This document shows, one piece after another, positions 1 to 59,529 of a stretch of 59,529 bases of DNA. The number at the start of each line of letters is the position of its first letter. The stretch's first letter is position 1. A program made the translations under genes and the position numbers. Below the pieces are notes generated by a model. That model was not told the DNA's origin, ran no database searches, and worked only from the letters and a program-made list of their open reading frames with translations. The stretch is from Acidimicrobiales bacterium (lineage in GTDB: Bacteria; Actinomycetota; Acidimicrobiia; Acidimicrobiales; Aldehydirespiratoraceae). Location: the NCBI GenBank assembly GCA_029247365.1, contig JAQWLJ010000048.1, positions 1 to 59,529 on the forward strand, written 5' to 3'.

Positions 1-567
1 CGGGTTCTTGCGGTCCACCAGTCGAGGCGGGTGGGGAACGCCACACTGTTCCTGGGCGAGGTCGAAGTCCTCACCGAAGTCAAGGGCTACCAGCTCCGGG
101 ACACCTTCTCTCGCAAGATCCTGGCCAACGAGTCACTCGACCTGCCGGACCAACGGCTCCACACTCGCGCGTTCTGGTACGTCGTGGACACCACCGCCAT
201 CGACGCCGTCGTCACCGCCGGTGGTGACCCGGCCGGCACCTTGCACGCTGCCGAACACGCAGCTATCGGCATGTTGCCGCTGTTTACGATCTGCGACCGA
301 TGGGACGTTGGCGGCGTCTCGACGGTCCATCACCACGACACCGATGGCCCCACCGTGTTCATCTACGACGGCTACCCCGGTGGTGCCGGCATCGCCGAGC
401 TCGGGTGGGAAGCTGGCACCAAGCATCTCGAGGCCACGTTGGAGGCGATCCGGAGTTGTCCCTGCCGCGATGGATGTCCTTCGTGTGTCCAGTCACCAAA
501 ATGCGGCAACGGCAACGAGCCACTCGACAAGTCCGGCGCCGTGACGCTCCTCGATTCCATCCTCTGA
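1..567 (+). CDS. DECH/DEAD-box helicase, C-terminal part only (cut by window start)
   Basis: The frame is open to base 1, so only the last 188 residues or so are visible and the true start lies outside the window. The C-terminus carries the zinc-binding cysteine cluster of DUF1998-type helicases (CPCRDGCPSCVQSPKCG, near the end), preceded by the HTRAFWYVVD and YDGYPGGAG stretches typical of the actinobacterial 'helicase/secretion neighbourhood' DECH helicases. These are predicted ATP-dependent nucleic-acid helicases. The TadE-like gene at 2602-2916 and the HAD-IB hydrolase at 3000 are the usual neighbours of this family, which supports the call. The helicase motifs themselves cannot be seen. 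Confidence 0.8.
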   Translation, partial: RVLAVHQSRRVGNATLFLGEVEVLTEVKGYQLRDTFSRKILANESLDLPDQRLHTRAFWYVVDTTAIDAVVTAGGDPAGTLHAAEHAAIGMLPLFTICDRWDVGGVSTVHHHDTDGPTVFIYDGYPGGAGIAELGWEAGTKHLEATLEAIRSCPCRDGCPSCVQSPKCGNGNEPLDKSGAVTLLDSIL

Positions 568-680
568 GATGACACTGACGTTCGACCTACAAAGGCCGAC
601 GAAGCTGGGAGCCCACGGAGGTCGGCCCCGACAATCGCCACATCAAGGCGGCCGATAGGAACAACACAGGAAGCCATCGA

Positions 681-1632
681 GTGCTCGACATCGCAGTAGA
701 CCGCCTGATCGACCTTGAGGCCGACGCGGTGAACAGCACCGTCGTTCCCCGCGAAGACGGCTACCTGATGATCGCCGGAGACAGCCGTACCCGCCGTGAT
801 TCGTACCTCTACCGACTCGATCACCTGTTCCACCCGGTTGAAGAACAGATACTGCTCGACCATGGACCCTAGGACCACCGCATTGCGCTGTTCGATGGCA
901 AGTACTAGGTATGGGCAAACACGGCAACGGAACCCACATGCTCCACGGTCTGCTTGAGCCCGATCGAGAGGTACTGGAACTCCCCGGGTTCGAGACTCGG
1001 GGGCTAACGACCACCCGCGAGAAGAACTGGTGCCCGTTCGTGACCGACGGGCGACTACGGCTCGTCTACTGACTGTTCCCGAGGCTGATCGTCCTCGAAG
1101 TGCTTGACGGCGACCACGTCCAGATCCACGAACAGCGCAGCCCCAACTCTATTCGTGGGCACTCCAGCACCTCGACCTCGAGACCCTGACGCACTTCGGC
1201 GGCCGCTCGGACCTGGTGGAGTATTGCGGCCACCTAGTCAGCACGTTCCATGCAAAGTACCCCGGTCTCCGGTATCGGCATTTCATGTATGCCTTGAGCC
1301 CGCGTAACCAGATCGTGGGCATCGCCGAAATCAAATACCCAGACAAGCTCTCCTCGAGCAAGCCACTCGACGACTTGACCGAGCGAATGCGGGCCGATGC
1401 CGATTACGCGGAGTTCTTCGCTGCGGGCTATCGACTCAGGCTCGACCGGGTTGCCTCCTCGACCAGGCTCTTCTTAGAGCGCGACCGCTTCTACCTCTCG
1501 GTCGGCGTCAACGGCCTCATCACCAAACTGGCGCTCATCGACACCCGCCAGGTCAACCAGTTGATCCCGTCGAAGGAACGATTCCGCAGTCGGCCGCGAA
1601 AGGCTCGCTTGCGGGTGCTACGACGCCGGTAG
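681..1632 (+). pseudogene. Decayed gene, possibly a beta-propeller glycan-enzyme-like protein
   Basis: A single reading can be followed only by crossing stops and frames. Frame 3 runs from a GTG at 681 (GYLMIAGDSRTRRDSYLYRLD) through TAG at 870-872 and TAG at 906-908 (between them DHRIALFDGKY). Frame 2 continues (TREKNWCPFVTDGRLRLVY) to TGA at 1070-1072 and then LFPRLIVLEVLDGDH. Frame 1 continues from about 1140 (LYSWALQHLDLETL) to 1632. The motifs 'DxR-x-ALFDG' and 'EKNW-PFV' recall five-bladed propeller glycan phosphorylase/hydrolase-like proteins, but family identity is uncertain. Two TAG codons, one TGA and two frame changes make decay far likelier than recoding. The last 400 bases (1216-1632) form an open frame of 138 codons that may be only a relic. 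Confidence 0.55.
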
Positions 1633-1734
1633 CCCGTCGGGCGGTGACCCCGGCCGGCCAGACACTTTTCGAGCACCTGACGCCCACCAAAATCAGCGAT
1701 CCGCGATCGCGAACCACGACGGCAGACTGCACGG

Positions 1735-2601
1735 GTGAGTTCGCTCGATACCACCCACCAAAGCACTGTCGATCCTGACCAGATCGACGATCTCGGGCAC
1801 ATGAACGTCCGCTACTACGGCATCAACGCTGGCGCCGGTACCCGGGCGCTGTGCGAACGATTGGGCCTTACTCAACCAAGGGTTCTCAGCACTTACACCC
1901 GCCATCATCACGAACAGATGGAGGGCAACGAGCTCGAAGTTCGAAGCGCAATCCTGCCCGGGGGCGAGCGACTGCGGATCTATCACGAACTCCGCAACCA
2001 GGCCGACGACGACCTTGCCGCCACCTTCGTCTACGAGTTGGATCATGCGCCGATCGCTGCCCCAGATTTCGTTCTGCCACCCTATGGAGCGCCACGCAGC
2101 CTCGACCTCGACACTGACGCGCTGGCGACCGCTCCCACACTTGCTCGGGTTCGCGGGCTCGGATTGGCCAACCGCAAGCCGCGGCTGATCGACCGGGAAG
2201 ACACCATGGGCGCGGACACGGTCCCTGCCGCCAACTACGGGAGCGTGCTGTGGGGCGGCGATCGCATGGAGGACCAGGAGTCGTGGGTGCGGGTCCTTCC
2301 CGATGGCACCCGCTTTGCCTTCGTCGTGATGGAGCAGCGAGTTTGGTTCCGACTTCGCTCCGTTGCCCTGGGCACGCCGGTACAGACCTTCCGGGCGTCG
2401 CTCGAAGCCGGCGAGAAGATCGGCCGAGACATCGCGTGGAGCTTCAACACCGACACGGGGGAGCCGATCGTCGTATCCGAGACGATCGACCTGTGTTTCA
2501 ACCTCACCGAGCGGCGATCGATGGCCCTCCCCACCGAGATACGCGCCCAAGAGGGCGGCAACCACCCCGAACTCGCCCCCGGCCTCAGAGCGGCACGTTG
2601 A
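1735..2601 (+). CDS. Acyl-CoA thioesterase-like double hotdog protein
   Basis: 288 residues from a GTG start. The N-terminal half contains the hotdog signature DDLGHMNVRYYG (about residues 18-29), as in 4-hydroxybenzoyl-CoA thioesterase-like proteins. The length and a second region around residues 145-260 fit a double-hotdog fold. Such enzymes hydrolyse acyl-CoA thioesters in the cytoplasm; the substrate cannot be read from sequence. The gene ends one base before the convergent TadE-like gene at 2602. No catalytic assignment beyond the hotdog Asp/His region is attempted. Confidence 0.65.
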   Translation: MSSLDTTHQSTVDPDQIDDLGHMNVRYYGINAGAGTRALCERLGLTQPRVLSTYTRHHHEQMEGNELEVRSAILPGGERLRIYHELRNQADDDLAATFVYELDHAPIAAPDFVLPPYGAPRSLDLDTDALATAPTLARVRGLGLANRKPRLIDREDTMGADTVPAANYGSVLWGGDRMEDQESWVRVLPDGTRFAFVVMEQRVWFRLRSVALGTPVQTFRASLEAGEKIGRDIAWSFNTDTGEPIVVSETIDLCFNLTERRSMALPTEIRAQEGGNHPELAPGLRAAR

Positions 2602-2916
2602 TCATTCGGTTCGCATCGTTGCCGAGGCCGTGAGTGGCACTACGTCGAGGAAAACACCGACCAACGGGGCGTCGGACGCTGCGGCGTAGTCGACCCGGAC
2701 GTGAACTCGACCTCCCGACCGCTCCACCGTCACCCGAACTCGACTCGGGCTGAGTCCACCAGCCACCGCCGCGGCGTGCGAGGCAGCTTCGTCGGTGCCA
2801 CCCACGGCAGCGACGCGAGCCCGTTCGCGTGCAGCGTGGGTAACCATCGCCCGCGCGTGGACGACCAACCCGACCAACACACAACGAGCACGACAAGCTC
2901 CCGGAGAGATGCTCAC
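2602..2916 (-). CDS. Short TadE-like secreted/pilus-type protein
   Basis: 104 residues from a GTG at 2916. A short hydrophobic N-terminus (ARCVLVGLVVHARAMV) is followed by an Ala-rich helix and a beta-rich tail (SRVRVTVERSGGRVHVRVDY, then PLVG and LTASATMRTE) that matches the TadE-like proteins found beside actinobacterial DECH helicases. The membrane segment is short, because an in-frame TGA lies just upstream of the start, so the usual N-terminal prepilin-like leader is missing or lies in another frame. The tad ATPase and other pilus genes that normally accompany it are absent here. Possibly a relic. Confidence 0.5.
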   Translation of the reverse strand: MSISPGACRARCVLVGLVVHARAMVTHAARERARVAAVGGTDEAASHAAAVAGGLSPSRVRVTVERSGGRVHVRVDYAAASDAPLVGVFLDVVPLTASATMRTE

Positions 2917-2999
2917 GGGGGAAGTTCACGTTTCGGTGCCCGATCGTCAATGACGAGGTCCGCCATTCGACACAACGGACGGCCCCCTACGATGCCAAC

Positions 3000-3797
3000 G
3001 TGGGCGAAGCAGCATTCTTCGATCTCGACAAGACGGTCATAGCAAAGGCGGCAATGCTCGCGTTCGGGCCCCGGCTCCACCAGGAAGGCATGCTTAGCCG
3101 TCGCCTCGTCGCCCGCGCCCTGTGGGGCCAGATGGTGTTCCGCTATCTCGGCGCCGACGAGGGCCGCATGGAGAAAATGCGGGAAACGGCACTCAAGGTC
3201 GCTGCCGGCTGGGAGAAAGAGCGCATCTCCGAGCTCGTCGATTCGGCACTCACCGAGATCATCGACCCACTCGTGTATACCGAAGCTCTCGAGCTGATCG
3301 ACTCCCATCGAGAAGCGGGACGGCGGGTCTACCTCGTCTCGGCGTCACCGGAAGAGATCGTGCTGCCGCTCGCTCGGCACCTCGGTGTCGATGACGCGAT
3401 CGCCACCCGTGCCCAGATCGACGCAACCGGCCGGTACACCGGCCAGGTCGAGTTTTACTCGGCAGGCGAACACAAGGTCGCCGCAATCAACGCAGAGGCC
3501 GAGGCGTTCGACCTCAACCTCGAGAAGTCGTTCGCGTACTCCGACTCAGTCACCGACCTCCCAATGCTTGAAGCGGTCGGTCACCCAGTCGCAGTCAACC
3601 CCGACAGGGCGTTGCTTCGCGAGGCAACGGCACGAGGATGGGAGATCCGAGTGTTCGACAACCCGCAGCTGCTCGTTGATGGCCGAACCGTGCGGGCACC
3701 CCACCCCGGCACAATCGGCGCAGTCAGTGCCGCGGCTGCGCTCGTTGCGGCCTACTGGTGGAAGACTCGGACGCCGTCGCGGTGGTGGCAACGCTGA
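3000..3797 (+). CDS. HAD-IB family phosphatase (SerB-like)
   Basis: 265 residues from GTG. Motif I is DLDKT at residues 8-12 (nucleophile D8, acid D10), motif II is VSASPEE around residue 117, and motif III/IV is YSDSVTDLPML around 181-191. These are the hallmarks of HAD subfamily IB hydrolases, which dephosphorylate small metabolites such as phosphoserine or lysophospholipids. The C-terminal 25 residues are hydrophobic (AVSAAAALVAAYW) and may anchor the protein to the membrane. The stop overlaps the ATG of the next gene (TGATG), so the two are probably translationally coupled. Mycobacterial relatives lie in the same helicase/Tad neighbourhood. Confidence 0.85.
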   Translation: MGEAAFFDLDKTVIAKAAMLAFGPRLHQEGMLSRRLVARALWGQMVFRYLGADEGRMEKMRETALKVAAGWEKERISELVDSALTEIIDPLVYTEALELIDSHREAGRRVYLVSASPEEIVLPLARHLGVDDAIATRAQIDATGRYTGQVEFYSAGEHKVAAINAEAEAFDLNLEKSFAYSDSVTDLPMLEAVGHPVAVNPDRALLREATARGWEIRVFDNPQLLVDGRTVRAPHPGTIGAVSAAAALVAAYWWKTRTPSRWWQR

Positions 3798-5110
3798 TGG
3801 GACACAGCCACTCCCATGGGCCCAGCGAGCCCGAGAAGCTGATCGACGGCTGGGACCGGTGGTCGCGCGACGCCACAATGCGCGCCACAATCATCGGCGT
3901 CGGCGTTGCCGCATCGCTCACCATTATCGGCATCGTCCTTCTTTGGCCGACCGGCGACGGCCGCGCCGAGGCAATCGCCGCCGGCGAACAGCTCGGAATT
4001 GTCGCGGAGCGACTGTCGGCGACCGTCGTTGACGAGGTCCTCGGGCAGTGCAGCTACTCGACCCCCGACGACATCCAGCTTTGCCGCGAGATCACGTTCA
4101 TCGTCCACGAGGGACCAGAGGCCGGCGCCCTCGTGGCAATCCCGCCGATCAACGCGCGCTTCGACACGTCGATCCCACCCCTCGAAGCCGGCGACGAGGT
4201 GATCCTCGGCTACGAGGACACGACCAACTACTACTTTTTTGCCGACCTCGACCGACGTTCGTCGCTGGCGTGGCTCACCGTGGTCTTCGCCATCTTCGTC
4301 ATCGCGCTCAGCCGGACACGAGGGGTGCTGGCACTCGCGTCGATGGGGATCACCGTCGTGGTCCTGCTCGGATTCGTTGCGCCGTCGGTGCTCGATGGCA
4401 ACGACCCGTTGCTCGTCTGCATTGTCGCTGCAGCGGTGATTGCGATCACGAGCCTCTATCTCACGCACGGCCTCTCACCGACCACCACCGTCGCGCTCGC
4501 CGGCACCCTCGCTGCGCTCGTTCTCACACTTGGGCTGTCGTACGTGTTCTGGGAGTTGGCATCGATCACCGGACTCGGCACCGAGGAAGCGCTCCTCCTC
4601 CCCTATGTCGCAGCGGAACTCGACCTCTCGAAGCTCCTCCTCGGCGGGGCCGTGATCGGTGCACTCGGCGCGCTCGACGACATCACGGTCACGCAGGCCG
4701 CCACCGTGGCCGAGATGCGGCGCCGCGACCCCTCGGCTCCCACCAGCAGCCTCATCACGTCGGGGATCGTGGTCGGTCGAGAACACATTGCCGCCACGGT
4801 CAACACGCTGCTCCTTGCCTACGCGGGCGCGTCGATGCCGCTGCTCCTGCTGTTCAGCATTTCTGACCAGCCCCTCGACATGGTGGCCAACGCCGAAGTG
4901 ATCGCCGTCGAGATCGTCCGGACCCTCTGCGGCTCGATCGGTTTGATCGCGGCAGTACCGGTCACGACCATGCTCGCCGCTATCGCGACCCGCGGCGCCA
5001 TCGATCCTCACACGCACGAGCTCACCGACAATGAACCAACCCAGTCCGACGACGCGCCGGACCTGGCCCGCTGGGAAGACTTCGCTCCCGAGGGCGACGA
5101 TCTCAGCTAA
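3797..5110 (+). CDS. YibE/F family multi-pass membrane protein
   Basis: 437 residues when started at the ATG that overlaps the preceding stop; the N-terminus is then MGHSHSHGPSEP, as is usual for the family. An upstream in-frame start at 3758 would lie inside the HAD gene. One membrane segment near residues 35-50 is followed by an extracytoplasmic domain of about 110 residues. At least six further hydrophobic segments follow, with the GALDDITVTQA motif typical of YibE/F. Function is unknown; some relatives are proposed to be transporters or regulators of exported proteins. The soluble tail is acidic. Probable operon with the HAD hydrolase. Confidence 0.8.
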   Translation: MGHSHSHGPSEPEKLIDGWDRWSRDATMRATIIGVGVAASLTIIGIVLLWPTGDGRAEAIAAGEQLGIVAERLSATVVDEVLGQCSYSTPDDIQLCREITFIVHEGPEAGALVAIPPINARFDTSIPPLEAGDEVILGYEDTTNYYFFADLDRRSSLAWLTVVFAIFVIALSRTRGVLALASMGITVVVLLGFVAPSVLDGNDPLLVCIVAAAVIAITSLYLTHGLSPTTTVALAGTLAALVLTLGLSYVFWELASITGLGTEEALLLPYVAAELDLSKLLLGGAVIGALGALDDITVTQAATVAEMRRRDPSAPTSSLITSGIVVGREHIAATVNTLLLAYAGASMPLLLLFSISDQPLDMVANAEVIAVEIVRTLCGSIGLIAAVPVTTMLAAIATRGAIDPHTHELTDNEPTQSDDAPDLARWEDFAPEGDDLS

Positions 5111-5127
5111 CCCCGGACGCTGCGGAG

Positions 5128-5208
5128 CTAGACGTCCTTGACCTTCCTGGAGAGGATCGCCACAAGGGCGGCGAGAACGACCAGGAGGAGGGCACGGTTC
5201 TTCGACAT
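5128..5208 (-). CDS. Possible 26-residue membrane peptide
   Basis: A short frame reads MSKNRALLLVVLAALVAIL followed by SRKVKDV, a positively charged start, one hydrophobic helix and a basic tail. It resembles the tiny one-helix membrane proteins of actinobacteria but no family can be assigned. No convincing Shine-Dalgarno precedes it, and it sits between the YibE/F gene and the tRNA-Sec gene on the opposite strand. Confidence 0.3.
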   Translation of the reverse strand: MSKNRALLLVVLAALVAILSRKVKDV

Positions 5209-5268
5209 GGTCTGACCGTAGCGAGACTGCCGTGAGATTTCCGGTCGCCCCCCGCTATGGTCCTCGGC

Positions 5269-5364
5269 GGAGGTGTCCGAGCGCCTGGTGGGCTCCCCCG
5301 CCTTCAAAGCGGGTGGGATGGGTGATCCCTGTCCGGCGGGTTCGATTCCCGTCCACCTCCGCCA
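5269..5364 (+). tRNA. selC: tRNA-Sec (selenocysteine, anticodon TCA)
   Basis: The molecule is 96 nt including an encoded CCA (5362-5364). The acceptor stem GGAGGTG (5269-5275) pairs with CACCTCC (5354-5360). The D stem is GAGC/GCTC (5279-5282/5292-5295). The anticodon stem is CCCGC/GCGGG (5297-5301/5309-5313) with loop CTTCAAA and anticodon TCA at 5304-5306. A long variable arm has the stem GGGAT/ATCCC (5315-5319/5325-5329), and the T arm is CGGG-TTCGATT-CCCG. Anticodon TCA reads UGA, and the long variable arm is the form charged by seryl-tRNA synthetase and then converted by SelA. The selA and selB genes lie 15 kb downstream in the same window, which fixes the identity. Confidence 0.95.
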
Positions 5365-5434
5365 ACCATCTTTCCCGGCACCAGCTCTCACCCTTAAGTG
5401 GTGCAGCACGGCCTGGAGCAACCATGATCTCGGA

Positions 5435-6583
5435 ATGAGCGACGACGAGGCTTCCGGCCTGCGCCCCCTGTTCACCGGGGCGTCAATGCACGACTACTTC
5501 CCGATCATGATGAAGGCAGAGCCGTCGGTACGGATGGACGCCGCCCCGGAGCCGCACACCTTCCCAGTCGGCGAGCCATTCGATCTGCCCCAAACGATGT
5601 TCTTCAACGACACCGACCAGTCCGTCGAGGACTGCCTCGTAAACACGGACACGGTCGCCGTCGTCGTTTTGCAAGACGGCAAGGTCCGTCACGAGCAGTA
5701 CCGCCTCACCGGCGGCCCTGGGGTCCACTGGATCTCGTGGTCGGTCGCCAAGAGCTTCATCTCGACCCTCATCGGCATAGCTGTCGAGGAAGGCCGCATT
5801 GCAAGCATCACCGACGCAATTAGCGACTATCACCCCAAACTGGTCGGCTCGGCCTACGAGGGCGTGTCGATCGAAGACGTCCTGCAGATGTCGTCCGGCG
5901 CTCGTTGGAACGAGGACTACGCCGACCCCGAATCCGACATCCACCGCTTCGGCGCTGCCATGACCGGCGAACTAACGCTCGACGATTTCGTACATGGCAT
6001 GGAAAACGAGCACCCACCCGGCTCGCTGTGTCGTTACAACTCTGCCGACACACAAGCCCTCGGCATGATGCTCGCCGGCGCCGTCGGTCGCCCGGTCGCT
6101 GAGTACATGAAAGACAAGCTCATCGACCCATTGGGGTTTGAGGCCGAGGGCTACTGGATAACCGACACCGCCGGGGTCGAGATGACCGCTGGCGGCCTGA
6201 TGCTGACCCCACACGACTTTGCGAAGCTCGGAGAGTTGTTTCGCCGTGGGGGCGACTGGATGGGCGAACAAATCGTGTCCACCGACTGGGTGGCCGCCGC
6301 GACCCGAGCCAACAAGCCCCACACACAGCCCGGAAAGCCTGTCATTGCCGGAGGGAGCCTCCCCACCGGCTACGGCTATCAGTGGTGGCTGCCACCCGGC
6401 GATCGTGGCAACTTCCAAGCGATCGGTATCTACAACCAGTACATCCACGTCGACCCGATGACGGAGTCGGTGATCGTGAAGCTGTCGGCCAACCGAACGT
6501 ATGGCACGGCTACCTCCGAGGAGGCCGACATGGAGGGTGCGAACGATGCCTTCTTCTCGGCCGTCGTGGCCGCGCTCGACTAA
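5435..6583 (+). CDS. Serine hydrolase of the beta-lactamase/esterase (class C) family
   Basis: 382 residues from ATG at 5435; the same frame is open further upstream but only by running through the tRNA. The S-x-x-K nucleophile motif is SVAKSF (about residue 105). YNSADT (about 210) is the tyrosine motif in the YNS form seen in many esterase-type members. No signal peptide is visible, so it is probably cytoplasmic. The family includes esterases and peptidases as well as beta-lactamases. The context (tRNA-Sec upstream, convergent sigma-factor gene downstream) gives no substrate hint, and resistance function should not be inferred. Confidence 0.8.
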   Translation: MSDDEASGLRPLFTGASMHDYFPIMMKAEPSVRMDAAPEPHTFPVGEPFDLPQTMFFNDTDQSVEDCLVNTDTVAVVVLQDGKVRHEQYRLTGGPGVHWISWSVAKSFISTLIGIAVEEGRIASITDAISDYHPKLVGSAYEGVSIEDVLQMSSGARWNEDYADPESDIHRFGAAMTGELTLDDFVHGMENEHPPGSLCRYNSADTQALGMMLAGAVGRPVAEYMKDKLIDPLGFEAEGYWITDTAGVEMTAGGLMLTPHDFAKLGELFRRGGDWMGEQIVSTDWVAAATRANKPHTQPGKPVIAGGSLPTGYGYQWWLPPGDRGNFQAIGIYNQYIHVDPMTESVIVKLSANRTYGTATSEEADMEGANDAFFSAVVAALD

Positions 6584-6673
6584 GCGCTACCGCTCGTTCG
6601 CCAGCCCAACGCGATCGGCGCAGCGTGCGCGCACTCCTCATTTGCCCCGCCGAGGCTTCGAGGGTGCGTGGGT

Positions 6674-7612
6674 TCAGACGCTCAGAAGATCGCGGGCACC
6701 GGTGTCAGACGACGGGTGCCGCAGCTTCGACATCGCCCGAGCCTCGATCTGACGAATGCGCTCACGGGTGAGGTTGAAATGTTCGCCCACCTCTTCGAGG
6801 GTGCGAGGTTCGCCTCGGTCAAGGCCAAAGCGGAGCTTGAGGATCTCGCGCTCACGCTCGTCAAGCGGCGCCAGCAGTCGGGAGATCTCTTCGGGGAGCA
6901 GCGCGGTGGCTGCCACTTCGAACGGCGAGTCGGCGCCTCGGTCTTCAACGACATCGCCAAGTTCAGCATCGCCGTCTTCGCGCAGTGGCTCGGAGAGCGA
7001 CAGCGGCTCGGCCGCGAAGCGCAGCGCCTCGGTGACCTTTTCCTCGGGCATCTCCACTTCGATCGCCAGCTCGGCGAGCGTCGCCGGACGGCCGTACTTG
7101 AGTTCGAGACGGGCTCGCGCTTTTTGCAGCCGAGCGAGCGTGTCGCCGGCGTGCACCGGGAGGCGAATGGTGCGGCCAGTGTTGGCGATGCCACGGGTGA
7201 TCGCCTGACGGATCCACCAGGTGGCGTACGTCGAGAACTTGAAACCCTTGCGCCAGTCGAACTTCTCGACGGCGTGCATGAGGCCGAGGTTGCCTTCTTG
7301 GATGAGGTCGAGCAGGGGCAGACCGGAGGCCTGGTACTTCTTGGCGATGGACACGACGAGACGCAGGTTTGACTGCACAAACGTGCGCTCGGCCCGCTCG
7401 CCCTTCTGCATGGCCCGGCGAAGCTCGCGCTTCTTGGCCGGGGTGAGCTCGGTCTCGACGTTCTCGAACTCGGCTCGCGCCTCGGCGCCGGCCTCGATCG
7501 CCTGCGCCAGCCGCACCTCGTCTTCCTTGGTGAGCAGTGGGTACTGACCGATATCGGTCAGGTATAGCCGAACAAGATCCTCTTCATCCCGCTCGACTCG
7601 CTCCTTCGCCAC
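6674..7612 (-). CDS. RNA polymerase sigma factor, RpoD/SigB-like (sigma-70 group 1/2)
   Basis: 312 residues from GTG, with a strong Shine-Dalgarno (AGGAGG six bases upstream). Region 1.2 begins at LVRLYLTDIGQYPLLT. Region 2 contains the RpoD-type segment DLIQEGNLGLMHAVEKFDW and the melting/-10 recognition helix STYATWWIRQAI. Region 3 follows, and region 4.2 has the helix-turn-helix TLEEVGEHFNLTRERIRQIE. Region 1.1 is lacking, so it resembles actinobacterial SigB or a short primary sigma factor. It directs promoter recognition by RNA polymerase. It is downstream of nadE on the same strand but separated by a strong hairpin, so it probably has its own promoter. Confidence 0.92.
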   Translation of the reverse strand: MAKERVERDEEDLVRLYLTDIGQYPLLTKEDEVRLAQAIEAGAEARAEFENVETELTPAKKRELRRAMQKGERAERTFVQSNLRLVVSIAKKYQASGLPLLDLIQEGNLGLMHAVEKFDWRKGFKFSTYATWWIRQAITRGIANTGRTIRLPVHAGDTLARLQKARARLELKYGRPATLAELAIEVEMPEEKVTEALRFAAEPLSLSEPLREDGDAELGDVVEDRGADSPFEVAATALLPEEISRLLAPLDEREREILKLRFGLDRGEPRTLEEVGEHFNLTRERIRQIEARAMSKLRHPSSDTGARDLLSV

Positions 7613-7654
7613 GGAAGACCTCCTGCTCCTAGCGCCGTTCTCGCACTGTACCGA

Positions 7655-7680
7655 TCGCGCGGTGGGGAGCCACCGCGCGA
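7655..7680 (-). terminator. GC-rich hairpin downstream of nadE
   Basis: A perfect 11-bp inverted repeat (TCGCGCGGTGG / CCACCGCGCGA) with a 4-nt loop lies 50 bases past the nadE stop and 43 bases before the sigma-factor start. There is no T-run after it on the minus strand, so it is either a weak intrinsic terminator of the high-GC type or an RNA-stabilising element. Confidence 0.5.
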
Positions 7681-7729
7681 TTCCACCGATTCGTCTTCGG
7701 CACGTAATCGGCGCGACCTGAGGTGGATC

Positions 7730-9475
7730 TCAACCGCGGTACCGATTGACGATCGGCATTCGCCGATCGCGGCCGAAGGCCTTGGGGGTGACACGGGTTC
7801 CGAGCGGCGTCTGGCGCCGCTTGAACTCGGCGATGTCAACCAAGCGGCAAACCCGGCGAACCATCTCCGGATCGGCGCCGTCGATCTCCATAGCGATGAT
7901 CTCAGCGACGGTCTTGTCGCTCTCGACGTACGCCTGGAGGACCGGATCGAGAACGTCATAGGGAGGCAACGACTGGTCATCGCGCTGATCCGGCTTCAAT
8001 TCGGCCGACGGCGCCTTGGTGAGGACGTTGAGCGGGATGAGTTCACGACCCTCCCGCTCATTGCGCCAGTGACACAGCTCGTAGACGGTGAGCTTCCAGA
8101 CATCGCGGATCACGGCATAGGCACCGGCGGTATCGCCGTAGAGCGTGGAGTAGCCAACCGCCGCTTCGGACTTGTTGCCGGTGGTGAGCACCAGCCAATC
8201 GTGCTCGTTGGCCATCGCCATCAGCACTGTGCCGCGAATACGTGACTGCAGGTTCTGGTCGGTGAGATCGCCAACCTCGATCTTTCCGTCACTCACGATT
8301 GGCAAGAGCATCTCAGTGAACGCAGCGTGGGCAGGCTCGATCGCCACGATCGACGTCTCGAAGCCGAGATTGGCGGCCAGTCGTTTGGCATCGGACACCG
8401 AGTGGTCGCTCGAGTACCGCGACGGCATGAGGATCCCGTAGACGTTGTCGGGACCGAGCGCGTCAACCGCGACCGCAGCGACAATCGACGAATCGACGCC
8501 TCCCGACAATGCAATAGCCACCTTCGAAAAGCCGGACTTCATCACATAATCGCGGGTGCCCATGACGAGGGTCTCCCACGTCTCGGCTAGTTCGCTGAGC
8601 GGCTCGACGAGTGGCGGCACGATCGGTGTTCGCTTACTCGCCACTGCCGGAGTGACGCGGACAAAGGGATAGGTACGTCGACTCTCGTACGGCTCGGCCC
8701 CGAGGTCGCGCGCCGGGGGTACGACGACGTCGAAGATCTCGAGCGACTCACGAAACGACGCGCAGCGGGCTGTGACGACCGGGCCGTCGGCCGACGGACT
8801 CATCACGAACGAACCGCCATCGAAAACAAGTTCGTCCTGACCGCCGACGAGGTTGGCGTACACGATCGGTACGCCAGCCTCTTCAACGCGAGTGGCAATG
8901 ACCACCTCGCGGGTCTGCTGTTTCCCGATCCGGAACGGCGAGCCGTTGACGTTGAGCACGATGCGAGCACCGCCGTGCGCCAGTTGGGCGACCGGGCCAC
9001 CTGCGACCCACGAGTCCTCACAAATCGTGACGCCAACGGGGATACCAGCGATCTCGTAGAGCTCGAGAGATTCCTGACCGGCTCGAAAGTGACGGACCTC
9101 GTCGAACACGTCGTAGTTGGGCAGATGTCGCTTGTGGTAGGTGCCGTGAATTTTCCCACCGGCGCACACAGCCACTGCGTTCCAGACATCCTTGCTGGCC
9201 ACATCGCCGCCATCGGCAAACCCGATGACTGCGGCAGTTCGACCAGTTCCGGCCGCGAACTTCTCAAGCGCCGCGCGCACGTCGGCGAGAAAACCCGGCT
9301 TGAGGACGAGGTCTTCAGGCGGATAGCCGGTGATGGTCATCTCGGGCATGACGACAACGTCAGCGCCTGCCTCGGTCGCCTCACCCAACGCGTCAAGGGC
9401 CAGCGCGACGTTGCCGTCGAGGTCACCAACCATCGGGTTCAGCTGGGCGATGGCAAGGCGAAGCGTGTCAGCCAC
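7730..9475 (-). CDS. nadE: Glutamine-dependent NAD+ synthetase
   Basis: 581 residues from GTG. The N-terminal nitrilase-type glutaminase domain (about 1-270) shows the Glu-Lys-Cys triad in MPEMTITGYPP, YHKRHLPNYDVFDE and TICEDSW. The C-terminal NAD synthetase domain has the PP-loop ALSGGVDSS and the GNKSE motif. It converts nicotinic acid adenine dinucleotide to NAD+ using glutamine ammonia channelled from the N-terminal domain. The length fits the two-domain form and is shorter than the mycobacterial enzyme. It is followed on the same strand by the sigma-factor gene. Confidence 0.95.
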   Translation of the reverse strand: MADTLRLAIAQLNPMVGDLDGNVALALDALGEATEAGADVVVMPEMTITGYPPEDLVLKPGFLADVRAALEKFAAGTGRTAAVIGFADGGDVASKDVWNAVAVCAGGKIHGTYHKRHLPNYDVFDEVRHFRAGQESLELYEIAGIPVGVTICEDSWVAGGPVAQLAHGGARIVLNVNGSPFRIGKQQTREVVIATRVEEAGVPIVYANLVGGQDELVFDGGSFVMSPSADGPVVTARCASFRESLEIFDVVVPPARDLGAEPYESRRTYPFVRVTPAVASKRTPIVPPLVEPLSELAETWETLVMGTRDYVMKSGFSKVAIALSGGVDSSIVAAVAVDALGPDNVYGILMPSRYSSDHSVSDAKRLAANLGFETSIVAIEPAHAAFTEMLLPIVSDGKIEVGDLTDQNLQSRIRGTVLMAMANEHDWLVLTTGNKSEAAVGYSTLYGDTAGAYAVIRDVWKLTVYELCHWRNEREGRELIPLNVLTKAPSAELKPDQRDDQSLPPYDVLDPVLQAYVESDKTVAEIIAMEIDGADPEMVRRVCRLVDIAEFKRRQTPLGTRVTPKAFGRDRRMPIVNRYRG

Positions 9476-9519
9476 AAAGCCACTCTACGGAACTGCGTCG
9501 GGTGCGCCCAGCCAGAGGC

Positions 9520-10524
9520 TCAGACACCGCAGCCGACATGGAGAACTTCCCAGGGGCCGAGATCGTCATTGAGGTACTCGATGATCCGCGATCCTCCGCC
9601 CTCGAAATAGGAATCGTTCGTCACGATCTCCATGCGGCCATCACCGTTGAGATCAGCGACGGCCGCGATGCGGTAGCTCTCAAAGTACCAGCCGAGATCT
9701 TCGGTTTCGCCAGGCGGAACAACGTAGAAGCTGAGAATCGCGGTCTGCACCTGGCTCTCGATCAACTTGCGCATGATGGTGATCGAGTAGTCCCTGGGGG
9801 ACGCCTCAAAGAGCGGACCGTCATAACCCGCGACGATCAGGACCTCCTCGACGCCGTCACCCTCAAGATCGGTTCGGATGACCTGTCGCAGGGTGGGGTC
9901 GGGGTCGATGACGCCCTGACCGTTGAGGACGTCGGACACTGCGTCCTTGTAGGTCTGGTTGTCATTCGACAGGACCTCAACCTTGTGTGGCACGACGTTC
10001 CAGTTCGCAGCGACCGCGACCGGGTAGTCGGGCCAGTCGTCGAGGCTCATGATCCCGTCGACGTCGGCGGATGGATCGATGAACTCGCAACCGCTTGTGA
10101 CATCGCCTGCGACGACGGTCGTTACCGGCTCACCGAGCTTGATCACCTGGTAGGTCTCGCCCGCGGTGGCCGGAAGGAACCCATCGTCGAGGCCGAACCA
10201 CTGACCAGCCGCTGACCAACCGGCCACGCCGGACCCCGCGACGATCGTGCCTGAACCAGGGGGAAGCGTGGTGGTCGTCGTGGTCGTCGTGGTCGTCGTG
10301 GTGGTGGTCGTGGAAGTGGTGGTCGTGGCGCTGTCATCGGATGCCGTCGCGTCGTCACTACCTGACGGTGCCTCCGTGGTTGACGTCGTCGGGGCGGAGG
10401 CCTCATCAACCACGGCTTCGAGGTTGGGATCGTCGTCGCTGCCGCCACCCACCAACAAGCCGATCAGCAGTCCAACGATCAGGACCAACCCGCCAATGAT
10501 CCCAACAAGGGCACGCTGACTCAT
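9520..10524 (-). CDS. Membrane-anchored protein with Thr-rich linker and FG-GAP-like C-terminus
   Basis: 334 residues. A single N-terminal membrane helix (residues 5-27, LVGIIGGLVLIVGLLIGLLVGG) is followed by a Ser/Thr/Asp-rich linker containing a run of Thr codons (about residues 65-90). A globular domain carries two calcium-loop-like repeats, TDLEGDGVEEVLIVAGY and ADLNGDGRMEIVTNDSYF, as in VCBS/FG-GAP proteins. It is probably exposed outside the membrane on a flexible stalk. Function is unknown. It lies between nadE and glnII on the same strand, with a terminator hairpin on its 5' side that belongs to glnII. Confidence 0.65.
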   Translation of the reverse strand: MSQRALVGIIGGLVLIVGLLIGLLVGGGSDDDPNLEAVVDEASAPTTSTTEAPSGSDDATASDDSATTTTSTTTTTTTTTTTTTTTLPPGSGTIVAGSGVAGWSAAGQWFGLDDGFLPATAGETYQVIKLGEPVTTVVAGDVTSGCEFIDPSADVDGIMSLDDWPDYPVAVAANWNVVPHKVEVLSNDNQTYKDAVSDVLNGQGVIDPDPTLRQVIRTDLEGDGVEEVLIVAGYDGPLFEASPRDYSITIMRKLIESQVQTAILSFYVVPPGETEDLGWYFESYRIAAVADLNGDGRMEIVTNDSYFEGGGSRIIEYLNDDLGPWEVLHVGCGV

Positions 10525-10542
10525 GTCTCGACAATAGACGAG

Positions 10543-10571
10543 ACGAAGCGGCGCCCAGGGCGCCGCTTCGT
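10543..10571 (-). terminator. Perfect 13-bp hairpin downstream of glnII
   Basis: ACGAAGCGGCGCC and GGCGCCGCTTCGT form a 13-bp stem around a 3-base CAG loop, 29 bases past the glnII stop. It sits just upstream of the next minus-strand gene. It is the strongest terminator-like structure in the window, although no poly-U tract follows. Confidence 0.7.
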
Positions 10572-10599
10572 CATTGTCTCGATCAGGCTGGGGCGGGAC

Positions 10600-11616
10600 T
10601 CAGGCCAGGGCCGAGCAGATCGTGTTGGTGAGCAGGGTGCTCACCACGTAGGGATCGGCGTTGGCGTTGGGACGACGATCCTCGATGTACCCCTTGCCGT
10701 CCTGGGCGACCTGCCATGGGATACGGATCGACGCGCCACGGTCCGAGACGCCATAGCTGAACTGGTCATAGCGCTGCGTCTCATGAGCGCCGGTGAGGCG
10801 GTCCTCAATGCCAATGCCGTAGCCCTCGAGGTGCTCCTCGGGCTTACCGAAGGCTCCCATCGCTTCGCAGGCATCCTCGATGAGGGAGTACGGGCCCTCG
10901 CGCATCGCTTTCGTGGAGAAGTTGGTGTGCATGCCAGCGCCGTTCCAGTCGCCCTTCATCGGCTTGGCCTCGATGCTCACCTCGACATCGTGGTTCTCGG
11001 CGAGACGGAACAGCAGGTAGCGGGCAATCCAGAGGTGATCGCCGACGGTGACCGTGTCGACCGGACCGATCTGGAACTCCCACTGACCTGGCATGACCTC
11101 GGCGTTAGTGCCGGAGATAGCGAGGCCAGCCTCGATGCAGGCGGAGGTGTGCTCCTCGATCAGGTCACGGCCATGGATCTTGAGCGCACCGACGCCGCAG
11201 TAGTACGGGCCCTGCGGAGCGGGGAAGCCGTTGTTGGGGAAGCCGGCAGGCCAGCCAGTGGCCGGGTTGATCAGGGTGTATTCCTGTTCGAGACCGAACC
11301 ACGGCTCCTGGTCGCCGAACTGTTCCATCGCGGCGCGCGCCGCCGCGCGGGTGTTAGTCGGATGCGGCGACAGGTCGCCGGTGAGCAGCGTCTCACAGAG
11401 GACGAGGATGTTGTCGCCGCCGCGGATCGGGTCGGGGCACTGGAAGACCGGTTGCAGGACGACGTCGGAGTTATCGCCGGTCGCCTGGTTGGTGCTGGAA
11501 CCGTCATACCCCCAGATACCCGGCGTGTCGCCGTCGGCGAGGATCTTGGTCTTGGAGCGGATTTCACGAGTCGGCTCGGACCCGTCGATCCAGAGATATT
11601 CAGCCCGATAGGCCAT
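10600..11616 (-). CDS. glnII: Glutamine synthetase type II (GlnII, eukaryote-like)
   Basis: 338 residues from the ATG at 11616 (MAYRAEYLWIDG), which has GAGGA seven bases upstream; a longer in-frame extension has no support. Hallmarks of the type II enzyme are LWIDGSEPTREIRSKTK, WGYDGSSTNQA, the ATP/glutamate segment FGLEQEYTL, and GDWNGAGMHTNFST. It makes glutamine from glutamate and ammonia. GlnII occurs in actinomycetes and rhizobia beside GlnA. Here it is divergent from glnA across a 229-base region with a candidate GlnR site, so both are likely under nitrogen control. Confidence 0.95.
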   Translation of the reverse strand: MAYRAEYLWIDGSEPTREIRSKTKILADGDTPGIWGYDGSSTNQATGDNSDVVLQPVFQCPDPIRGGDNILVLCETLLTGDLSPHPTNTRAAARAAMEQFGDQEPWFGLEQEYTLINPATGWPAGFPNNGFPAPQGPYYCGVGALKIHGRDLIEEHTSACIEAGLAISGTNAEVMPGQWEFQIGPVDTVTVGDHLWIARYLLFRLAENHDVEVSIEAKPMKGDWNGAGMHTNFSTKAMREGPYSLIEDACEAMGAFGKPEEHLEGYGIGIEDRLTGAHETQRYDQFSYGVSDRGASIRIPWQVAQDGKGYIEDRRPNANADPYVVSTLLTNTICSALA

Positions 11617-11733
11617 GGTGCATTCCTCTGTGGGTGATGGTGGGCGCCCCTGCGGCGCACGTGAAGATGAGCAGCATGGTGCAAGCTCGGCGATCAGCGT
11701 TGCACCCGTCGTTTTCGCCGTTGTTGCTCGATT

Positions 11734-11750
11734 GTGAACGGAGTGTGAAC
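11734..11750. promoter_or_regulatory. Candidate GlnR box between glnII and glnA
   Basis: Two copies of GTGAAC start exactly 11 bp apart (11734-11739 and 11745-11750) in the glnII/glnA divergent region. GlnR of actinomycetes binds tandem 11-bp repeats with conserved AC dinucleotides one helical turn apart, which this fits. The assignment is by pattern and context only. Confidence 0.5.
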
Positions 11751-11845
11751 GACCGTCCACAGGCCTTTTGCTGCGTGGCCGCGACCGCCACCCTGGGAAA
11801 AGGCGAGCCGGTCCGGCAAGCTAGATGCAATTATCGGGAGTGCTC

Positions 11846-13183
11846 ATGTCGCGAGAACAGGAATACGTCCTTCGAACCGTCGAAGAGCGGGGCGTGCGCC
11901 TCATCCGCCTGTGGTTCACCGATGTCCTCGGCCAGCTCAAGTCGGTCGCGATCTCGCCGGCCGAGCTCGATGCGGTGTTTGAGGAAGGTGTGCAGTTCGA
12001 CGGCACTGCGATCGACGGCTTCAGCCGCGTGCACGAGTCCGATGTCCTCGCCCGACCCGATGCCACCACATTCGAGCTGTTGCCGTGGGCGAAAGCGGAC
12101 GAACCGTCCGGCCGCATGTTCTGCAACATCGAGAACCTCGACGGCACCGCCTTCGAGGGTGATCCCCGCCAGATCTTGCAACGCAATCTGCAGATCGCCC
12201 GCGGTCAGGGGTACACCTTCTTCGCTGCCCCCGAAGCGGAGTTCTTCTACTTCGATTCCGGCGACGCAGCCGACAGCCGACCCGTACCACTCGACCGAGC
12301 CAGTTACTTTGATCTCACGACCTCCGACGTGTCGAGCGATCTCCGCAAGACCACCATCCACATGCTCGAGGCAATGGGGATCCCTGTCGAGTACTCGTTC
12401 CACGAGGACTCGCCAAGCCAGCATGAGATCGACCTCCGCTACACCGAGGCGCTCGACATGGCCGACAACATCATGACGCTGCGTCTCGTGGTGAAGAAGA
12501 TCGCGATGGACCGGGGCTGCTACGCCACGTTCATGCCCAAGCCCCTCAACGGCGTGCAGGGCTCGGGCATGCACACCCACCTGTCGTTGTTCGAGGGTGA
12601 GAACAACGTCTTCCATGACCCTGACGTCATGTACGGCCTGTCGACCACCGGCAGACAGTTCACGGCCGGTGTTCTGCACCACGCCCGGGAGATCACCGCG
12701 GTCACCAACCAGTTGGTGAACAGCTACAAGCGTTTTGCCGAGAAGTCTGAGGCGCCGCCGTTCGTTGCCTGGGCTCGTAACAACCGGTCGGCGCTCGTGC
12801 GGGTTCCAGTCCGCAAGGTCGGCAAGCCCGGGTCGGCTCGCATCGAGTACCGGGGCCTTGATGGCACCACGAACCCGTACCTCGCCTTCTCGTTGATCCT
12901 CGCCGCCGGCCTACGGGGCATCAACGACGGCTACGACCTGCCTCCCGAGACGAACGTCAACCTGTTCGAGTTGACCGACCACGAGCGTCGCCAGGTCGGG
13001 GTCGAACCGCTCCCTCGTTCGTTGCACGAAGCGCTCGACGTGATGGAAGAGTCGAAACTCGCCCGCGAGACCCTCGGTGAACACGTCTTCGAGTGGTTCC
13101 TGCGCAATAAGCGGGCCGAGTGGGCCGAGTACCAGGCGCAGGTCACCCCGTTCGAACTCGACCGTTACCTGTCGACCTGGTGA
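11846..13183 (+). CDS. glnA: Glutamine synthetase type I (alpha-like)
   Basis: 445 residues from the ATG at 11846, which has GGGAG at good spacing; an ATG seven codons earlier has none. It contains RLWFTDVLGQLKS, the catalytic AAPEAEFFYF, the ATP-binding GVQGSGMHTHLSLF, and NRSALVRVP with ARIEYRGLDG. The length and loop content resemble the alpha type, which is feedback-inhibited and usually not adenylylated; this is inference. It converts glutamate and ammonia to glutamine. The glnR gene begins 11 bases after its stop, implying an operon. Confidence 0.93.
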   Translation: MSREQEYVLRTVEERGVRLIRLWFTDVLGQLKSVAISPAELDAVFEEGVQFDGTAIDGFSRVHESDVLARPDATTFELLPWAKADEPSGRMFCNIENLDGTAFEGDPRQILQRNLQIARGQGYTFFAAPEAEFFYFDSGDAADSRPVPLDRASYFDLTTSDVSSDLRKTTIHMLEAMGIPVEYSFHEDSPSQHEIDLRYTEALDMADNIMTLRLVVKKIAMDRGCYATFMPKPLNGVQGSGMHTHLSLFEGENNVFHDPDVMYGLSTTGRQFTAGVLHHAREITAVTNQLVNSYKRFAEKSEAPPFVAWARNNRSALVRVPVRKVGKPGSARIEYRGLDGTTNPYLAFSLILAAGLRGINDGYDLPPETNVNLFELTDHERRQVGVEPLPRSLHEALDVMEESKLARETLGEHVFEWFLRNKRAEWAEYQAQVTPFELDRYLSTW

Positions 13184-13194
13184 GCTGAGTCGAG

Positions 13195-13872
13195 ATGGAT
13201 CCACTGCTCATCTTTCCGTCTCCGGCTCCGCCGGAATTGGCCCAAGCCCTCGACATGGGTGGCTGGGCCTGGAAGGCCGCGACCGATCTCGATCAGGCCC
13301 GCAGCGAACAGCCCGCCGATGGGTGGGTCGGCGCGATCATCGTGGCCGGCACTGAACCCGACGACGCGTTTCGGCTCTGCCGGTCGATCCGCAGCGGCGA
13401 CATTCATGTCGGCTCAGTGCTACTGCTGGTCGGTGGTGGGCACCTCGCGTCGCTCGACTTCCGCGAAGACCTCTTCGACGACTTCTGCCTGCACCCGTTC
13501 CACCCGATCGAACTTGAGGCGCGCCTCAAGCACCTGTTCCGCCGCACCGGTCAAGCCGAACGGGCCGAAGTCATCGAGTACGGCCCGCTCGGGATGAATC
13601 TCGAGACATACCAGGCTGTCATCGACGGCAAACCCCTTGACCTCACCTACATGGAGTACGAGCTGTTGAAGTTTCTCGCCCAACATCCGGGCAAGGTCTT
13701 CACCCGCGAAACTCTTCTCAGCCGAGTTTGGGGCTACGACTATTTCGGCGGCGCCCGCACGGTCGATGTCCACGTGCGCCGCCTTCGCTCCAAGCTCGGC
13801 GAGGAGCACGCCGGTCTGATCCAGACTGTGCGGTCGGTGGGTTACAGCTTCGGCACCAGCCGCTGGGTCTGA
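13195..13872 (+). CDS. glnR: GlnR-like orphan response regulator (nitrogen regulator)
   Basis: 225 residues. The C-terminal winged-helix DNA-binding domain (about 125-222) is very close to actinomycete GlnR: LTYMEYELLKFLAQHPGKVF, VWGYDYFGG, then RTVDVHVRRLRSKLG. The N-terminal receiver is degenerate: the phospho-acceptor strand reads AIIVAGTEP without the usual Asp, and the switch Lys is replaced (HPFHP). It therefore probably does not receive a phosphate, as expected for GlnR-type regulators that act without a cognate kinase. Its position directly after glnA and near glnII supports the role of nitrogen-assimilation regulator. Confidence 0.85.
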   Translation: MDPLLIFPSPAPPELAQALDMGGWAWKAATDLDQARSEQPADGWVGAIIVAGTEPDDAFRLCRSIRSGDIHVGSVLLLVGGGHLASLDFREDLFDDFCLHPFHPIELEARLKHLFRRTGQAERAEVIEYGPLGMNLETYQAVIDGKPLDLTYMEYELLKFLAQHPGKVFTRETLLSRVWGYDYFGGARTVDVHVRRLRSKLGEEHAGLIQTVRSVGYSFGTSRWV

Positions 13873-13885
13873 GACCCGCAGACGC

Positions 13886-14080
13886 TCAATCGTCGTAGGG
13901 GTTCAACTCCGAGAGGGCAAGGTATTCGTTGGGCTCGCCGTCTTCGGTCGTGTTTTCCTTGTCGCTGTTGCGACCGAGCAGCGCTCCGAGGATGCCGGCC
14001 AGCGGCGCCATGCTCATGAGCACACCAACCGGCATGATCACAAGCAAGAACACGATGAAGATGATGGTACCGACGTCCAT
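13886..14080 (-). CDS. Small one-helix membrane protein
   Basis: 64 residues. A long hydrophobic N-terminal half (IIFIVFLLVIMPVGVLMSM, then APLAGILGALLG) forms one or two membrane helices, followed by an acidic polar tail (DKENTTEDGEPNEYLALSE). No family is recognised. It lies 24 bases downstream of the RidA gene on the same strand and could be the last gene of that operon. Confidence 0.6.
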   Translation of the reverse strand: MDVGTIIFIVFLLVIMPVGVLMSMAPLAGILGALLGRNSDKENTTEDGEPNEYLALSELNPYDD

Positions 14081-14104
14081 GGCGCCATTTAACCCGAAAT
14101 CGGG

Positions 14105-14449
14105 TCAGACCGTCGCAATCGCTTCGATCTCAATCTGGGCGCCGAGCGGCAACGTGGCCACGGCAACGGCGGAGCGAGCCGGACGGTGGTCGCCGAACTC
14201 CTCCATGTAGATCTCGTTCATGACGGCGTAGTCATCCATGTCGGTGAGGAAGACGGTGGTCTTCACGACATCGGCGAGCGACGCGTTCGCCGACAAGAGC
14301 ACACTGCGGAGGTTGACGAACACCTGACGCAGCTCGGCTTCGACCCCGCCATCAACAATCGCTCCGTCGGCGATACCGACCTGGCCGGCTGTGAAGAGGA
14401 GGTCGCCACCACGGACGATGGGGGTATAGGGACCGACAGGCTTGCTCAT
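14105..14449 (-). CDS. RidA/YjgF family protein (reactive imine deaminase)
   Basis: 114 residues from the ATG at 14449. It carries the RidA signatures GPYTPIVRGGDLLFTAGQVG near the N-terminus and GDHRPARSAVAVATLPLGAQIEIEAIA near the C-terminus, where Arg and Glu of the active site lie. RidA hydrolyses 2-aminoacrylate-type enamines formed by PLP enzymes. The gene starts 10 bases after the end of the compact molybdenum hydroxylase gene, so it is probably co-transcribed with it. RidA-like proteins are also common next to purine and pyrimidine degradation genes. Confidence 0.88.
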   Translation of the reverse strand: MSKPVGPYTPIVRGGDLLFTAGQVGIADGAIVDGGVEAELRQVFVNLRSVLLSANASLADVVKTTVFLTDMDDYAVMNEIYMEEFGDHRPARSAVAVATLPLGAQIEIEAIATV

Positions 14450-14459
14450 GCCGCGGAGC

Positions 14460-16004
14460 CTACGTGGTTCGCGTCGGCCACGACGAAGGCAAGACTGCAT
14501 CAAGCCAGGCAGCGGCCGCGACCGCAGCCATCACTGCGTCGCTCGCATTGACCGGTTCGCCATCGCATGGCTCGATCGCCACACGAATCTCAGGGGTGTC
14601 GACCGCGCGCAGGATGCCGAACGACCGGATAGTCAGGTCGTGAATTGACCCGTCGTTGGGGTCGACCGCGAGCTGCTCACTCCGGACCAGCCCAAGTCCC
14701 ATGTGAGCCGCACCCTTGCAGTAGGAGCGAAGGACAATCGCCTCCATGTCATCGGCCACCGAGCCGGCCCGGACCGCAACGTCGATACTGCCATCGTCGG
14801 CGATCGCAGCCGTTGCCGATCCGCCCGTCGGTGATCCGATCCACCCCACCTCGCCTCGAGCGGCCGCTGCGAGCACAGAGGCCTCAACCCAACCGGCGCC
14901 GCGCACCTCAGCACTGGTCGGCGGGCCGGGGATATCGACCTCCTCGACGGTGACGCTGGGGAGCACTCGCGAGATCGATTCGACGATGCCCTCGGTTCGA
15001 GCAACCCGGACCACACCCGTTCCATCCACCATCAGCCCTGCCGCAAGCGGGGGACGCTTGGCGCCACGACGGACTGCGTCTTCTCGGGCATAAAGAACCC
15101 GAACCGGCCGATCGTGCTCCTCGGCCAATCGGCGGGCGACTTCGGCGACCTCGGAGTTCACTTTCCCACCGAACGCACCAGCATTCGCAAGCGGTGACAC
15201 TGGGTCGCCGCCCGGCGCGCACCACGACGCATCGGTCTCGAGATACCCAGGCTCGACCCACGAGGTCTGCAGGGTGATAGCCCAGTCGCCGGCAGGAACG
15301 GCGATCGGCGGATCGAAGGCCGCCGTCGTACGCCGGCCCTGGACCTTGCCCGCCGCGGCCAGGGCATCGGCGCGACGTTCTGCCACCACCCATTCCCCGT
15401 CCTGCTTCGGGTCAGGTACGGCGACAAGAGCATCCGCAGGCGCGGTGTCGTCGGCGAATCCACCCTCCCCGAGCGCTACGTGCGAACCGACGCCCTGCGC
15501 GACACCGCCCTCGAGCTCGGCCCGACGGACCGCAGCATCGGTCACCTGCACCGATGACGGGGTCGGGTACGCCACCCAGGCATCGATAACTGGCTGCCAT
15601 CCGGTGCAGCGGCAGAGGTGAGCGAGCAGCGCATCTTCGGCGGTGCCGCGGTCGTCGTGCTCGCCGCCTTTCGCCCGCAGGCTCTCAAACCGGCAGATGA
15701 TGCCGGGTGTACAGAAGCCGCATTGGCTACCGCCGGTCGACGCGAATGCGTCACCCCAGGCAGCCCGGGTCTCGTCACCGAGCCCATCAACCGTAGTGAT
15801 CTCGCGGTCTCGAACCCGACGAACCGGGGTCACGCACGACACCCGTGCCTGCCCGTCGACGAGCACCGTGCAGCAACCGCACTGGCCCTGAGGCGAGCAG
15901 CCATCCTTGACCGACGTGAGCCCGCACTCACCGCGAAGCACGTCGAGCAGCGTTGATGTCTCATCGGCGACAGTATGAGCCTCGCCGTTGACGGTGATCT
16001 CCAT
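14460..16004 (-). CDS. Compact fused [2Fe-2S]-molybdopterin hydroxylase of xanthine dehydrogenase type
   Basis: 514 residues. Residues 1-150 are two [2Fe-2S] domains: GCSPQGQCGCCTVLVDG and QCGFCTPGI with HLCRCTGW. The first matches the C-x5-C-x2-C spacing of the selenium-dependent xanthine dehydrogenase at 41146. The remaining 350 or so residues are a much shortened molybdopterin domain with WVEPGYLETDASW, NAGAFGGK and SYCKGAAHMGLG. The C-terminal DGEPVNASDAVMAAV could supply the catalytic Glu. Normal molybdopterin subunits are about 700-750 residues, so roughly half is missing without any frameshift. It is either an active minimal enzyme or a stable remnant. It overlaps no other gene and leads into ridA. 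Confidence 0.65.
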   Translation of the reverse strand: MEITVNGEAHTVADETSTLLDVLRGECGLTSVKDGCSPQGQCGCCTVLVDGQARVSCVTPVRRVRDREITTVDGLGDETRAAWGDAFASTGGSQCGFCTPGIICRFESLRAKGGEHDDRGTAEDALLAHLCRCTGWQPVIDAWVAYPTPSSVQVTDAAVRRAELEGGVAQGVGSHVALGEGGFADDTAPADALVAVPDPKQDGEWVVAERRADALAAAGKVQGRRTTAAFDPPIAVPAGDWAITLQTSWVEPGYLETDASWCAPGGDPVSPLANAGAFGGKVNSEVAEVARRLAEEHDRPVRVLYAREDAVRRGAKRPPLAAGLMVDGTGVVRVARTEGIVESISRVLPSVTVEEVDIPGPPTSAEVRGAGWVEASVLAAAARGEVGWIGSPTGGSATAAIADDGSIDVAVRAGSVADDMEAIVLRSYCKGAAHMGLGLVRSEQLAVDPNDGSIHDLTIRSFGILRAVDTPEIRVAIEPCDGEPVNASDAVMAAVAAAAWLDAVLPSSWPTRTT

Positions 16005-16029
16005 CGGTCGCAGGTTACGGTCACCGGCG

Positions 16030-16944
16030 ATGGCTCAGTTCTACCGGCGCACGTTCCTCCTCGGCACCACAAGCCTTGTGCTCGCCGCTGCGTGCGGCGG
16101 AAAAGACAACGATCCGGTCGCGTCGGGTGCGGCTGGCGACGTCTCGGTGTTCGGCGAGGGCGGGACAGGCGAGATCACCTTCCTGATCCCGGTCTTCCCA
16201 ACCGGATCTCGTCAGGACCCAACGCTCGTCGCAGGCGTCCCGCAACGGCTGCCATTCATCGTTGCTGACGAGATCGACAATCTGCGCGAGGGGGCGCCTG
16301 CATCGCTCGACATCCGCATCGAGCAGGCCGGCGAGCTCGTCGCCGAGGCCACCGTCGCCCAGCGGGCCGACGGCATCATCACGCCCTACTTCGCGCTCTC
16401 GATCGAGTTCGCAGCGCCGGGTGAGTACTCGGCGTCGCTCCCGGGTTTTCCCGATGTCGCAGCCGTTTCGTTCACGGTGGTCGACGCCGACCAAGTACCG
16501 ATCCCGCAGGTGGGCGACACGATCGAACCGACCGTCACCCCCACCATCGACGATGACCAAGGCGTGACCCCGATCTGCACGCGGGCGATCCCATGCCCAT
16601 TTCATGACGTGTCGCACGCCGACGTCGCCACCAATGGCCGAGCGATGGTGTTGTTGGTTGCCACGCCGGGCTTTTGCCAGACCGACATCTGCGGACCGGT
16701 GGTCGACCTGTTAATCGATGCGGCCGATGGCCGAGACGACCTCGACGTCATCCACGCCGAGGTCTACGTCGACCCGTCCGACTTCGCAACGGGCGGCTTT
16801 CCGGAGCTCACACCAATCGTGCAGGCTGCGGACCTCCCGTTCGAACCGGTGCTGTTCGTCATCGACGGCGACGGTATTGTCCTTGCCCGCATCGACACGA
16901 CATTTGACCAATCCGAATTGGCCGAGGCGATCGCACTGGCCTGA
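16030..16944 (+). CDS. Tat-exported lipoprotein with thioredoxin-like fold
   Basis: 304 residues from the ATG at 16030. The N-terminus (YRRTFLLGTTSLVLAAAC) combines a twin-arginine-like motif with a lipobox ending in Cys, so it is probably an exported lipoprotein. A domain of about 150 residues follows, then a C-terminal redox-like domain with LLVATPGFCQTDICGPVVD (a C-x4-C motif) and the FVIDGDGIVLARID strand of thioredoxin-like/SCO proteins. It may bind metal or carry out thiol exchange outside the membrane. Only 25 bases separate it from the divergent hydroxylase start. The Cys codons are ordinary, so it is not a selenoprotein. Confidence 0.7.
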   Translation: MAQFYRRTFLLGTTSLVLAAACGGKDNDPVASGAAGDVSVFGEGGTGEITFLIPVFPTGSRQDPTLVAGVPQRLPFIVADEIDNLREGAPASLDIRIEQAGELVAEATVAQRADGIITPYFALSIEFAAPGEYSASLPGFPDVAAVSFTVVDADQVPIPQVGDTIEPTVTPTIDDDQGVTPICTRAIPCPFHDVSHADVATNGRAMVLLVATPGFCQTDICGPVVDLLIDAADGRDDLDVIHAEVYVDPSDFATGGFPELTPIVQAADLPFEPVLFVIDGDGIVLARIDTTFDQSELAEAIALA

Positions 16945-17003
16945 CCCGGTGCGCAGGCCAGCCTCGCTGGCGACCTCGTCAGATTCTCGAAACGTCGAAA
17001 AGA

Positions 17004-17324
17004 TCAGCTGAAGGACTGACCGCAGCCGCAGGTGCGCTGGGCGTTCGGGTTATCGATGGAGAACCCGGCGTCTTGGAGGCCGTCCTTGTAGTCGAGCGTT
17101 GCGCCCTCGAGGAGCTGCGCCGACTGCGGGTCGACGACCACGTCAACACCGGAGAAGTCCTTGGTGATGTCGTCGGCAGCCTTGTCGGTGTCGAAGTACA
17201 TCTCGTAGGAAAAACCCGAGCAGCCACCGGGGCGAACGGCAACGCGCAGCGCCAATCCGTCTTCACTTTCGGCGGTAATGAGCTCGTTGACCTTCGACGC
17301 AGCGTTATCGGTGAGCATGATCAT
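17004..17324 (-). CDS. IscA/ErpA-type iron-sulfur cluster carrier
   Basis: 106 residues from the ATG at 17324, preceded by GGAGG at seven bases. It has the three conserved cysteines of the A-type carriers: VRPGGCSGFSYEM and the C-terminal RTCGCGQSF. These proteins deliver Fe-S clusters to target enzymes. The many [2Fe-2S] hydroxylases in this window are plausible clients but any specific link is inference. It is divergent from the Mrp gene, another cluster-handling protein. Confidence 0.9.
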   Translation of the reverse strand: MIMLTDNAASKVNELITAESEDGLALRVAVRPGGCSGFSYEMYFDTDKAADDITKDFSGVDVVVDPQSAQLLEGATLDYKDGLQDAGFSIDNPNAQRTCGCGQSFS

Positions 17325-17437
17325 GTCGGGGCCTCCACAGGTGGTGTACAACCGGAACGGACGCCAGTGTATCGGCCGATATCCCCTCGGCGGTAGCGAG
17401 CCATTCCTTCGGAGGTAGCGAGACGTATCATGAGGGG

Positions 17438-18631
17438 GTGACCATGGCTCCCCCCACCGCAGATCAGGTCATGGTCCTGATGAGCGGCGTGATCGACCCC
17501 GAGCTCGGCTCCGACATCGTTGAACTCGGCATGGCCAAAAGGGCCGATGTGGCCGACGACGGTGTCATCACCCTCGAGATTGCGCTCACCACCTCGGGCT
17601 GTCCACTGCGGGCGCAGATCCAAAAAGACATCCGCAGCCGACTCACCAATCTGCCCGGCGTCACCCAGGTGAAGATCAACTGGGGTGAACTCTCCGACGA
17701 CGAGCGCGCCGAAGCGATGGCGAAGGCACGTTTCAACGTCAGCCAGAACGCGCCCGACACATCGATCCCATCGACCACCAAGGTCGTCATGGTCGCCTCC
17801 GGCAAGGGTGGCGTCGGCAAGTCGTCGATCACCACCAACCTCGCCGCCGCACTCGCAGAGAAGGGCTACGCAGTGGGGGTCATGGATGCCGATATCTGGG
17901 GCTTCTCTGTCCCGCGCATGCTCGGGGTCGACGGTGACCTGCTCAGCAAGGGCGGCAAGATCCAGCCACTGGTGCGCGTGATCGGCGAGGGCCGCCTCGA
18001 GGTCGTGTCAATGGGGTTCCTCGTCGCTCAGGAAGACTCTGCGCTGATGTGGCGGGGCCTCATGCTCAACCGCGCGGTCCAGCACTTCTGCCAAGACGTC
18101 GATTGGCCCGCGGACCTCGACTACCTGTTGATCGACATGCCACCGGGCACCGGTGACGTGCAAATGGGACTGGCCAAGATGTTGCCGAGGGCCGAGATGA
18201 TCATCGTCACCACACCTGCACTCAACGCGCAGAAGGTCGCGGCCCGAGTGGCCGACATGGGACGCAAGAACTACCTCCGCATCGTCGGCGTGATCGAGAA
18301 CATGTCCGAATTCGTCGCTCCCGACGGCAGCCGCCATCCGATCTTCGGCGCCGGAGGTGGCGCGCAACTCGCGGCCGATGTGGGTGCACCGATGCTCGGC
18401 AGCGTGCCGATCGAGTCGATCGTCAGCGAAGGCGGCGATCGAGGCGAGCCCGCCGCGCTCAGCGAAGGTGCAGCGCCCGACGCCCTGCGTGCGATTGCGA
18501 CCCTCCTAGCCGAGGAATACGTGCCACCTGTCGAGATGGCGGGCTGCAGCGCCCGCATGCTCGACGCGGCAATGGCGGCGCTCGACGCGCTCGACGACGA
18601 GGAAGTCGCCCCCGCAGCCGACGCCAGCTGA
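17438..18631 (+). CDS. mrp: Mrp/ApbC family Fe-S cluster carrier ATPase
   Basis: 397 residues from GTG. An N-terminal MIP18 (DUF59) domain (about 8-85, with IDPELGSDIVELGM and TSGCPL) is followed by a P-loop ATPase domain with the deviant Walker A motif ASGKGGVGKSS, DADIWGFSVPRML and IDMPPGTGDVQM. The CxxC pair often found before the C-terminus is not present (IENMSEFVAPDGSRHP). The family loads Fe-S clusters on apoproteins. It is divergent from the IscA-type gene across 113 bases. An imperfect hairpin follows the stop. Confidence 0.92.
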   Translation: MTMAPPTADQVMVLMSGVIDPELGSDIVELGMAKRADVADDGVITLEIALTTSGCPLRAQIQKDIRSRLTNLPGVTQVKINWGELSDDERAEAMAKARFNVSQNAPDTSIPSTTKVVMVASGKGGVGKSSITTNLAAALAEKGYAVGVMDADIWGFSVPRMLGVDGDLLSKGGKIQPLVRVIGEGRLEVVSMGFLVAQEDSALMWRGLMLNRAVQHFCQDVDWPADLDYLLIDMPPGTGDVQMGLAKMLPRAEMIIVTTPALNAQKVAARVADMGRKNYLRIVGVIENMSEFVAPDGSRHPIFGAGGGAQLAADVGAPMLGSVPIESIVSEGGDRGEPAALSEGAAPDALRAIATLLAEEYVPPVEMAGCSARMLDAAMAALDALDDEEVAPAADAS

Positions 18632-18659
18632 TCGGGCTCCCCAGCCTCAAGACCGACCC

Positions 18660-18682
18660 TGTCCCTACCGATTGAAGGGACA
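18660..18682 (+). terminator. Possible terminator downstream of mrp
   Basis: TGTCCCT (18660-18666) pairs with AGGGACA (18676-18682) around a 9-base loop, starting 29 bases after the mrp stop. The stem is short and no T-run follows immediately, so this is a weak call. Confidence 0.3.
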
Positions 18683-18710
18683 TGAGTTTGGAATCTTGGG
18701 AGGTTGTTGC

Positions 18711-20273
18711 GTGACCCCATGGACTCGACACGTCGCTGCCGCGTCCCGCGTTCGACACAACCTAAAGCTCCAACCGGAGCAACGGCTCGAGTCGCTGGGC
18801 CTCCCCAGGGGTCTCCACCCCGACGACACCATGGCCGTCGCCACCATGCTCTGCGTCGCGCGCGGGCGGGCGGGCCAACGGCTACTCAACCGCCATCCTT
18901 GGCCAAATCGGTGGCACCGGCGAGGGGCCGGAGCGCCTTGTCCGAATCGTCGTGATGGGCAACGAGTCCAGAGCAACGACACTCATCGGCGATGTCGACA
19001 ACACGATGACGCTCGACAACCTGACCGGGCTTCCCGGCCGTGGCTATCTGCTCAAGGCCCTCGACGATGCGCTCCAGGCGACGACCGGCACCGGCCGCAG
19101 CGTCGCCGTCTTCACGCTCGATGTCGACCGATTCAAAACGGTCAATGACGCCCGCGGGTTCGTCGCCGGCGACGACACGCTGCCCACTCTTGCGACGAAG
19201 CTCGCAACCACTCTTCGGCCCGACGATCTCCTCGCCCACTTCGGCAGTGACGAGTTCACCATTGTCTGCCCTGACGTGTTCGGGGTGGCCGAGGCAGCAA
19301 CCCCGGCGAGCGCTTCCGGGGAATTTGCTTCGATGAACCGGCCGACAGTCCGCTGAGCGGCCTGACCGTCTCGGTCGGCATCTCGCTCGGCGACGCCAAC
19401 CGAGCTGCCGAGGAGATGGCGCGCGAGGCGGAGACTGCACTGCACCAAGCCAAGGGCTTTGGCCGCGATCGCTGCGAACTCTTCGATGACGAGCTGCGCA
19501 ACAGTGCTGAGCGTCGAAACACGACCGACCAGAGACTTCGCAAGGCTCTCGACGACGACGCGATTCAGGTGCACTACCAGCCGATCGTCCACCTCACGTC
19601 TGACCGAATCGTTGGCTGTGAGGCGCTCCTGCGCATCATCGGCGAGGACGGTGCCCACCTCAACCCTCGCGAGATGATCGGCGCCGCCGAGGATGGTGGC
19701 CTGATCCGTCGGATCGAGAAGACCGTGCTGCAGCGGGCCGCGAGCGTCGTGCGGCTCACGCCCGAGATCGGCGACGATGCGATGTTCGTGTCGGTGAACG
19801 TCTCGGACCGCCGGGTGCTTGACAGCCGCTTCCCGTTCGCCCTTGCGCACACGCTCTACAACGCCGACCTTCCCGCCGAGCAGGTGTACCTCGAACTCCA
19901 CTCGTCGGCTATCGCCGGCAAGGGTCCCGGCACGCGACTGATCATCCAACTGCGCGCCCTCGGCGTGTGTGTTGTGATCGACGAGTTCCTGGGCGCTAAC
20001 GACACTGACCACGTCGGGCCTGGCACGCTTACCTTCGTCAAGCTCGACACGCGACTCGTGCACGGAATCCATGGGGACCGGGGCCAAGCCCGGGCCGAAC
20101 TCGTCATCGACTCGATCACCGACCGCGAGGTCGACGTCTGCGCCGTCGGTGTCGAGACCGAAGAAGATCTGATGGTCGTTCGCGAGCTCGGCTGCCATTT
20201 TGCCCAGGGCTACTGCTTCTCACCGCCGGTGGACGCATCCCACCTCGGCACGATCATCACCCGCCAGAGCTGA
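18711..20273 (+). pseudogene. GGDEF-EAL protein broken by two frameshifts
   Basis: The likely start is GTG at 18711, seven bases after GGGAGG. Frame 3 runs to about 18864, where three tandem GGGC units (18864-18875) shift it to frame 1; removing one unit restores VARGRANGYS. Frame 1 holds the diguanylate-cyclase domain (LTGLPGRGYLL, LDVDRFKTVND, FGSDEF) until about 19300. The gene then returns to frame 3 through the end of GGDEF (LTVSVGISLGDAN) and an EAL domain (VHYQPIVHL, CEALLRI, VSVNVSDRRV). The signature GGDEF is GSDEF. In EAL, the paired Asp is IDEF and the AEGVET Glu is lost (AVGVET). It is therefore probably catalytically dead as well as interrupted, unless the frameshifts are sequencing errors. 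Confidence 0.8.
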
Positions 20274-20775
20274 GCCCCGGCCGTTCACCGTCGTCGGCGT
20301 CGTAGGTCGCCTCGCCGATATCGATTACGTCGGTGCTGCGGAACCCACCGCCCGGGTTGAAGCCGGGACCGAAGCCGCCCGCCGCCGCAGCCGTTCCTCC
20401 GATCGTGGAGGTTTGAACCCGTCCGCTGTAGCGGACCATCAATCCCGTGCGAACGATCGCGCGTGTCGGCGGGAACAAGAGCAGAAGACTCATTGCGTCG
20501 GTAAGAAAGCCGGGGGTAAGCATGAGCGCACCAGCGACCGCGATCAACACACCGTCGACAAGCTCCGTGCTCGGCAGGGATCCTTCGGCCAGCCGCTGCT
20601 CGACCCGACGGATGATCCCGAGACCCTGCTGCTTGACCATCCAGGCGCCGACAGCCGAGACAACGATGACCAGAGAAATCGCGTTCAGCCATCCGACCCC
20701 ACCGGCAACCTGGGTCAGAACCCAGATCTCGAGTATCGGTACAACGATGAACGAGACCGTCAGGATGCGAAACAT
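20257..20775 (-). CDS. fxsA: FxsA family membrane protein
   Basis: 172 residues from the ATG at 20775. Two N-terminal membrane helices (LTVSFIVVPILEIWVLTQV and ISLVIVVSAVGAWMV) are followed by the family motif ALMLTPGFLTDAMSLLLLFPPTRA and a Gly-rich cytoplasmic tail. FxsA relatives are cytoplasmic-membrane proteins; in E. coli, overproduction relieves phage T7 exclusion by the F plasmid, and the normal role is unknown. The 3' end overlaps the last 17 bases of the convergent EAL pseudogene. Confidence 0.85.
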   Translation of the reverse strand: MFRILTVSFIVVPILEIWVLTQVAGGVGWLNAISLVIVVSAVGAWMVKQQGLGIIRRVEQRLAEGSLPSTELVDGVLIAVAGALMLTPGFLTDAMSLLLLFPPTRAIVRTGLMVRYSGRVQTSTIGGTAAAAGGFGPGFNPGGGFRSTDVIDIGEATYDADDGERPGLSSGG

Positions 20776-20840
20776 GTCCCCATGAGCGTACGGCCGATCG
20801 CGACAGGCGAGATACACGATGGGACTTCTAAGCTGCCGAC

Positions 20841-22118
20841 GTGCCTTCCCTCGGTCCCGCCGACCGTCCGCCCTCCGTCGACGCCCTCGCCCGGTCGATT
20901 ACTGACGTCGGACTTCCACATCCGATGCTGGTCGACGCAGCCCGCTCCGCCATCGCGGCGGGGAGCCCCGAATCGGCCCACGGCATCGCGCTCGCGACAA
21001 GCAGGCGGATGTTGCGACCTGTCATCAACGGCACGGGCACGATCCTGCACACCAACCTTGGCCGAGCGCCGGTGGCCGTCCACCAAGCCGAGCGCTACAC
21101 GAACCTCGAACTCGACCTGACCACCGGCGGACGCGGGAGCCGCATGGCGACCGCAGGCGACCTGATCGCGAGGGCGTGCGGCGCCGAGAAGGCAATCATC
21201 GTCAACAACTGCGCGGCCGCAGTGCTGCTGGTGCTCGGTGGTCTCGCCGACGGGCGCGACGTTGTGGTCAGCCGCAGCGAATTGGTCGAGATCGGCGGCG
21301 GCTTCCGTATTCCTGATGTCATGGCCCGCGGTGGGGCAAACCTGATCGAGGTCGGTACGACCAACCGCACCCGCGTCGCTGACTTCGCAAAGGCGGTCGA
21401 CGACCCCGCCACCGACGTCGGCGTGGTGCTGCGTGTTCACCAGTCGAACTACAAGATCGTCGGCTTCACCGAGGCACCGACCACCGCTCAGCTCGCCGGG
21501 CTCGACGCGCCGCTCGTCGCCGACATCGGCTCGGGGCTGCTCGACAGCCGTTGCCCGTGGCTACAGGGGGGCCCGCCAGGCTGGCTTGCGGAGGAACCGG
21601 CGGCCCGGCAGACGCTCGCCGCCGGAGCCGGACTTGTCGCCTTTTCCGGCGACAAGCTCTTTGGTGGCCCGCAGGCTGGCATCATCGCTGGCGACGCGGA
21701 ACTGGTGGACCAGTGTGCCCAACATCCCCTCGCCCGCGCCCTACGGCCCGGCGATCTCGTCCTCGGTGCACTCCAGGACACTGCGCTGGCCTACCTACGC
21801 GAGGAAGGCAATGCGATTCCGTTCTGGCGAATGGCCGCACTCACCGTTGAACAGTTGCGACTTCGGGCGGCCGCCTTCGACGCCACGGGAGTCGGTGACG
21901 TCGTCGATGTCCAGTCGACGCCCGGCGGCGGAACGCTGCCGGGCGTCGAGATGGACTCGGTCGGCATCGCCCGCTCCGGTGACCACCGCGACACGCTGCG
22001 CGGCCTTGACCGGCCAATCATCGCTCGGGTCGAGGGCGACACGACCTACGTCGACCTGCGAACCGTGCATCCCGAGGACGATGCCACCGTCATCAACGCG
22101 CTGCGCTCGCTCGACTGA
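20841..22118 (+). CDS. selA: L-seryl-tRNA(Sec) selenium transferase
   Basis: 425 residues from GTG. It has the SelA signatures PVINGTGTILHTNLGRAP (residues 60-77), a Gly-rich GGRGSRM segment, and the PLP-binding Lys272 in FSGDKLFGGPQAGI. Using selenophosphate, it converts seryl-tRNA(Sec) to selenocysteyl-tRNA(Sec). Its stop overlaps the ATG of selB (TGATG), so the two are translationally coupled. The partner tRNA is at 5269-5364. No selD, the source of selenophosphate, is found in the window. Confidence 0.96.
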   Translation: MPSLGPADRPPSVDALARSITDVGLPHPMLVDAARSAIAAGSPESAHGIALATSRRMLRPVINGTGTILHTNLGRAPVAVHQAERYTNLELDLTTGGRGSRMATAGDLIARACGAEKAIIVNNCAAAVLLVLGGLADGRDVVVSRSELVEIGGGFRIPDVMARGGANLIEVGTTNRTRVADFAKAVDDPATDVGVVLRVHQSNYKIVGFTEAPTTAQLAGLDAPLVADIGSGLLDSRCPWLQGGPPGWLAEEPAARQTLAAGAGLVAFSGDKLFGGPQAGIIAGDAELVDQCAQHPLARALRPGDLVLGALQDTALAYLREEGNAIPFWRMAALTVEQLRLRAAAFDATGVGDVVDVQSTPGGGTLPGVEMDSVGIARSGDHRDTLRGLDRPIIARVEGDTTYVDLRTVHPEDDATVINALRSLD

Positions 22119-23836
22119 TGCACGTTGTCGCCACCGCCGGGCACGTCGACCACGGCAAGTCAACCCTCATCAAAGCCCTCACCGGGACCGACCCCGACCG
22201 GCTCAGGGAAGAGAAGGCCCGCGGCCTCACCATTGATCTTGGGTTCGCCGGCGCCAAACTGCCGTCGGGTCGGGGCATCTCGTTCATCGACGTGCCGGGC
22301 CACGTTCGGTTCCTCAAAAACATGCTCGCCGGCGTGGGTGGCGTCGACGCGTGCGTCTTTGTCGTTGCGGCCACCGAAGGCTGGAAGCCCCAATCAGAGG
22401 AGCACCTGCGGATCTTGAGCCTGCTCGGAATCCAGCACGGTGTGATCGCCCTCACGAAGATCGGTCAGGCCGACGACGATCTTGTTGAGCTCGCTCAGAT
22501 GGAGATCGCAGAGCGAGCCGAGGGCACGTTCCTCACCGACGCCGAGATCGTGCCGGTCGACGCGGTCGACGCAATGGGTATCAGCGACCTCCAGGAGGCG
22601 CTCGACCGGCTGCTCGACGTCACGCCGACTGCGGCCGACATCAAGCAGCCCCGGCTCTGGATCGACCGGGTGTTTGCCGCCAAAGGTGCTGGGACCGTCG
22701 TAACCGGAACCCTCACCGGCGGCATGTTGCGGGTTGACGACGAACTCGTCGTGTTGCCCCACGGCCACGAGGCTCGGATCCGGGCACTCCAGAGTCAGTA
22801 TGCAGATCGCACCAAGGTCGGCCCCGGTAACCGCGTTGCCGCGAACCTGTCGGGCATCTCCTACGATCAGCTTTCCAGAGGCGATGTCCTCGTACGAGAC
22901 GGCGAATGGCACGTGACCCGGCGGGTCGACGCGTCGCTGCAGGTGCTCGACTCACTCGACCGACCGGTCACCAGGCGAGGAGCGCACCTCGCGTACATCG
23001 GGTCCGGCGAGCACCCTGCACGGGTCCGTGTCCTTGGTCCTGACGCAATTGATCCAGGTGCGGAGGGAGCGGTCCGCCTCCACCTTCCCGTCGGCCTGCC
23101 ACTCGTGCCCGGAGACCGCTTCATCCTTCGCGAGTCCGGCCAGGGTGTAACGCTCGGCGGTGGCGAGATCCTCGACGTCGAACCGCTGATAGCCGCAGCA
23201 AAAGCCACGCCCGATCGAGACGTCGACCGCGTGGTCCGTGAACGGGGCAAGGTCGATGTCGACCACCTTCGCCGACTCACCGGCGAGCGGCGCGAACCGA
23301 CGGTTGGGAACTGGGTGGTCGACCCGTACGTGCTTGTCACCGAGGCCGACCGTCTGCGGACCGAGGTCACCAATGCAGGGCCGCTCGGGCTCGATCTTGC
23401 TGGGATCGACGACTTCGGCCGGGCTGTGCTCGACACGCTCGACGACCTGGTGGCCGATGGTGGCCATGTCCGCTTGACGACCGCCGGTGACACGCTCGCC
23501 GACAGCGACCTCGCAGCCCGCTTCGCTGCCGACCCGTTCAACCCGCCCGAGCCCGAGCCAGGTGACCAGGCCGAAATTCGCGAACTCGTCCGGCGCGGCG
23601 ATCTGGTTTCGCAGTCGGGTGTCGTCTTTGCGGCCTCGGCAATCGACGAAGCGGCCCGAGTGGTTGCCCGTTTGCTCGCCGATCAGCCCGACGGCATTAC
23701 CGTCGCCGATGCTCGAGACGCATGGGGGACCAGCCGAAAGTTCGCGATCCCGCTGATCACCCGACTCGATGAGACCGGCGTGACACGCCGACGCGACGAC
23801 CTAAGGATCGCCGGACCTCGGCTGCCGGAGATCTGA
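22118..23836 (+). CDS. selB: Selenocysteine-specific elongation factor SelB
   Basis: 572 residues. The GTPase domain has AGHVDHGKST (residues 7-16), DVPGHVRF and ALTKIG. EF-Tu-like domains 2 and 3 follow (VFAAKGAGTVVTGTLTGG and later), then a C-terminal region with winged-helix repeats ending in WGTSRKFAIPLITRLDETGVTRR, which in the family binds the SECIS hairpin of selenoprotein mRNAs. It delivers selenocysteyl-tRNA(Sec) to UGA codons on the ribosome. Converges on the whiB gene 12 bases later. Confidence 0.96.
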   Translation: MHVVATAGHVDHGKSTLIKALTGTDPDRLREEKARGLTIDLGFAGAKLPSGRGISFIDVPGHVRFLKNMLAGVGGVDACVFVVAATEGWKPQSEEHLRILSLLGIQHGVIALTKIGQADDDLVELAQMEIAERAEGTFLTDAEIVPVDAVDAMGISDLQEALDRLLDVTPTAADIKQPRLWIDRVFAAKGAGTVVTGTLTGGMLRVDDELVVLPHGHEARIRALQSQYADRTKVGPGNRVAANLSGISYDQLSRGDVLVRDGEWHVTRRVDASLQVLDSLDRPVTRRGAHLAYIGSGEHPARVRVLGPDAIDPGAEGAVRLHLPVGLPLVPGDRFILRESGQGVTLGGGEILDVEPLIAAAKATPDRDVDRVVRERGKVDVDHLRRLTGERREPTVGNWVVDPYVLVTEADRLRTEVTNAGPLGLDLAGIDDFGRAVLDTLDDLVADGGHVRLTTAGDTLADSDLAARFAADPFNPPEPEPGDQAEIRELVRRGDLVSQSGVVFAASAIDEAARVVARLLADQPDGITVADARDAWGTSRKFAIPLITRLDETGVTRRRDDLRIAGPRLPEI

Positions 23837-23848
23837 GACGGACTGACT

Positions 23849-24103
23849 TCAGACGGTGACGAGACTGCGGCGCTCGGCTTCAGACAACCCGCCCCAGATA
23901 CCATGTTGTTCACGGATCTGCAGGGCGTAGGTGAGGCACTCCGCCTGCACAGGGCAGGTTTTGCAGATCGCTTTTGCCGACGCTTCACGGAAGCGCTTCT
24001 CGTCTCGGCGTTCGGGCGCGGGTGGCGGGAAGAACACCGCCGACTGGGGACCCCGACAGGCGCCCCGTAGTTGCCACTCCACCTGATTGATGCTGATCGC
24101 CAT
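23849..24103 (-). CDS. WhiB family [4Fe-4S] transcriptional regulator
   Basis: 84 residues. The four cluster cysteines are visible as C16 (RGACRG) and the C-x2-C-x5-C group in ICKTCPVQAECLTYAL, followed by the WhiB beta-turn GIWGGLSEAERR and a basic end. WhiB proteins are restricted to actinobacteria and their phages and bind sigma-factor region 4, often sensing oxygen or nitric oxide. The proximity to a tandem ArsA-like pair recalls the mycobacterial whiB4 locus, but subtype assignment is only a suggestion. Confidence 0.95.
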   Translation of the reverse strand: MAISINQVEWQLRGACRGPQSAVFFPPPAPERRDEKRFREASAKAICKTCPVQAECLTYALQIREQHGIWGGLSEAERRSLVTV

Positions 24104-24285
24104 GGAATCTCCCGACTACCAATCCACTAGCTACCAGACGGCGGACCCCGAGCACAAACGCTGTCGGTGAAGGCTGATGCCATCTTGGCCACACCGGCAG
24201 GCTCAGCACCCGGCGGCGAGCCCCTCCGCTTCTTGTCTCCAGAGCTGGCACGGGCGGCCACCATCGAGCCGGACACGCCGTTGTG

Positions 24286-25677
24286 CTAGTCGGCAGGTTC
24301 AGGGTCGCCGTTGCGAAGCTCGCGGTAGTCGCGGGCGCCGCCTTCCTCAGGCTCGATCTCGAGATAGAGACCCTCGATCGCCACAACCCGAACGGAATCG
24401 CCCTTGGCAATTGGCGTGGTGCGGTTGACACGAGCCTTCCAGGGGGCACCGTCAACCAGTACGACACCTTCCTTCTTCATGTCCTCGGCGGCATCACCGA
24501 TCGAGCCAACCATCCACTCGCGCCCGATCGTCGGCGTCCCGAAGCGGGTTCGGATCATGGCGGGCATGCCCGAGATCATCGACAGCGACACGCCGATGAT
24601 GCCGGCAAGCAGGGTGATGATCGAGATTCCCATGCCGTCGTAAAGGAACAACGAACCCGCAACCAGGCAGACGGTCGCGATCACTGACCAGGCCTGGGAA
24701 ACACCCGTTTGGACGTCAACCGCGTAGCCAAGCATCGAAATCACCAAGAGCGCGACCGCCCACGGGCGTGTCGGGAGCACCTCGAGGCCATAGCAGCCGA
24801 GGATGAAACATCCTGCGCCAAGCACACCGGCGATACCGACGCCTGCTGTGTACAGCTCGAAAATCAACAGCCCAGCACCGATCAAGAAGAGCAGGTAGGC
24901 CATCGGCGGGCTGGCGAAGGTGTGCATCCAGCCGTCGAATAGCGGCAACTTCCAGAAGCGGATGCCCGAGATCGGCACGCGCACGGCTTCGTCACCCGAG
25001 GTATCGATCTCGGACTCGAACCCGGGGAGGTCGAGCACAAAGAACGCAATGGTCGGGGAGTCGCGGTCGGCGAGCCCGAAGTCACGGACCGATTCCTCGT
25101 CGACTGTTCGGTCACGCAGCGTCTCGGCGACCGCACGGAACTCAGTGGAGAGCAACTCATCGTCGATCACCAGATCGCCGACATTGCCGAAACTCGAGCC
25201 GACCGACACCGCAATCTCATCGGTCGTGGCGAGGAGTTGCGCAACCTTGCCATGAGCCGCCGAGCCCGACGGACCAACCCAGGCGTAGATCGGGATCTCA
25301 GCACCGTGGATCCGACGGGCGAGGGCCTGGAGGCGTTCATCGCTGATGACGGCTTCGCTGCTGTTGACCTGCAGGACGAGACCGCCCGAGCCTGCCCGTT
25401 CCGTCTCCTCGATCAGCCGCTCCAGGTAGTCGGCGACGACGTCATCGAGCAGACCCGACATCTGGAAGACGTCGAACACGCTCGGATCGAGAGAGTCCTG
25501 GGCCGGCACCACCGGCGTTGACTCAGCCCGCGCGGGGCTGATCATTGACAGCACCCCGAACAGAACTGCCAGGAAGGTGGCCGATAGGGTGACACGGCGT
25601 CGCCGAACAGGTGACGTCGTCAGAGAGGCAGCTGACGGGCCCAAGGAGGCAGATGGATCCCGGTCGTTTCTTCGCAT
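24286..25677 (-). CDS. NfeD family membrane protein with degenerate serine-protease domain
   Basis: 463 residues from the ATG at 25677; this start lies inside the beginning of the divergent ATPase gene, so the true start is uncertain. A signal/anchor (TLSATFLAVLFGVLSMI) is followed by a ClpP/SppA-like domain, four or five membrane helices and a C-terminal NfeD OB-fold domain (GSIGDAAEDMKKEGVVLVDG). In active NfeD proteases the Ser lies in an A-S-A-G motif; here that spot reads GSAAHGKVAQ, so the nucleophile seems lost. Family members act with stomatins in membrane quality control. Confidence 0.8.
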   Translation of the reverse strand: MRRNDRDPSASLGPSAASLTTSPVRRRRVTLSATFLAVLFGVLSMISPARAESTPVVPAQDSLDPSVFDVFQMSGLLDDVVADYLERLIEETERAGSGGLVLQVNSSEAVISDERLQALARRIHGAEIPIYAWVGPSGSAAHGKVAQLLATTDEIAVSVGSSFGNVGDLVIDDELLSTEFRAVAETLRDRTVDEESVRDFGLADRDSPTIAFFVLDLPGFESEIDTSGDEAVRVPISGIRFWKLPLFDGWMHTFASPPMAYLLFLIGAGLLIFELYTAGVGIAGVLGAGCFILGCYGLEVLPTRPWAVALLVISMLGYAVDVQTGVSQAWSVIATVCLVAGSLFLYDGMGISIITLLAGIIGVSLSMISGMPAMIRTRFGTPTIGREWMVGSIGDAAEDMKKEGVVLVDGAPWKARVNRTTPIAKGDSVRVVAIEGLYLEIEPEEGGARDYRELRNGDPEPAD

Positions 25678-26612
25678 CGTCGCGAGTCCTGATCGTGGCG
25701 GGGAAAGGTGGAGTAGGAAAGACGGTGTCCGCGGCGGCAATCGCCTCGGCTGCGTCTAAAACCGGGCGCTCCGTCCTCCTCGTGGAGGTCGCAGGACGCT
25801 CGGCGTCGGCTCCAATCTTCGGAGTCGAACCCCAAGGCTACGAGCAAGTCATCGCAGTCCACGAGGCGGAGGAAGGTGATCCTCCACGGGGCCGGATCGC
25901 GCTCCGATCGATCACCCCTGACCAGGCATTGCTCGAGTGGATCGCCGCCCATGGCTTCAAGGGACTCGTGACCCGCATGGCCTCGTCGGGCGTGCTCGAG
26001 GTGATCGCTACGGCCACGCCGGGAGTCAAGGATCTACTCGTTCTTGGCCGGATCAAGGCGTTCGAGAGCGAGGGCGCGTTCGACCTCATCGTGGTCGATG
26101 CGCCGGCAGCGGGTCACGCCATCGGGTTTCTCCGCTCCCCTACCGGGGTCCGCGATGCAGCCCGCACCGGAACGATCCATCGCCAGGCGGTCGAGATCCT
26201 CGACCTGATCTCGGACCCGGCCCGCTGCCAGGTGGTCCTCGTCACAATCCCCGAGGAGACGCCAGTCAACGAACTCATCGAGACGTCATTTGCGGTCGAG
26301 GACGAGGTGGGCGTGCGTCTCGGACCCGTGGTGGTCAACAGCGTTCTCCCCGCCGTTTCTGGACTCGACATCGATCTCGCGTCCCTTGATGTCTCCGACA
26401 TGGAACGGGCCGCCCTGCAAACCGCAGCCACCTTCCGAGCCGGCCGAACCGCGCTGCAGGACGAACAGCTCGCCCGCCTCGGCGCCGACCTCCCCCTCGA
26501 CCAACTCCACCTCCCGCAGCTGTTCGGCACCACCATCGGCACCGCCGAGCTTGAGGTGCTGACCGACGCCCTGCTCGCTGGGATCGAGGCCCTGCCCGAG
26601 GCTGACTCATGA
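25653..26612 (+). CDS. ArsA/GET3-like ATPase, first of a tandem pair
   Basis: 319 residues from the ATG at 25653, closely preceded by AGGAGG. It has the deviant Walker A AGKGGVGKT (about residues 16-24), the switch region LIVVDAPAAGHAIGFLR and a long helical C-terminal part. It resembles anion-transporting ATPase ArsA, but the metal-binding cysteines of true arsenite pumps are not evident, so arsenic resistance should not be assumed. Its stop overlaps the next gene by four bases. Mycobacteria have an equivalent adjacent pair of ArsA-like proteins. Confidence 0.85.
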   Translation: MDPGRFFASSRVLIVAGKGGVGKTVSAAAIASAASKTGRSVLLVEVAGRSASAPIFGVEPQGYEQVIAVHEAEEGDPPRGRIALRSITPDQALLEWIAAHGFKGLVTRMASSGVLEVIATATPGVKDLLVLGRIKAFESEGAFDLIVVDAPAAGHAIGFLRSPTGVRDAARTGTIHRQAVEILDLISDPARCQVVLVTIPEETPVNELIETSFAVEDEVGVRLGPVVVNSVLPAVSGLDIDLASLDVSDMERAALQTAATFRAGRTALQDEQLARLGADLPLDQLHLPQLFGTTIGTAELEVLTDALLAGIEALPEADS

Positions 26613-27691
26613 GCGCCGACACGTTCGCCGAGTTGCTGGCCGAACGGCAGGTCGTGATCGTCTGCGGCACCGGCGGGGTTGGCAAGACGACCACGGCGGC
26701 TGCGACTGCGCTCGCCGCCGCCGAGGCCGGGCGCCGGGCCGTCGTCGTGACGATCGACCCTGCCAAGCGATTGGCCGACGCGCTCGGGATCGCCGAGCTC
26801 GGGAACACACCGACGGTAATCGACGGCCCCTGGCCTGGCACCCTCGCTGCGCTCATGCTCGACACCAAGTCGACGTTCGACGAGGTCGTGCGCCGCAATG
26901 CGACCGACAACGACCAGGCCGAGCAGATTCTGTCGAACCGCTTCTACCGCAACGTGTCAGGCACGCTCTCGGGCACGCAGGACTACATGGCGGTCGAGAA
27001 GCTAGCCGAGCTCTACGACAGCGGCGACTGGGATCTGGTGGTGGTCGACACGCCACCGACCCGCGATGCCCTCGCCTTCCTCGAAGCGCCACAGATGCTG
27101 TCGCGTCTGCTCGACAACCCGATCTACAAGCTGGTCATCGCGGGAAACCGGGGCGTGTTTGGTGTGGCAAACAAGGCCGCGCAGACGGTTATGCGGCAGC
27201 TTGCCCGTGTCGTCGGCGCCTACGTCGTTGACGAGGCCATCGCCTTCTTTCAATCGTTCGACGGCATGGAGAAGGGCTTCAAGGAACGAGCGCAGGCCAC
27301 GCTCGCGCTCATGGGCGACGAGCGCACTGCGTTCGTTCTGGTCGCGTCACCTCGCGGCGACACGCTCGACGAGGCTCACTACTTCCTCGACCGCATCCGC
27401 GAGGCCGATCTCGATGCCGATGCCGTGATCGTCAACCGGATGCTCCCTGCGACCGGACTCTCGCTCCAGCAGTCGAACGCGCTCCACAGCTCGTTGGCGG
27501 CCGATACTGATGCAGCCGGCGCCGCCCAAGCGTTGCTCGACCTCGTCACCGCTGCGGCCGCGGACGACGACCGGGTCGCCGAGCTCAGCAAAGCTGCCCC
27601 CCTTGCGGTGCTCACCGCTGTGCCACTGCTGGCTGATGACGTGCACAACCTCGACGGCCTCCGTGTCATTGCCGACCTGTTGACCCGCTGA
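26609..27691 (+). CDS. ArsA/GET3-like ATPase, second of a tandem pair
   Basis: 360 residues. Walker A is CGTGGVGKTTTAAATA, then VVTIDPAKRLADALG and the switch II region VVVDTPPTRDALAFLEAPQ. It overlaps the upstream paralogue by four bases (ATGA), so the two probably form a heteromeric ATPase complex. The substrate or client is unknown. The pair is divergent from the NfeD gene, and WhiB and NfeD lie on its 5' side. Confidence 0.87.
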   Translation: MSADTFAELLAERQVVIVCGTGGVGKTTTAAATALAAAEAGRRAVVVTIDPAKRLADALGIAELGNTPTVIDGPWPGTLAALMLDTKSTFDEVVRRNATDNDQAEQILSNRFYRNVSGTLSGTQDYMAVEKLAELYDSGDWDLVVVDTPPTRDALAFLEAPQMLSRLLDNPIYKLVIAGNRGVFGVANKAAQTVMRQLARVVGAYVVDEAIAFFQSFDGMEKGFKERAQATLALMGDERTAFVLVASPRGDTLDEAHYFLDRIREADLDADAVIVNRMLPATGLSLQQSNALHSSLAADTDAAGAAQALLDLVTAAAADDDRVAELSKAAPLAVLTAVPLLADDVHNLDGLRVIADLLTR

Positions 27692-27718
27692 TCCCGTCAG
27701 CGCCCACGACTCGCCCCG

Positions 27719-28939
27719 CTATCGCTCGTACCAGATGAGGTCCTTGGGAATCACATGGGTGTCCGCAGAGATCATTGCGACACCGTCGAAGACCCAGTCG
27801 AGGAAGAGGACCGAAAGCGTGTTGGTGAGCTCCTTCACGCGTTCGGGGGCCATCGTCGGCGACGAGCAGGTCGAATCGGCCCAGGTCACGAGATACTCAA
27901 CCACCAGTGGGTTGGCCTCCGGCCGTCCGGCGACCTCATCGAGGTAGTCACAAACGTCGCTGAACGATGCATGCGCAGCATCGACAAGCTCGGCCCGGTA
28001 GGCCGGCGCAGACGGGCTGGCCTCCCATAGCGCGGTCACGTTCGGGTCCACTGGCGTCGTCTGGTCGTCGGTGCCGACCAAGATCAGCATCGGCTGGTCG
28101 ATGCGAGCGAAGTCCTCGTCGGTAAAGAAGCGCGAGGCGGGTGCGAGCGGAATGATCGCGTCGACTCGGTCGTCGGCCACAACGGTGCCACCCTCGAGTT
28201 CAACGCCAGCGGCGACTGCGAGCGTGGTGTAGCCACCAAAACTGTGACCGGCGACGGCGATGGACTCTGGGTCAACCATGTCGACCCAGCCCGCGGTCTC
28301 TGCGTCGTCGGCTGCCGTCATCGCGTCCATCACCGCGATCACGTCGAGCGGGCGGTTGAGAGCGATCATCGCCGTGTCGTCCTCGGCCCCCAGGACCTGA
28401 TCGACTGCGGTATTACCGGTGTGGTCAGGGGCGACCACCACATAGCCGTGACTGGCAAGCGTCTCAGTGAAGTCGGAGTGGTTGAAGCGGATGCCACCCG
28501 AGCCGTGGGAGTACACGACAAGGGGAAAGCGGCCTGGCGCTGCGTCGGCCGCCATCGCAGGGATTGCTCGAGGCGAGTCATAGTAGTCACCGGTGATGAA
28601 CGAGTACCGGTAGGCGCCGCGGTTGCTATCCACGTCAACCGGGAACCAGATCTCAACAGTGAGTGGGCGGGCCCGGGCCACGTCGGTGATCGTGATGGTG
28701 TTGACCCCAACCTGGTGCTCGCCGACCCCGAGATACTCCAGCGCCTCCGGCGCAACAGTCGTCGTGGTCGTCGTGGTTTCTGAGGTGGTCGTGGTCGTCG
28801 TGGCTTCCGATGTGGTCGACGGCGCGTCCGCAGTGGTGGTGCTGGTCGCCGTCGACTCTGCGACCTGCTCGTCGCTGCTGCCCCCACACGATGCAGCAAG
28901 CAGCGCGAGCACGAACAGCACAGCCAAGAATTGACGCAT
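27719..28939 (-). CDS. Secreted lipoprotein alpha/beta hydrolase (PAF-acetylhydrolase/dienelactone hydrolase-like)
   Basis: 406 residues from the ATG at 28939. The N-terminus (QFLAVLFVLALLAASCGG) is a lipoprotein signal peptide with Cys lipobox, followed by a Thr-rich linker of about 45 residues like that of the 9520 gene. The hydrolase domain shows VYSHGSGG (oxyanion loop), the nucleophile elbow AGHSFGGY, a PMLILVGTDDQTTP acid strand and a late His (DAAHASF). It is expected on the outer face of the membrane and to act on small esters. Substrate unknown. Confidence 0.8.
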   Translation of the reverse strand: MRQFLAVLFVLALLAASCGGSSDEQVAESTATSTTTADAPSTTSEATTTTTTSETTTTTTTVAPEALEYLGVGEHQVGVNTITITDVARARPLTVEIWFPVDVDSNRGAYRYSFITGDYYDSPRAIPAMAADAAPGRFPLVVYSHGSGGIRFNHSDFTETLASHGYVVVAPDHTGNTAVDQVLGAEDDTAMIALNRPLDVIAVMDAMTAADDAETAGWVDMVDPESIAVAGHSFGGYTTLAVAAGVELEGGTVVADDRVDAIIPLAPASRFFTDEDFARIDQPMLILVGTDDQTTPVDPNVTALWEASPSAPAYRAELVDAAHASFSDVCDYLDEVAGRPEANPLVVEYLVTWADSTCSSPTMAPERVKELTNTLSVLFLDWVFDGVAMISADTHVIPKDLIWYER

Positions 28940-28949
28940 GGCCCCATGC

Positions 28950-29972
28950 TCACACGATCTCGACATCCGTTGCGTAACTCGGCTGTCGTCCCGGCAGGGC
29001 CTGGATCCCAGCTCCGCCTGGATACAGGGACGTCTCGGGCCGGACGGGACGGGGTTGGTGGGCCTCAATCCAGAGTCGGAGCAGCAGGCGTTTCTCGGCA
29101 CCGGGTGGGTCGAAGAAGCTGTCGCGGCTGTGCATGACGGTGTAGTTGTTCGCAAAAACTGCCTCGCCGGATTGCAGGGTGAAGGTCAGAGCCATGCCGG
29201 GATCACGGCCAAGAGCATCCATCGTTTCGAGCGCCTCGTGATCCACCGCGTCAAGGGGGCAGAGTTCGGGTTCTTCGTCGTGGGCGATCTCGATGTACTG
29301 GCGCAGATAGCGGTTCGACAGCACACCATCAACCTCGGAGTAGGTCGGCACGAGGTACTCGGTAACCGGGTGGTGGGTGTCAGGCTGTTCACCGAAGCGG
29401 TGATAGCGCCACCCTCGGATATGACGCTCGAGCAGTTCGGGGTGGTTACGGCGCATCGCTTCGTAGATCGTCATCGAACTTACGAAGTGGTTTGCGCCAC
29501 CCTCGGACGCCGGCCGGATGCACAGAAACGACAGCACGTCACCAGGATCGGTGTGAGGCGAAAGCTCCTCACTGCGCCGATAGGCGCGGGCGTTGGGATC
29601 GACATCGGTCATGTCGATCACATGGCCGAGACGGTCGCCCATCACGCTCTGGCTCACCGGCTCACCGATCTCGAGTCCAACCCGCCAGAAGATCAGTTCG
29701 GCAACCGCAAGATCGCCAACCGGGAACCCCCGAACGATTCGGATGCCCTGGCCGTACATGACGTCATGGTTCAGCTGCACGACCGCATCAGCAGCCGGCC
29801 CCAGTGGCAGATCATCCGGCGTGAGATCGACGGCCGTACAGCCAGAGGCGAGCAGCGCAACCGCTTGTTCCACCAGGTGCGAGAGGTCGATCTCAACAGT
29901 GACGGCGGCCGGACCACCAAGCTCATCGGACCGCCAACAGGTGACCGGATCAGGGGCCGCATGCAACGCCAT
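28950..29972 (-). CDS. TauD/TfdA-like Fe(II)/2-oxoglutarate dioxygenase
   Basis: 340 residues. It has the facial triad H-x-D in LSPHTDPGDVLSF (about residue 139) with the distal His in NNYTVMHSRDSF and the 2-oxoglutarate-binding Arg likely in KRLLLRLWIE. The family hydroxylates taurine, aryloxyalkanoates and, in fungi, xanthine. Substrate cannot be read here. It is divergent from a xanthine dehydrogenase-type operon across a short region holding a perfect operator-like inverted repeat. A shared pathway is plausible but unproven. Confidence 0.82.
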   Translation of the reverse strand: MALHAAPDPVTCWRSDELGGPAAVTVEIDLSHLVEQAVALLASGCTAVDLTPDDLPLGPAADAVVQLNHDVMYGQGIRIVRGFPVGDLAVAELIFWRVGLEIGEPVSQSVMGDRLGHVIDMTDVDPNARAYRRSEELSPHTDPGDVLSFLCIRPASEGGANHFVSSMTIYEAMRRNHPELLERHIRGWRYHRFGEQPDTHHPVTEYLVPTYSEVDGVLSNRYLRQYIEIAHDEEPELCPLDAVDHEALETMDALGRDPGMALTFTLQSGEAVFANNYTVMHSRDSFFDPPGAEKRLLLRLWIEAHQPRPVRPETSLYPGGAGIQALPGRQPSYATDVEIV

Positions 29973-30016
29973 GGGACGAACGTAGTCGTGAAGCTTTCAC
30001 CCGACCCAAGCCCTGC

Positions 30017-30031
30017 TTTACACTTTGTAAA
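30017..30031. promoter_or_regulatory. Inverted-repeat operator candidate TTTACA-CTT-TGTAAA
   Basis: A perfect 6-bp inverted repeat with a 3-bp spacer overlaps the ATG of the plus-strand hydroxylase gene and lies 45 bases upstream of the divergent dioxygenase. A closely matching repeat (TTGACA-TTT-TGTTAA) sits in the divergent promoter of the regulator at 38367-38873. The combined pattern is TTKACA-YTT-TGTWAA. The A/T-rich repeat stands out from very GC-rich surroundings. Confidence 0.6.
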
Positions 30032-31491
30032 TGTCAGCACCGTCGCCGTCAAGGCCCGGGTGGTCCCTCCACCATGTGCAGCAAAGCGGCCGATCGGTGG
30101 ATCGCCTGCTGCGGCCCACCTCGCTCGAGAACGCTCTCGCTCTACTCACCGACCCAGCGGTACGCCCGATTGCAGGTGGCACCGACCTCCTCGTGGACCT
30201 CGACCGCGGCGGCCCCGGGCCCGACGTCGAACTGCTCGACCTCGCTGGCATCGACGAACTCCGGGGCATCACGGTCACCGTCGACCAGGTAACGCTCGGC
30301 GCGCTCACTACCCACAACGAAGTTGTTGCCCATCCCGAGCTTCAGCAGGTCGCCCTTCCCCTCGCCCAAGCGTGCCTGGAGATCGGCTCGCCTCAGCTTC
30401 GGAACCGGGCGACGGTGGCCGGCAACGTCGCCACTGCGAGCCCCGCCAACGACACTATCTCTGCACTGTTGGCCCTCGACGCCTCCGTCGTGCTGCGCTC
30501 AACCGCCGGCGAGCGCAGCGTCGCTCTCGACGACTTTTTCACCGGCTTTCGTTCGACTGACCTCCAACCTGGCGAACTGATCATGGCAATCACGTTCCCT
30601 CCGATGGGGCCGAACACCACCGGTATGTGGGTGAAGCTCGGAAACCGGGCCGCTCAAGCAATCTCCGTAGTCCATCTGGCCGCAACAGTCACCCGCAACG
30701 ACCATGGCGAGGTCCTCGACGCAAAGCTGGCGATCGGTTCCGTTGCGGCACGGGTCGTACGCCTACCGGGTGCCGAAGCCTTGCTCGTCGGCAGCCCACT
30801 CACGGATGAGAGGATCGCCGCAACCGGGCAAGCGGTGGCCGCTGCGGTCTCGCCGATCGACGACGTCCGCGCTACCGGCGAGTACCGCACCGAGACGATC
30901 CCCACACTGGTGCGCCGGACGCTCGCTACGCTGCGCGACGGCGATGCCTCCACCCGATGGCCAAGCGATCCGCCGTGCCTCGGCCGACGGCAGAGGCGCA
31001 AGCCGATCATTGGTGAGGTCGACGAACTGGTCGAGATCAGTGTCATTGTCAACGGTGAGACCCACCGCTCGACGCGAGCCCAGGCCCGTTCGCTGCTCGC
31101 CTGGCTTCGCGACGAAGCCGGTATGACCGGCGCCAAGGAGGGCTGCGCCGAAGGGGAGTGTGGAGCGTGCACCGTTGCGCTCGACGGCCAGGCCGTCATG
31201 AGCTGCCTCGTCAATGCGGCGCAGGCTGATGGCGCTACGGTCGTCACCGCGGAGGGCGTCGCTACCGCTGACGGGCCGAGTCGCCTCCAACAGGCATTCG
31301 TCGATGAGTTCGCCGTCCAATGCGGGTTCTGCATTCCCGGGTTCATTGTCGCCGGGAGCGCATTACTCGCCGAGATCCCACAGCCAACCGATGAGCAGAT
31401 CCGACTCGCACTGTCAGGCAACCTGTGCCGCTGCACCGGCTACTACCCGATCGAGCAGGCCGTCCGGGTCGCTGCGGCGAGCGACTCATGA
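30031..31491 (+). CDS. Xanthine dehydrogenase-type fusion: FAD-binding domain plus [2Fe-2S] domain
   Basis: 486 residues from ATG. The N-terminal 300 or so residues are the FAD-binding medium subunit (PIAGGTDLLVDLD, GSPQLRNRATVAGNVATASPAND). After a linker, residues from about 332 are the small subunit with two [2Fe-2S] motifs: KEGCAEGECGACTVALDG and QCGFCIPGF with [10 protein letters not shown]. The FAD-then-FeS order is opposite to that of classical eukaryotic xanthine dehydrogenase. The stop overlaps the start of the molybdopterin subunit (ATGA), so the two genes make one enzyme. The first cluster motif has the ordinary C-x4-C spacing, unlike the selenium-type proteins. Confidence 0.88.
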   Translation: MSAPSPSRPGWSLHHVQQSGRSVDRLLRPTSLENALALLTDPAVRPIAGGTDLLVDLDRGGPGPDVELLDLAGIDELRGITVTVDQVTLGALTTHNEVVAHPELQQVALPLAQACLEIGSPQLRNRATVAGNVATASPANDTISALLALDASVVLRSTAGERSVALDDFFTGFRSTDLQPGELIMAITFPPMGPNTTGMWVKLGNRAAQAISVVHLAATVTRNDHGEVLDAKLAIGSVAARVVRLPGAEALLVGSPLTDERIAATGQAVAAAVSPIDDVRATGEYRTETIPTLVRRTLATLRDGDASTRWPSDPPCLGRRQRRKPIIGEVDELVEISVIVNGETHRSTRAQARSLLAWLRDEAGMTGAKEGCAEGECGACTVALDGQAVMSCLVNAAQADGATVVTAEGVATADGPSRLQQAFVDEFAVQCGFCIPGFIVAGSALLAEIPQPTDEQIRLALSGNLCRCTGYYPIEQAVRVAAASDS

Positions 31492-33731
31492 GCGTCGGCG
31501 ACTCCCCGCTCCGCCACGATGCAGCGGCCAAGGCCGACGGTTCGGCTGTCTACGCCGGCGACGCCGTACCGGCCAGTGCCCTCCACGCCAAGGCCGTCTT
31601 CTCCGGCAAGGCCCACGCCCGCATGGTGTCGATGTCGACCGCTCCCGCCGAAGCGGTCCGCGGTGTCGTCGCTGTGCTGACCGCCGCAGACGTGCCGGTT
31701 AACGAGTACGGCCTCACCAAGTTCGACCAACCGGTCCTCATTGGCCTGAACGACAGCGGTGCTGCGCCGACGCCAAGCGATGTGTCACGGTGGGAAGCCG
31801 ACCACGTGGCCATCATTGTGGCAGAGACAGCCGCGGCCGCTCATGCCGGGGCCGCTGCACTCGAGATCGAATGGGAGGACCTCCCGATCGTCGCCGATAT
31901 CGACGAGGCCCTCGCCACCGACGCGCCGATCATCCACCCCGAGGACGGGCTGTCCACGAACGCCTACCACCACCTCAAGATCCGCAAGGGCGATCTCGAC
32001 GCAGGCTGGGCCGCGGCTGCGGTGGTCGTCGACGGCACCTACGAGGTCCCCCACCAGGAGCACGCGTTCCTCCAGCCCGAATCGGGCACGTCGTACATCG
32101 ATGACGAGGGGCGGGTCACGATCGAGATCGGCGGCCAGTGGACCTCCGAGGACCAGGAGCAGGTCGCCCACGCGCTCGATCTCGACGCCGAGCGGGTGAG
32201 GATCATCTACCGCGAGATCGGCGGCGCGTTCGGCGGCAAAGAGGACATGTCAATCCAGATCGTCCTTGCGCTGGCCGCCATGCGGCTGGCCGAGCGTGGC
32301 GACCACCGGCCGATCCACTGCCGGTGGTCGCGTGAAGAATCGATCATTGGCCACCACAAACGACACCGCGGCCGTATCCGACTCCGCCTCGGCGCCACCA
32401 ACGATGGCGAGATCACCGCACTCGAAGCCGACGTCGATCTCGACGCGGGCGCCTACAACTACACGTCGAACAAGGTGCTCGGGAACACCCACCTGTCGGT
32501 CGGCGGTGCCTACCGCATCCCGAACGCCCGCATCGACAGCCGGGCGATCTACACCACCACGGTTCCCGGTGGCGCCTTCCGAGGGTTCGGTGGACCACAG
32601 GGTCACTTCGCTATCGAATCGGCCATGAGCAAACTTGCCGCGGAACTTGGGGTCGACCCGATCGAGTTGCGCCTTCGGAACGCGCTGGTCGACGGCGACG
32701 ACGGCATCACCCAGACCGCCATGCCCGAGGGGGTGACCGCCACTGAGGTGATCGCCGCCTGTGCCGACCGAGCCAATCACGGTGAGCCGCTGGCCGACCC
32801 TGCTCCCTTCTCGCCGATCGCCTCGTTGCCGTCGGAGCCGTCCTCGCTGCGTCGCGGCCGTGGCTTTGCATCGGGCTTCAAGAACGTCGGCTTCTCGTTC
32901 GGTTTCCCCGAACGATGCGAAGCCGAGATCCATCTCCATGGGTCCAACGACGACGACGAGCCGACCCACGCCGACCTCTTCCACGGCGGCGCCGAAGTCG
33001 GGCAAGGCTCTCACCTTGCGATGCGGCAGATGGCGGCCGATGCCACAGGCCTGCCGCTCGATGCCGTCGCCGGCCATTTCTCGGACACCGCAACGTCGGG
33101 CGACCCGGGGTCGGCATCCGCCAGCCGACTCACGTTCATGTCCGGCAACTCGATCCTCGGCGCAGCCGAGGAGGCCGAGAAGGCATGGCGCGACGGCATC
33201 CGGCCGGCAGTTGGTCGGTTCCGCTACACACCTCCGCCGACCGAGTCGCTCGATCCCGAGACCGGGGCCGGCGCGCCGAACTTTTCTTACGGCTACATGG
33301 CGCAGTGCATCGAGGTCACCGTCGATGTCGAGACTGGCCATATCCGCGTCGACCGGGTCACCAGCACCCACGACGTCGGCAAGGCAATCAACCCGAGGCT
33401 CGTCCGGGGCCAAATCGAGGGGGCCGTCGTCCAGGCCCACGGCTACGCGTTGTCCGAAGACCTCCAGCTCCGCGACGCCATGGTCACCAACCCGCGCTTC
33501 TCGAGCTACCTCATCCCCGGCATCGGCGACATCCCAACGGTGGTCGACAGTCAGATCCTCGAGCTCGCCGACCCGCTCGGCCCATTCGGCGCGCGCGGGG
33601 TGGCCGAGATGCCATTCATCACCTACGCACCTGCACTCACCGCCGCCGTGCACGACGCCACCGGTGTCTGGTTCGATCAGCTCCCGCTCACCCCGACCCG
33701 CGTGTTGGCCGGCCTGCAGGGCGCGACGTGA
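31488..33731 (+). CDS. Xanthine dehydrogenase-family molybdopterin-binding subunit
   Basis: 747 residues from the ATG at 31488. It carries REIGGAFGGKEDMS (Mo-proximal Gln/Phe loop), the substrate loop PGGAFRGFGGPQ, HGGAEVGQGSHLA, and near the C-terminus ARGVAEMPFITYAPAL, where the catalytic Glu is expected. The Arg in GAFRGFGG is that of xanthine/purine-type enzymes rather than CO dehydrogenase. It oxidises a heterocycle or aldehyde at a Mo centre and passes electrons to the FeS/FAD fusion encoded just upstream. Converges on the crotonase gene. Confidence 0.9.
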   Translation: MSVGDSPLRHDAAAKADGSAVYAGDAVPASALHAKAVFSGKAHARMVSMSTAPAEAVRGVVAVLTAADVPVNEYGLTKFDQPVLIGLNDSGAAPTPSDVSRWEADHVAIIVAETAAAAHAGAAALEIEWEDLPIVADIDEALATDAPIIHPEDGLSTNAYHHLKIRKGDLDAGWAAAAVVVDGTYEVPHQEHAFLQPESGTSYIDDEGRVTIEIGGQWTSEDQEQVAHALDLDAERVRIIYREIGGAFGGKEDMSIQIVLALAAMRLAERGDHRPIHCRWSREESIIGHHKRHRGRIRLRLGATNDGEITALEADVDLDAGAYNYTSNKVLGNTHLSVGGAYRIPNARIDSRAIYTTTVPGGAFRGFGGPQGHFAIESAMSKLAAELGVDPIELRLRNALVDGDDGITQTAMPEGVTATEVIAACADRANHGEPLADPAPFSPIASLPSEPSSLRRGRGFASGFKNVGFSFGFPERCEAEIHLHGSNDDDEPTHADLFHGGAEVGQGSHLAMRQMAADATGLPLDAVAGHFSDTATSGDPGSASASRLTFMSGNSILGAAEEAEKAWRDGIRPAVGRFRYTPPPTESLDPETGAGAPNFSYGYMAQCIEVTVDVETGHIRVDRVTSTHDVGKAINPRLVRGQIEGAVVQAHGYALSEDLQLRDAMVTNPRFSSYLIPGIGDIPTVVDSQILELADPLGPFGARGVAEMPFITYAPALTAAVHDATGVWFDQLPLTPTRVLAGLQGAT

Positions 33732-33744
33732 ACGTGCTCGCCAC

Positions 33745-34494
33745 CTAACGCCCGGGCCACTCCGGTGGACGACGTTCAAAGAAGGCAGTGAGGCCTTCCC
33801 TTCGATCGTCACTCGCCAGAACCGTGTCCTTGGCGACGTCGGTGGCCATCCATCCTGCTTCGTCATCGTCGGCTGCGATCATGTCGAGCGCAGTGAGAGT
33901 CGCCCGGATCGATGTTGGCGCGTTCAGTGCGGTGCGTTCGGCAAGGGCAACCGCGGCCGCGACCGCCTGGCCCGGTGCAACGGTCTGGTTCACGACACCG
34001 AGCCGTTCGAGTCGCTCGGCCGCGACAGGTTCGCCGGTCAACAGCATCTCGCGCGCAACGTTGAGCGGGAGCGCCCGAGGCACCCGGAACAGGCCAGCGC
34101 TGGTAGCGACAAGCCCCCGCCGTACTTCGGGTAGCCCAAACGTGGCCGCCGTGGACGCCACGATCATGTGGCACGCAAGCGCAATCTCGAAGCCGCCACC
34201 GAAAGCCGATCCTTCGACGGCGGCAATGATCGGCTTGGGCAAGCGACGGCGAATGATGCCGTACTCACCGCCCCGAGCGGTCGGGTCGCCAGACCCCTCC
34301 GCGATATCGGTGCCGGCGCAGAAGACCTGCCTACCGCCCGCAATCACCGCAGCGCGAACAGTCGGGTCATCCTCGATGTCGTTGAGTGCCACGTCGATCG
34401 CGCCCGCCATCTCGGCGTTGATGGCGTTGCGCTTCTCGTCGCGGTCAAGTTGAACCACAACAACACCGCCGCAACGTTCAAGCGTGACCGGCAC
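33745..34494 (-). CDS. Enoyl-CoA hydratase/isomerase family protein
   Basis: 249 residues from GTG. Crotonase-fold signatures are EKRNAINAEM, FCAGTDIAEGSG (first oxyanion-hole loop) and EGSAFGGGFEIALACH (second). These enzymes hydrate or isomerise acyl-CoA thioesters. It starts seven bases after the end of the acyl-CoA synthetase gene on the same strand, so both likely belong to one acyl-CoA degradation operon. Substrate not determined. Confidence 0.88.
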   Translation of the reverse strand: MPVTLERCGGVVVVQLDRDEKRNAINAEMAGAIDVALNDIEDDPTVRAAVIAGGRQVFCAGTDIAEGSGDPTARGGEYGIIRRRLPKPIIAAVEGSAFGGGFEIALACHMIVASTAATFGLPEVRRGLVATSAGLFRVPRALPLNVAREMLLTGEPVAAERLERLGVVNQTVAPGQAVAAAVALAERTALNAPTSIRATLTALDMIAADDDEAGWMATDVAKDTVLASDDRREGLTAFFERRPPEWPGR

Positions 34495-34501
34495 GTTTGG
34501 T

Positions 34502-36037
34502 TCAGCCGTTCTTCTGAAGTTCGCGCTTGAGGACCTTGCCAGCCGGGTTACGAGGCAGCGTATCGATCACGTCAACCCGTTCGGGCAGGGCTTGGTTTCG
34601 CAGGCCAGCAGCCTTAAGAAACTCGCCGATCGACTGGACTGTTGGTGACGCGCCTTCGGCTGCGACAATCGCAGCCACGACCCGCTCGCCGGTGCGTTCA
34701 TCGGGTACGCCAAAGACGGCAACGTCGGCGACGTCGGCGCAGGTATAGAGGAGGTCCTCGACTTCCTTGGCCGAGACGTTCTCACCATGACGGATGATGA
34801 TGTCCTTGAGGCGGCCGGTGATCGTGACGTAGCCGTCCTCGTCGATGACGCCCAGGTCACCGGTACGGAAATAACCGTTTGCGTCGAAAACGTCGGCGTT
34901 GAGCGACTCGTCGACGTAGCCAAGCATGACCTGTGGACCCTTGGCGCGAAGCTCACCTTCAACCCCAGGAGGGCAGAGCGACTCGTCGTCGGCGACTGCG
35001 ACCAGATCGACGCCCGGCATGGCGCGGCCCTCAGACACTGCGATCTTCGCGTCAGGGTCGGTCACGTCGAGGTTGGTGAGGACCGGTGCCTCAGTGAGAC
35101 CCCAACCGGAGCACACACCGACGCCGCCGAGCTCGTCCACGACCCGATGATGGAGCGCAGGCGGGATCGGCGCGCCGCCGCCCGGGCAGACCTTGAGCGT
35201 TGGGAAGAGTGGTCCCTGACCGGTCTCGTTTCGGCGCGCCTGCGCGGCGAGATACATCAGGAAGAAGGGGGTCCCAGTACCGGCATGGGTGCACTGGTGT
35301 TCCGAGAGGAAATCGATCGTGGCGACCGGGTCGACCGTCTCGTCGAGCAGGTGAAGACAGCCGGTCTGGAGCGCCATGAACAGCAGCCCAAGGCCACCGA
35401 TGTGGGGAAAGGGGAAGGTCAGCGAGTACCGGTCGCCGGCCTGCACGTCGAGGCGCTGCCCGAGCGCGTAGGGGAACGCGGCAACGGTTTGATCACTGTG
35501 GCGGGCGCCCTTCGGATCGGCGGTGGTCCCGGAGGTATAGGTGAGCCAGCGCACGGCGTCGGCGGTTGGCACGGCCACAGCGGGCAGCGTTGCCGGGTCA
35601 CCGCTTGGGAAGTTGCCGGGGGTGGCGATCATGGTCCGGAGGCCGGGTTTGCTAGCTGCGATTCGTTCAGCCATCGCGCCGAAGTCGTAGCCACCGAACT
35701 CGCCGGGCGTGATGAGCAACGTCGCATCGGCCTGCCCGCAACAGAAACCGACCTCGCGGTCGCGGTAGATCGTGATGATCGGGTTCTGCACGGCACCGAC
35801 CCGGGCCAGTGCTCCCGCCAGTACCACCGTGTCGACCCAGGTCGGCAGGATCCAGCTGACGACGTCGCCCTCACCGATCCCCATATGGGCGAAACCCGCA
35901 GCCATCGCCTCGACTCGGTCCTTGTACTCACCGTAGGTGGCGGTATCGCCCTGGCGGGCCAGCAGCATCGGCAGGTCCGGCCAGTTGGCCGCCCCGTGTT
36001 CGATCAGTTCGACGAGGGTCGTCGGTGGAGTACTCAT
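34502..36037 (-). CDS. AMP-dependent acyl-CoA synthetase
   Basis: 511 residues. The AMP-binding motif is LTYTSGTTADPKGARHS, the A5 region GWGLTEAP, and A7/A8 are YFRTGDLGVIDEDGYVTITGRLKDIIIRHGENVS. The catalytic Lys is in NPAGKVLKRELQ at the C-terminus. It activates a carboxylic acid as acyl-AMP and transfers it to CoA. Co-oriented with the crotonase gene and divergent from a PanB-like gene. Confidence 0.92.
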   Translation of the reverse strand: MSTPPTTLVELIEHGAANWPDLPMLLARQGDTATYGEYKDRVEAMAAGFAHMGIGEGDVVSWILPTWVDTVVLAGALARVGAVQNPIITIYRDREVGFCCGQADATLLITPGEFGGYDFGAMAERIAASKPGLRTMIATPGNFPSGDPATLPAVAVPTADAVRWLTYTSGTTADPKGARHSDQTVAAFPYALGQRLDVQAGDRYSLTFPFPHIGGLGLLFMALQTGCLHLLDETVDPVATIDFLSEHQCTHAGTGTPFFLMYLAAQARRNETGQGPLFPTLKVCPGGGAPIPPALHHRVVDELGGVGVCSGWGLTEAPVLTNLDVTDPDAKIAVSEGRAMPGVDLVAVADDESLCPPGVEGELRAKGPQVMLGYVDESLNADVFDANGYFRTGDLGVIDEDGYVTITGRLKDIIIRHGENVSAKEVEDLLYTCADVADVAVFGVPDERTGERVVAAIVAAEGASPTVQSIGEFLKAAGLRNQALPERVDVIDTLPRNPAGKVLKRELQKNG

Positions 36038-36166
36038 GGCCGCGAACGTAGCGTGAGGCCAGGGGAGCCCGCAGGTTCGTGCGGTTCGAGGAGTTGTGAA
36101 CGGTGTGGACCAGCGTGCCCATCGTTGTCACCGTGACGCGCACGCCGAGCTGACTACGTTGGGGCA

Positions 36167-36985
36167 ATGACGCGGATCCTCGACTATGTGGGCAACTCAC
36201 AGGAGCGGACGACCACGGTCGCCGAGCTCCGCACACTGCGAGCTGGTGGCCGCCAGCTCACCCAGACCACCGCCGGCAGCGCGCACGAGGCTGCCGCAGC
36301 AGAAGCGGCCGGAATCGACATGATCGCGTGTCTTGGTAACGCCGTTGCTGAGGTCCGACAGGGAACGTCAAAACTCTTCGTCAGCGCGGCGATCGATTTC
36401 CAGGGCGCCGTCACGCCTTACGACCTGCTCCGTGACGCGTTCGCTGCGCTCGAAGCGGGCGCCGACGCCGTCATCAGCGCCCGCGGCCTCGACTGCGTTC
36501 GCACGCTGGTCGCCGACGACCTCCCGGTAATGGGTCATCTCGGCTTCATCCCCAAGAAAGCGACGCTGTACGGCGGCGTCCGTTCAGTGGGTAAGACCGC
36601 AGCGGAGGCCCGCACGCTCTGGGCCGACATTCAAGCGCTCGAGGATGCCGGCGCCTTCGCGATTGAGTGCGAGTTGATCCCGGCCAATGTCATGGCCGAG
36701 ATCCACAAGCGCACCAGCCTCGTCACCGTGTCACTCGGCTCCGGTCCCGACGCCGACGTGATGTTCCTGTTCCAGAACGACGTCTGCGGGGAGGGCCCGT
36801 TCAAACCCCGCCACGCTCGCGCGTACGCCGACCTCAACGCGCTCCACGCCCAGATCCAATCGGAGCGCATCCGGGCACTCGGTGAGTGGCGGGCCGACGT
36901 TGCGTCGCACAACTTCCCCGTCGCTAGCGAAGTCAACCAGACACCACCCAACGAGTTGGCCGCCTTCCTCAACGATCTCGACTGA
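36167..36985 (+). CDS. Ketopantoate hydroxymethyltransferase (PanB)-like enzyme
   Basis: 272 residues. It has the PEP-mutase/PanB barrel with LPVMGHLGFIPKKATLYGG, an AGAFAIECELIPANVMAEI segment and SLGSGPDADVMFLFQND, aligning with the PanB GHiGL, E-xP and GIGAG motifs. The usual IGIGAG is altered to VSLGSG, so it may act on a substrate other than 2-oxoisovalerate. A stand-alone position without panC or panD argues against a simple pantothenate role. Confidence 0.7.
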   Translation: MTRILDYVGNSQERTTTVAELRTLRAGGRQLTQTTAGSAHEAAAAEAAGIDMIACLGNAVAEVRQGTSKLFVSAAIDFQGAVTPYDLLRDAFAALEAGADAVISARGLDCVRTLVADDLPVMGHLGFIPKKATLYGGVRSVGKTAAEARTLWADIQALEDAGAFAIECELIPANVMAEIHKRTSLVTVSLGSGPDADVMFLFQNDVCGEGPFKPRHARAYADLNALHAQIQSERIRALGEWRADVASHNFPVASEVNQTPPNELAAFLNDLD

Positions 36986-37006
36986 GCACGAACACGGCCT
37001 AGGCGC

Positions 37007-38374
37007 TCAGTCGGTGGGCTGGAACCGGCGGGCGGCGACCGCGTGAGCGGCCAGCTTCTCATCGAGATCGGAAGCGACCAGAAGCCCCGACTCAACCACG
37101 GGTGTGCCGGCAACGATGGTGTGCCACGCCGCGTGTGGACCGGTGCGAAGCCAACCCTCAATGAGGTCGTCCAGCACGCCCGCAAAGATCGGGCCACCGA
37201 GCTTCCAGACGGCAACGTCACCGACTGCACCGACCGACAGCTCACCGAGCTCACCCTCGCGGCCGAGGCATCCGGCCCCACCTCGGGTCGAGATCTCGAG
37301 CACCGTGCGCGCGGTCATCGCGTCAACTCCAGACGTCAGCTTTCCCTGCAGCATCGACAGGCGAGCTTCCTGCCAGAGCGAGGCCGAATCGGCTGACGAC
37401 GAGCCATCACAACCCAGACCGACCGGGCATCCGGCGCGACGGAGGTCGACAACTGGCGCAATACCCGACCCCAGGATCATGTTGGAACTGGGGCAGTGTG
37501 CGATACCGACGCCAGCGGCTCCGAGACGGGCAACTTCATCGGGGTTGGGCATCACGACGTGGGCCCCCCATGAGCGGTCAGACATCCACCCGCAGTGCTC
37601 GTAGTACTCGACGGGTCGCATGCCGAATGTGGCGATGGCGAAGTCGTCGTCTTCGGCGTTCTCGGCGAGGTGCGTGTGCAACCGGACATCGAGTTGCTCG
37701 GCCAGTTCTGCAGAACGGATCATCAGATCGGTCGACACCGTGAACGGTGAACACGGCGCGAGCGCAACCTGCAGCATCGAGCCGTGCGACGGATCGTGAT
37801 GATTTTCCACCGCTCGCTGTGACTCAGCGAGGATGTCGTCCTCATCGCGCACCGCCTCATCGGGGGGAAGCCCACCCTTCGATTCGCCGAGCGACATCGA
37901 GGCGTAGGTCGGATGGAAACGCATCCCAAGATTGGCCGCTGCGCGCACTTCAGCGCTGAGAAGATCGCCGGCCCGCACCGGATGGAGGTAGTGGTGATCC
38001 GACGACGTCGTGCAGCCGCTCATTGCCAGCTCCGCCAAGCCCACCCAGGCCGCGAGGTACTCAGCTTCTTCATCGATCGCCGCGGTCCACAGCGGGTACA
38101 GCGACTGCAGCCACCCAAACAACGGGGCCGAGGTCATCGGTGGGTACGCCCGAGTCAGGTTCTGAAACAGATGATGGTGGGTGTTGATCAGACCAGGTGT
38201 CACCAGACAGCCATCAGCATCGATCAAACGGTTGGCCGTGGGCACGGGGTCAATCGGCGAGCCGACCCCGGAGATGAGCCCATCGGTGATCGCGACCCAA
38301 CCGCCATGGAGTTCACGGCGTTGCGCGTCGACCGTGGCGACGAGCGCCGCATTGCGGATCAGAAGGTCAGTCAT
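37007..38374 (-). CDS. 8-oxoguanine deaminase-like amidohydrolase (TRZ/ATZ family)
   Basis: 455 residues. Full composite-domain amidohydrolase: N-terminal beta strands, the metal motif PGLINTHHHLFQNLTRA, RLHTHLAENAEDDDF, and the metal-binding Asp in VGLGCDGSSSAD. The FQNLTRAYPP and LFGWLQSLYPLW stretches are characteristic of 8-oxoguanine deaminases, which convert 8-oxoguanine to urate. The ATG overlaps the last eight bases of the regulator gene, so regulator and deaminase form one operon. This places it in purine, especially oxidised purine, catabolism. Confidence 0.85.
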   Translation of the reverse strand: MTDLLIRNAALVATVDAQRRELHGGWVAITDGLISGVGSPIDPVPTANRLIDADGCLVTPGLINTHHHLFQNLTRAYPPMTSAPLFGWLQSLYPLWTAAIDEEAEYLAAWVGLAELAMSGCTTSSDHHYLHPVRAGDLLSAEVRAAANLGMRFHPTYASMSLGESKGGLPPDEAVRDEDDILAESQRAVENHHDPSHGSMLQVALAPCSPFTVSTDLMIRSAELAEQLDVRLHTHLAENAEDDDFAIATFGMRPVEYYEHCGWMSDRSWGAHVVMPNPDEVARLGAAGVGIAHCPSSNMILGSGIAPVVDLRRAGCPVGLGCDGSSSADSASLWQEARLSMLQGKLTSGVDAMTARTVLEISTRGGAGCLGREGELGELSVGAVGDVAVWKLGGPIFAGVLDDLIEGWLRTGPHAAWHTIVAGTPVVESGLLVASDLDEKLAAHAVAARRFQPTD

Positions 38375-38873
38375 CGGGGATCAGCGTCGCCCGTTCGGGG
38401 CGAGAAATGGCATTGAGATAGTTGTAAATCGTGATGCGGCTCACGCCCATCATCTCCCCTACCGACTCGACGGCCTTGCGCAGCAGGAACGCGCCCCGCT
38501 CGTCGAGCAGGCGCACCGCCACCTGCTTCTCCTCGCGAGAAAGCTGCGAGAGCGGCGCGCTGAGTTGTTCTTCGACCGCCGCCACCATTTGCGCAAGGGC
38601 GTCGTGGAGATCACCGAAGCGGGTCGCTGACGGCGACTCGCCGAAGCGGACCTGGACGGCAGTCGCTCCATTGGCGAGTGCAGCCCGGCTCATGTCATGC
38701 ACCGCCGCAGTGACGGCGTCGATCGACCCGGCGATGGAGGTAGCGAACGGACCGAGGTCGGGTTCAAGGCCGTTGGCCCGACAGGCTTCGAGTGCAGCCG
38801 TGACGTGCGGACCCGGGGAACCCTCAACGAACGGCTCGACCAGGAATTCGGCGCGAACGGCGTCTGAGGCCAC
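38367..38873 (-). CDS. Regulator: thiamine-binding-like (MTH1187/YkoF) domain fused to YheO-type HTH
   Basis: 168 residues from GTG at 38873; the frame is open much further upstream but only as antisense of the next gene. Residues 5-75 (RAEFLVEPFVEGSPGPHVTA, FATSIAGSIDAVTAAVHDM, NGATAVQVRFG) resemble the small ferredoxin-like MTH1187/YkoF proteins that bind thiamine or related molecules. Residues 110-165 match the YheO HTH: SREEKQVAVRLLDERGAFLL, then SVGEMMGVSRITIYNYL. It probably binds the inverted repeats at 38895 and 30017 and autoregulates. Effector unknown; a purine or ureide would fit the neighbours. Confidence 0.7.
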   Translation of the reverse strand: MASDAVRAEFLVEPFVEGSPGPHVTAALEACRANGLEPDLGPFATSIAGSIDAVTAAVHDMSRAALANGATAVQVRFGESPSATRFGDLHDALAQMVAAVEEQLSAPLSQLSREEKQVAVRLLDERGAFLLRKAVESVGEMMGVSRITIYNYLNAISRPERATLIPDD

Positions 38874-38894
38874 GACCCCACCGTAGCTGCGCCT

Positions 38895-38909
38895 TTGACA
38901 TTTTGTTAA
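38895..38909. promoter_or_regulatory. Inverted-repeat operator candidate TTGACA-TTT-TGTTAA
   Basis: An inverted repeat with one mismatch lies in the 46-base divergent region between the regulator (start 38873) and the amidohydrolase operon (start 38920). It matches the repeat at 30017-30031 at 12 of 15 positions. TTGACA could also serve as a -35 element, so operator and promoter may overlap. Confidence 0.6.
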
Positions 38910-38919
38910 GTTTCTTCCA

Positions 38920-40152
38920 ATGACCGACCTTCGTATCGACATCGATCGGCTGATCGAACGCCTTGCGGCGCTGGCCGAGATCGGCGCGATCCACGGCACG
39001 GAAGGCTGTGCCCGCCTTGCGCTCACAGACGAGGACAGGGCGGGCCGCGACCTGGTCGTCTCGTGGATGCATGATCTCGACCTCGACGTCACGGTCGACG
39101 GCATCGGCAACGTCGTCGGCGTGATGGCAGGAACCGCCGACGACCAGCCGGTTATGACCGGCTCACACATCGACACCGTCCGCACGGGTGGCCGCTACGA
39201 CGGCAACCTGGGCGTGCTCGCAGGGCTCGAAGTCGTCGAAACACTTCGAACTGCGGGCGTCACCCCGACCCGTCCACTCGCCGTCGCATTCTTCAGCGAC
39301 GAAGAAGGTGCTCGCTTCCCGCCCGACATGCTCGGCAGCCTCGTGTATGTCGGCGGCATGGGCGTTGAGGAAGCCCACGCCATCGAGGGCATTGACGGCA
39401 CGACGGTCGGTACCGAACTCGACCGCATCGGGTACCTCGGTCCCGAGCCGCTCCCCGGTCCCGCGCCGCACGCGTTCATCGAACTCCACGTCGAACAGGG
39501 ACCAGTCCTCGAAGCCGAGGGCCTCACAATCGGCGCCGTCACCGGCGTCCAAGGCATCAGTTGGGCTGAGGTGACCGTTACCGGTCAGTCCAACCACGCA
39601 GGCACGACACCGATGGCGCTCCGAAAGGACCCGGGCGTCGTCGCGTTCAAGGTCGGCGCGTTCGTGAACGAACTCGCACACGAACTTGGCGCACCGCAGG
39701 TCGCCACGGTTGGCCGGATCGAGATGCACCCCAACCTCGTCAACGTCGTCCCCGCTTCCGCCACGTTCACCATCGATCTCCGCCATACCGACAACGACGT
39801 GCTCTTCGAGGCCGAACGCCGCACCAAGGAATTCCTCGCCGCCACCGCTGCCGCCGAGCACTGCACGATCGAAACTCGCAGTCTTGCCCGCTTCGACCCA
39901 GTCGTCTTCGACGAAACCGTGATCTGCGCCGTTGAGCGCGCCGCCGCCAGCCAGAACCGAACCGTGCGCCGGATGCCCTCCGGTGCCGGCCACGATGCCC
40001 AAATGCTGGCTCGGGTCTGCCCCACCGGCATGGTGTTCGTCCCGAGCGTCGACGGCGTCAGTCACAACCCGGCCGAGTACACCTCGCCCGACGATCTCGA
40101 GGCAGGCGCGAGCGTGCTGCTTCAGGTCATGCTCGAGCTGGCAAACACATGA
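38920..40152 (+). CDS. Zn-dependent amidohydrolase of the allantoate/N-carbamoyl-L-amino acid hydrolase family
   Basis: 410 residues. M20-type metallohydrolase: VMTGSHIDTVRTGGRYDGNLG supplies His and Asp metal ligands, FFSDEEGARFP the catalytic and bridging Glu, and FIELHVEQGPVLEAEG another ligand. SGAGHDAQMLARVCPTGMVFVP is typical of allantoate amidohydrolase and L-carbamoylase. It hydrolyses a ureido bond. First gene of a tight run (overlapping the carbamoylase by four bases) that contains purine-type enzymes, so allantoate or a related ureide is a likely substrate. Confidence 0.85.
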   Translation: MTDLRIDIDRLIERLAALAEIGAIHGTEGCARLALTDEDRAGRDLVVSWMHDLDLDVTVDGIGNVVGVMAGTADDQPVMTGSHIDTVRTGGRYDGNLGVLAGLEVVETLRTAGVTPTRPLAVAFFSDEEGARFPPDMLGSLVYVGGMGVEEAHAIEGIDGTTVGTELDRIGYLGPEPLPGPAPHAFIELHVEQGPVLEAEGLTIGAVTGVQGISWAEVTVTGQSNHAGTTPMALRKDPGVVAFKVGAFVNELAHELGAPQVATVGRIEMHPNLVNVVPASATFTIDLRHTDNDVLFEAERRTKEFLAATAAAEHCTIETRSLARFDPVVFDETVICAVERAAASQNRTVRRMPSGAGHDAQMLARVCPTGMVFVPSVDGVSHNPAEYTSPDDLEAGASVLLQVMLELANT

Positions 40153-41144
40153 CCTCCCATTCCCCCGCATTTGACCCGGACGCAGCGATTGCCTCCGCCC
40201 ACCAGGACCGCCCACCGCGACGACTCACCGTCGCTGCCGGCCAGCTTGGGCCGATCAGCGCGAGCGAATCGCGCGAGGCGGTTGTCACCCGACTGATCCG
40301 AATGCTCGAGCAAGCCCACTGCGCGGGAGCCGAGCTCATTGCCTTTCCCGAGCTTGCGCTCACCACGTTCTTCCCACGCTGGTACGTCGAAGGCGAACCT
40401 GAACTCGACCTCGACTCGTTCTACGAGACGCAGATGCCCGGCCCCGCCACCCAGCCGCTGTTCGACCGCGCCGCCGAACTCGGCATCGGGTTTGCACTCG
40501 GTTACGCCGAGCTCACCCCCGATGGTCATCGCTACAACACGCAGATCCTCGTCGAGCGCGACGGTTCGATCGTGGGCCGCTACCACAAGGTCCATCTGCC
40601 TGGTCACCGTGAGCACGAGCCCTGGCGCGAATTCCAACATCTCGAGCGGCGCTACTTCGAAAAAGGCGACGCCTTCCACACCTGGAACTCGTTCGGTGGT
40701 GTCGTCGGGTTGGCAACTTGCAACGACCGCCGCTGGCCTGAGACGTACCGGGTTCTCGCGCTCCAGGGCGCCGAGCTGATCCTCATTGGCTACAACACGC
40801 CCAAGCACTACGCACCCGATCCGAGCCAGAATCCGTTGCAGGGATTCCACAATCGGCTCGTGATGCAAGCGGGGGCCTACCAGAACGGCTGCTACGTGAT
40901 CGGCGTCGCCAAAGGTGGCCGCGAAGAGGGGGTCGACTCGCTCGCCGAAAGCTGCATCATCGCCCCGAGTGGCACGATCCTGGCTGACTGCCGAACCGAG
41001 GCCGACGAGGTGATCGTCGCCGAGATCGATCTCGCAGAGACATCGAAATACAAGGAAACGCTCTTCGATTTCGAGCGGTACCGGCGCCCCGAGGTGTACG
41101 GACCAATCACTGAACAAACGGGCGCGATCCCACCGGAGGACTGA
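40149..41144 (+). CDS. Nitrilase-superfamily carbamoylase (N-carbamoyl-D-amino acid hydrolase/beta-ureidopropionase-like)
   Basis: 331 residues. The catalytic triad is visible: Glu in LIAFPELALTTFFP, Lys in YHKVHLPGH and Cys in GLATCNDRRWPETYR. HREHEPWREFQHLERRYFEKGD and CNDRRWPE are close to D-carbamoylases. It removes CO2 and NH3 from N-carbamoyl compounds. It overlaps the preceding amidohydrolase and ends two bases before the xanthine dehydrogenase, consistent with successive steps in ureide breakdown. Confidence 0.87.
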   Translation: MTSHSPAFDPDAAIASAHQDRPPRRLTVAAGQLGPISASESREAVVTRLIRMLEQAHCAGAELIAFPELALTTFFPRWYVEGEPELDLDSFYETQMPGPATQPLFDRAAELGIGFALGYAELTPDGHRYNTQILVERDGSIVGRYHKVHLPGHREHEPWREFQHLERRYFEKGDAFHTWNSFGGVVGLATCNDRRWPETYRVLALQGAELILIGYNTPKHYAPDPSQNPLQGFHNRLVMQAGAYQNGCYVIGVAKGGREEGVDSLAESCIIAPSGTILADCRTEADEVIVAEIDLAETSKYKETLFDFERYRRPEVYGPITEQTGAIPPED

Positions 41145-41145
41145 C

Positions 41146-43734
41146 ATGGCTGGTTTCACCGTCAACGGACAGACCGTCGAGGTCCGCGACCATCACGAAC
41201 ACCTGCTTGCCGCGCTGCGCGACGAGCTCCGCATCACATCACCCAAGGACGGCTGCTCGCCATCGGGCCAGTGCGGCTGCTGCACCGTGCTGATCGACGG
41301 CAAGGCCCGCATCTCGTGCCAGACCTCGCTCGAGAAGGCCGACGGCGCCGAGATCACCACCCTCGAGGGTGTACCCGAGGACGAACGGACTCGGATGGCC
41401 GATGCCTTCGCCGCGCACGGCGCCCTTCAGTGCGGGTTCTGCACTCCCGGAATCGTCATGCGCACCGTCGCCTTGCTCGGACGCGACAAGCAGACAACCC
41501 GAGACGACGCGGCCCGTCACCTGGGGGCCCACCTCTGCCGCTGCACGGGCTACGTGAAGATCCTTGACGCGGTCGAGTCGCTCGCACTGGGCGAAACCTC
41601 CGTTGCCATCACCGCCGGCGGTGTCGGTGGACGCGGCACGAAGTACGAAGGCCAAGCCCTTACCCTCGGCGATCGCGGGTTCATCGATGACATGGAGCCA
41701 GCCGGCTGCTTCCACGGCGCCGTCGTGCTCAGCGAGCACGCCCGCGCCGACATCCACGCGATCGATTCCTCGGCAGCGATGGCGATGCCCGGCGTGGTCG
41801 CAGTCTTCACTGCGGCCGACGTACCGGGCGAGCTTCGCAGCGGGCTGATCCACAAGGACTGGCCGGCCTTCATCCCCATTGGCGGCCGCACCTCGTACCT
41901 CGGCGACGTACTCGCCCTCGTGGTGGCCGAGACCCGCGCCCAGGCCCGGGCCGCAACATCAGCCGTGGCCATCGACTATGGCGTCTTGCAACCGTTCACG
42001 AACCCGGCCGATGCGCTCGCAACCGACGAAGCAGCCGTATGGACCCTCGATGGCAACATGCTCAGCCGGTCGGCCTATTCGCGTGGCGGTGTCGATGAAG
42101 CGTTCGAGCGGGCCACCCACGTTGCCCGTGACACGTTCCAGACCCAGCGCATCGACCATGCCTTCCTCGAGCCGGAGTCGACCCTTGCCGTCCCGACCGT
42201 CGGCGATGACAACGCGACCGAATCGCTGTACGTGTACTCGGGCGGCCAGGGCGTCTGGGACGATCGCAACGACATCGCTCGCATGCTCAACATCTCCACC
42301 GACCAGGTCACAGTCGAGCTCGTGTCGAACGGTGGCGCCTTCGGCGGCAAGGAGGACATGTCGAACCAGGGCCAGACGGCCCTCGCCGCATGGTTGCTCG
42401 GCCGTCCGGTCAAGACCACGTTTTCTCGCGAGGAGTCGTTCCTCGTTCACACGAAACGGCACCCGATCCGAATGCAGTACGAGGTCGGCAGCGACGCCAA
42501 CGGCAAGCTCCTCGCGGTCAGGGCGAAGATGATCGGCGATTCCGGCCCTTACGCGTCGGTCGGTATGAAGGTGCTCGAACGGGCCGCTGGCCACGCGAGC
42601 GGCCCGTACGTTACCGAGACGATCGACATCGAGGCGACCGCCGTCCGCACCAACAATTCGGTCTGCGGTGCCTTCCGTGGCTTCGGTGCCAACCAAGCCC
42701 AGTTTGCGATGGAAGGGATGATGGACCGCCTCGCAGAGATGGCCGGTATCTCGGGATGGGAGATCCGGAGCCGCAACGTCGTTGAGCCCGGCGTGGTGTG
42801 GGGCCCGGGTCAGATCATGGACGATGGCTCCCTCGGCGCCCGGGCCTGCCTTGACGCGGTCAAGCCTGCCTGGGACGCCGCCGAAGCCGCCGGCAACCCG
42901 GTCGGCATGGGCCTTGGACTGAAGAACTCGGGCCTCGGCAACGGTGCCAACGAGGTCAGCCGCTCAACCGTTCGCTTCGATCCCGACGACACCGTCGAGA
43001 TCCGCCACTGCTGGACGGAGATGGGGCAGGGCATCCACACCGTCGCTCGTCAGGTCGCGGTCGAAGAACTCGGTATCGAAGCTGACCGCATCACGGTCGT
43101 CGTCGACACCACCCGTGAACTCGGCGCGGGCCAGACCACGGGATCTCGCGGCACAGTCATGGGCGCCGGCTCCGTTGCCGATGCGTGCCGTAACGCCATT
43201 GCCGGCGGCTGCGAGGTCGGCGTCGAATACGAGGGTGTCTATGTCGTCGACTGGACCAACTCGATCAACGAGGGGCTCGAGAACCCAGTCATCCATTCGA
43301 CGTTTGGCTACGCCGCGCAGCTGGTCGAACTCGATGCCGAGTCCGGCGACATTGCCAAAGTGGTTGCTGCCCACGATGTTGGACGAGCGGTGAACCCGTT
43401 GCTGTGCGAGGGCCAGATCGAAGGTGCCGTCCATATGGGCCTCGGGTACGCGCTCAGTGAGGGCTTCCCCTGTGACGAGAACGGCAAACCCCGCAACGAG
43501 ACCCTCCGTTCACTCGACATCATTCGCCCAAAAGACATGCCCCCGACAGAGGTCATCCTCGTTGAATCCCCTGATCCCAACTCGCCGTACGGCATCAAGG
43601 GTGTAGGTGAGATCGGCCTCGTTCCCACCGCGGGAGCGGTCGCAGCCGCACTCCACGCCCACGATGGTGAGTGGCGCAACGAACTGCCGATGCGGACCGA
43701 GAAGAACCGCGAGCGCGCTAGCGCCTGGCAGTGA
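41146..43734 (+). CDS. Selenium-dependent-type xanthine dehydrogenase (fused [2Fe-2S]-molybdopterin)
   Basis: 862 residues. The [2Fe-2S] region (1-150) has C37-x5-C43-x2-C46 in GCSPSGQCGCCTV, then QCGFCTPGI and LCRCTGY. The molybdopterin domain follows, with GGAFGGKEDMSNQGQTALAAW, SREESFLVHTKRHP, CGAFRGFGANQ, TEMGQGIH and the C-terminal GIKGVGEIGLVP holding the catalytic Glu. This fused form without an FAD domain, and the KEDMS and HTKRHP stretches, match the selenium-dependent molybdenum hydroxylase family, whose Mo centre carries a labile selenium rather than selenocysteine. No in-frame UGA is present. The SsnA gene downstream and the sel genes in the window support the call. Probable role: xanthine or other purine hydroxylation. 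Confidence 0.85.
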   Translation: MAGFTVNGQTVEVRDHHEHLLAALRDELRITSPKDGCSPSGQCGCCTVLIDGKARISCQTSLEKADGAEITTLEGVPEDERTRMADAFAAHGALQCGFCTPGIVMRTVALLGRDKQTTRDDAARHLGAHLCRCTGYVKILDAVESLALGETSVAITAGGVGGRGTKYEGQALTLGDRGFIDDMEPAGCFHGAVVLSEHARADIHAIDSSAAMAMPGVVAVFTAADVPGELRSGLIHKDWPAFIPIGGRTSYLGDVLALVVAETRAQARAATSAVAIDYGVLQPFTNPADALATDEAAVWTLDGNMLSRSAYSRGGVDEAFERATHVARDTFQTQRIDHAFLEPESTLAVPTVGDDNATESLYVYSGGQGVWDDRNDIARMLNISTDQVTVELVSNGGAFGGKEDMSNQGQTALAAWLLGRPVKTTFSREESFLVHTKRHPIRMQYEVGSDANGKLLAVRAKMIGDSGPYASVGMKVLERAAGHASGPYVTETIDIEATAVRTNNSVCGAFRGFGANQAQFAMEGMMDRLAEMAGISGWEIRSRNVVEPGVVWGPGQIMDDGSLGARACLDAVKPAWDAAEAAGNPVGMGLGLKNSGLGNGANEVSRSTVRFDPDDTVEIRHCWTEMGQGIHTVARQVAVEELGIEADRITVVVDTTRELGAGQTTGSRGTVMGAGSVADACRNAIAGGCEVGVEYEGVYVVDWTNSINEGLENPVIHSTFGYAAQLVELDAESGDIAKVVAAHDVGRAVNPLLCEGQIEGAVHMGLGYALSEGFPCDENGKPRNETLRSLDIIRPKDMPPTEVILVESPDPNSPYGIKGVGEIGLVPTAGAVAAALHAHDGEWRNELPMRTEKNRERASAWQ

Positions 43735-43985
43735 CCACCCGGCGGCTCCTGCAGCTCTTCGCGTGGGGAATCGGTGTCCTCGTCGCCATCGGGGTCGCGA
43801 TCGTCGTGTGGGCGTGGTCTGTTCCCGACGTCGTCGACGCCAACGGCAGGCTCGTGGCCGACACCCCCCGCATCCAAACCCGCACGCTGCTCGTTCTCAT
43901 CGTCGGCCTCGGCGTGATGATCGGGGGCGGTGTCGTCACCACGCAGCTCGGCAACCGAGCACGCAGGCGCTGCGAAGTGGGATGA
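43731..43985 (+). CDS. Small two-helix membrane protein
   Basis: 84 residues from GTG, overlapping the end of the xanthine dehydrogenase by four bases. Two membrane segments (LFAWGIGVLVAIGVAIVVW and TLLVLIVGLGVMIGGGVV) flank a short outside loop, and the tail is basic. No family is recognised. Its position inside the operon suggests a link to the hydroxylase, perhaps as an anchor or electron-transfer partner, but nothing in the sequence shows a redox motif. Confidence 0.7.
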   Translation: MTTRRLLQLFAWGIGVLVAIGVAIVVWAWSVPDVVDANGRLVADTPRIQTRTLLVLIVGLGVMIGGGVVTTQLGNRARRRCEVG

Positions 43986-43992
43986 TTGAGCC

Positions 43993-45021
43993 GTGACGAT
44001 CACGACTCCGGGCATGGTGTGCGCCCATCACCACCTCTACAGCGCTCTCGCTCGGGGGATGCCGGCACCGCCTAGCAGGCCCAGAGGCTTCCAGGAGATC
44101 CTCGATCTGGTGTGGTGGCGCCTCGATCAAGCACTAGACCTTGAGGCGATTGAATGGTCGGCCAAACTCGGTGCGCTCGAAGCACTCGAACGGGGCACTA
44201 CGGCGATCATTGACCATCACGAGTCGCCGAACGCCATCGAGGGTTCGCTCACCGTCATCGCTGATGCGTGCGAGGAGGTCGGGGTCCGCGTGTCGTGCTC
44301 GTACGGCATCACCGATCGCCACGGTCCCGACGGGGCCGCAGCCGGGCTGGCCGAGAACGACCGGTTCCTCGGCGATGGCGAGCGTGAGGGCTACGTCGGC
44401 CTCCACGCCGCGTTCACCTGCTCCGACGACACGATCGCTGCGGCAGCCGAAATGGCCACCAAACACGACGTTGGTGTCCACGTCCACGTCGCCGAGAGCG
44501 ACAACGACACCTGGTCGCGCCTCGTCGCACATAGTGATGACGACTGGCTGATCGTGCACGGCGTACATCTCCCTGACGACCACGCGCTGCGGGGCACCCT
44601 CGTGCACAACCCACGATCGAACATGAACAACTCGGTTGGCTACGCGAGGCCCAGTCGGCTCGGCCTGCCGGTCGCGCTCGGCACCGATGGCATCGGTGCC
44701 GACATGCTCGAGGAGTTCCGACTCGCCTACGTTGCTGCCCGAGCCGAGGACGTGACTGCCGATCCTGAGCTTCCGTGGAGCTGGCTCAGCGTGGGTTGGG
44801 ATCTGATGCCTGCCGCCCTTGATGACGAGGTCTGCTGGGCGGCTGAGTCCGACGACCCGTGGCATCTCGCGTTCACCACCGGCGTGTCGCCGCTCGAGGT
44901 AGCGCGCGATGGTGAGATCATCTGGGACGGTGAACCAACGCTGGTCGACGGCGACGAGATCCGGGCCAAGGCCACCGAAGCAGCGGCAAAACTCCACGCC
45001 CGTCTGGCCGACATCGAGTAG
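43993..45021 (+). CDS. ssnA: SsnA-like aminohydrolase, compact form
   Basis: 342 residues from GTG. The core matches SsnA: PGMVCAHHHLYSALARGMP, VWWRLDQALDLEAIEWSAKLG, GTTAIIDHHESPNAIEGSL, the metal ligands in HVHVAESDND and ALGTDGIGADM. SsnA is usually about 440 residues; here the first 50-60 residues (half of the small beta-sandwich) are absent because a stop lies six bases before the GTG, and the C-terminal part is shortened too. The metal-binding barrel residues remain. SsnA is a recognised companion of selenium-dependent molybdenum hydroxylases; its substrate is not established. Confidence 0.8.
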   Translation: MTITTPGMVCAHHHLYSALARGMPAPPSRPRGFQEILDLVWWRLDQALDLEAIEWSAKLGALEALERGTTAIIDHHESPNAIEGSLTVIADACEEVGVRVSCSYGITDRHGPDGAAAGLAENDRFLGDGEREGYVGLHAAFTCSDDTIAAAAEMATKHDVGVHVHVAESDNDTWSRLVAHSDDDWLIVHGVHLPDDHALRGTLVHNPRSNMNNSVGYARPSRLGLPVALGTDGIGADMLEEFRLAYVAARAEDVTADPELPWSWLSVGWDLMPAALDDEVCWAAESDDPWHLAFTTGVSPLEVARDGEIIWDGEPTLVDGDEIRAKATEAAAKLHARLADIE

Positions 45022-45024
45022 CTC

Positions 45025-45762
45025 ATGATCCCCTATGACGACGCACTACGCGAGCGCCTGCGCGTCAACCTTGCTGCTCACGACATCCGCCATCATCGGC
45101 TCGATGGCCGACGACACGCAGCGGTGAGCATCATCGTGCTCGACAGCGACCATCATGCCCACGGCACAGATCACGTCTACGAGCAGCTCGGTACGGCAGC
45201 CCGTCGCGATCTGATGACGGGCGTGCCCGGCATCGACGATGACCCAAGCTTCAACGGATCGGTGAGCGGCACTGCGGGCGGTGCTGCCTTCCTGTTGACC
45301 CGCCGAGGCGCCCGCATGAAGGATCATCCTGGTCAATGGGCGTTCCCCGGCGGCCGGATCGACACAGGCGAGACGCCAGAACAGGCGGCACGACGAGAGG
45401 TCAGAGAAGAGGTCGGGCTCACCGACCTCGAGCTGCTCGGCCAGCTCGACGACTACCCCACCCGTTCGGGCTACGTCATCACACCCTTCGTCTTCTGGGC
45501 CGGCAAAGACGCCGAACCCGTCCCCGAACCGGGCGAAGTCCAGTCGATCCATCGCATTGGCATCACCCAGCTTCTGCGGGCCGACTCGCCACGATTCGTA
45601 TCGATCCCGGAGAGTGATCGGCCGGTCATCCAGGTCCCAGTCGGCGGTGATCTCATCCATGCACCAACTGGTGCGGTTATGTACCAGTTCCGGGCTGTGG
45701 CCTACGACGGCATCGGCGAGCGTGTCGACGAGTACGAACAACCCGTGTTCGCGTGGAGCTGA
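45025..45762 (+). CDS. NUDIX hydrolase (CoA pyrophosphatase-like)
   Basis: 245 residues. The NUDIX box is [24 protein letters not shown], about residues 108-131, preceded by [17 protein letters not shown] as in NudL-type CoA diphosphatases, although the N-terminal 90 residues are divergent. It starts four bases after the SsnA-like gene and ends the operon. Cleaving a nucleoside diphosphate derivative of a damaged purine would fit the neighbours but is only a guess. Confidence 0.8.
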
Positions 45763-45789
45763 CCCAGCACTCGTAGCTGCGCGACGAAG

Positions 45790-46050
45790 TCAGCGCAGCC
45801 CGTCGGATCCCTCGACCGTCTCACCTCGGGCCGTCACGTCTTTGCGCAGTTCCTCGGCAAGGTCAACGGCAAGGGCAGCAAGTGCATCGGCCCACGGTCC
45901 GATGTCTTCCTGAAATGTGCCTGCGTAGGGGTTGGCGACGACTGCAGCGACCAAGCCGCGCCAACAAGTCAGGTCGAGTGGCGAGGCATCCCCGGGATGA
46001 ACCCGCTCGACACAGAGCTGGATTTTGCGGATCGACAGCAGCGAACTCAT
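45790..46050 (-). pseudogene. Truncated amino-acid-synthesis (AA_synth/AtsG-like) family protein
   Basis: 86 codons from ATG at 46050. RKIQLCVERVHPGD and VVANPYAGTFQEDIGP match the N-terminal third of PF06684-type proteins, which are normally about 190-200 residues. The frame then ends (EGSDGLR) and no continuation was found in the other frames before the convergent NUDIX gene. It is either a remnant or an unusually short relative. It is divergent from the lumazine-synthase gene across 64 bases. Confidence 0.5.
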
Positions 46051-46114
46051 AGACGTGACTGCAGACACTCGGTCCCCGTTCGTTGGCCGGCGGCCGCACG
46101 GATAACGTGCAGGT

Positions 46115-46561
46115 ATGAGCGACATTCGTGTGGCATTCGTAATGGCGACCTGGCACGACGACCTGGTCGACCGCACCAAACTGGGCTTCGTTGAGCGCAT
46201 GGCTGAACTCGGCCACGGTGAAGACTCCATCGATGTGTTCAAGCTGCCGGGTGCTCTCGAGTTTCCTCTTCACTGCAAGAAGCTCGCCGAGACCGGCAAC
46301 TACGACGTTATTGTGACTGCAGCACTTGTGGTCGACGGCGGTATCTACCGCCACGAGTTCGTCGCCCACGCAGTGCTGCAAGGAATGATGAACGTGATGC
46401 TTGAGACGGGGGTACCGATCATGTCGACCGTCCTCACGCCGCAGCACTTCCATGAACACGACGAGCACCACGCCTTCTTCTTCGATCATCTGGTGAAGAA
46501 GGGTCGCGAGGCCGCCGACGCTGCAATCGCCACGGTTGCCAGCCTGAGGGCCATCGGCTGA
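46115..46561 (+). CDS. ribH: 6,7-dimethyl-8-ribityllumazine synthase, RibH2 type
   Basis: 148 residues. It has the lumazine synthase pattern IRVAFVMATWHDDLVDR, KLPGALEFPLHCKKLAETG, VVDGGIYRHEFVAHAV and VLTPQHFHEHDEHHAFF, with the catalytic His in the last. The VVDGGIYRHEFV and HFHE-x-H stretches are those of the RibH2 group found in rhizobia and Brucella. It condenses the two precursors of the lumazine in riboflavin synthesis. No other rib gene lies nearby, so it may be a second copy. Confidence 0.88.
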   Translation: MSDIRVAFVMATWHDDLVDRTKLGFVERMAELGHGEDSIDVFKLPGALEFPLHCKKLAETGNYDVIVTAALVVDGGIYRHEFVAHAVLQGMMNVMLETGVPIMSTVLTPQHFHEHDEHHAFFFDHLVKKGREAADAAIATVASLRAIG

Positions 46562-46721
46562 CCCCAGCCCCGCGGCCAGCCACCCACACCGTCGCGATCG
46601 ACGAAGCGGCTGGGGGCTCACCGGTGCTCATCATTGTCCCGAGGGGCGAGCGGGCAAGGTCGATGAGCGCGAGAAACAGCTCCGACCTGACAACGAGAGC
46701 ACGCCGATAACGTGCGCCGAC

Positions 46722-47516
46722 ATGTCGGGATTCTTCGAGACCGAGACGGCGATCGAGTCACGTGGTGACGGCCGCTGGAGCGCCCAAATCTCGTCGGCGT
46801 GGAACATTCACGACAACGCCAACGGCGGGTACCTCCTGACCCCAGCGCTTCGGGCCATGCAGGAACTGACAGGCCATTCCGACCCGCTCACCGTCACGAC
46901 CCACTTCTTCCGCCCCGGCCGTGGCGATCAGCGCGCCGAGATCACCGCCGAGATCCTAAAGTCCGGTCGCACACTCTCGACCGCCTCCGCCACGCTCTCG
47001 CAGGAGGGCAAGCCGCGCATCCATATGGTTGCCGGCTTCGGCAACATCGCCGCTACGACCCAGCACGACGCAGCTTGGTCGATCGAGATGCCAGACATGC
47101 CCTCTCCTGACGAGTGCATCGATCGAAGCCAGATCGGCCAAGGCGTCACCATTGCACTGAACGGCCGCAATGAGATCCGTGTCGACCCTGCGTGCTTCGA
47201 GGCTGCTGACGACAGTTCCCCGACCGAGATGCGAGGCTGGGCGCGGTTCCGCGACGGGAGCGAACCATCGGTGATGGCGCTGCCATTTTTTGCCGATTCG
47301 TTCCCGCCAACAGTGTTCACCCGACTAGGCGCAATCGGCTGGGTACCAACCCTCGAGTTGACGGTGCATGTCCGTCGGCGCCCCGCGCCTGGCTGGCTCG
47401 CCTGCCAGGTCTGGACCGACGATCTTCACAACGGGAAGCTCATCGAGTCGTGCCGTATTTGGGATTCGACCGGTGCACTCGTGGCCCAAGGTCGGCAGCT
47501 CGGCCTCTTGATCTGA
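46722..47516 (+). CDS. Acyl-CoA thioesterase (TesB-like)
   Basis: 264 residues. A double-hotdog acyl-CoA thioesterase: SAQISSAWNIHDNANGGYLLTPALRAM matches the N-terminal hotdog with the active-site loop, TVTTHFFRPGR follows, and the C-terminal half has RLGAIGWVPTLELTVHVRRRPAPGWL. It hydrolyses acyl-CoA in the cytoplasm. It is followed after 33 bases by an alpha-hydroxy-acid oxidase gene. Confidence 0.8.
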   Translation: MSGFFETETAIESRGDGRWSAQISSAWNIHDNANGGYLLTPALRAMQELTGHSDPLTVTTHFFRPGRGDQRAEITAEILKSGRTLSTASATLSQEGKPRIHMVAGFGNIAATTQHDAAWSIEMPDMPSPDECIDRSQIGQGVTIALNGRNEIRVDPACFEAADDSSPTEMRGWARFRDGSEPSVMALPFFADSFPPTVFTRLGAIGWVPTLELTVHVRRRPAPGWLACQVWTDDLHNGKLIESCRIWDSTGALVAQGRQLGLLI

Positions 47517-47549
47517 GCCTGCACCGACGTGCTGGGCGATACTTGACCA

Positions 47550-48695
47550 ATGGATCCTGCCGTCCGCTTCCCGAGCATCGCTTATCTGCAAGAACACGCA
47601 CACAAGCGGATTCCCCACTTCGCCTGGGAGTATCTCGACAGCGGTGAGATGGCCGAAGCGACCCGGAACGACAATATTGATGCCCTCCAGCGCGTCACGT
47701 TGACGCCGCGCTTCATGAAGGGGCTGATAGCCCCCGACCCGACGACCGAGCTGTTCGGGCACACCTACGACGCGCCGATTGGCATCGCCCCGGTCGGTCT
47801 AACGGGCCTCATCTGGCCAGGCGCCGACCATGCACTCGCTGCGTGCGGGGCCAACGCCAACATCCCCTACGTCGCGTCAACGGTCAGCACCGGCCTCGCA
47901 GAGGACATCGGTCCGGTCGCCGATGGTCGCGGCTGGTTCCAGCTGTACCCGCCGCGCAACAAGGATCAGCGTGATGACCTCCTGCAGCGGGTAGCCGATG
48001 CCGGCTTCACGACGATTGTCGTAACCGCCGACGTACCGGCATCCTCCCGACGGGCCCGGCAGACGCGAGCCCGGATCACGATCCCGCCGCGCATCACCCC
48101 AAAGCTCATCGCCCAGACCGTGCGCCGGCCGGCATGGGCACTCGGCACGCTGCGCCACGGACTCCCGCGCTTCAAGACGCTCGGCAAGTACCACGACGAA
48201 TCGTCGATGCGCGCGTCCGCCGGATTTGTCGGTGCGAGCCTCGGCGGCACACTCGATTGGAAGTACTTCCAGGAGGTCTGCGAGCAGTGGGACGGGCCTG
48301 TCATCTTGAAAGGCGTGCTGCATTCCGACGACGCTGAGATGACCCTCGACCACGGTGGTACCGGGGTCGTGGTGTCCAACCATGGTGGGCGTCAGCTCGA
48401 CGCAGCACCCGCCCCAATTGCGGCGCTCCCGGCCATCGTCGAGCGAATTAATGGTCGAGGGTCTGTCTTGTTCGACTCTGGAATCCGGACCGGTCTCGAC
48501 ATCGCCAGGGCGATCGCTCTCGGCGCCGATATGACCTTCTCGGGCCGGTCGTTCATGTTCGGCCTCGGCGCGATGGGCGCGACCGGACCGGAGCATGTCG
48601 CAACCCTGCTGCGGCGGGAGCTCGTTACGGTCATGCACCAACTTGGGTGCGAGACACTCGGCGAGCTCCGCGAGCTCGAGATCGGCCGGCGATGA
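47550..48695 (+). CDS. FMN-dependent alpha-hydroxy acid dehydrogenase/oxidase
   Basis: 381 residues. The barrel shows APIGIAPVGLTGLIWPGADHALA, YVASTVST, FQLYPPRNK, VVTADVPASSRRARQTR and the FMN/catalytic motif GVVVSNHGGRQLDAAPAPI, with LFDSGIRTGLDIARAIALGAD. The family oxidises L-lactate, glycolate or mandelate-type 2-hydroxy acids. Substrate not determined. No obvious partner gene besides the preceding thioesterase. Confidence 0.88.
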   Translation: MDPAVRFPSIAYLQEHAHKRIPHFAWEYLDSGEMAEATRNDNIDALQRVTLTPRFMKGLIAPDPTTELFGHTYDAPIGIAPVGLTGLIWPGADHALAACGANANIPYVASTVSTGLAEDIGPVADGRGWFQLYPPRNKDQRDDLLQRVADAGFTTIVVTADVPASSRRARQTRARITIPPRITPKLIAQTVRRPAWALGTLRHGLPRFKTLGKYHDESSMRASAGFVGASLGGTLDWKYFQEVCEQWDGPVILKGVLHSDDAEMTLDHGGTGVVVSNHGGRQLDAAPAPIAALPAIVERINGRGSVLFDSGIRTGLDIARAIALGADMTFSGRSFMFGLGAMGATGPEHVATLLRRELVTVMHQLGCETLGELRELEIGRR

Positions 48696-48842
48696 CCTCC
48701 AACGACCGGACTCCACCAACTCGGCATGCACCACCTTGCATGGGAGGTTCCGACGCTCGGCAATTTCGAAGTCACCACGGCTCACTTCAGCGCTGACACC
48801 CCTGGGAACAGTGCTCGATAAACGCGGCTACCGTCGCTTCTG

Positions 48843-50177
48843 ATGAGTGACCAGACCCTCACTGTTTCCGAACTCAGCGTCGTCATACGCGCTTCGCTCG
48901 AGCAGGCGATGCCCTACGGCGTATGGGTCGAAGGTGAGGTCCAGGGCATTTCCCGCAGCCGCAACGGGCACGTCTACTTCGAACTAATCGAACCGTCCGA
49001 GACACCGGGCGCGCCACCGATCGCCGCTCTGTCGGTCGTGTTGTTTCGCGACGCGCGCGATCGCGTCAACCGGCTGCTCAAACGCCACGGCGATCCGATC
49101 CGGATGACTGATGGCGTCCAGATCCGTATTCAAGGAATGGTCGACTACTACCCACCGACCGGCCGCATCCAGCTTCGTATGTCGGCCATCGACCCGACCT
49201 ACACGCTCGGGGTAATCGCTGCGGAACGCGAGGCGCTGATGCGAAAGCTGGCCGACGCGGGCCGGCTTCGGGTCAATGCCCGCTACGACCTTCCACCAGT
49301 GCCGCAACGCATCGGCATCGTGACCTCGCTCGGATCGGCTGCGCATGCCGACATCACCACCGTCTTCGAACAGTCCCTGCACAGCTTCACGCTGGTCGAG
49401 GTCGACACCGCCGTGCAGGGGGCGGGGGCAGAAGTCCAGATCGCCGCCGCCGTAAGCGCGGCCGGTGACGCTGCGGTTGATGTGATCGTCGTGGCCCGCG
49501 GCGGCGGCTCCAAGACCGACCTTGCCGTGTTCGACCACGAGATGGTCGCCGAGGCGATCGCCGACGCGCCCGTGCCAGTGTTCACCGGCATCGGCCACGA
49601 CATCGACCGCTCTGTCGCCGATGAGGTTGCCCACACCGCCCACACCACTCCCACCGCAGCGGCCCAGGCGATCGTCGCACTCGTCGATGAGTGGCTCAGT
49701 CGGCTCGCTGCGCGCGAAGCCGACGTCGCCCACCACGCCCGGCGGGCGCTCGACCGAGCCGCCGACCGAGTGGCGGGCCACCGTCGCCGCGTCGCACGCT
49801 CGGCCACATCCGCGATTGGGCGGGCCCGAGACCGGCTTGCGAAGGCGTCAGCTCAGGTTCGCCGAGACACCATCCGAACCGAGTCCACTGCACAGACGCA
49901 TCTCAATCGCTCCGCCGCTCGGCTCGCACTTGCGGGCCGTCACGGTCTGCGTGCTGCCGAGCTCCGGCTCGCCTCCGCAGCCGCACGAACCCGGGCTCTC
50001 GACCCTGCGGTTGCGCTTGCTCGCGGGTGGTCGATCACCCGAGGGCCCGACGGCTCGGTGATCCGCTCAGCTGCCGACGCCAAGCCCGGTGCTGAGCTTG
50101 TAACAACGATCGTCGATGGCACCATCGCAAGTACGATCACCGCGAGCGAGGCAGCAGGAGCACCCGACGATGGCTGA
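48843..50177 (+). CDS. xseA: Exodeoxyribonuclease VII large subunit
   Basis: 444 residues. An N-terminal OB-fold (LSVVIRASLEQAMPYGVWVEGEVQGISRSRNGHVYFELIE) precedes the nuclease domain (RIGIVTSLGSAAHADITTVF, VARGGGSKTDLAVFDHE, VFTGIGHDIDRSVADEVAHTAHTTPTAAAQ) and a coiled-coil C-terminal region. It degrades single-stranded DNA as a complex with XseB. It overlaps xseB by eight bases. Confidence 0.95.
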   Translation: MSDQTLTVSELSVVIRASLEQAMPYGVWVEGEVQGISRSRNGHVYFELIEPSETPGAPPIAALSVVLFRDARDRVNRLLKRHGDPIRMTDGVQIRIQGMVDYYPPTGRIQLRMSAIDPTYTLGVIAAEREALMRKLADAGRLRVNARYDLPPVPQRIGIVTSLGSAAHADITTVFEQSLHSFTLVEVDTAVQGAGAEVQIAAAVSAAGDAAVDVIVVARGGGSKTDLAVFDHEMVAEAIADAPVPVFTGIGHDIDRSVADEVAHTAHTTPTAAAQAIVALVDEWLSRLAAREADVAHHARRALDRAADRVAGHRRRVARSATSAIGRARDRLAKASAQVRRDTIRTESTAQTHLNRSAARLALAGRHGLRAAELRLASAAARTRALDPAVALARGWSITRGPDGSVIRSAADAKPGAELVTTIVDGTIASTITASEAAGAPDDG

Positions 50178-50439
50178 CAACGAGACCACCGACGACATCG
50201 GCTACGCCGACGCTCTGGCCGAACTCGAGTCGATCCTCGACGATCTCGAAGATGACGCACTCGACGTCGACGTCCTCGCTACCAAGGTCGAACGGGCAAG
50301 CGTGTTGATCCAGCTCTGCCGCAACCGGATCGGTGCAGCACGGGTTCAGGTCGAACGGGTTGTCGCATCGCTCGACGACGCTGCGCCTGACAATCAGGAA
50401 GCAGACGCGGGCGAAACCCTCTTTGACGGCGACGAGTGA
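50170..50439 (+). CDS. xseB: Exodeoxyribonuclease VII small subunit
   Basis: 89 residues from the ATG at 50170. It carries the XseB pattern YADALAELESILDDLEDDALDVDVLATKVERASVLIQLCRNRI, two amphipathic helices that bind the XseA coiled coil, plus an acidic tail. Overlaps xseA by eight bases and precedes the prenyl synthetase gene by one base. Confidence 0.93.
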   Translation: MADNETTDDIGYADALAELESILDDLEDDALDVDVLATKVERASVLIQLCRNRIGAARVQVERVVASLDDAAPDNQEADAGETLFDGDE

Positions 50440-50440
50440 C

Positions 50441-51487
50441 ATGAGCGCGGCGCCCTGGCAGCTCACCGACGTCGCCGACCGCACGTCCGACGCGCTGGCG
50501 GCGATCTTTGCGACCGAGATCGCCGTGTGGTCCGACCTCGATCCTGCGATCGAGATGCCCCTGTCCGACCTCGCCGAGTTCATCTCGCAAGGCGGGAAGC
50601 GCATTCGGCCTGCCTACTGCCACTGGGGCTTCGTTGCCGGTGGCGGCGACCCGTCCGGCGACGGCTCCCTCGCCGCGTGCTGCGCGGTCGAGATGCTCCA
50701 GGCGTTCGCCCTCATCCACGACGACGTGATGGACGGGTCCCCTACTCGGCGCGGCAACCCCACCGTCTGGGCCCGCTACATCGAACAGCACCGGGCCGGC
50801 AAGTGGCAGGGCGAAGATCGACGGTTCGGCGAAGCTGCTGCGATCCTCGTCGGTGATATCGCGATGGTGATGGCCGATCGCCAGATGTCTGCCGCGACCG
50901 AAGACGAGCGGCGGATATGGGACATCCTGCGAACCGAACTCAACTTCGGCCAGTTCCTCGACGTGATCGGCACTGCAAAGGGCAACGTGTCGGTCGAGGG
51001 CGCCCGCACGATCATGCGAAACAAGACCGCCGGCTACACGATCGTCCGCCCACTGCAGCTCGGTGCCGCCGCCGCAAGCGCTCCTGATCTGCTTCCCTGG
51101 CTCGATGCACATGGCATGCCGCTAGGTGTTGCATTCCAGCTTCGCGACGACATGCTCGGCGCGTTCGGCGACACGGCCAAAACCGGGAAGCCGGTCGGCG
51201 ATGATCTCCGCGAGGCGAAACCCACCGTGCTGCTCGCACGGGCAAGGAGCCTTGCTTCCGACGAACAACTCATGGTGCTCGACAGGGTCGGCCCTGATAT
51301 AACCACCGATGAGGTGGCAGGGATCCAACAGGTGATGCTCGATACTGGCGCGGTTGACGCCTGCGAAGACGAGATCGACCGATTACTCGACCAGGCAACT
51401 GCGGCCCTCGACATGATCCCTGATGTCAACGGCAGCCGAGACGCACTCATGGCGCTCGCCGACTTCGTCGTGAGCCGAGACGCGTAG
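50441..51487 (+). CDS. Polyprenyl diphosphate synthase (GGPP/FPP synthase-like)
   Basis: 348 residues from ATG at 50441. It has GGKRIRPAYCHW, the first Asp-rich motif ALIHDDVMDGSPTRRGNPT (DDxxD), NKTAGYTIVRPLQLGAA and the second motif GVAFQLRDDMLGAFGD, followed by KPVGDDLREAKPT. It builds isoprenoid chains from IPP and allylic diphosphates. The position behind xseAB, where farnesyl diphosphate synthase is often found in bacteria, supports a short-chain enzyme. Confidence 0.9.
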   Translation: MSAAPWQLTDVADRTSDALAAIFATEIAVWSDLDPAIEMPLSDLAEFISQGGKRIRPAYCHWGFVAGGGDPSGDGSLAACCAVEMLQAFALIHDDVMDGSPTRRGNPTVWARYIEQHRAGKWQGEDRRFGEAAAILVGDIAMVMADRQMSAATEDERRIWDILRTELNFGQFLDVIGTAKGNVSVEGARTIMRNKTAGYTIVRPLQLGAAAASAPDLLPWLDAHGMPLGVAFQLRDDMLGAFGDTAKTGKPVGDDLREAKPTVLLARARSLASDEQLMVLDRVGPDITTDEVAGIQQVMLDTGAVDACEDEIDRLLDQATAALDMIPDVNGSRDALMALADFVVSRDA

Positions 51488-51627
51488 AACCCAGCTGCGC
51501 TGCGAATTTCATCTGACATTTCCGGAGCCGTCGACGTCCTGCCGGGCACGAGGCTCGGTGACGCAGGACTCCGATCATCGGCACCTGAACCACAACCGCC
51601 ACGCCTTGACAGCTCTAGCCTGACGAG

Positions 51628-53208
51628 ATGGCTGACCCCAGGGCCGAGGCCTCACGCCGCCGCACATTTGCGATCATCTCGCACCCTGACGCGGGCAAGA
51701 CCACGCTCACCGAGAAGTTTCTGCTCTACGGCGGCGCGCTCACCTCGGGGGCAGGGTCGGTGAAGGCCAAGGGTGACCGCCGCAGCGCGACGTCGGACTG
51801 GATGGAACTCGAGCAGCAGCGCGGCATCTCGATCACTTCGACCGTCCTGCAGTTTCCCTACCGCGACAATGTGCTCAACCTGCTCGACACGCCAGGTCAC
51901 CGCGACTTTTCCGAGGACACATACCGCGTCCTTGCGGCCACCGATGCTGCGATCATGGTGCTCGACGGTTCGAAAGGCATCGAGTCTCAAACTCGAAAGC
52001 TTTTCGAAGTCTGCCGCGCCCGCGAGATTCCGATCGTCACGTTCATCAACAAGTGGGATCGTCCGGGCCGCGATGCCCTTGAGTTACTCGACGAGATCGA
52101 AGAGCAGCTGATCCTCGAGCCGGTGCCGATCTCCTGGCCGGTCGGCGACGGCGACCGTTTCCGAGGTCTGATCGACCGCCAATCTGGCGACTTCATCCGC
52201 TACACCCGCACTGCAGGCGGCTCGACCGAGGCGCCGGAGGAGTTCGTCAGCGCTGAGCGGGCTGAAGCCGAAGAGGGGGAACTTTGGCTCGAGGCACAGG
52301 AAGGCATTGAGCTACTCGATGTCACCGAGCGCGACTTTGACGCAAAACGGTTCCAGTCGGGCGAGCTCTCCCCCGTCTTCTTCGGGTCGGCACTCACCAA
52401 CTTTGGCGTACGACTCATCCTCGACGCAATGGTCGACCTCGTCCCTTCTCCTTCGCCTCGCGTCGACCGCGAAGGCGACCCGCGGCCGCTCGAAGCTCCT
52501 TTCTCGGGAATCGTGTTCAAGGTCCAGGCGAACATGGACAAGGCCCACCGCGACCGTGTCGCGTTCCTCCGAGTGTGTTCAGGGCAGTTCGACCGCGGGA
52601 TGGTCGTGACCCACGAGCCAACGGGTAGACCCTTCGCAACCAAGTACGCCCAGTCGGTCAGCGGCCAGGAGCGCGAAACCATCGAGCAGGCGTTCCCGGG
52701 CGATGTCGTCGGTCTGGTCAACGCCAACGACTTTCGGGTCGGCGATGCTGTTTACGTCAACACGGCAGTCCAGTGGCCACTGGTTCCCGCGTTCGCGCCG
52801 GCCCACTTCCGCATCGCCCGCACCCTCGACACATCAAAGACCAAGCAATTTCGAAGCGGCATCACGCAGCTTGACGAGGAGGGTGTGGTCCAAGTGCTGC
52901 GCGAACCCGATGTCGGCAATCAAGCACCGATCCTCGCTGCGGTCGGCCCGCTGCAGTTTGAGGTCGTGCAGCATCGACTCGAGAACGAGTTTGGCGCACC
53001 GGTAGAGCTCGTGCCCTGCTCGTGGACCACAGCTCGCATAACCGACACCAACTCGGCTGAGAAACTGCGCGGCATGTCGGGTGTGACGGTCACAGCTCGC
53101 TCCGACGGGGAGTTGCTGGCACTCTTCGAGTCGCCGTATTGGCTGCAGCGCCTCGAGATGGACCAACCAGAACTGACCCTGACGAAGCTGATCGCAGAGG
53201 GCACCTAG
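51628..53208 (+). CDS. prfC: Peptide chain release factor 3
   Basis: 526 residues. The GTPase domain has HPDAGKTTLTEKF (residues 20-32), the RGISITSTVLQF switch, LDTPGHRDFSEDTYR and INKWDRPGRDALELLDEIEE. The EF-G-like domains follow, with the RF3-specific QFDRGMVVTHEPTGRPF and FRSGITQLDEEGVVQVL. It recycles RF1/RF2 from ribosomes after termination. RF3 in a genome that also reads UGA as selenocysteine is ordinary. Confidence 0.95.
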   Translation: MADPRAEASRRRTFAIISHPDAGKTTLTEKFLLYGGALTSGAGSVKAKGDRRSATSDWMELEQQRGISITSTVLQFPYRDNVLNLLDTPGHRDFSEDTYRVLAATDAAIMVLDGSKGIESQTRKLFEVCRAREIPIVTFINKWDRPGRDALELLDEIEEQLILEPVPISWPVGDGDRFRGLIDRQSGDFIRYTRTAGGSTEAPEEFVSAERAEAEEGELWLEAQEGIELLDVTERDFDAKRFQSGELSPVFFGSALTNFGVRLILDAMVDLVPSPSPRVDREGDPRPLEAPFSGIVFKVQANMDKAHRDRVAFLRVCSGQFDRGMVVTHEPTGRPFATKYAQSVSGQERETIEQAFPGDVVGLVNANDFRVGDAVYVNTAVQWPLVPAFAPAHFRIARTLDTSKTKQFRSGITQLDEEGVVQVLREPDVGNQAPILAAVGPLQFEVVQHRLENEFGAPVELVPCSWTTARITDTNSAEKLRGMSGVTVTARSDGELLALFESPYWLQRLEMDQPELTLTKLIAEGT

Positions 53209-53274
53209 CACATCGCGAAGACCTCACTCTCAGCTGCTGCCGGGTTCATCGGTGCTACTCGACGAGGACTGCCA

Positions 53275-53448
53275 TTGAGCGCCTACGCTCAGTACGTGCT
53301 TTCTGCGCTGTTCGCCATCGCTCAATCGCCCAATGACATCAGCGACGAGGTCGCCGGTGGCTCGGGGTTAGTTGCCGTCGTCGGGTTCGTCATCGTCGGA
53401 TTTGCTGCGGTGGTTAGTGCATACATCTTCCGCAAGCGAAACGGCTGA
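53275..53448 (+). CDS. Small membrane protein (57 residues, TTG start)
   Basis: The frame begins at a TTG with GAGGA six bases upstream and encodes a short polar N-terminus, one strong membrane helix (LVAVVGFVIVGFAAVVSAYIF) and the basic end RKRNG. A GTG seven codons later is an alternative start. No family is recognised. It lies 66 bases after prfC. Confidence 0.45.
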   Translation: MSAYAQYVLSALFAIAQSPNDISDEVAGGSGLVAVVGFVIVGFAAVVSAYIFRKRNG

Positions 53449-53776
53449 ACGGGAATCAGCCGCTGCGTGCCGGCAGAGATTCCATCGAGCTGACTACCCA
53501 AGACGGCGTCGAGGTCAACCAGTCTCTTGAGCTGGAGGACTTCTGCCGCCTTCGGCACCCTTATGCGAACCGCTCGATCACCCGGCCCACTTTTTCCGGT
53601 GTCGAGCCACAAGACCCACAGCGGATCTCCAAGAGCCCAACAACATCAATGCATCCGAGCCGGGGGAAGGCCGATGGTCCGCCTGACGAAATGTTCGTCA
53701 AAAGGACCGGCCACGCCTCAGCATGCGCACTGCGTTCACCGAGTCCCCGCCATAACGGACATGTGCGAGACTGTCC
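53449..53776. other. Intergenic region with no gene seen
   Basis: 328 bases on which no convincing coding frame, RNA gene or repeat was found. An open frame at 53527-53895 has atypical composition and runs into the MAPEG-like gene in a different frame, so it was not accepted. The region presumably holds the promoter of the MAPEG-like gene. Confidence 0.5.
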
Positions 53777-54163
53777 ATGATGGAACTAACCACCTCACTC
53801 AACTATCTGGCATGGACGTCCGCATTCTGCATCGTGCTATGGCTTCCCTACGTGCTCGAGAGGATCACCCGTCGAGGGCTGACAACGGTTCTTAGCTACG
53901 AAGACAGCGACGCAGAACCGGCGAAATGGGCGCAACGCGCACATCGAGCACACATGAATCTTCTCGAAAATCTGCCTCCATTCGCAGCCTTGGTGCTCAT
54001 TGCCAATGAGATCGAGGTGGGCGTCGGTGGTGCAGCAGCCGTCTTTTTCTGGGCGCGCGTTGCCCATGCAATCGTGCACATCGCCGGGATTCCGTATCTT
54101 CGGACTGCAGCATTCTTCGTCAGTTGGCTTGCGCTGTTCAGCATCTTTTTCCAGGTGATCTAG
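53777..54163 (+). CDS. MAPEG-family membrane protein
   Basis: 128 residues (or 127 from the second ATG). Four hydrophobic segments with the MAPEG pattern WAQRAHRAHMNLLENLPPFAALVLIA and WARVAHAIVHIAGIPYLRT. Bacterial MAPEG proteins are membrane proteins related to microsomal glutathione transferases; catalytic activity here is unknown. It stands alone between prfC and the P450 remnant. Confidence 0.8.
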   Translation: MMELTTSLNYLAWTSAFCIVLWLPYVLERITRRGLTTVLSYEDSDAEPAKWAQRAHRAHMNLLENLPPFAALVLIANEIEVGVGGAAAVFFWARVAHAIVHIAGIPYLRTAAFFVSWLALFSIFFQVI

Positions 54164-54182
54164 GCAAACAACCAATCTCTTC

Positions 54183-54440
54183 TTGGCTGTAACCATCTCG
54201 CCGATCTTGACTGGCGAGCATCTATTTCACATGGATCGCTCCCGCAACCGACACTCGGCGTTCGGATTCGGCGTCCACCAATGCATCGGGTCAAATCTCG
54301 CCCGTATGGAGCTTCGCGTTGCGATGGAAGAGTGGATGGCTGCCTCCCCCGACTTCGAACTCGCTGACCCTGACGCCGTCACCTGGTCGACCGGCCAGGT
54401 TCGCGGGCAACGTCGGCTTCCCATGCGCTTGTCGTCGTGA
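54183..54440 (+). pseudogene. Cytochrome P450 remnant (heme-binding C-terminus only)
   Basis: The frame holds about 70 residues of a P450 C-terminus: DRSRNRHSAFGFGVHQCIGS and then NLARMELRVAMEEW, with the heme-ligand Cys. The preceding 330 residues of a normal P450 are absent, and the upstream bases encode the MAPEG-like gene. The first 16 residues or so of the open frame do not resemble a P450. A [3Fe-4S] ferredoxin gene, the usual P450 redox partner, follows 15 bases later. Confidence 0.75.
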
Positions 54441-54455
54441 CGTAAGGTTCAGATC

Positions 54456-54650
54456 GTGAAGATCACGTACGACCGCACCGCCTGCCAGGGCCACAACCGC
54501 TGCTACATGCTTGCCCCTGAGCTATTCGACACCGACGACGAGGGCTACGCCGTCCTCCTCGTTGAGGGCGATGTGCCTGCCGAACTCGAGGAGAAGGCAC
54601 GGCTCGCCGCCGACAACTGCCCCGAGTTCGCCATCGAAATCGAGGAGTAA
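54456..54650 (+). CDS. [3Fe-4S]/[4Fe-4S] ferredoxin of P450-partner type
   Basis: 64 residues from GTG. TACQGHNRCYMLAPELFDTD holds two ligand cysteines and DNCPEFAIEIEE the third, the layout of small ferredoxins that reduce actinobacterial P450s, in which the second-position ligand is replaced (here by His). It appears intact although its neighbouring P450 is a remnant, so it may serve another P450 elsewhere. Confidence 0.88.
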   Translation: MKITYDRTACQGHNRCYMLAPELFDTDDEGYAVLLVEGDVPAELEEKARLAADNCPEFAIEIEE

Positions 54651-54660
54651 GGTCCGCTCC

Positions 54661-55683
54661 ATGCGGGTACACAAGTTTGAGTCGACCGACGCGTTCGTCG
54701 CGATCGACCTCGCCGACGCTGAAGCCTCATCAGGTCCGGTCCGCTGGGCCAAGAAGGTCCTGCAAGGCGGGGCCAAAGATCTTGCTCGCTCGCAGACGTA
54801 CACCTACGCCGCGCTCGGTATGCAGCGCGGTGGCGCATCAGCTGGAATCTCAGCTGACCCCGACGCCCGCAGCGCGGCGATTGAAGCGTTCACCGCGGAA
54901 GTGGGGTCACTGGTCGCCGACAGAACCTACCTACCCGATGCTGCCAAGGGCGTCGGCCGCGAAGACCTCGCCATCGTCCGTGTTGACGACCCGCGTGATA
55001 CCTCCCGCCTCGACACCGTCGCTGCCCGCTTCGACTCGCTGTCGGCAGCCGTCACCGCTGAAGCCACTGTCGGCCTCGCCGGCCGCACGGTTGCAATCGA
55101 AGGCTTCGGTGATGCCGGTCCCGACCTCTGCGGCGCCGTGGTGGCGCGAGGCGGCACAATCATCGCCGTATCCACATCCGCTGGCACCATCACCAACGAC
55201 GCCGGTATCGACGCCAATGCTCTCGGTGAGGCCTACGCCACCGAGGGGGTCGACTGTGTCAGCCGATTCGGCGAAGTCGGTCACCCCATGGCCGTGTTCG
55301 GCAGTGGCGCCGGAGTTATCTTCGCCGGTTCCAAGACCGGCATCGTCGATCACAAGGTTGCCGGCGATCTAGCCGAGTCAGCCGCCCTCATCGCCTCTGG
55401 CCGTCTCGCGATGACCGCCCGGGCACTGGCCGTTCTGCGGGCTTCCGACGTTGCCGCACCCGGCGACTTCGTTTCGCTCGCCGGTGGCACCATCGCCGCC
55501 TGGGGCGACGCCACTCGATCCGACGACGAGGTCGCCGGCGACATCGAGACAACGATCACCGAACTATGCGCTGAGTGCAAGGACCACGACGACGGCCCGT
55601 TCCTCACCGCGTGCTACGCCGCCGAGTCGTTCCTGTCGACCTGGCAAGACACGCTGCCGTTCGGTCGCCCCCTCGCGCCTTAG
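54661..55683 (+). CDS. Glu/Leu/Phe/Val dehydrogenase-like protein lacking both catalytic lysines
   Basis: 340 residues from ATG at 54661. The C-terminal half is the Rossmann domain: LAGRTVAIEGFGDAGPDLCG, IIAVSTSAGTITNDAGIDANAL. The N-terminal part aligns with the substrate domain, but the motif that reads TYK...GGAKGGI in active enzymes is TYTYAALGMQRGGASAGI, so the substrate-binding and catalytic Lys are Thr and Ser. The catalytic Asp region (YLPDAAKGVGREDLAIV) is also altered. It may bind NAD(P) without amino-acid dehydrogenase activity or act on another substrate. It begins ten bases after the ferredoxin. Confidence 0.7.
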   Translation: MRVHKFESTDAFVAIDLADAEASSGPVRWAKKVLQGGAKDLARSQTYTYAALGMQRGGASAGISADPDARSAAIEAFTAEVGSLVADRTYLPDAAKGVGREDLAIVRVDDPRDTSRLDTVAARFDSLSAAVTAEATVGLAGRTVAIEGFGDAGPDLCGAVVARGGTIIAVSTSAGTITNDAGIDANALGEAYATEGVDCVSRFGEVGHPMAVFGSGAGVIFAGSKTGIVDHKVAGDLAESAALIASGRLAMTARALAVLRASDVAAPGDFVSLAGGTIAAWGDATRSDDEVAGDIETTITELCAECKDHDDGPFLTACYAAESFLSTWQDTLPFGRPLAP

Positions 55684-55867
55684 TGCTCGCAAGGGGCAAT
55701 GCGGTTGCGCGAGCTGGCCACGACCGCCGTCTCTTCCCCCATCACATCCGTCAGTAAAACGACCTCGCCCACCTCCACGATTAACTCTGCCCACACCGTG
55801 GTGTGGTGAGCGGACCGCAAGGCGGGCGGAGTCGACAAGCCCGTCAGGACGCGTCCATTCGGTCAGA

Positions 55868-56686
55868 TCAGGCTGATGCCTCGGCAATGCCTCGACCCAC
55901 GAGAACGCGAGCAAGATGCTTGCGGTACTCAGCATCGGCGTTGAGATCCTCGGGCGGGTCAGTGTCATCACCCGCAACCGACGCTGCATCGCTGCCGCCG
56001 CCACCAGCAAGGCCAGCCTCGACCCCGGCGTGCCGCATCGGCGACGAACCCATGTTGACGAGCGCAACCTTCGGCTCGTCGCCGAGCATCACGGCCGCAC
56101 CGACGATCGCCCAGTCCTGGGCTCGTCGGTTGAACTTCTGGTAGCCCCAGCCCACCCCAGCCGCCTTGGGAATGCGGATCTCGGTGATGACTTCGTCACC
56201 GTCAATGGCGGTCTCGAGGAAGCCGGTGAAAAAGTCCGTCGCGGCGATCTCGCGTTCGCCGCTCGGCCCCTTCGCCACAACACTGCCGCCGTGGGCGAGC
56301 AGCGCTGCGGGGAGATCGGACGCCGGGTCGCCGTGGGCGAGCGAGCCGCCCAACGTGCCCCGGTGACGAACCTGCGGATCGCCGACCTGGCTCGCCACAT
56401 GATGCAGTAAGGGTGCTTCGGTGGCCAGCAGCTTGCTGGTCTCGAGTGCCCGATGCGTCGTCATCGCGCCGATGGCGAGATGATCGCCACCGTCGTTGAT
56501 GTAACTCAGGTCGCTGATTCGACTGATGTCGACCAGCACGCCAGGGGTGGCGAGCCGGAACCGCATCAGCGGGATGAGGCTGTGGCCACCGGCCAGCAGC
56601 TTGGCGTCGTCGCCGTGCTCGGTGAGCGCCGCGATTGCGGCGTCGGCCGAGTCAGCGACCTGGTAGTCGAATGCGGCCGGGATCAT
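55868..56686 (-). CDS. Molybdenum hydroxylase FAD-binding subunit (CoxM-like)
   Basis: 272 residues from ATG at 56686. AFDYQVADSADAAIAAL, LLAGGHSLIPLMRFRLA and the FAD motif RHRGTLGGSLAHGDPASDLPA are those of the medium subunit of CO dehydrogenase/xanthine dehydrogenase enzymes. It relays electrons from the Fe-S subunit. It overlaps the upstream large-subunit gene by four bases and ends the S-L-M operon. Confidence 0.92.
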   Translation of the reverse strand: MIPAAFDYQVADSADAAIAALTEHGDDAKLLAGGHSLIPLMRFRLATPGVLVDISRISDLSYINDGGDHLAIGAMTTHRALETSKLLATEAPLLHHVASQVGDPQVRHRGTLGGSLAHGDPASDLPAALLAHGGSVVAKGPSGEREIAATDFFTGFLETAIDGDEVITEIRIPKAAGVGWGYQKFNRRAQDWAIVGAAVMLGDEPKVALVNMGSSPMRHAGVEAGLAGGGGSDAASVAGDDTDPPEDLNADAEYRKHLARVLVGRGIAEASA

Positions 56687-59055
56687 GACGCACCCCCATT
56701 CTTCGCCTCGTGGATAGTTCGCCACACCCGTTGGGGGGTAGCCGGCATGTCCATGTCGACAACGCCATACGGGCTGAGCGCATCCACCACGGCGTTCATC
56801 ACCGCAGCGGCCGAGCTGATCGTGCCCGCCTCACCGGCGCCCTTCACCCCCAGCGAATTGCTGGTGCTCGGTGTGACGGTGTAATCGGTGACCATGCTCG
56901 GCACCTCGGCTGCCGACGGGACCAAGTAGTCCATCATCGACGGGTTGGCGAGGTTTCCGTCCTCGTCGTAGCAGGCCTCTTCCCACAGGGCCTGGGCCAC
57001 GCCCTGGACGATGCCGCCGTGGAGTTGGCCCTCGACAATCATGGGGTTGATCTGGTTACCGCAGTCGTCGACCGCCACGTAGCTGAGCAACTCGACCTCA
57101 CCCGTGTCCTCGTCGATCTCGACCGTGCACACGTGGGTGCCGAACGGAAAAACAAAGTTGGGCGGATCGAACGTGACCTGCTCTTGCAGGTTCGGCTCCA
57201 TGCCGTCGGGCAGGTCGTGGGCAGTGAACGCCCCGAACGCGATCGCCTGGATCGGCATCGCCTGATCTGGTGATCCCGACACCGAGAACACGCCTTCGGC
57301 GAACTCAAGATCGTCAGCCGACGCCTCCATCTGGTGCGCCGCGATCTGCTTGGCCTTCTCGACGACCTTGTCACACGCTGCCGCGATCGCAACACCGCCG
57401 ACTGCGAGTGAACGTGAGCCGTAGGTATCGAGGCCGAGCGGACTGATCGCGGTGTCGGAGTGCAAAACAGTGATGTCTTCAGGTTGGATCCCAAGCTTGT
57501 CGGCCGCAATCTGCGACCACGTGGTCTCGTGACCCTGACCGTGTGGGGTAGAGCCCGACACAACCTCGGCCTTGCCTGTGGGCAGGAGACGCACGGTCGC
57601 GTGCTCCCAACCGCCTGCGCCATAGTTCAGACCACCGAGCGCGCGGCTTGGCGCGAGGCCACAGATCTCGACGTAGGTGACCATGCCGATACCGAGTTGC
57701 TTCGAGTCGCCCGCCTCGCGGCGGCGAACCTGCTCCGTCTTGAGGCCTTCGTAGTTCGCGAGCTCGAGCGCCCTGTCGAGGTTCGGGCCGTAGTGGCCAG
57801 AATCAAAGACCAGCGTCGATGGCACCTCAAGGTTCTCGAAGTAGTCGCCACCACCGAGGTAGTTGCGCCGACGGACCTCGTCCGGGCCGATACCGACCTG
57901 GGCGGCCAGGATGTCCATCGCCCGCTCGATCGCGTAGCTGGCCTCTGGGCGGCCGGCGCCGCGGTAGGCATCGGTCGGGGTGAGGTTGGTGAAGTAGCCG
58001 TCGCACGTGAAGCCGAACGCCGGCACGTCGTATACGCCCGTGTACAGGAAGCTGCCGAGCAGCGGCACACCCGGGGTGATCAGCATCATGTAGGCGCCCA
58101 TATCGGCGTCGACATGCACGCGCACGCCCTGGAGCTTGCCGTCGGCGTCGGCGGCGAGCTCGATCGTCTGCAGCTGGCCACGACCCTGATGGGTCGAGAA
58201 CGCCGCTTCGGTTCGAGACTCGGTCCAACGCACCGCCCGCCCCAGCTTGTTGGCGAGGGTGACGGCGAGGATCTCGTCGGGATTGACGTTGAGCTTGGCG
58301 CCAAAACCGCCACCGACCGCAGGGGCAACGACACGAATCTTGCTCTCGGCGATACCAGTGGTCGCCGCGATCATCACCTTGAGAATGTGCGGCACCTGGG
58401 TAGCGCTGTACAGCGTGACGTCGCCGCCCATGGGCGACGGAACGGCAAGTACACCGCGGGGCTCCATCGCTGCGGGGATTAGCCGCTGCTGCACAAAGTT
58501 GGCCTTGACCGTTTGGGCGGCGTTCGCAAACGCTGCATCAAGGGCGTCGGGGTCGGGCACGAGAGGCCAATGGAACGCCTTATTGGTCTCGTGCTCGGAG
58601 TGTGCTGTGGCCGACCCGTCGCGAGCCAAGCCAATCGAGGCGACCGCGTCGAGTGGCTCGTAGTCGACAATGACCTGCTCGGCGGCATCGACGGCGCCGT
58701 AGCGCGAATCGGCGAGCACCACGGCAACGATCTCACCAACGTGATGAACCTCGTCGATCGCCGTCGGGTAGTGCGGCGGGTTCACCATGTCTTCGGTGAC
58801 GGGCCACGCGCATGGCAACGGGGCGATCCACAGGCCCATCTCCTGAAGTTGAGAGCCGGTGAGCACCGAGTGCACTCCGTCGGCGCCCTCGGCTGCTGAC
58901 GTATCGATCGACGTGATGCGGGCGTGCGCCATCGTGCTGCGGACCATGCCCATCCAGAGCTGCCCCACAACCTGAATGTCATCGACGTACTTGCCTTCGC
59001 CGACGAGGAGCTGTGGATCCTCACGACGCTTCATGGGGGTTCCAACTGCGGTCAT
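56683..59055 (-). CDS. Molybdenum hydroxylase large subunit, form II CoxL-like
   Basis: 790 residues from the ATG at 59055. It has [34 protein letters not shown], the active-site loop [34 protein letters not shown] and [17 protein letters not shown] with the catalytic Glu. AYRGAGR is the form II signature, unlike the AYxCSFR of true CO dehydrogenase (form I), so the substrate is probably an aldehyde or N-heterocycle. It lies between the small and medium subunit genes, overlapping each by four bases. Confidence 0.93.
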
Positions 59056-59516
59056 GAGCCACCTCCCACCGACAGCACCGCTTTCACGATGTTGTGGTAG
59101 CCGGTGCAACGGCAAAGGTTGCCCTCAAGGCCTTCTCGCACCCCTGCTTCATCAAGGCCACCGGGGTTCTCGGCGACGAGGGAGGTAGCGGCCATGACCA
59201 TGCCCGGGGTGCAGTAGCCGCACTGGAGGCCGTGGCACTCCATAAATGCCTGCTGCATGGGGTGGAGTTCACCGTCGGCACTCGCGAGACCTTCGATGGT
59301 CGTGAGCTCTACCCCATTGGCCTGCACTGCCAACATCGTGCAGCTCTTCACCGACTCGCCGTCGACGTGGATGGTGCATGCACCGCACGACGACGTGTCG
59401 CAGCCGACGTTGGTACCGGTCAGCCCGAGGGTGTCTCTCAGGAAATGGACCAACAGGGTTCTTGGCTCAACGTCGGCTGACCGACTCTCGCCGTTGACGG
59501 TGACAGACACTTCCAC
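59052..59516 (-). CDS. Molybdenum hydroxylase [2Fe-2S] small subunit (CoxS-like)
   Basis: 154 residues from GTG, with GGAG seven bases upstream. The first cluster motif is [17 protein letters not shown] (C-x4-C-x2-C), followed by [11 protein letters not shown] and [11 protein letters not shown]. It transfers electrons from the Mo centre to the FAD subunit. It is first in the S-L-M operon and complete within the window, although its promoter lies outside. Confidence 0.93.
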
Positions 59517-59529
59517 GGGCGCGCTCCTT

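What the first reader, a model, noticed from the sequence alone, without database searches (positions are those of the whole stretch)
38920..45762. Seven-gene run built around a selenium-dependent-type xanthine dehydrogenase and SsnA
Amidohydrolase, carbamoylase, fused xanthine dehydrogenase, membrane protein, SsnA-like hydrolase and NUDIX are joined by overlaps or gaps of at most eight bases. SsnA and the C-x5-C-x2-C fused hydroxylase are both markers of the selenium-dependent molybdenum hydroxylase trait, which uses SelD for a labile Se cofactor. Together with selA/selB, the organism appears to use selenium in two distinct ways. The small membrane protein at 43731 and the NUDIX enzyme are not standard members and may be new components.
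Basis: partly seen in the sequence, partly recalled or inferred. Interest (0 to 1): 0.8.

Follow-up and report, generated by a model that had tools for sequence, protein, structure and literature searches.

The report
Actinobacterial reductive uric-acid breakdown genes
A run of genes first read as a selenium-using xanthine enzyme cluster looks instead like an actinobacterial version of the recently described pathway that breaks uric acid down by reduction, built from partly different enzymes and without clear evidence that its xanthine-type enzyme uses selenium.

Summary
The gene run is real but has six genes, not seven. Its fused hydroxylase (41146-43734) is TIGR03311-like but misses the model's cut-off (783.8 < 830.45). 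The SsnA-like protein fails both SsnA cut-offs and lacks the N-terminal domain. The genome has selD and yqeC; no yqeB was found. C-x5-C is not a selenium marker: the five relatives with yqeB nearby lie in a C-x4-C clade (27 of 27), the window's enzyme in the C-x5-C remainder (89 of 89 assessable). Relatives' hydroxylase/SsnA pairs sit with parts of the reductive urate pathway of PMC12507026: YgfK-like or F420-type reductase, hydantoinase, diaminopropionate lyase. Of 46 family genomes with the hydroxylase, 25 have the F420-type orthologue, 18 the YgfK type, none both. The window adds an N-carbamoyl-D-amino-acid-hydrolase homologue and an M20 carbamoylase. Best reading: an acidimicrobial-type variant of reductive urate breakdown. 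Gaps: neither reductase was found in the window's own genome, the hydroxylase's direction is inferred, and uricase was not searched for. For selenium: selD co-occurs with the hydroxylase within the order, and yqeC neighbours the hydantoinase.

The parts
41146..43734 (+). Fused [2Fe-2S] + molybdopterin hydroxylase, 862 aa, no FAD domain; proposed XdhD-type urate dehydroxylase (urate to yanthine)
   Evidence: TIGR03311 783.8 bits, under cut-off 830.45; Pfam Fer2, Fer2_2, Ald_Xan_dh_C, MoCoBD_1, MoCoBD_2; orthologue in 46 of 51 family genomes. Direction inferred.
43993..45021 (+). Short SsnA-type amidohydrolase, 342 aa; proposed ring-opening hydrolase
   Evidence: SsnA models best but under cut-off; TIM-barrel model, mean pLDDT 89.6, pTM 0.90; no N-terminal domain; next to the hydroxylase or close by in 22 of 23 family loci
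40149..41144 (+). CN_hydrolase; proposed N-carbamoyl-D-amino-acid hydrolase, cleaving one ureido group
   Evidence: best PDB match 6le2 N-carbamoyl-D-amino-acid hydrolase, 354.9 bits, against 62 bits for the best non-DCase entry; TIGR03381 only 106 of 410
38920..40152 (+). M20 hydantoinase/carbamoylase; proposed cleavage of the other ureido group (YgeY-like role)
   Evidence: TIGR01879 409.8 > 204 and NF006771 'allantoate amidohydrolase' 426.4 > 399; AllC equivalog TIGR03176 297.8 < 597.75; PDB 5thw 342 bits, 8c46 N-carbamoyl-beta-alanine amidohydrolase 294, allantoate amidohydrolase 1z2l 226
37007..38374 (-). 8-oxoguanine deaminase (would give urate from 8-oxoguanine)
   Evidence: NF006055 561.4 > 532 bits; conserved beside the cluster in many family loci
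30031..31491 (+). FAD + [2Fe-2S] subunit of a second, conventional-type xanthine dehydrogenase
   Evidence: TIGR02963 297.3 bits, cut-off 467 not met
31425..33731 (+). Molybdopterin subunit of the same second xanthine dehydrogenase
   Evidence: pucD 464.5 bits, cut-off 783.65 not met
38431..38886 (+). 151-aa protein of unknown family, conserved just upstream of the M20 gene
   Evidence: no Pfam hit; 47-87% identical copies in 12 family loci
43731..43985 (+). 84-aa protein with two hydrophobic stretches; not a conserved member
   Evidence: found in 1 of 23 family loci and 0 of 80 named loci
45025..45762 (+). NUDIX protein; local addition, not core
   Evidence: PF00293 75 bits; 6 of 23 family loci, 0 of 80 named loci
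5269..5364 (+). tRNA-Sec
   Evidence: ARAGORN and Rfam RF01852, 64 bits
20841..22118 (+). selA
   Evidence: TIGR00474 375.2 > 267.9
22118..23836 (+). selB
   Evidence: TIGR00475 307.3 > 242.25

Best explanation
The cluster is an actinobacterial (Acidimicrobiia-type) variant of the reductive urate-degradation pathway described from E. coli and C. difficile (PMC12507026). Urate comes from xanthine through the conventional XDH (30031-33731) and from 8-oxoguanine through the deaminase (37007-38374). The fused hydroxylase (41146-43734) then runs as a reductase and removes one oxygen from urate, giving yanthine (2,8-dioxopurine). A yanthine reductase, either YgfK-like or an F420-type luciferase-family enzyme in relatives, dearomatises it. 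The short SsnA (43993-45021) opens the first ring, a D-hydantoinase (own genome, G000:C15) the second, and the N-carbamoyl-D-amino-acid-hydrolase homologue and the M20 carbamoylase (window) strip the two ureido groups in place of YgeW/UacY and YgeY. A PLP-dependent lyase finishes the work. Shown here: gene identities, conservation, gene company, mutual exclusion of the two reductase types. Inferred: every reaction, the direction of the hydroxylase, the electron donor and the PLP lyase's role. Selenium in the hydroxylase is neither required by the class nor excluded for this genome.
For: Hydroxylase and SsnA stay together: SsnA in 22 of 23 family loci, 11 of 14 further loci of order, class and phylum, 26 of 28 named actinobacterial loci. 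Relatives' clusters hold YgfK-like (TIGR03315 454 bits over its first 410 positions), F420-type LLM enzyme, D-hydantoinase, diaminopropionate ammonia-lyase (NF006058 339 > 276), a carbamoyltransferase and carbamate kinase (387 > 266). YgfK type 18, F420-type orthologue 25, both 0, neither 3 of 46 family genomes with the hydroxylase (4.7e-10 by a count that ignores kinship); both occur inside the own genus (4 F420-type, 3 YgfK-type of 9). Named actinobacterial loci: 17, 6, 0 both, 5 neither of 28. The carbamoylase pair is D-carbamoylase-like plus M20, which fits a D-hydantoinase route; own D-hydantoinase TIGR02033 518.9 > 393.25. A second, conventional XDH next door leaves xanthine oxidation already provided for.
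Against: The own genome (98.2% complete) has no F420-type orthologue at E<=1e-90 and no YgfK-like match at E<=1e-40, and 10.2 kb around the YgfK gene of its near relative G042 finds only scattered matches of at most 227 bases: lost, unassembled, or replaced by something else. The mutual exclusion depends on my cut between E 2e-149 and 5e-115; 8 of the 18 YgfK genomes also hold a more distant LLM enzyme (about 49-54% identical). D-hydantoinase and PLP genes lie on other contigs. No diaminopropionate lyase of the YgeX family was sought genome-wide in the own genome; only another PLP enzyme (PALPa, no NCBIfam hit) was found. The M20 protein passes an 'allantoate amidohydrolase' subfamily cut-off, as the oxidative route would want. 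No cut-off of YgfK, YgeW or SsnA models is met. No enzyme was assayed.
Confidence: 0.62

Rival explanations
1. One reading: the fused enzyme is a selenium-dependent xanthine dehydrogenase, matured with SelD and Yqe proteins, working oxidatively on xanthine.
For: Best model is TIGR03311. selD and yqeC are in the genome; yqeC lies next to the D-hydantoinase in the own genome and in G042 and near it in G020 and G032. In the order selD accompanies the hydroxylase (11 of 13 with, 3 of 17 without; p 6e-4 ignoring kinship). In C. difficile selD and yqeB are needed for growth on urate and xanthine, yqeC not (PMC11448449, passages).
Against: Cut-off missed; no yqeB over cut-off in 9 of 9 genus genomes; yqeB loci in the family serve another Mo hydroxylase; 27 of 28 orthologue-bearing genomes outside the family have neither yqeB nor yqeC and 3 of those 28 no selD, among them the single-contig G423; a conventional XDH is next door.
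Confidence: 0.13
2. Oxidative purine breakdown: both hydroxylases make urate, which goes by uricase to allantoin and allantoate, and the M20 protein is an allantoate amidohydrolase.
For: M20 protein passes NF006771 'allantoate amidohydrolase' (426 > 399); 8-oxoguanine deaminase and conventional XDH are typical of purine use.
Against: AllC equivalog cut-off missed by half (298 of 598); PDB scores favour carbamoylases (342) over allantoate amidohydrolase (226); does not explain SsnA, the D-carbamoylase homologue, nor the YgfK/F420-type swap.
Confidence: 0.15
3. The module works on another N-heterocycle, for instance a pyrimidine or hydantoin, with D-hydantoinase and D-carbamoylase as a general hydantoin route.
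For: D-hydantoinase and D-carbamoylase homologues; Foldseek's top hit for the short SsnA is an isocytosine deaminase (TMq 0.82), though all such amidohydrolases are alike.
Against: Steady company of 8-oxoguanine deaminase and conventional XDH points to purines; YgfK and SsnA are enzymes of the urate pathway in E. coli (PMC12507026).
Confidence: 0.1

Closest known systems
Reductive uric acid degradation pathway of E. coli and C. difficile (PMC12507026; passages and sections 5 and 9 read)
   Same: XDH-type enzyme paired with SsnA; YgfK-type or F420-type reductase, hydantoinase, carbamoylase functions and diaminopropionate lyase in relatives' clusters
   Different: SsnA is an N-terminally short form; an N-carbamoyl-D-amino-acid-hydrolase homologue and an M20 carbamoylase stand where YgeW/UacY and YgeY would be; hydroxylase has no FAD subunit; YgfK-like protein is only 585 aa; an F420-type reductase was reported there for Chloroflexota, here it is in Actinomycetota; parts are scattered over contigs in the window's genome
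Selenium-dependent xanthine dehydrogenase TIGR03311 (e.g. EF_2570 of E. faecalis, PMC2276186, parts 1-2 of 4 read)
   Same: same fused [2Fe-2S]-Mo architecture, full-length alignment
   Different: cut-off missed; C-x5-C instead of C-x4-C; separate branch of the tree; no yqeB found
E. coli XdhD/YgfM-SsnA with YqeB/YqeC
   Same: hydroxylase plus SsnA
   Different: In the window's GTDB family the yqeB/yqeC genes accompany another enzyme (L067: TIGR03313 664 bits, NF043082 659, neither over cut-off)
N-carbamoyl-D-amino-acid hydrolase / D-hydantoinase route
   Same: both enzymes present as close homologues
   Different: carried beside a purine-type hydroxylase rather than as a stand-alone hydantoin route

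Membership tests
Selenium-dependent xanthine dehydrogenase / SDMH (TIGR03311) | Score over curated cut-off 830.45 | tested here: not met
   783.8 bits; controls L224 1487.7, L231 1217.1, L233 1348.9, L239 1211.4, L230 1339.4
Selenium-dependent xanthine dehydrogenase / SDMH (TIGR03311) | selD in the genome | tested here: met
   359.6 bits > 125, with one in-frame TGA; explained already by the selenocysteine system
Selenium-dependent xanthine dehydrogenase / SDMH (TIGR03311) | yqeB in the genome (yqeB plus yqeC together is the signature, PMC5029168, passages) | tested here: not met
   no match at E<=0.001 in the own genome; 0 of 9 genus genomes over cut-off; 28 of 51 family genomes over it
Selenium-dependent xanthine dehydrogenase / SDMH (TIGR03311) | yqeC in the genome | tested here: met
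   163.3 bits > 73.05
Selenium-dependent xanthine dehydrogenase / SDMH (TIGR03311) | Labile selenium at the Mo centre | not testable with these tools
   needs purified enzyme
SsnA (TIGR03314 / PRK07203) | Score over curated cut-offs 455.5 / 444 | tested here: not met
   232.9 / 246 bits; full-length actinobacterial L124 reaches 397 / 411, also under
SsnA (TIGR03314 / PRK07203) | N-terminal domain ahead of the barrel | tested here: not met
   one residue of open frame before the start; model is a barrel of 342 residues
SsnA (TIGR03314 / PRK07203) | Conserved His/Asp positions of the metal site (assignment recalled) | tested here: met
   H12, H14, H163, H165, H189, D232 invariant in 16 of 16 aligned sequences
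Reductive urate pathway | XdhD-type hydroxylase with SsnA | tested here: met
   by homology only
Reductive urate pathway | Yanthine reductase (YgfK, UacX or F420-type) in the same genome | tested here: not met
   neither YgfK-like nor F420-type found in the own genome; UacX not searched; 43 of 46 family genomes with the hydroxylase have exactly one type
Reductive urate pathway | Hydantoinase (HyuA) | tested here: met
   G000:C15, TIGR02033 518.9 > 393.25
Reductive urate pathway | Enzymes for both ureido groups | tested here: inconclusive
   two carbamoylase-type hydrolases in the window, not YgeW/UacY
Reductive urate pathway | Diaminopropionate ammonia-lyase (YgeX) | tested here: inconclusive
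   own genome has PALPa, 67% identical to the cluster-linked enzyme of L057, of unknown activity; YgeX itself was not searched for in the own genome

The most novel reading that the evidence does not exclude
Acidimicrobiia and kin carry a reductive urate pathway that pairs a FAD-less, C-x5-C, probably selenium-free urate dehydroxylase with a minimal one-domain SsnA, and swaps its yanthine reductase freely between a coenzyme-F420 enzyme and a short YgfK even inside one genus, while a D-carbamoylase replaces the carbamoyltransferase step.
Probability: 0.35. Interest if true: 0.72.

Novelty: new variant of a known kind. Interest (0 to 1): 0.52.

Why it matters
Reductive urate breakdown was characterised in 2025 in E. 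coli and C. difficile (PMC12507026). If the reading holds, it extends with altered parts to environmental Actinomycetota. The YgfK/F420-type exclusion gives a direct test of which enzymes reduce yanthine. It also warns that 'selenium-dependent xanthine dehydrogenase' should not be transferred to the C-x5-C branch, since the yqeB-linked members seen here are all C-x4-C. The short SsnA scores under the family cut-offs, so surveys built on SsnA models may miss this branch (inference).

Tried and rejected
A TGA reported inside an orthologue (G081) proved to be its natural stop codon. The C-x5-C motif was tested as a selenium marker and rejected. The idea that the 84-aa membrane protein and the NUDIX protein are new components was rejected for lack of conservation. 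The idea that the own genome's missing reductase lies in the neighbourhood seen in G042 was tested and not borne out. PDB searches of the two PLP enzymes gave only weak matches to cysteine synthases and serine dehydratases. A literature search for acidimicrobial urate or selenium XDH work gave nothing on the point (15 of 590 papers listed). Searching 'yanthine' gave two papers.


Full report
Observation. Six + strand genes fill 38920-45762, joined by overlaps of 4 or gaps of 1, 3 and 7 bases. Order: M20 carbamoylase, CN_hydrolase, fused [2Fe-2S]-Mo hydroxylase, 84-aa two-helix protein, short SsnA-like amidohydrolase, NUDIX. Divergently upstream is an 8-oxoguanine deaminase (561.4 > 532 bits), and at 30031-33731 a second XDH of the usual FAD/FeS and Mo make-up (no model cut-off met). 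tRNA-Sec, selA and selB are in the same window. The window is the whole contig C51 of a 3.1 Mb, 98.2% complete genome.

Selenium. The hydroxylase's best model is TIGR03311 (783.8 bits), clearly ahead of ordinary XDH models (430.7), but under the cut-off of 830.45. selD (with an in-frame TGA, as in all 44 family genomes in which it was found, of 51) and yqeC are in the genome. yqeB is not: no match in the own genome, none over cut-off in the 9 genus genomes, though 28 of 51 family genomes have it over cut-off, 27 of them among the 46 with the hydroxylase. In 11 yqeB loci that I fetched from the family none holds the hydroxylase's orthologue, and 10 of 11 hold a different Mo-subunit relative; in L067 it is TIGR03313/XdhA-like with yqeB and yqeC beside it. 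In a phylum sample of 396 genomes, 30 hold the hydroxylase (E<=1e-200) and 27 of those 30 hold selD, against 270 of 396 overall. Of the 28 outside the family, 1 has yqeB and 1 has yqeC, the same genome. G423, a single contig of 4.6 Mb, has hydroxylase, SsnA, F420-type enzyme, YgeX-like and hydantoinase homologues in one locus and no selD match. Against this, within the order selD goes with the hydroxylase (11 of 13 against 3 of 17; p 6e-4, kinship ignored), and yqeC sits beside the hydantoinase gene in the own genome.

Motif and tree. All 27 have C-x4-C in the first cluster motif (17 by script, 10 read from the printed stretches); of the other 90, 89 have C-x5-C (86 by script, 3 read) and one lacks the region. 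yqeB lies within the fetched flanks of 5 of 80 named loci, all five in the C-x4-C branch. Five C-x4-C members score 1211-1488 on TIGR03311; window, L114 and L116 score 784-791; L124, L195 and L212 score 888-1009. So C-x5-C does not mark the selenium trait.

What travels with it. In 23 family loci SsnA is found in 22, M20 in 17, CN_hydrolase in 12, NUDIX in 6, the 84-aa protein in 1. Farther out SsnA is found in 11 of 14 loci and 26 of 28 named actinobacterial loci. Neighbouring genes in relatives proved to be a YgfK-like protein of 585 aa (TIGR03315 454 bits, cut-off 835 not met, first 410 positions), an LLM-class F420-type enzyme (no cut-off met), diaminopropionate ammonia-lyase (339 > 276), carbamate kinase (387 > 266), an ornithine-carbamoyltransferase/YgeW-type protein (no cut-off met) and D-hydantoinase. 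These are the parts of the reductive urate pathway (PMC12507026, sections 5 and 9 and passages read), in which XdhD makes yanthine, YgfK or UacX reduces it, SsnA and HyuA open the rings, YgeW/UacY and YgeY remove the ureido groups and YgeX finishes. That paper reports an F420-type candidate in Chloroflexota and SsnA in Actinomycetota.

Reductase swap. (F420-type) matched 37 of 51 genomes at E<=1e-90; I took the 27 at E<=2.3e-149 as orthologues, the next being 5.3e-115. (YgfK-like) matched 18 of 51. Among the 46 genomes with the hydroxylase: 25, 18, both 0, neither 3 (own genome, G008, G038). Two genomes with the F420-type orthologue show no hydroxylase (G046, G047). Eight of the 18 YgfK genomes do hold a more distant LLM enzyme. 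Within the own genus 4 genomes have the F420 type, 3 YgfK, 2 neither. In G040, G042 and G043 the YgfK gene is near an indolepyruvate:ferredoxin-oxidoreductase-type gene. The own genome lacks both, and a 10.2 kb query around the G042 gene found only fragments.

Window enzymes. The CN_hydrolase is much closer to N-carbamoyl-D-amino-acid hydrolases (355 bits) than to other members (62 bits), and the own D-hydantoinase is a clear member. The M20 protein is closest to carbamoylases and deacylases but also passes an 'allantoate amidohydrolase' subfamily cut-off. The short SsnA is preceded by a single open codon after a stop; 21 actinobacterial loci including the window have under 30 open residues upstream. 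Its model is a confident barrel (pLDDT 89.6, pTM 0.90), and the histidines and aspartate expected at the metal site are invariant in 16 aligned sequences.

Mechanism. I take the hydroxylase as a urate dehydroxylase rather than a xanthine oxidiser because a conventional XDH is next door, it keeps company with SsnA and the yanthine-reductase types, and it lacks an FAD part, like the C. difficile XdhD for which ferredoxin is proposed (PMC12507026). This is inference; no reaction was tested. The weakest links are the missing reductase and the unsought oxidative genes.

Literature. PMC2276186: parts 1-2 of 4. PMC12507026: passages, sections 5 and 9. PMC11448449 and PMC5029168: passages. PMC12990295: listing only. 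Novelty rests in the held library alone.

Noticed in passing
window 14460-16004 (-): 514-aa protein with an N-terminal XdhC-like [2Fe-2S] region and about 370 C-terminal residues without a Pfam hit.
   Followed up: no
L155 8015-10809 (own genome, G000:C17); L057 12437-15025: Pair of PLP-dependent enzymes (PALPa and a second PALP). PALPa has no NCBIfam hit but is present in 46 of 51 family genomes and near the hydroxylase in 9 of 28 actinobacterial and 11 of 25 other C-x5-C named loci: a possible unreported pathway part.
   Followed up: partly
L133 9157-10083: In G017 yqeC lies about 140 bases from, and divergent to, a tRNA-Sec gene.
   Followed up: partly
L067 550-10857 and similar loci: yqeB/yqeC loci of the family hold another XdhA/XdhD-like enzyme, SsnA-like and other amidohydrolases and an XdhC-type factor: a separate candidate selenium-cofactor locus.
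   Followed up: partly
L073 9201-10127 and 43 other family genomes: SelD has one in-frame TGA in all 44 family genomes where it was found.
   Followed up: no
L050 and L051 (G020): One genome carries two hydroxylase-SsnA clusters; the second has hydantoinase directly after SsnA.
   Followed up: no
L148 4844-11161: YgfK-like gene near a 1181-aa indolepyruvate:ferredoxin-oxidoreductase-type gene (NF009589 1362 > 816), perhaps its source of reduced ferredoxin.
   Followed up: partly
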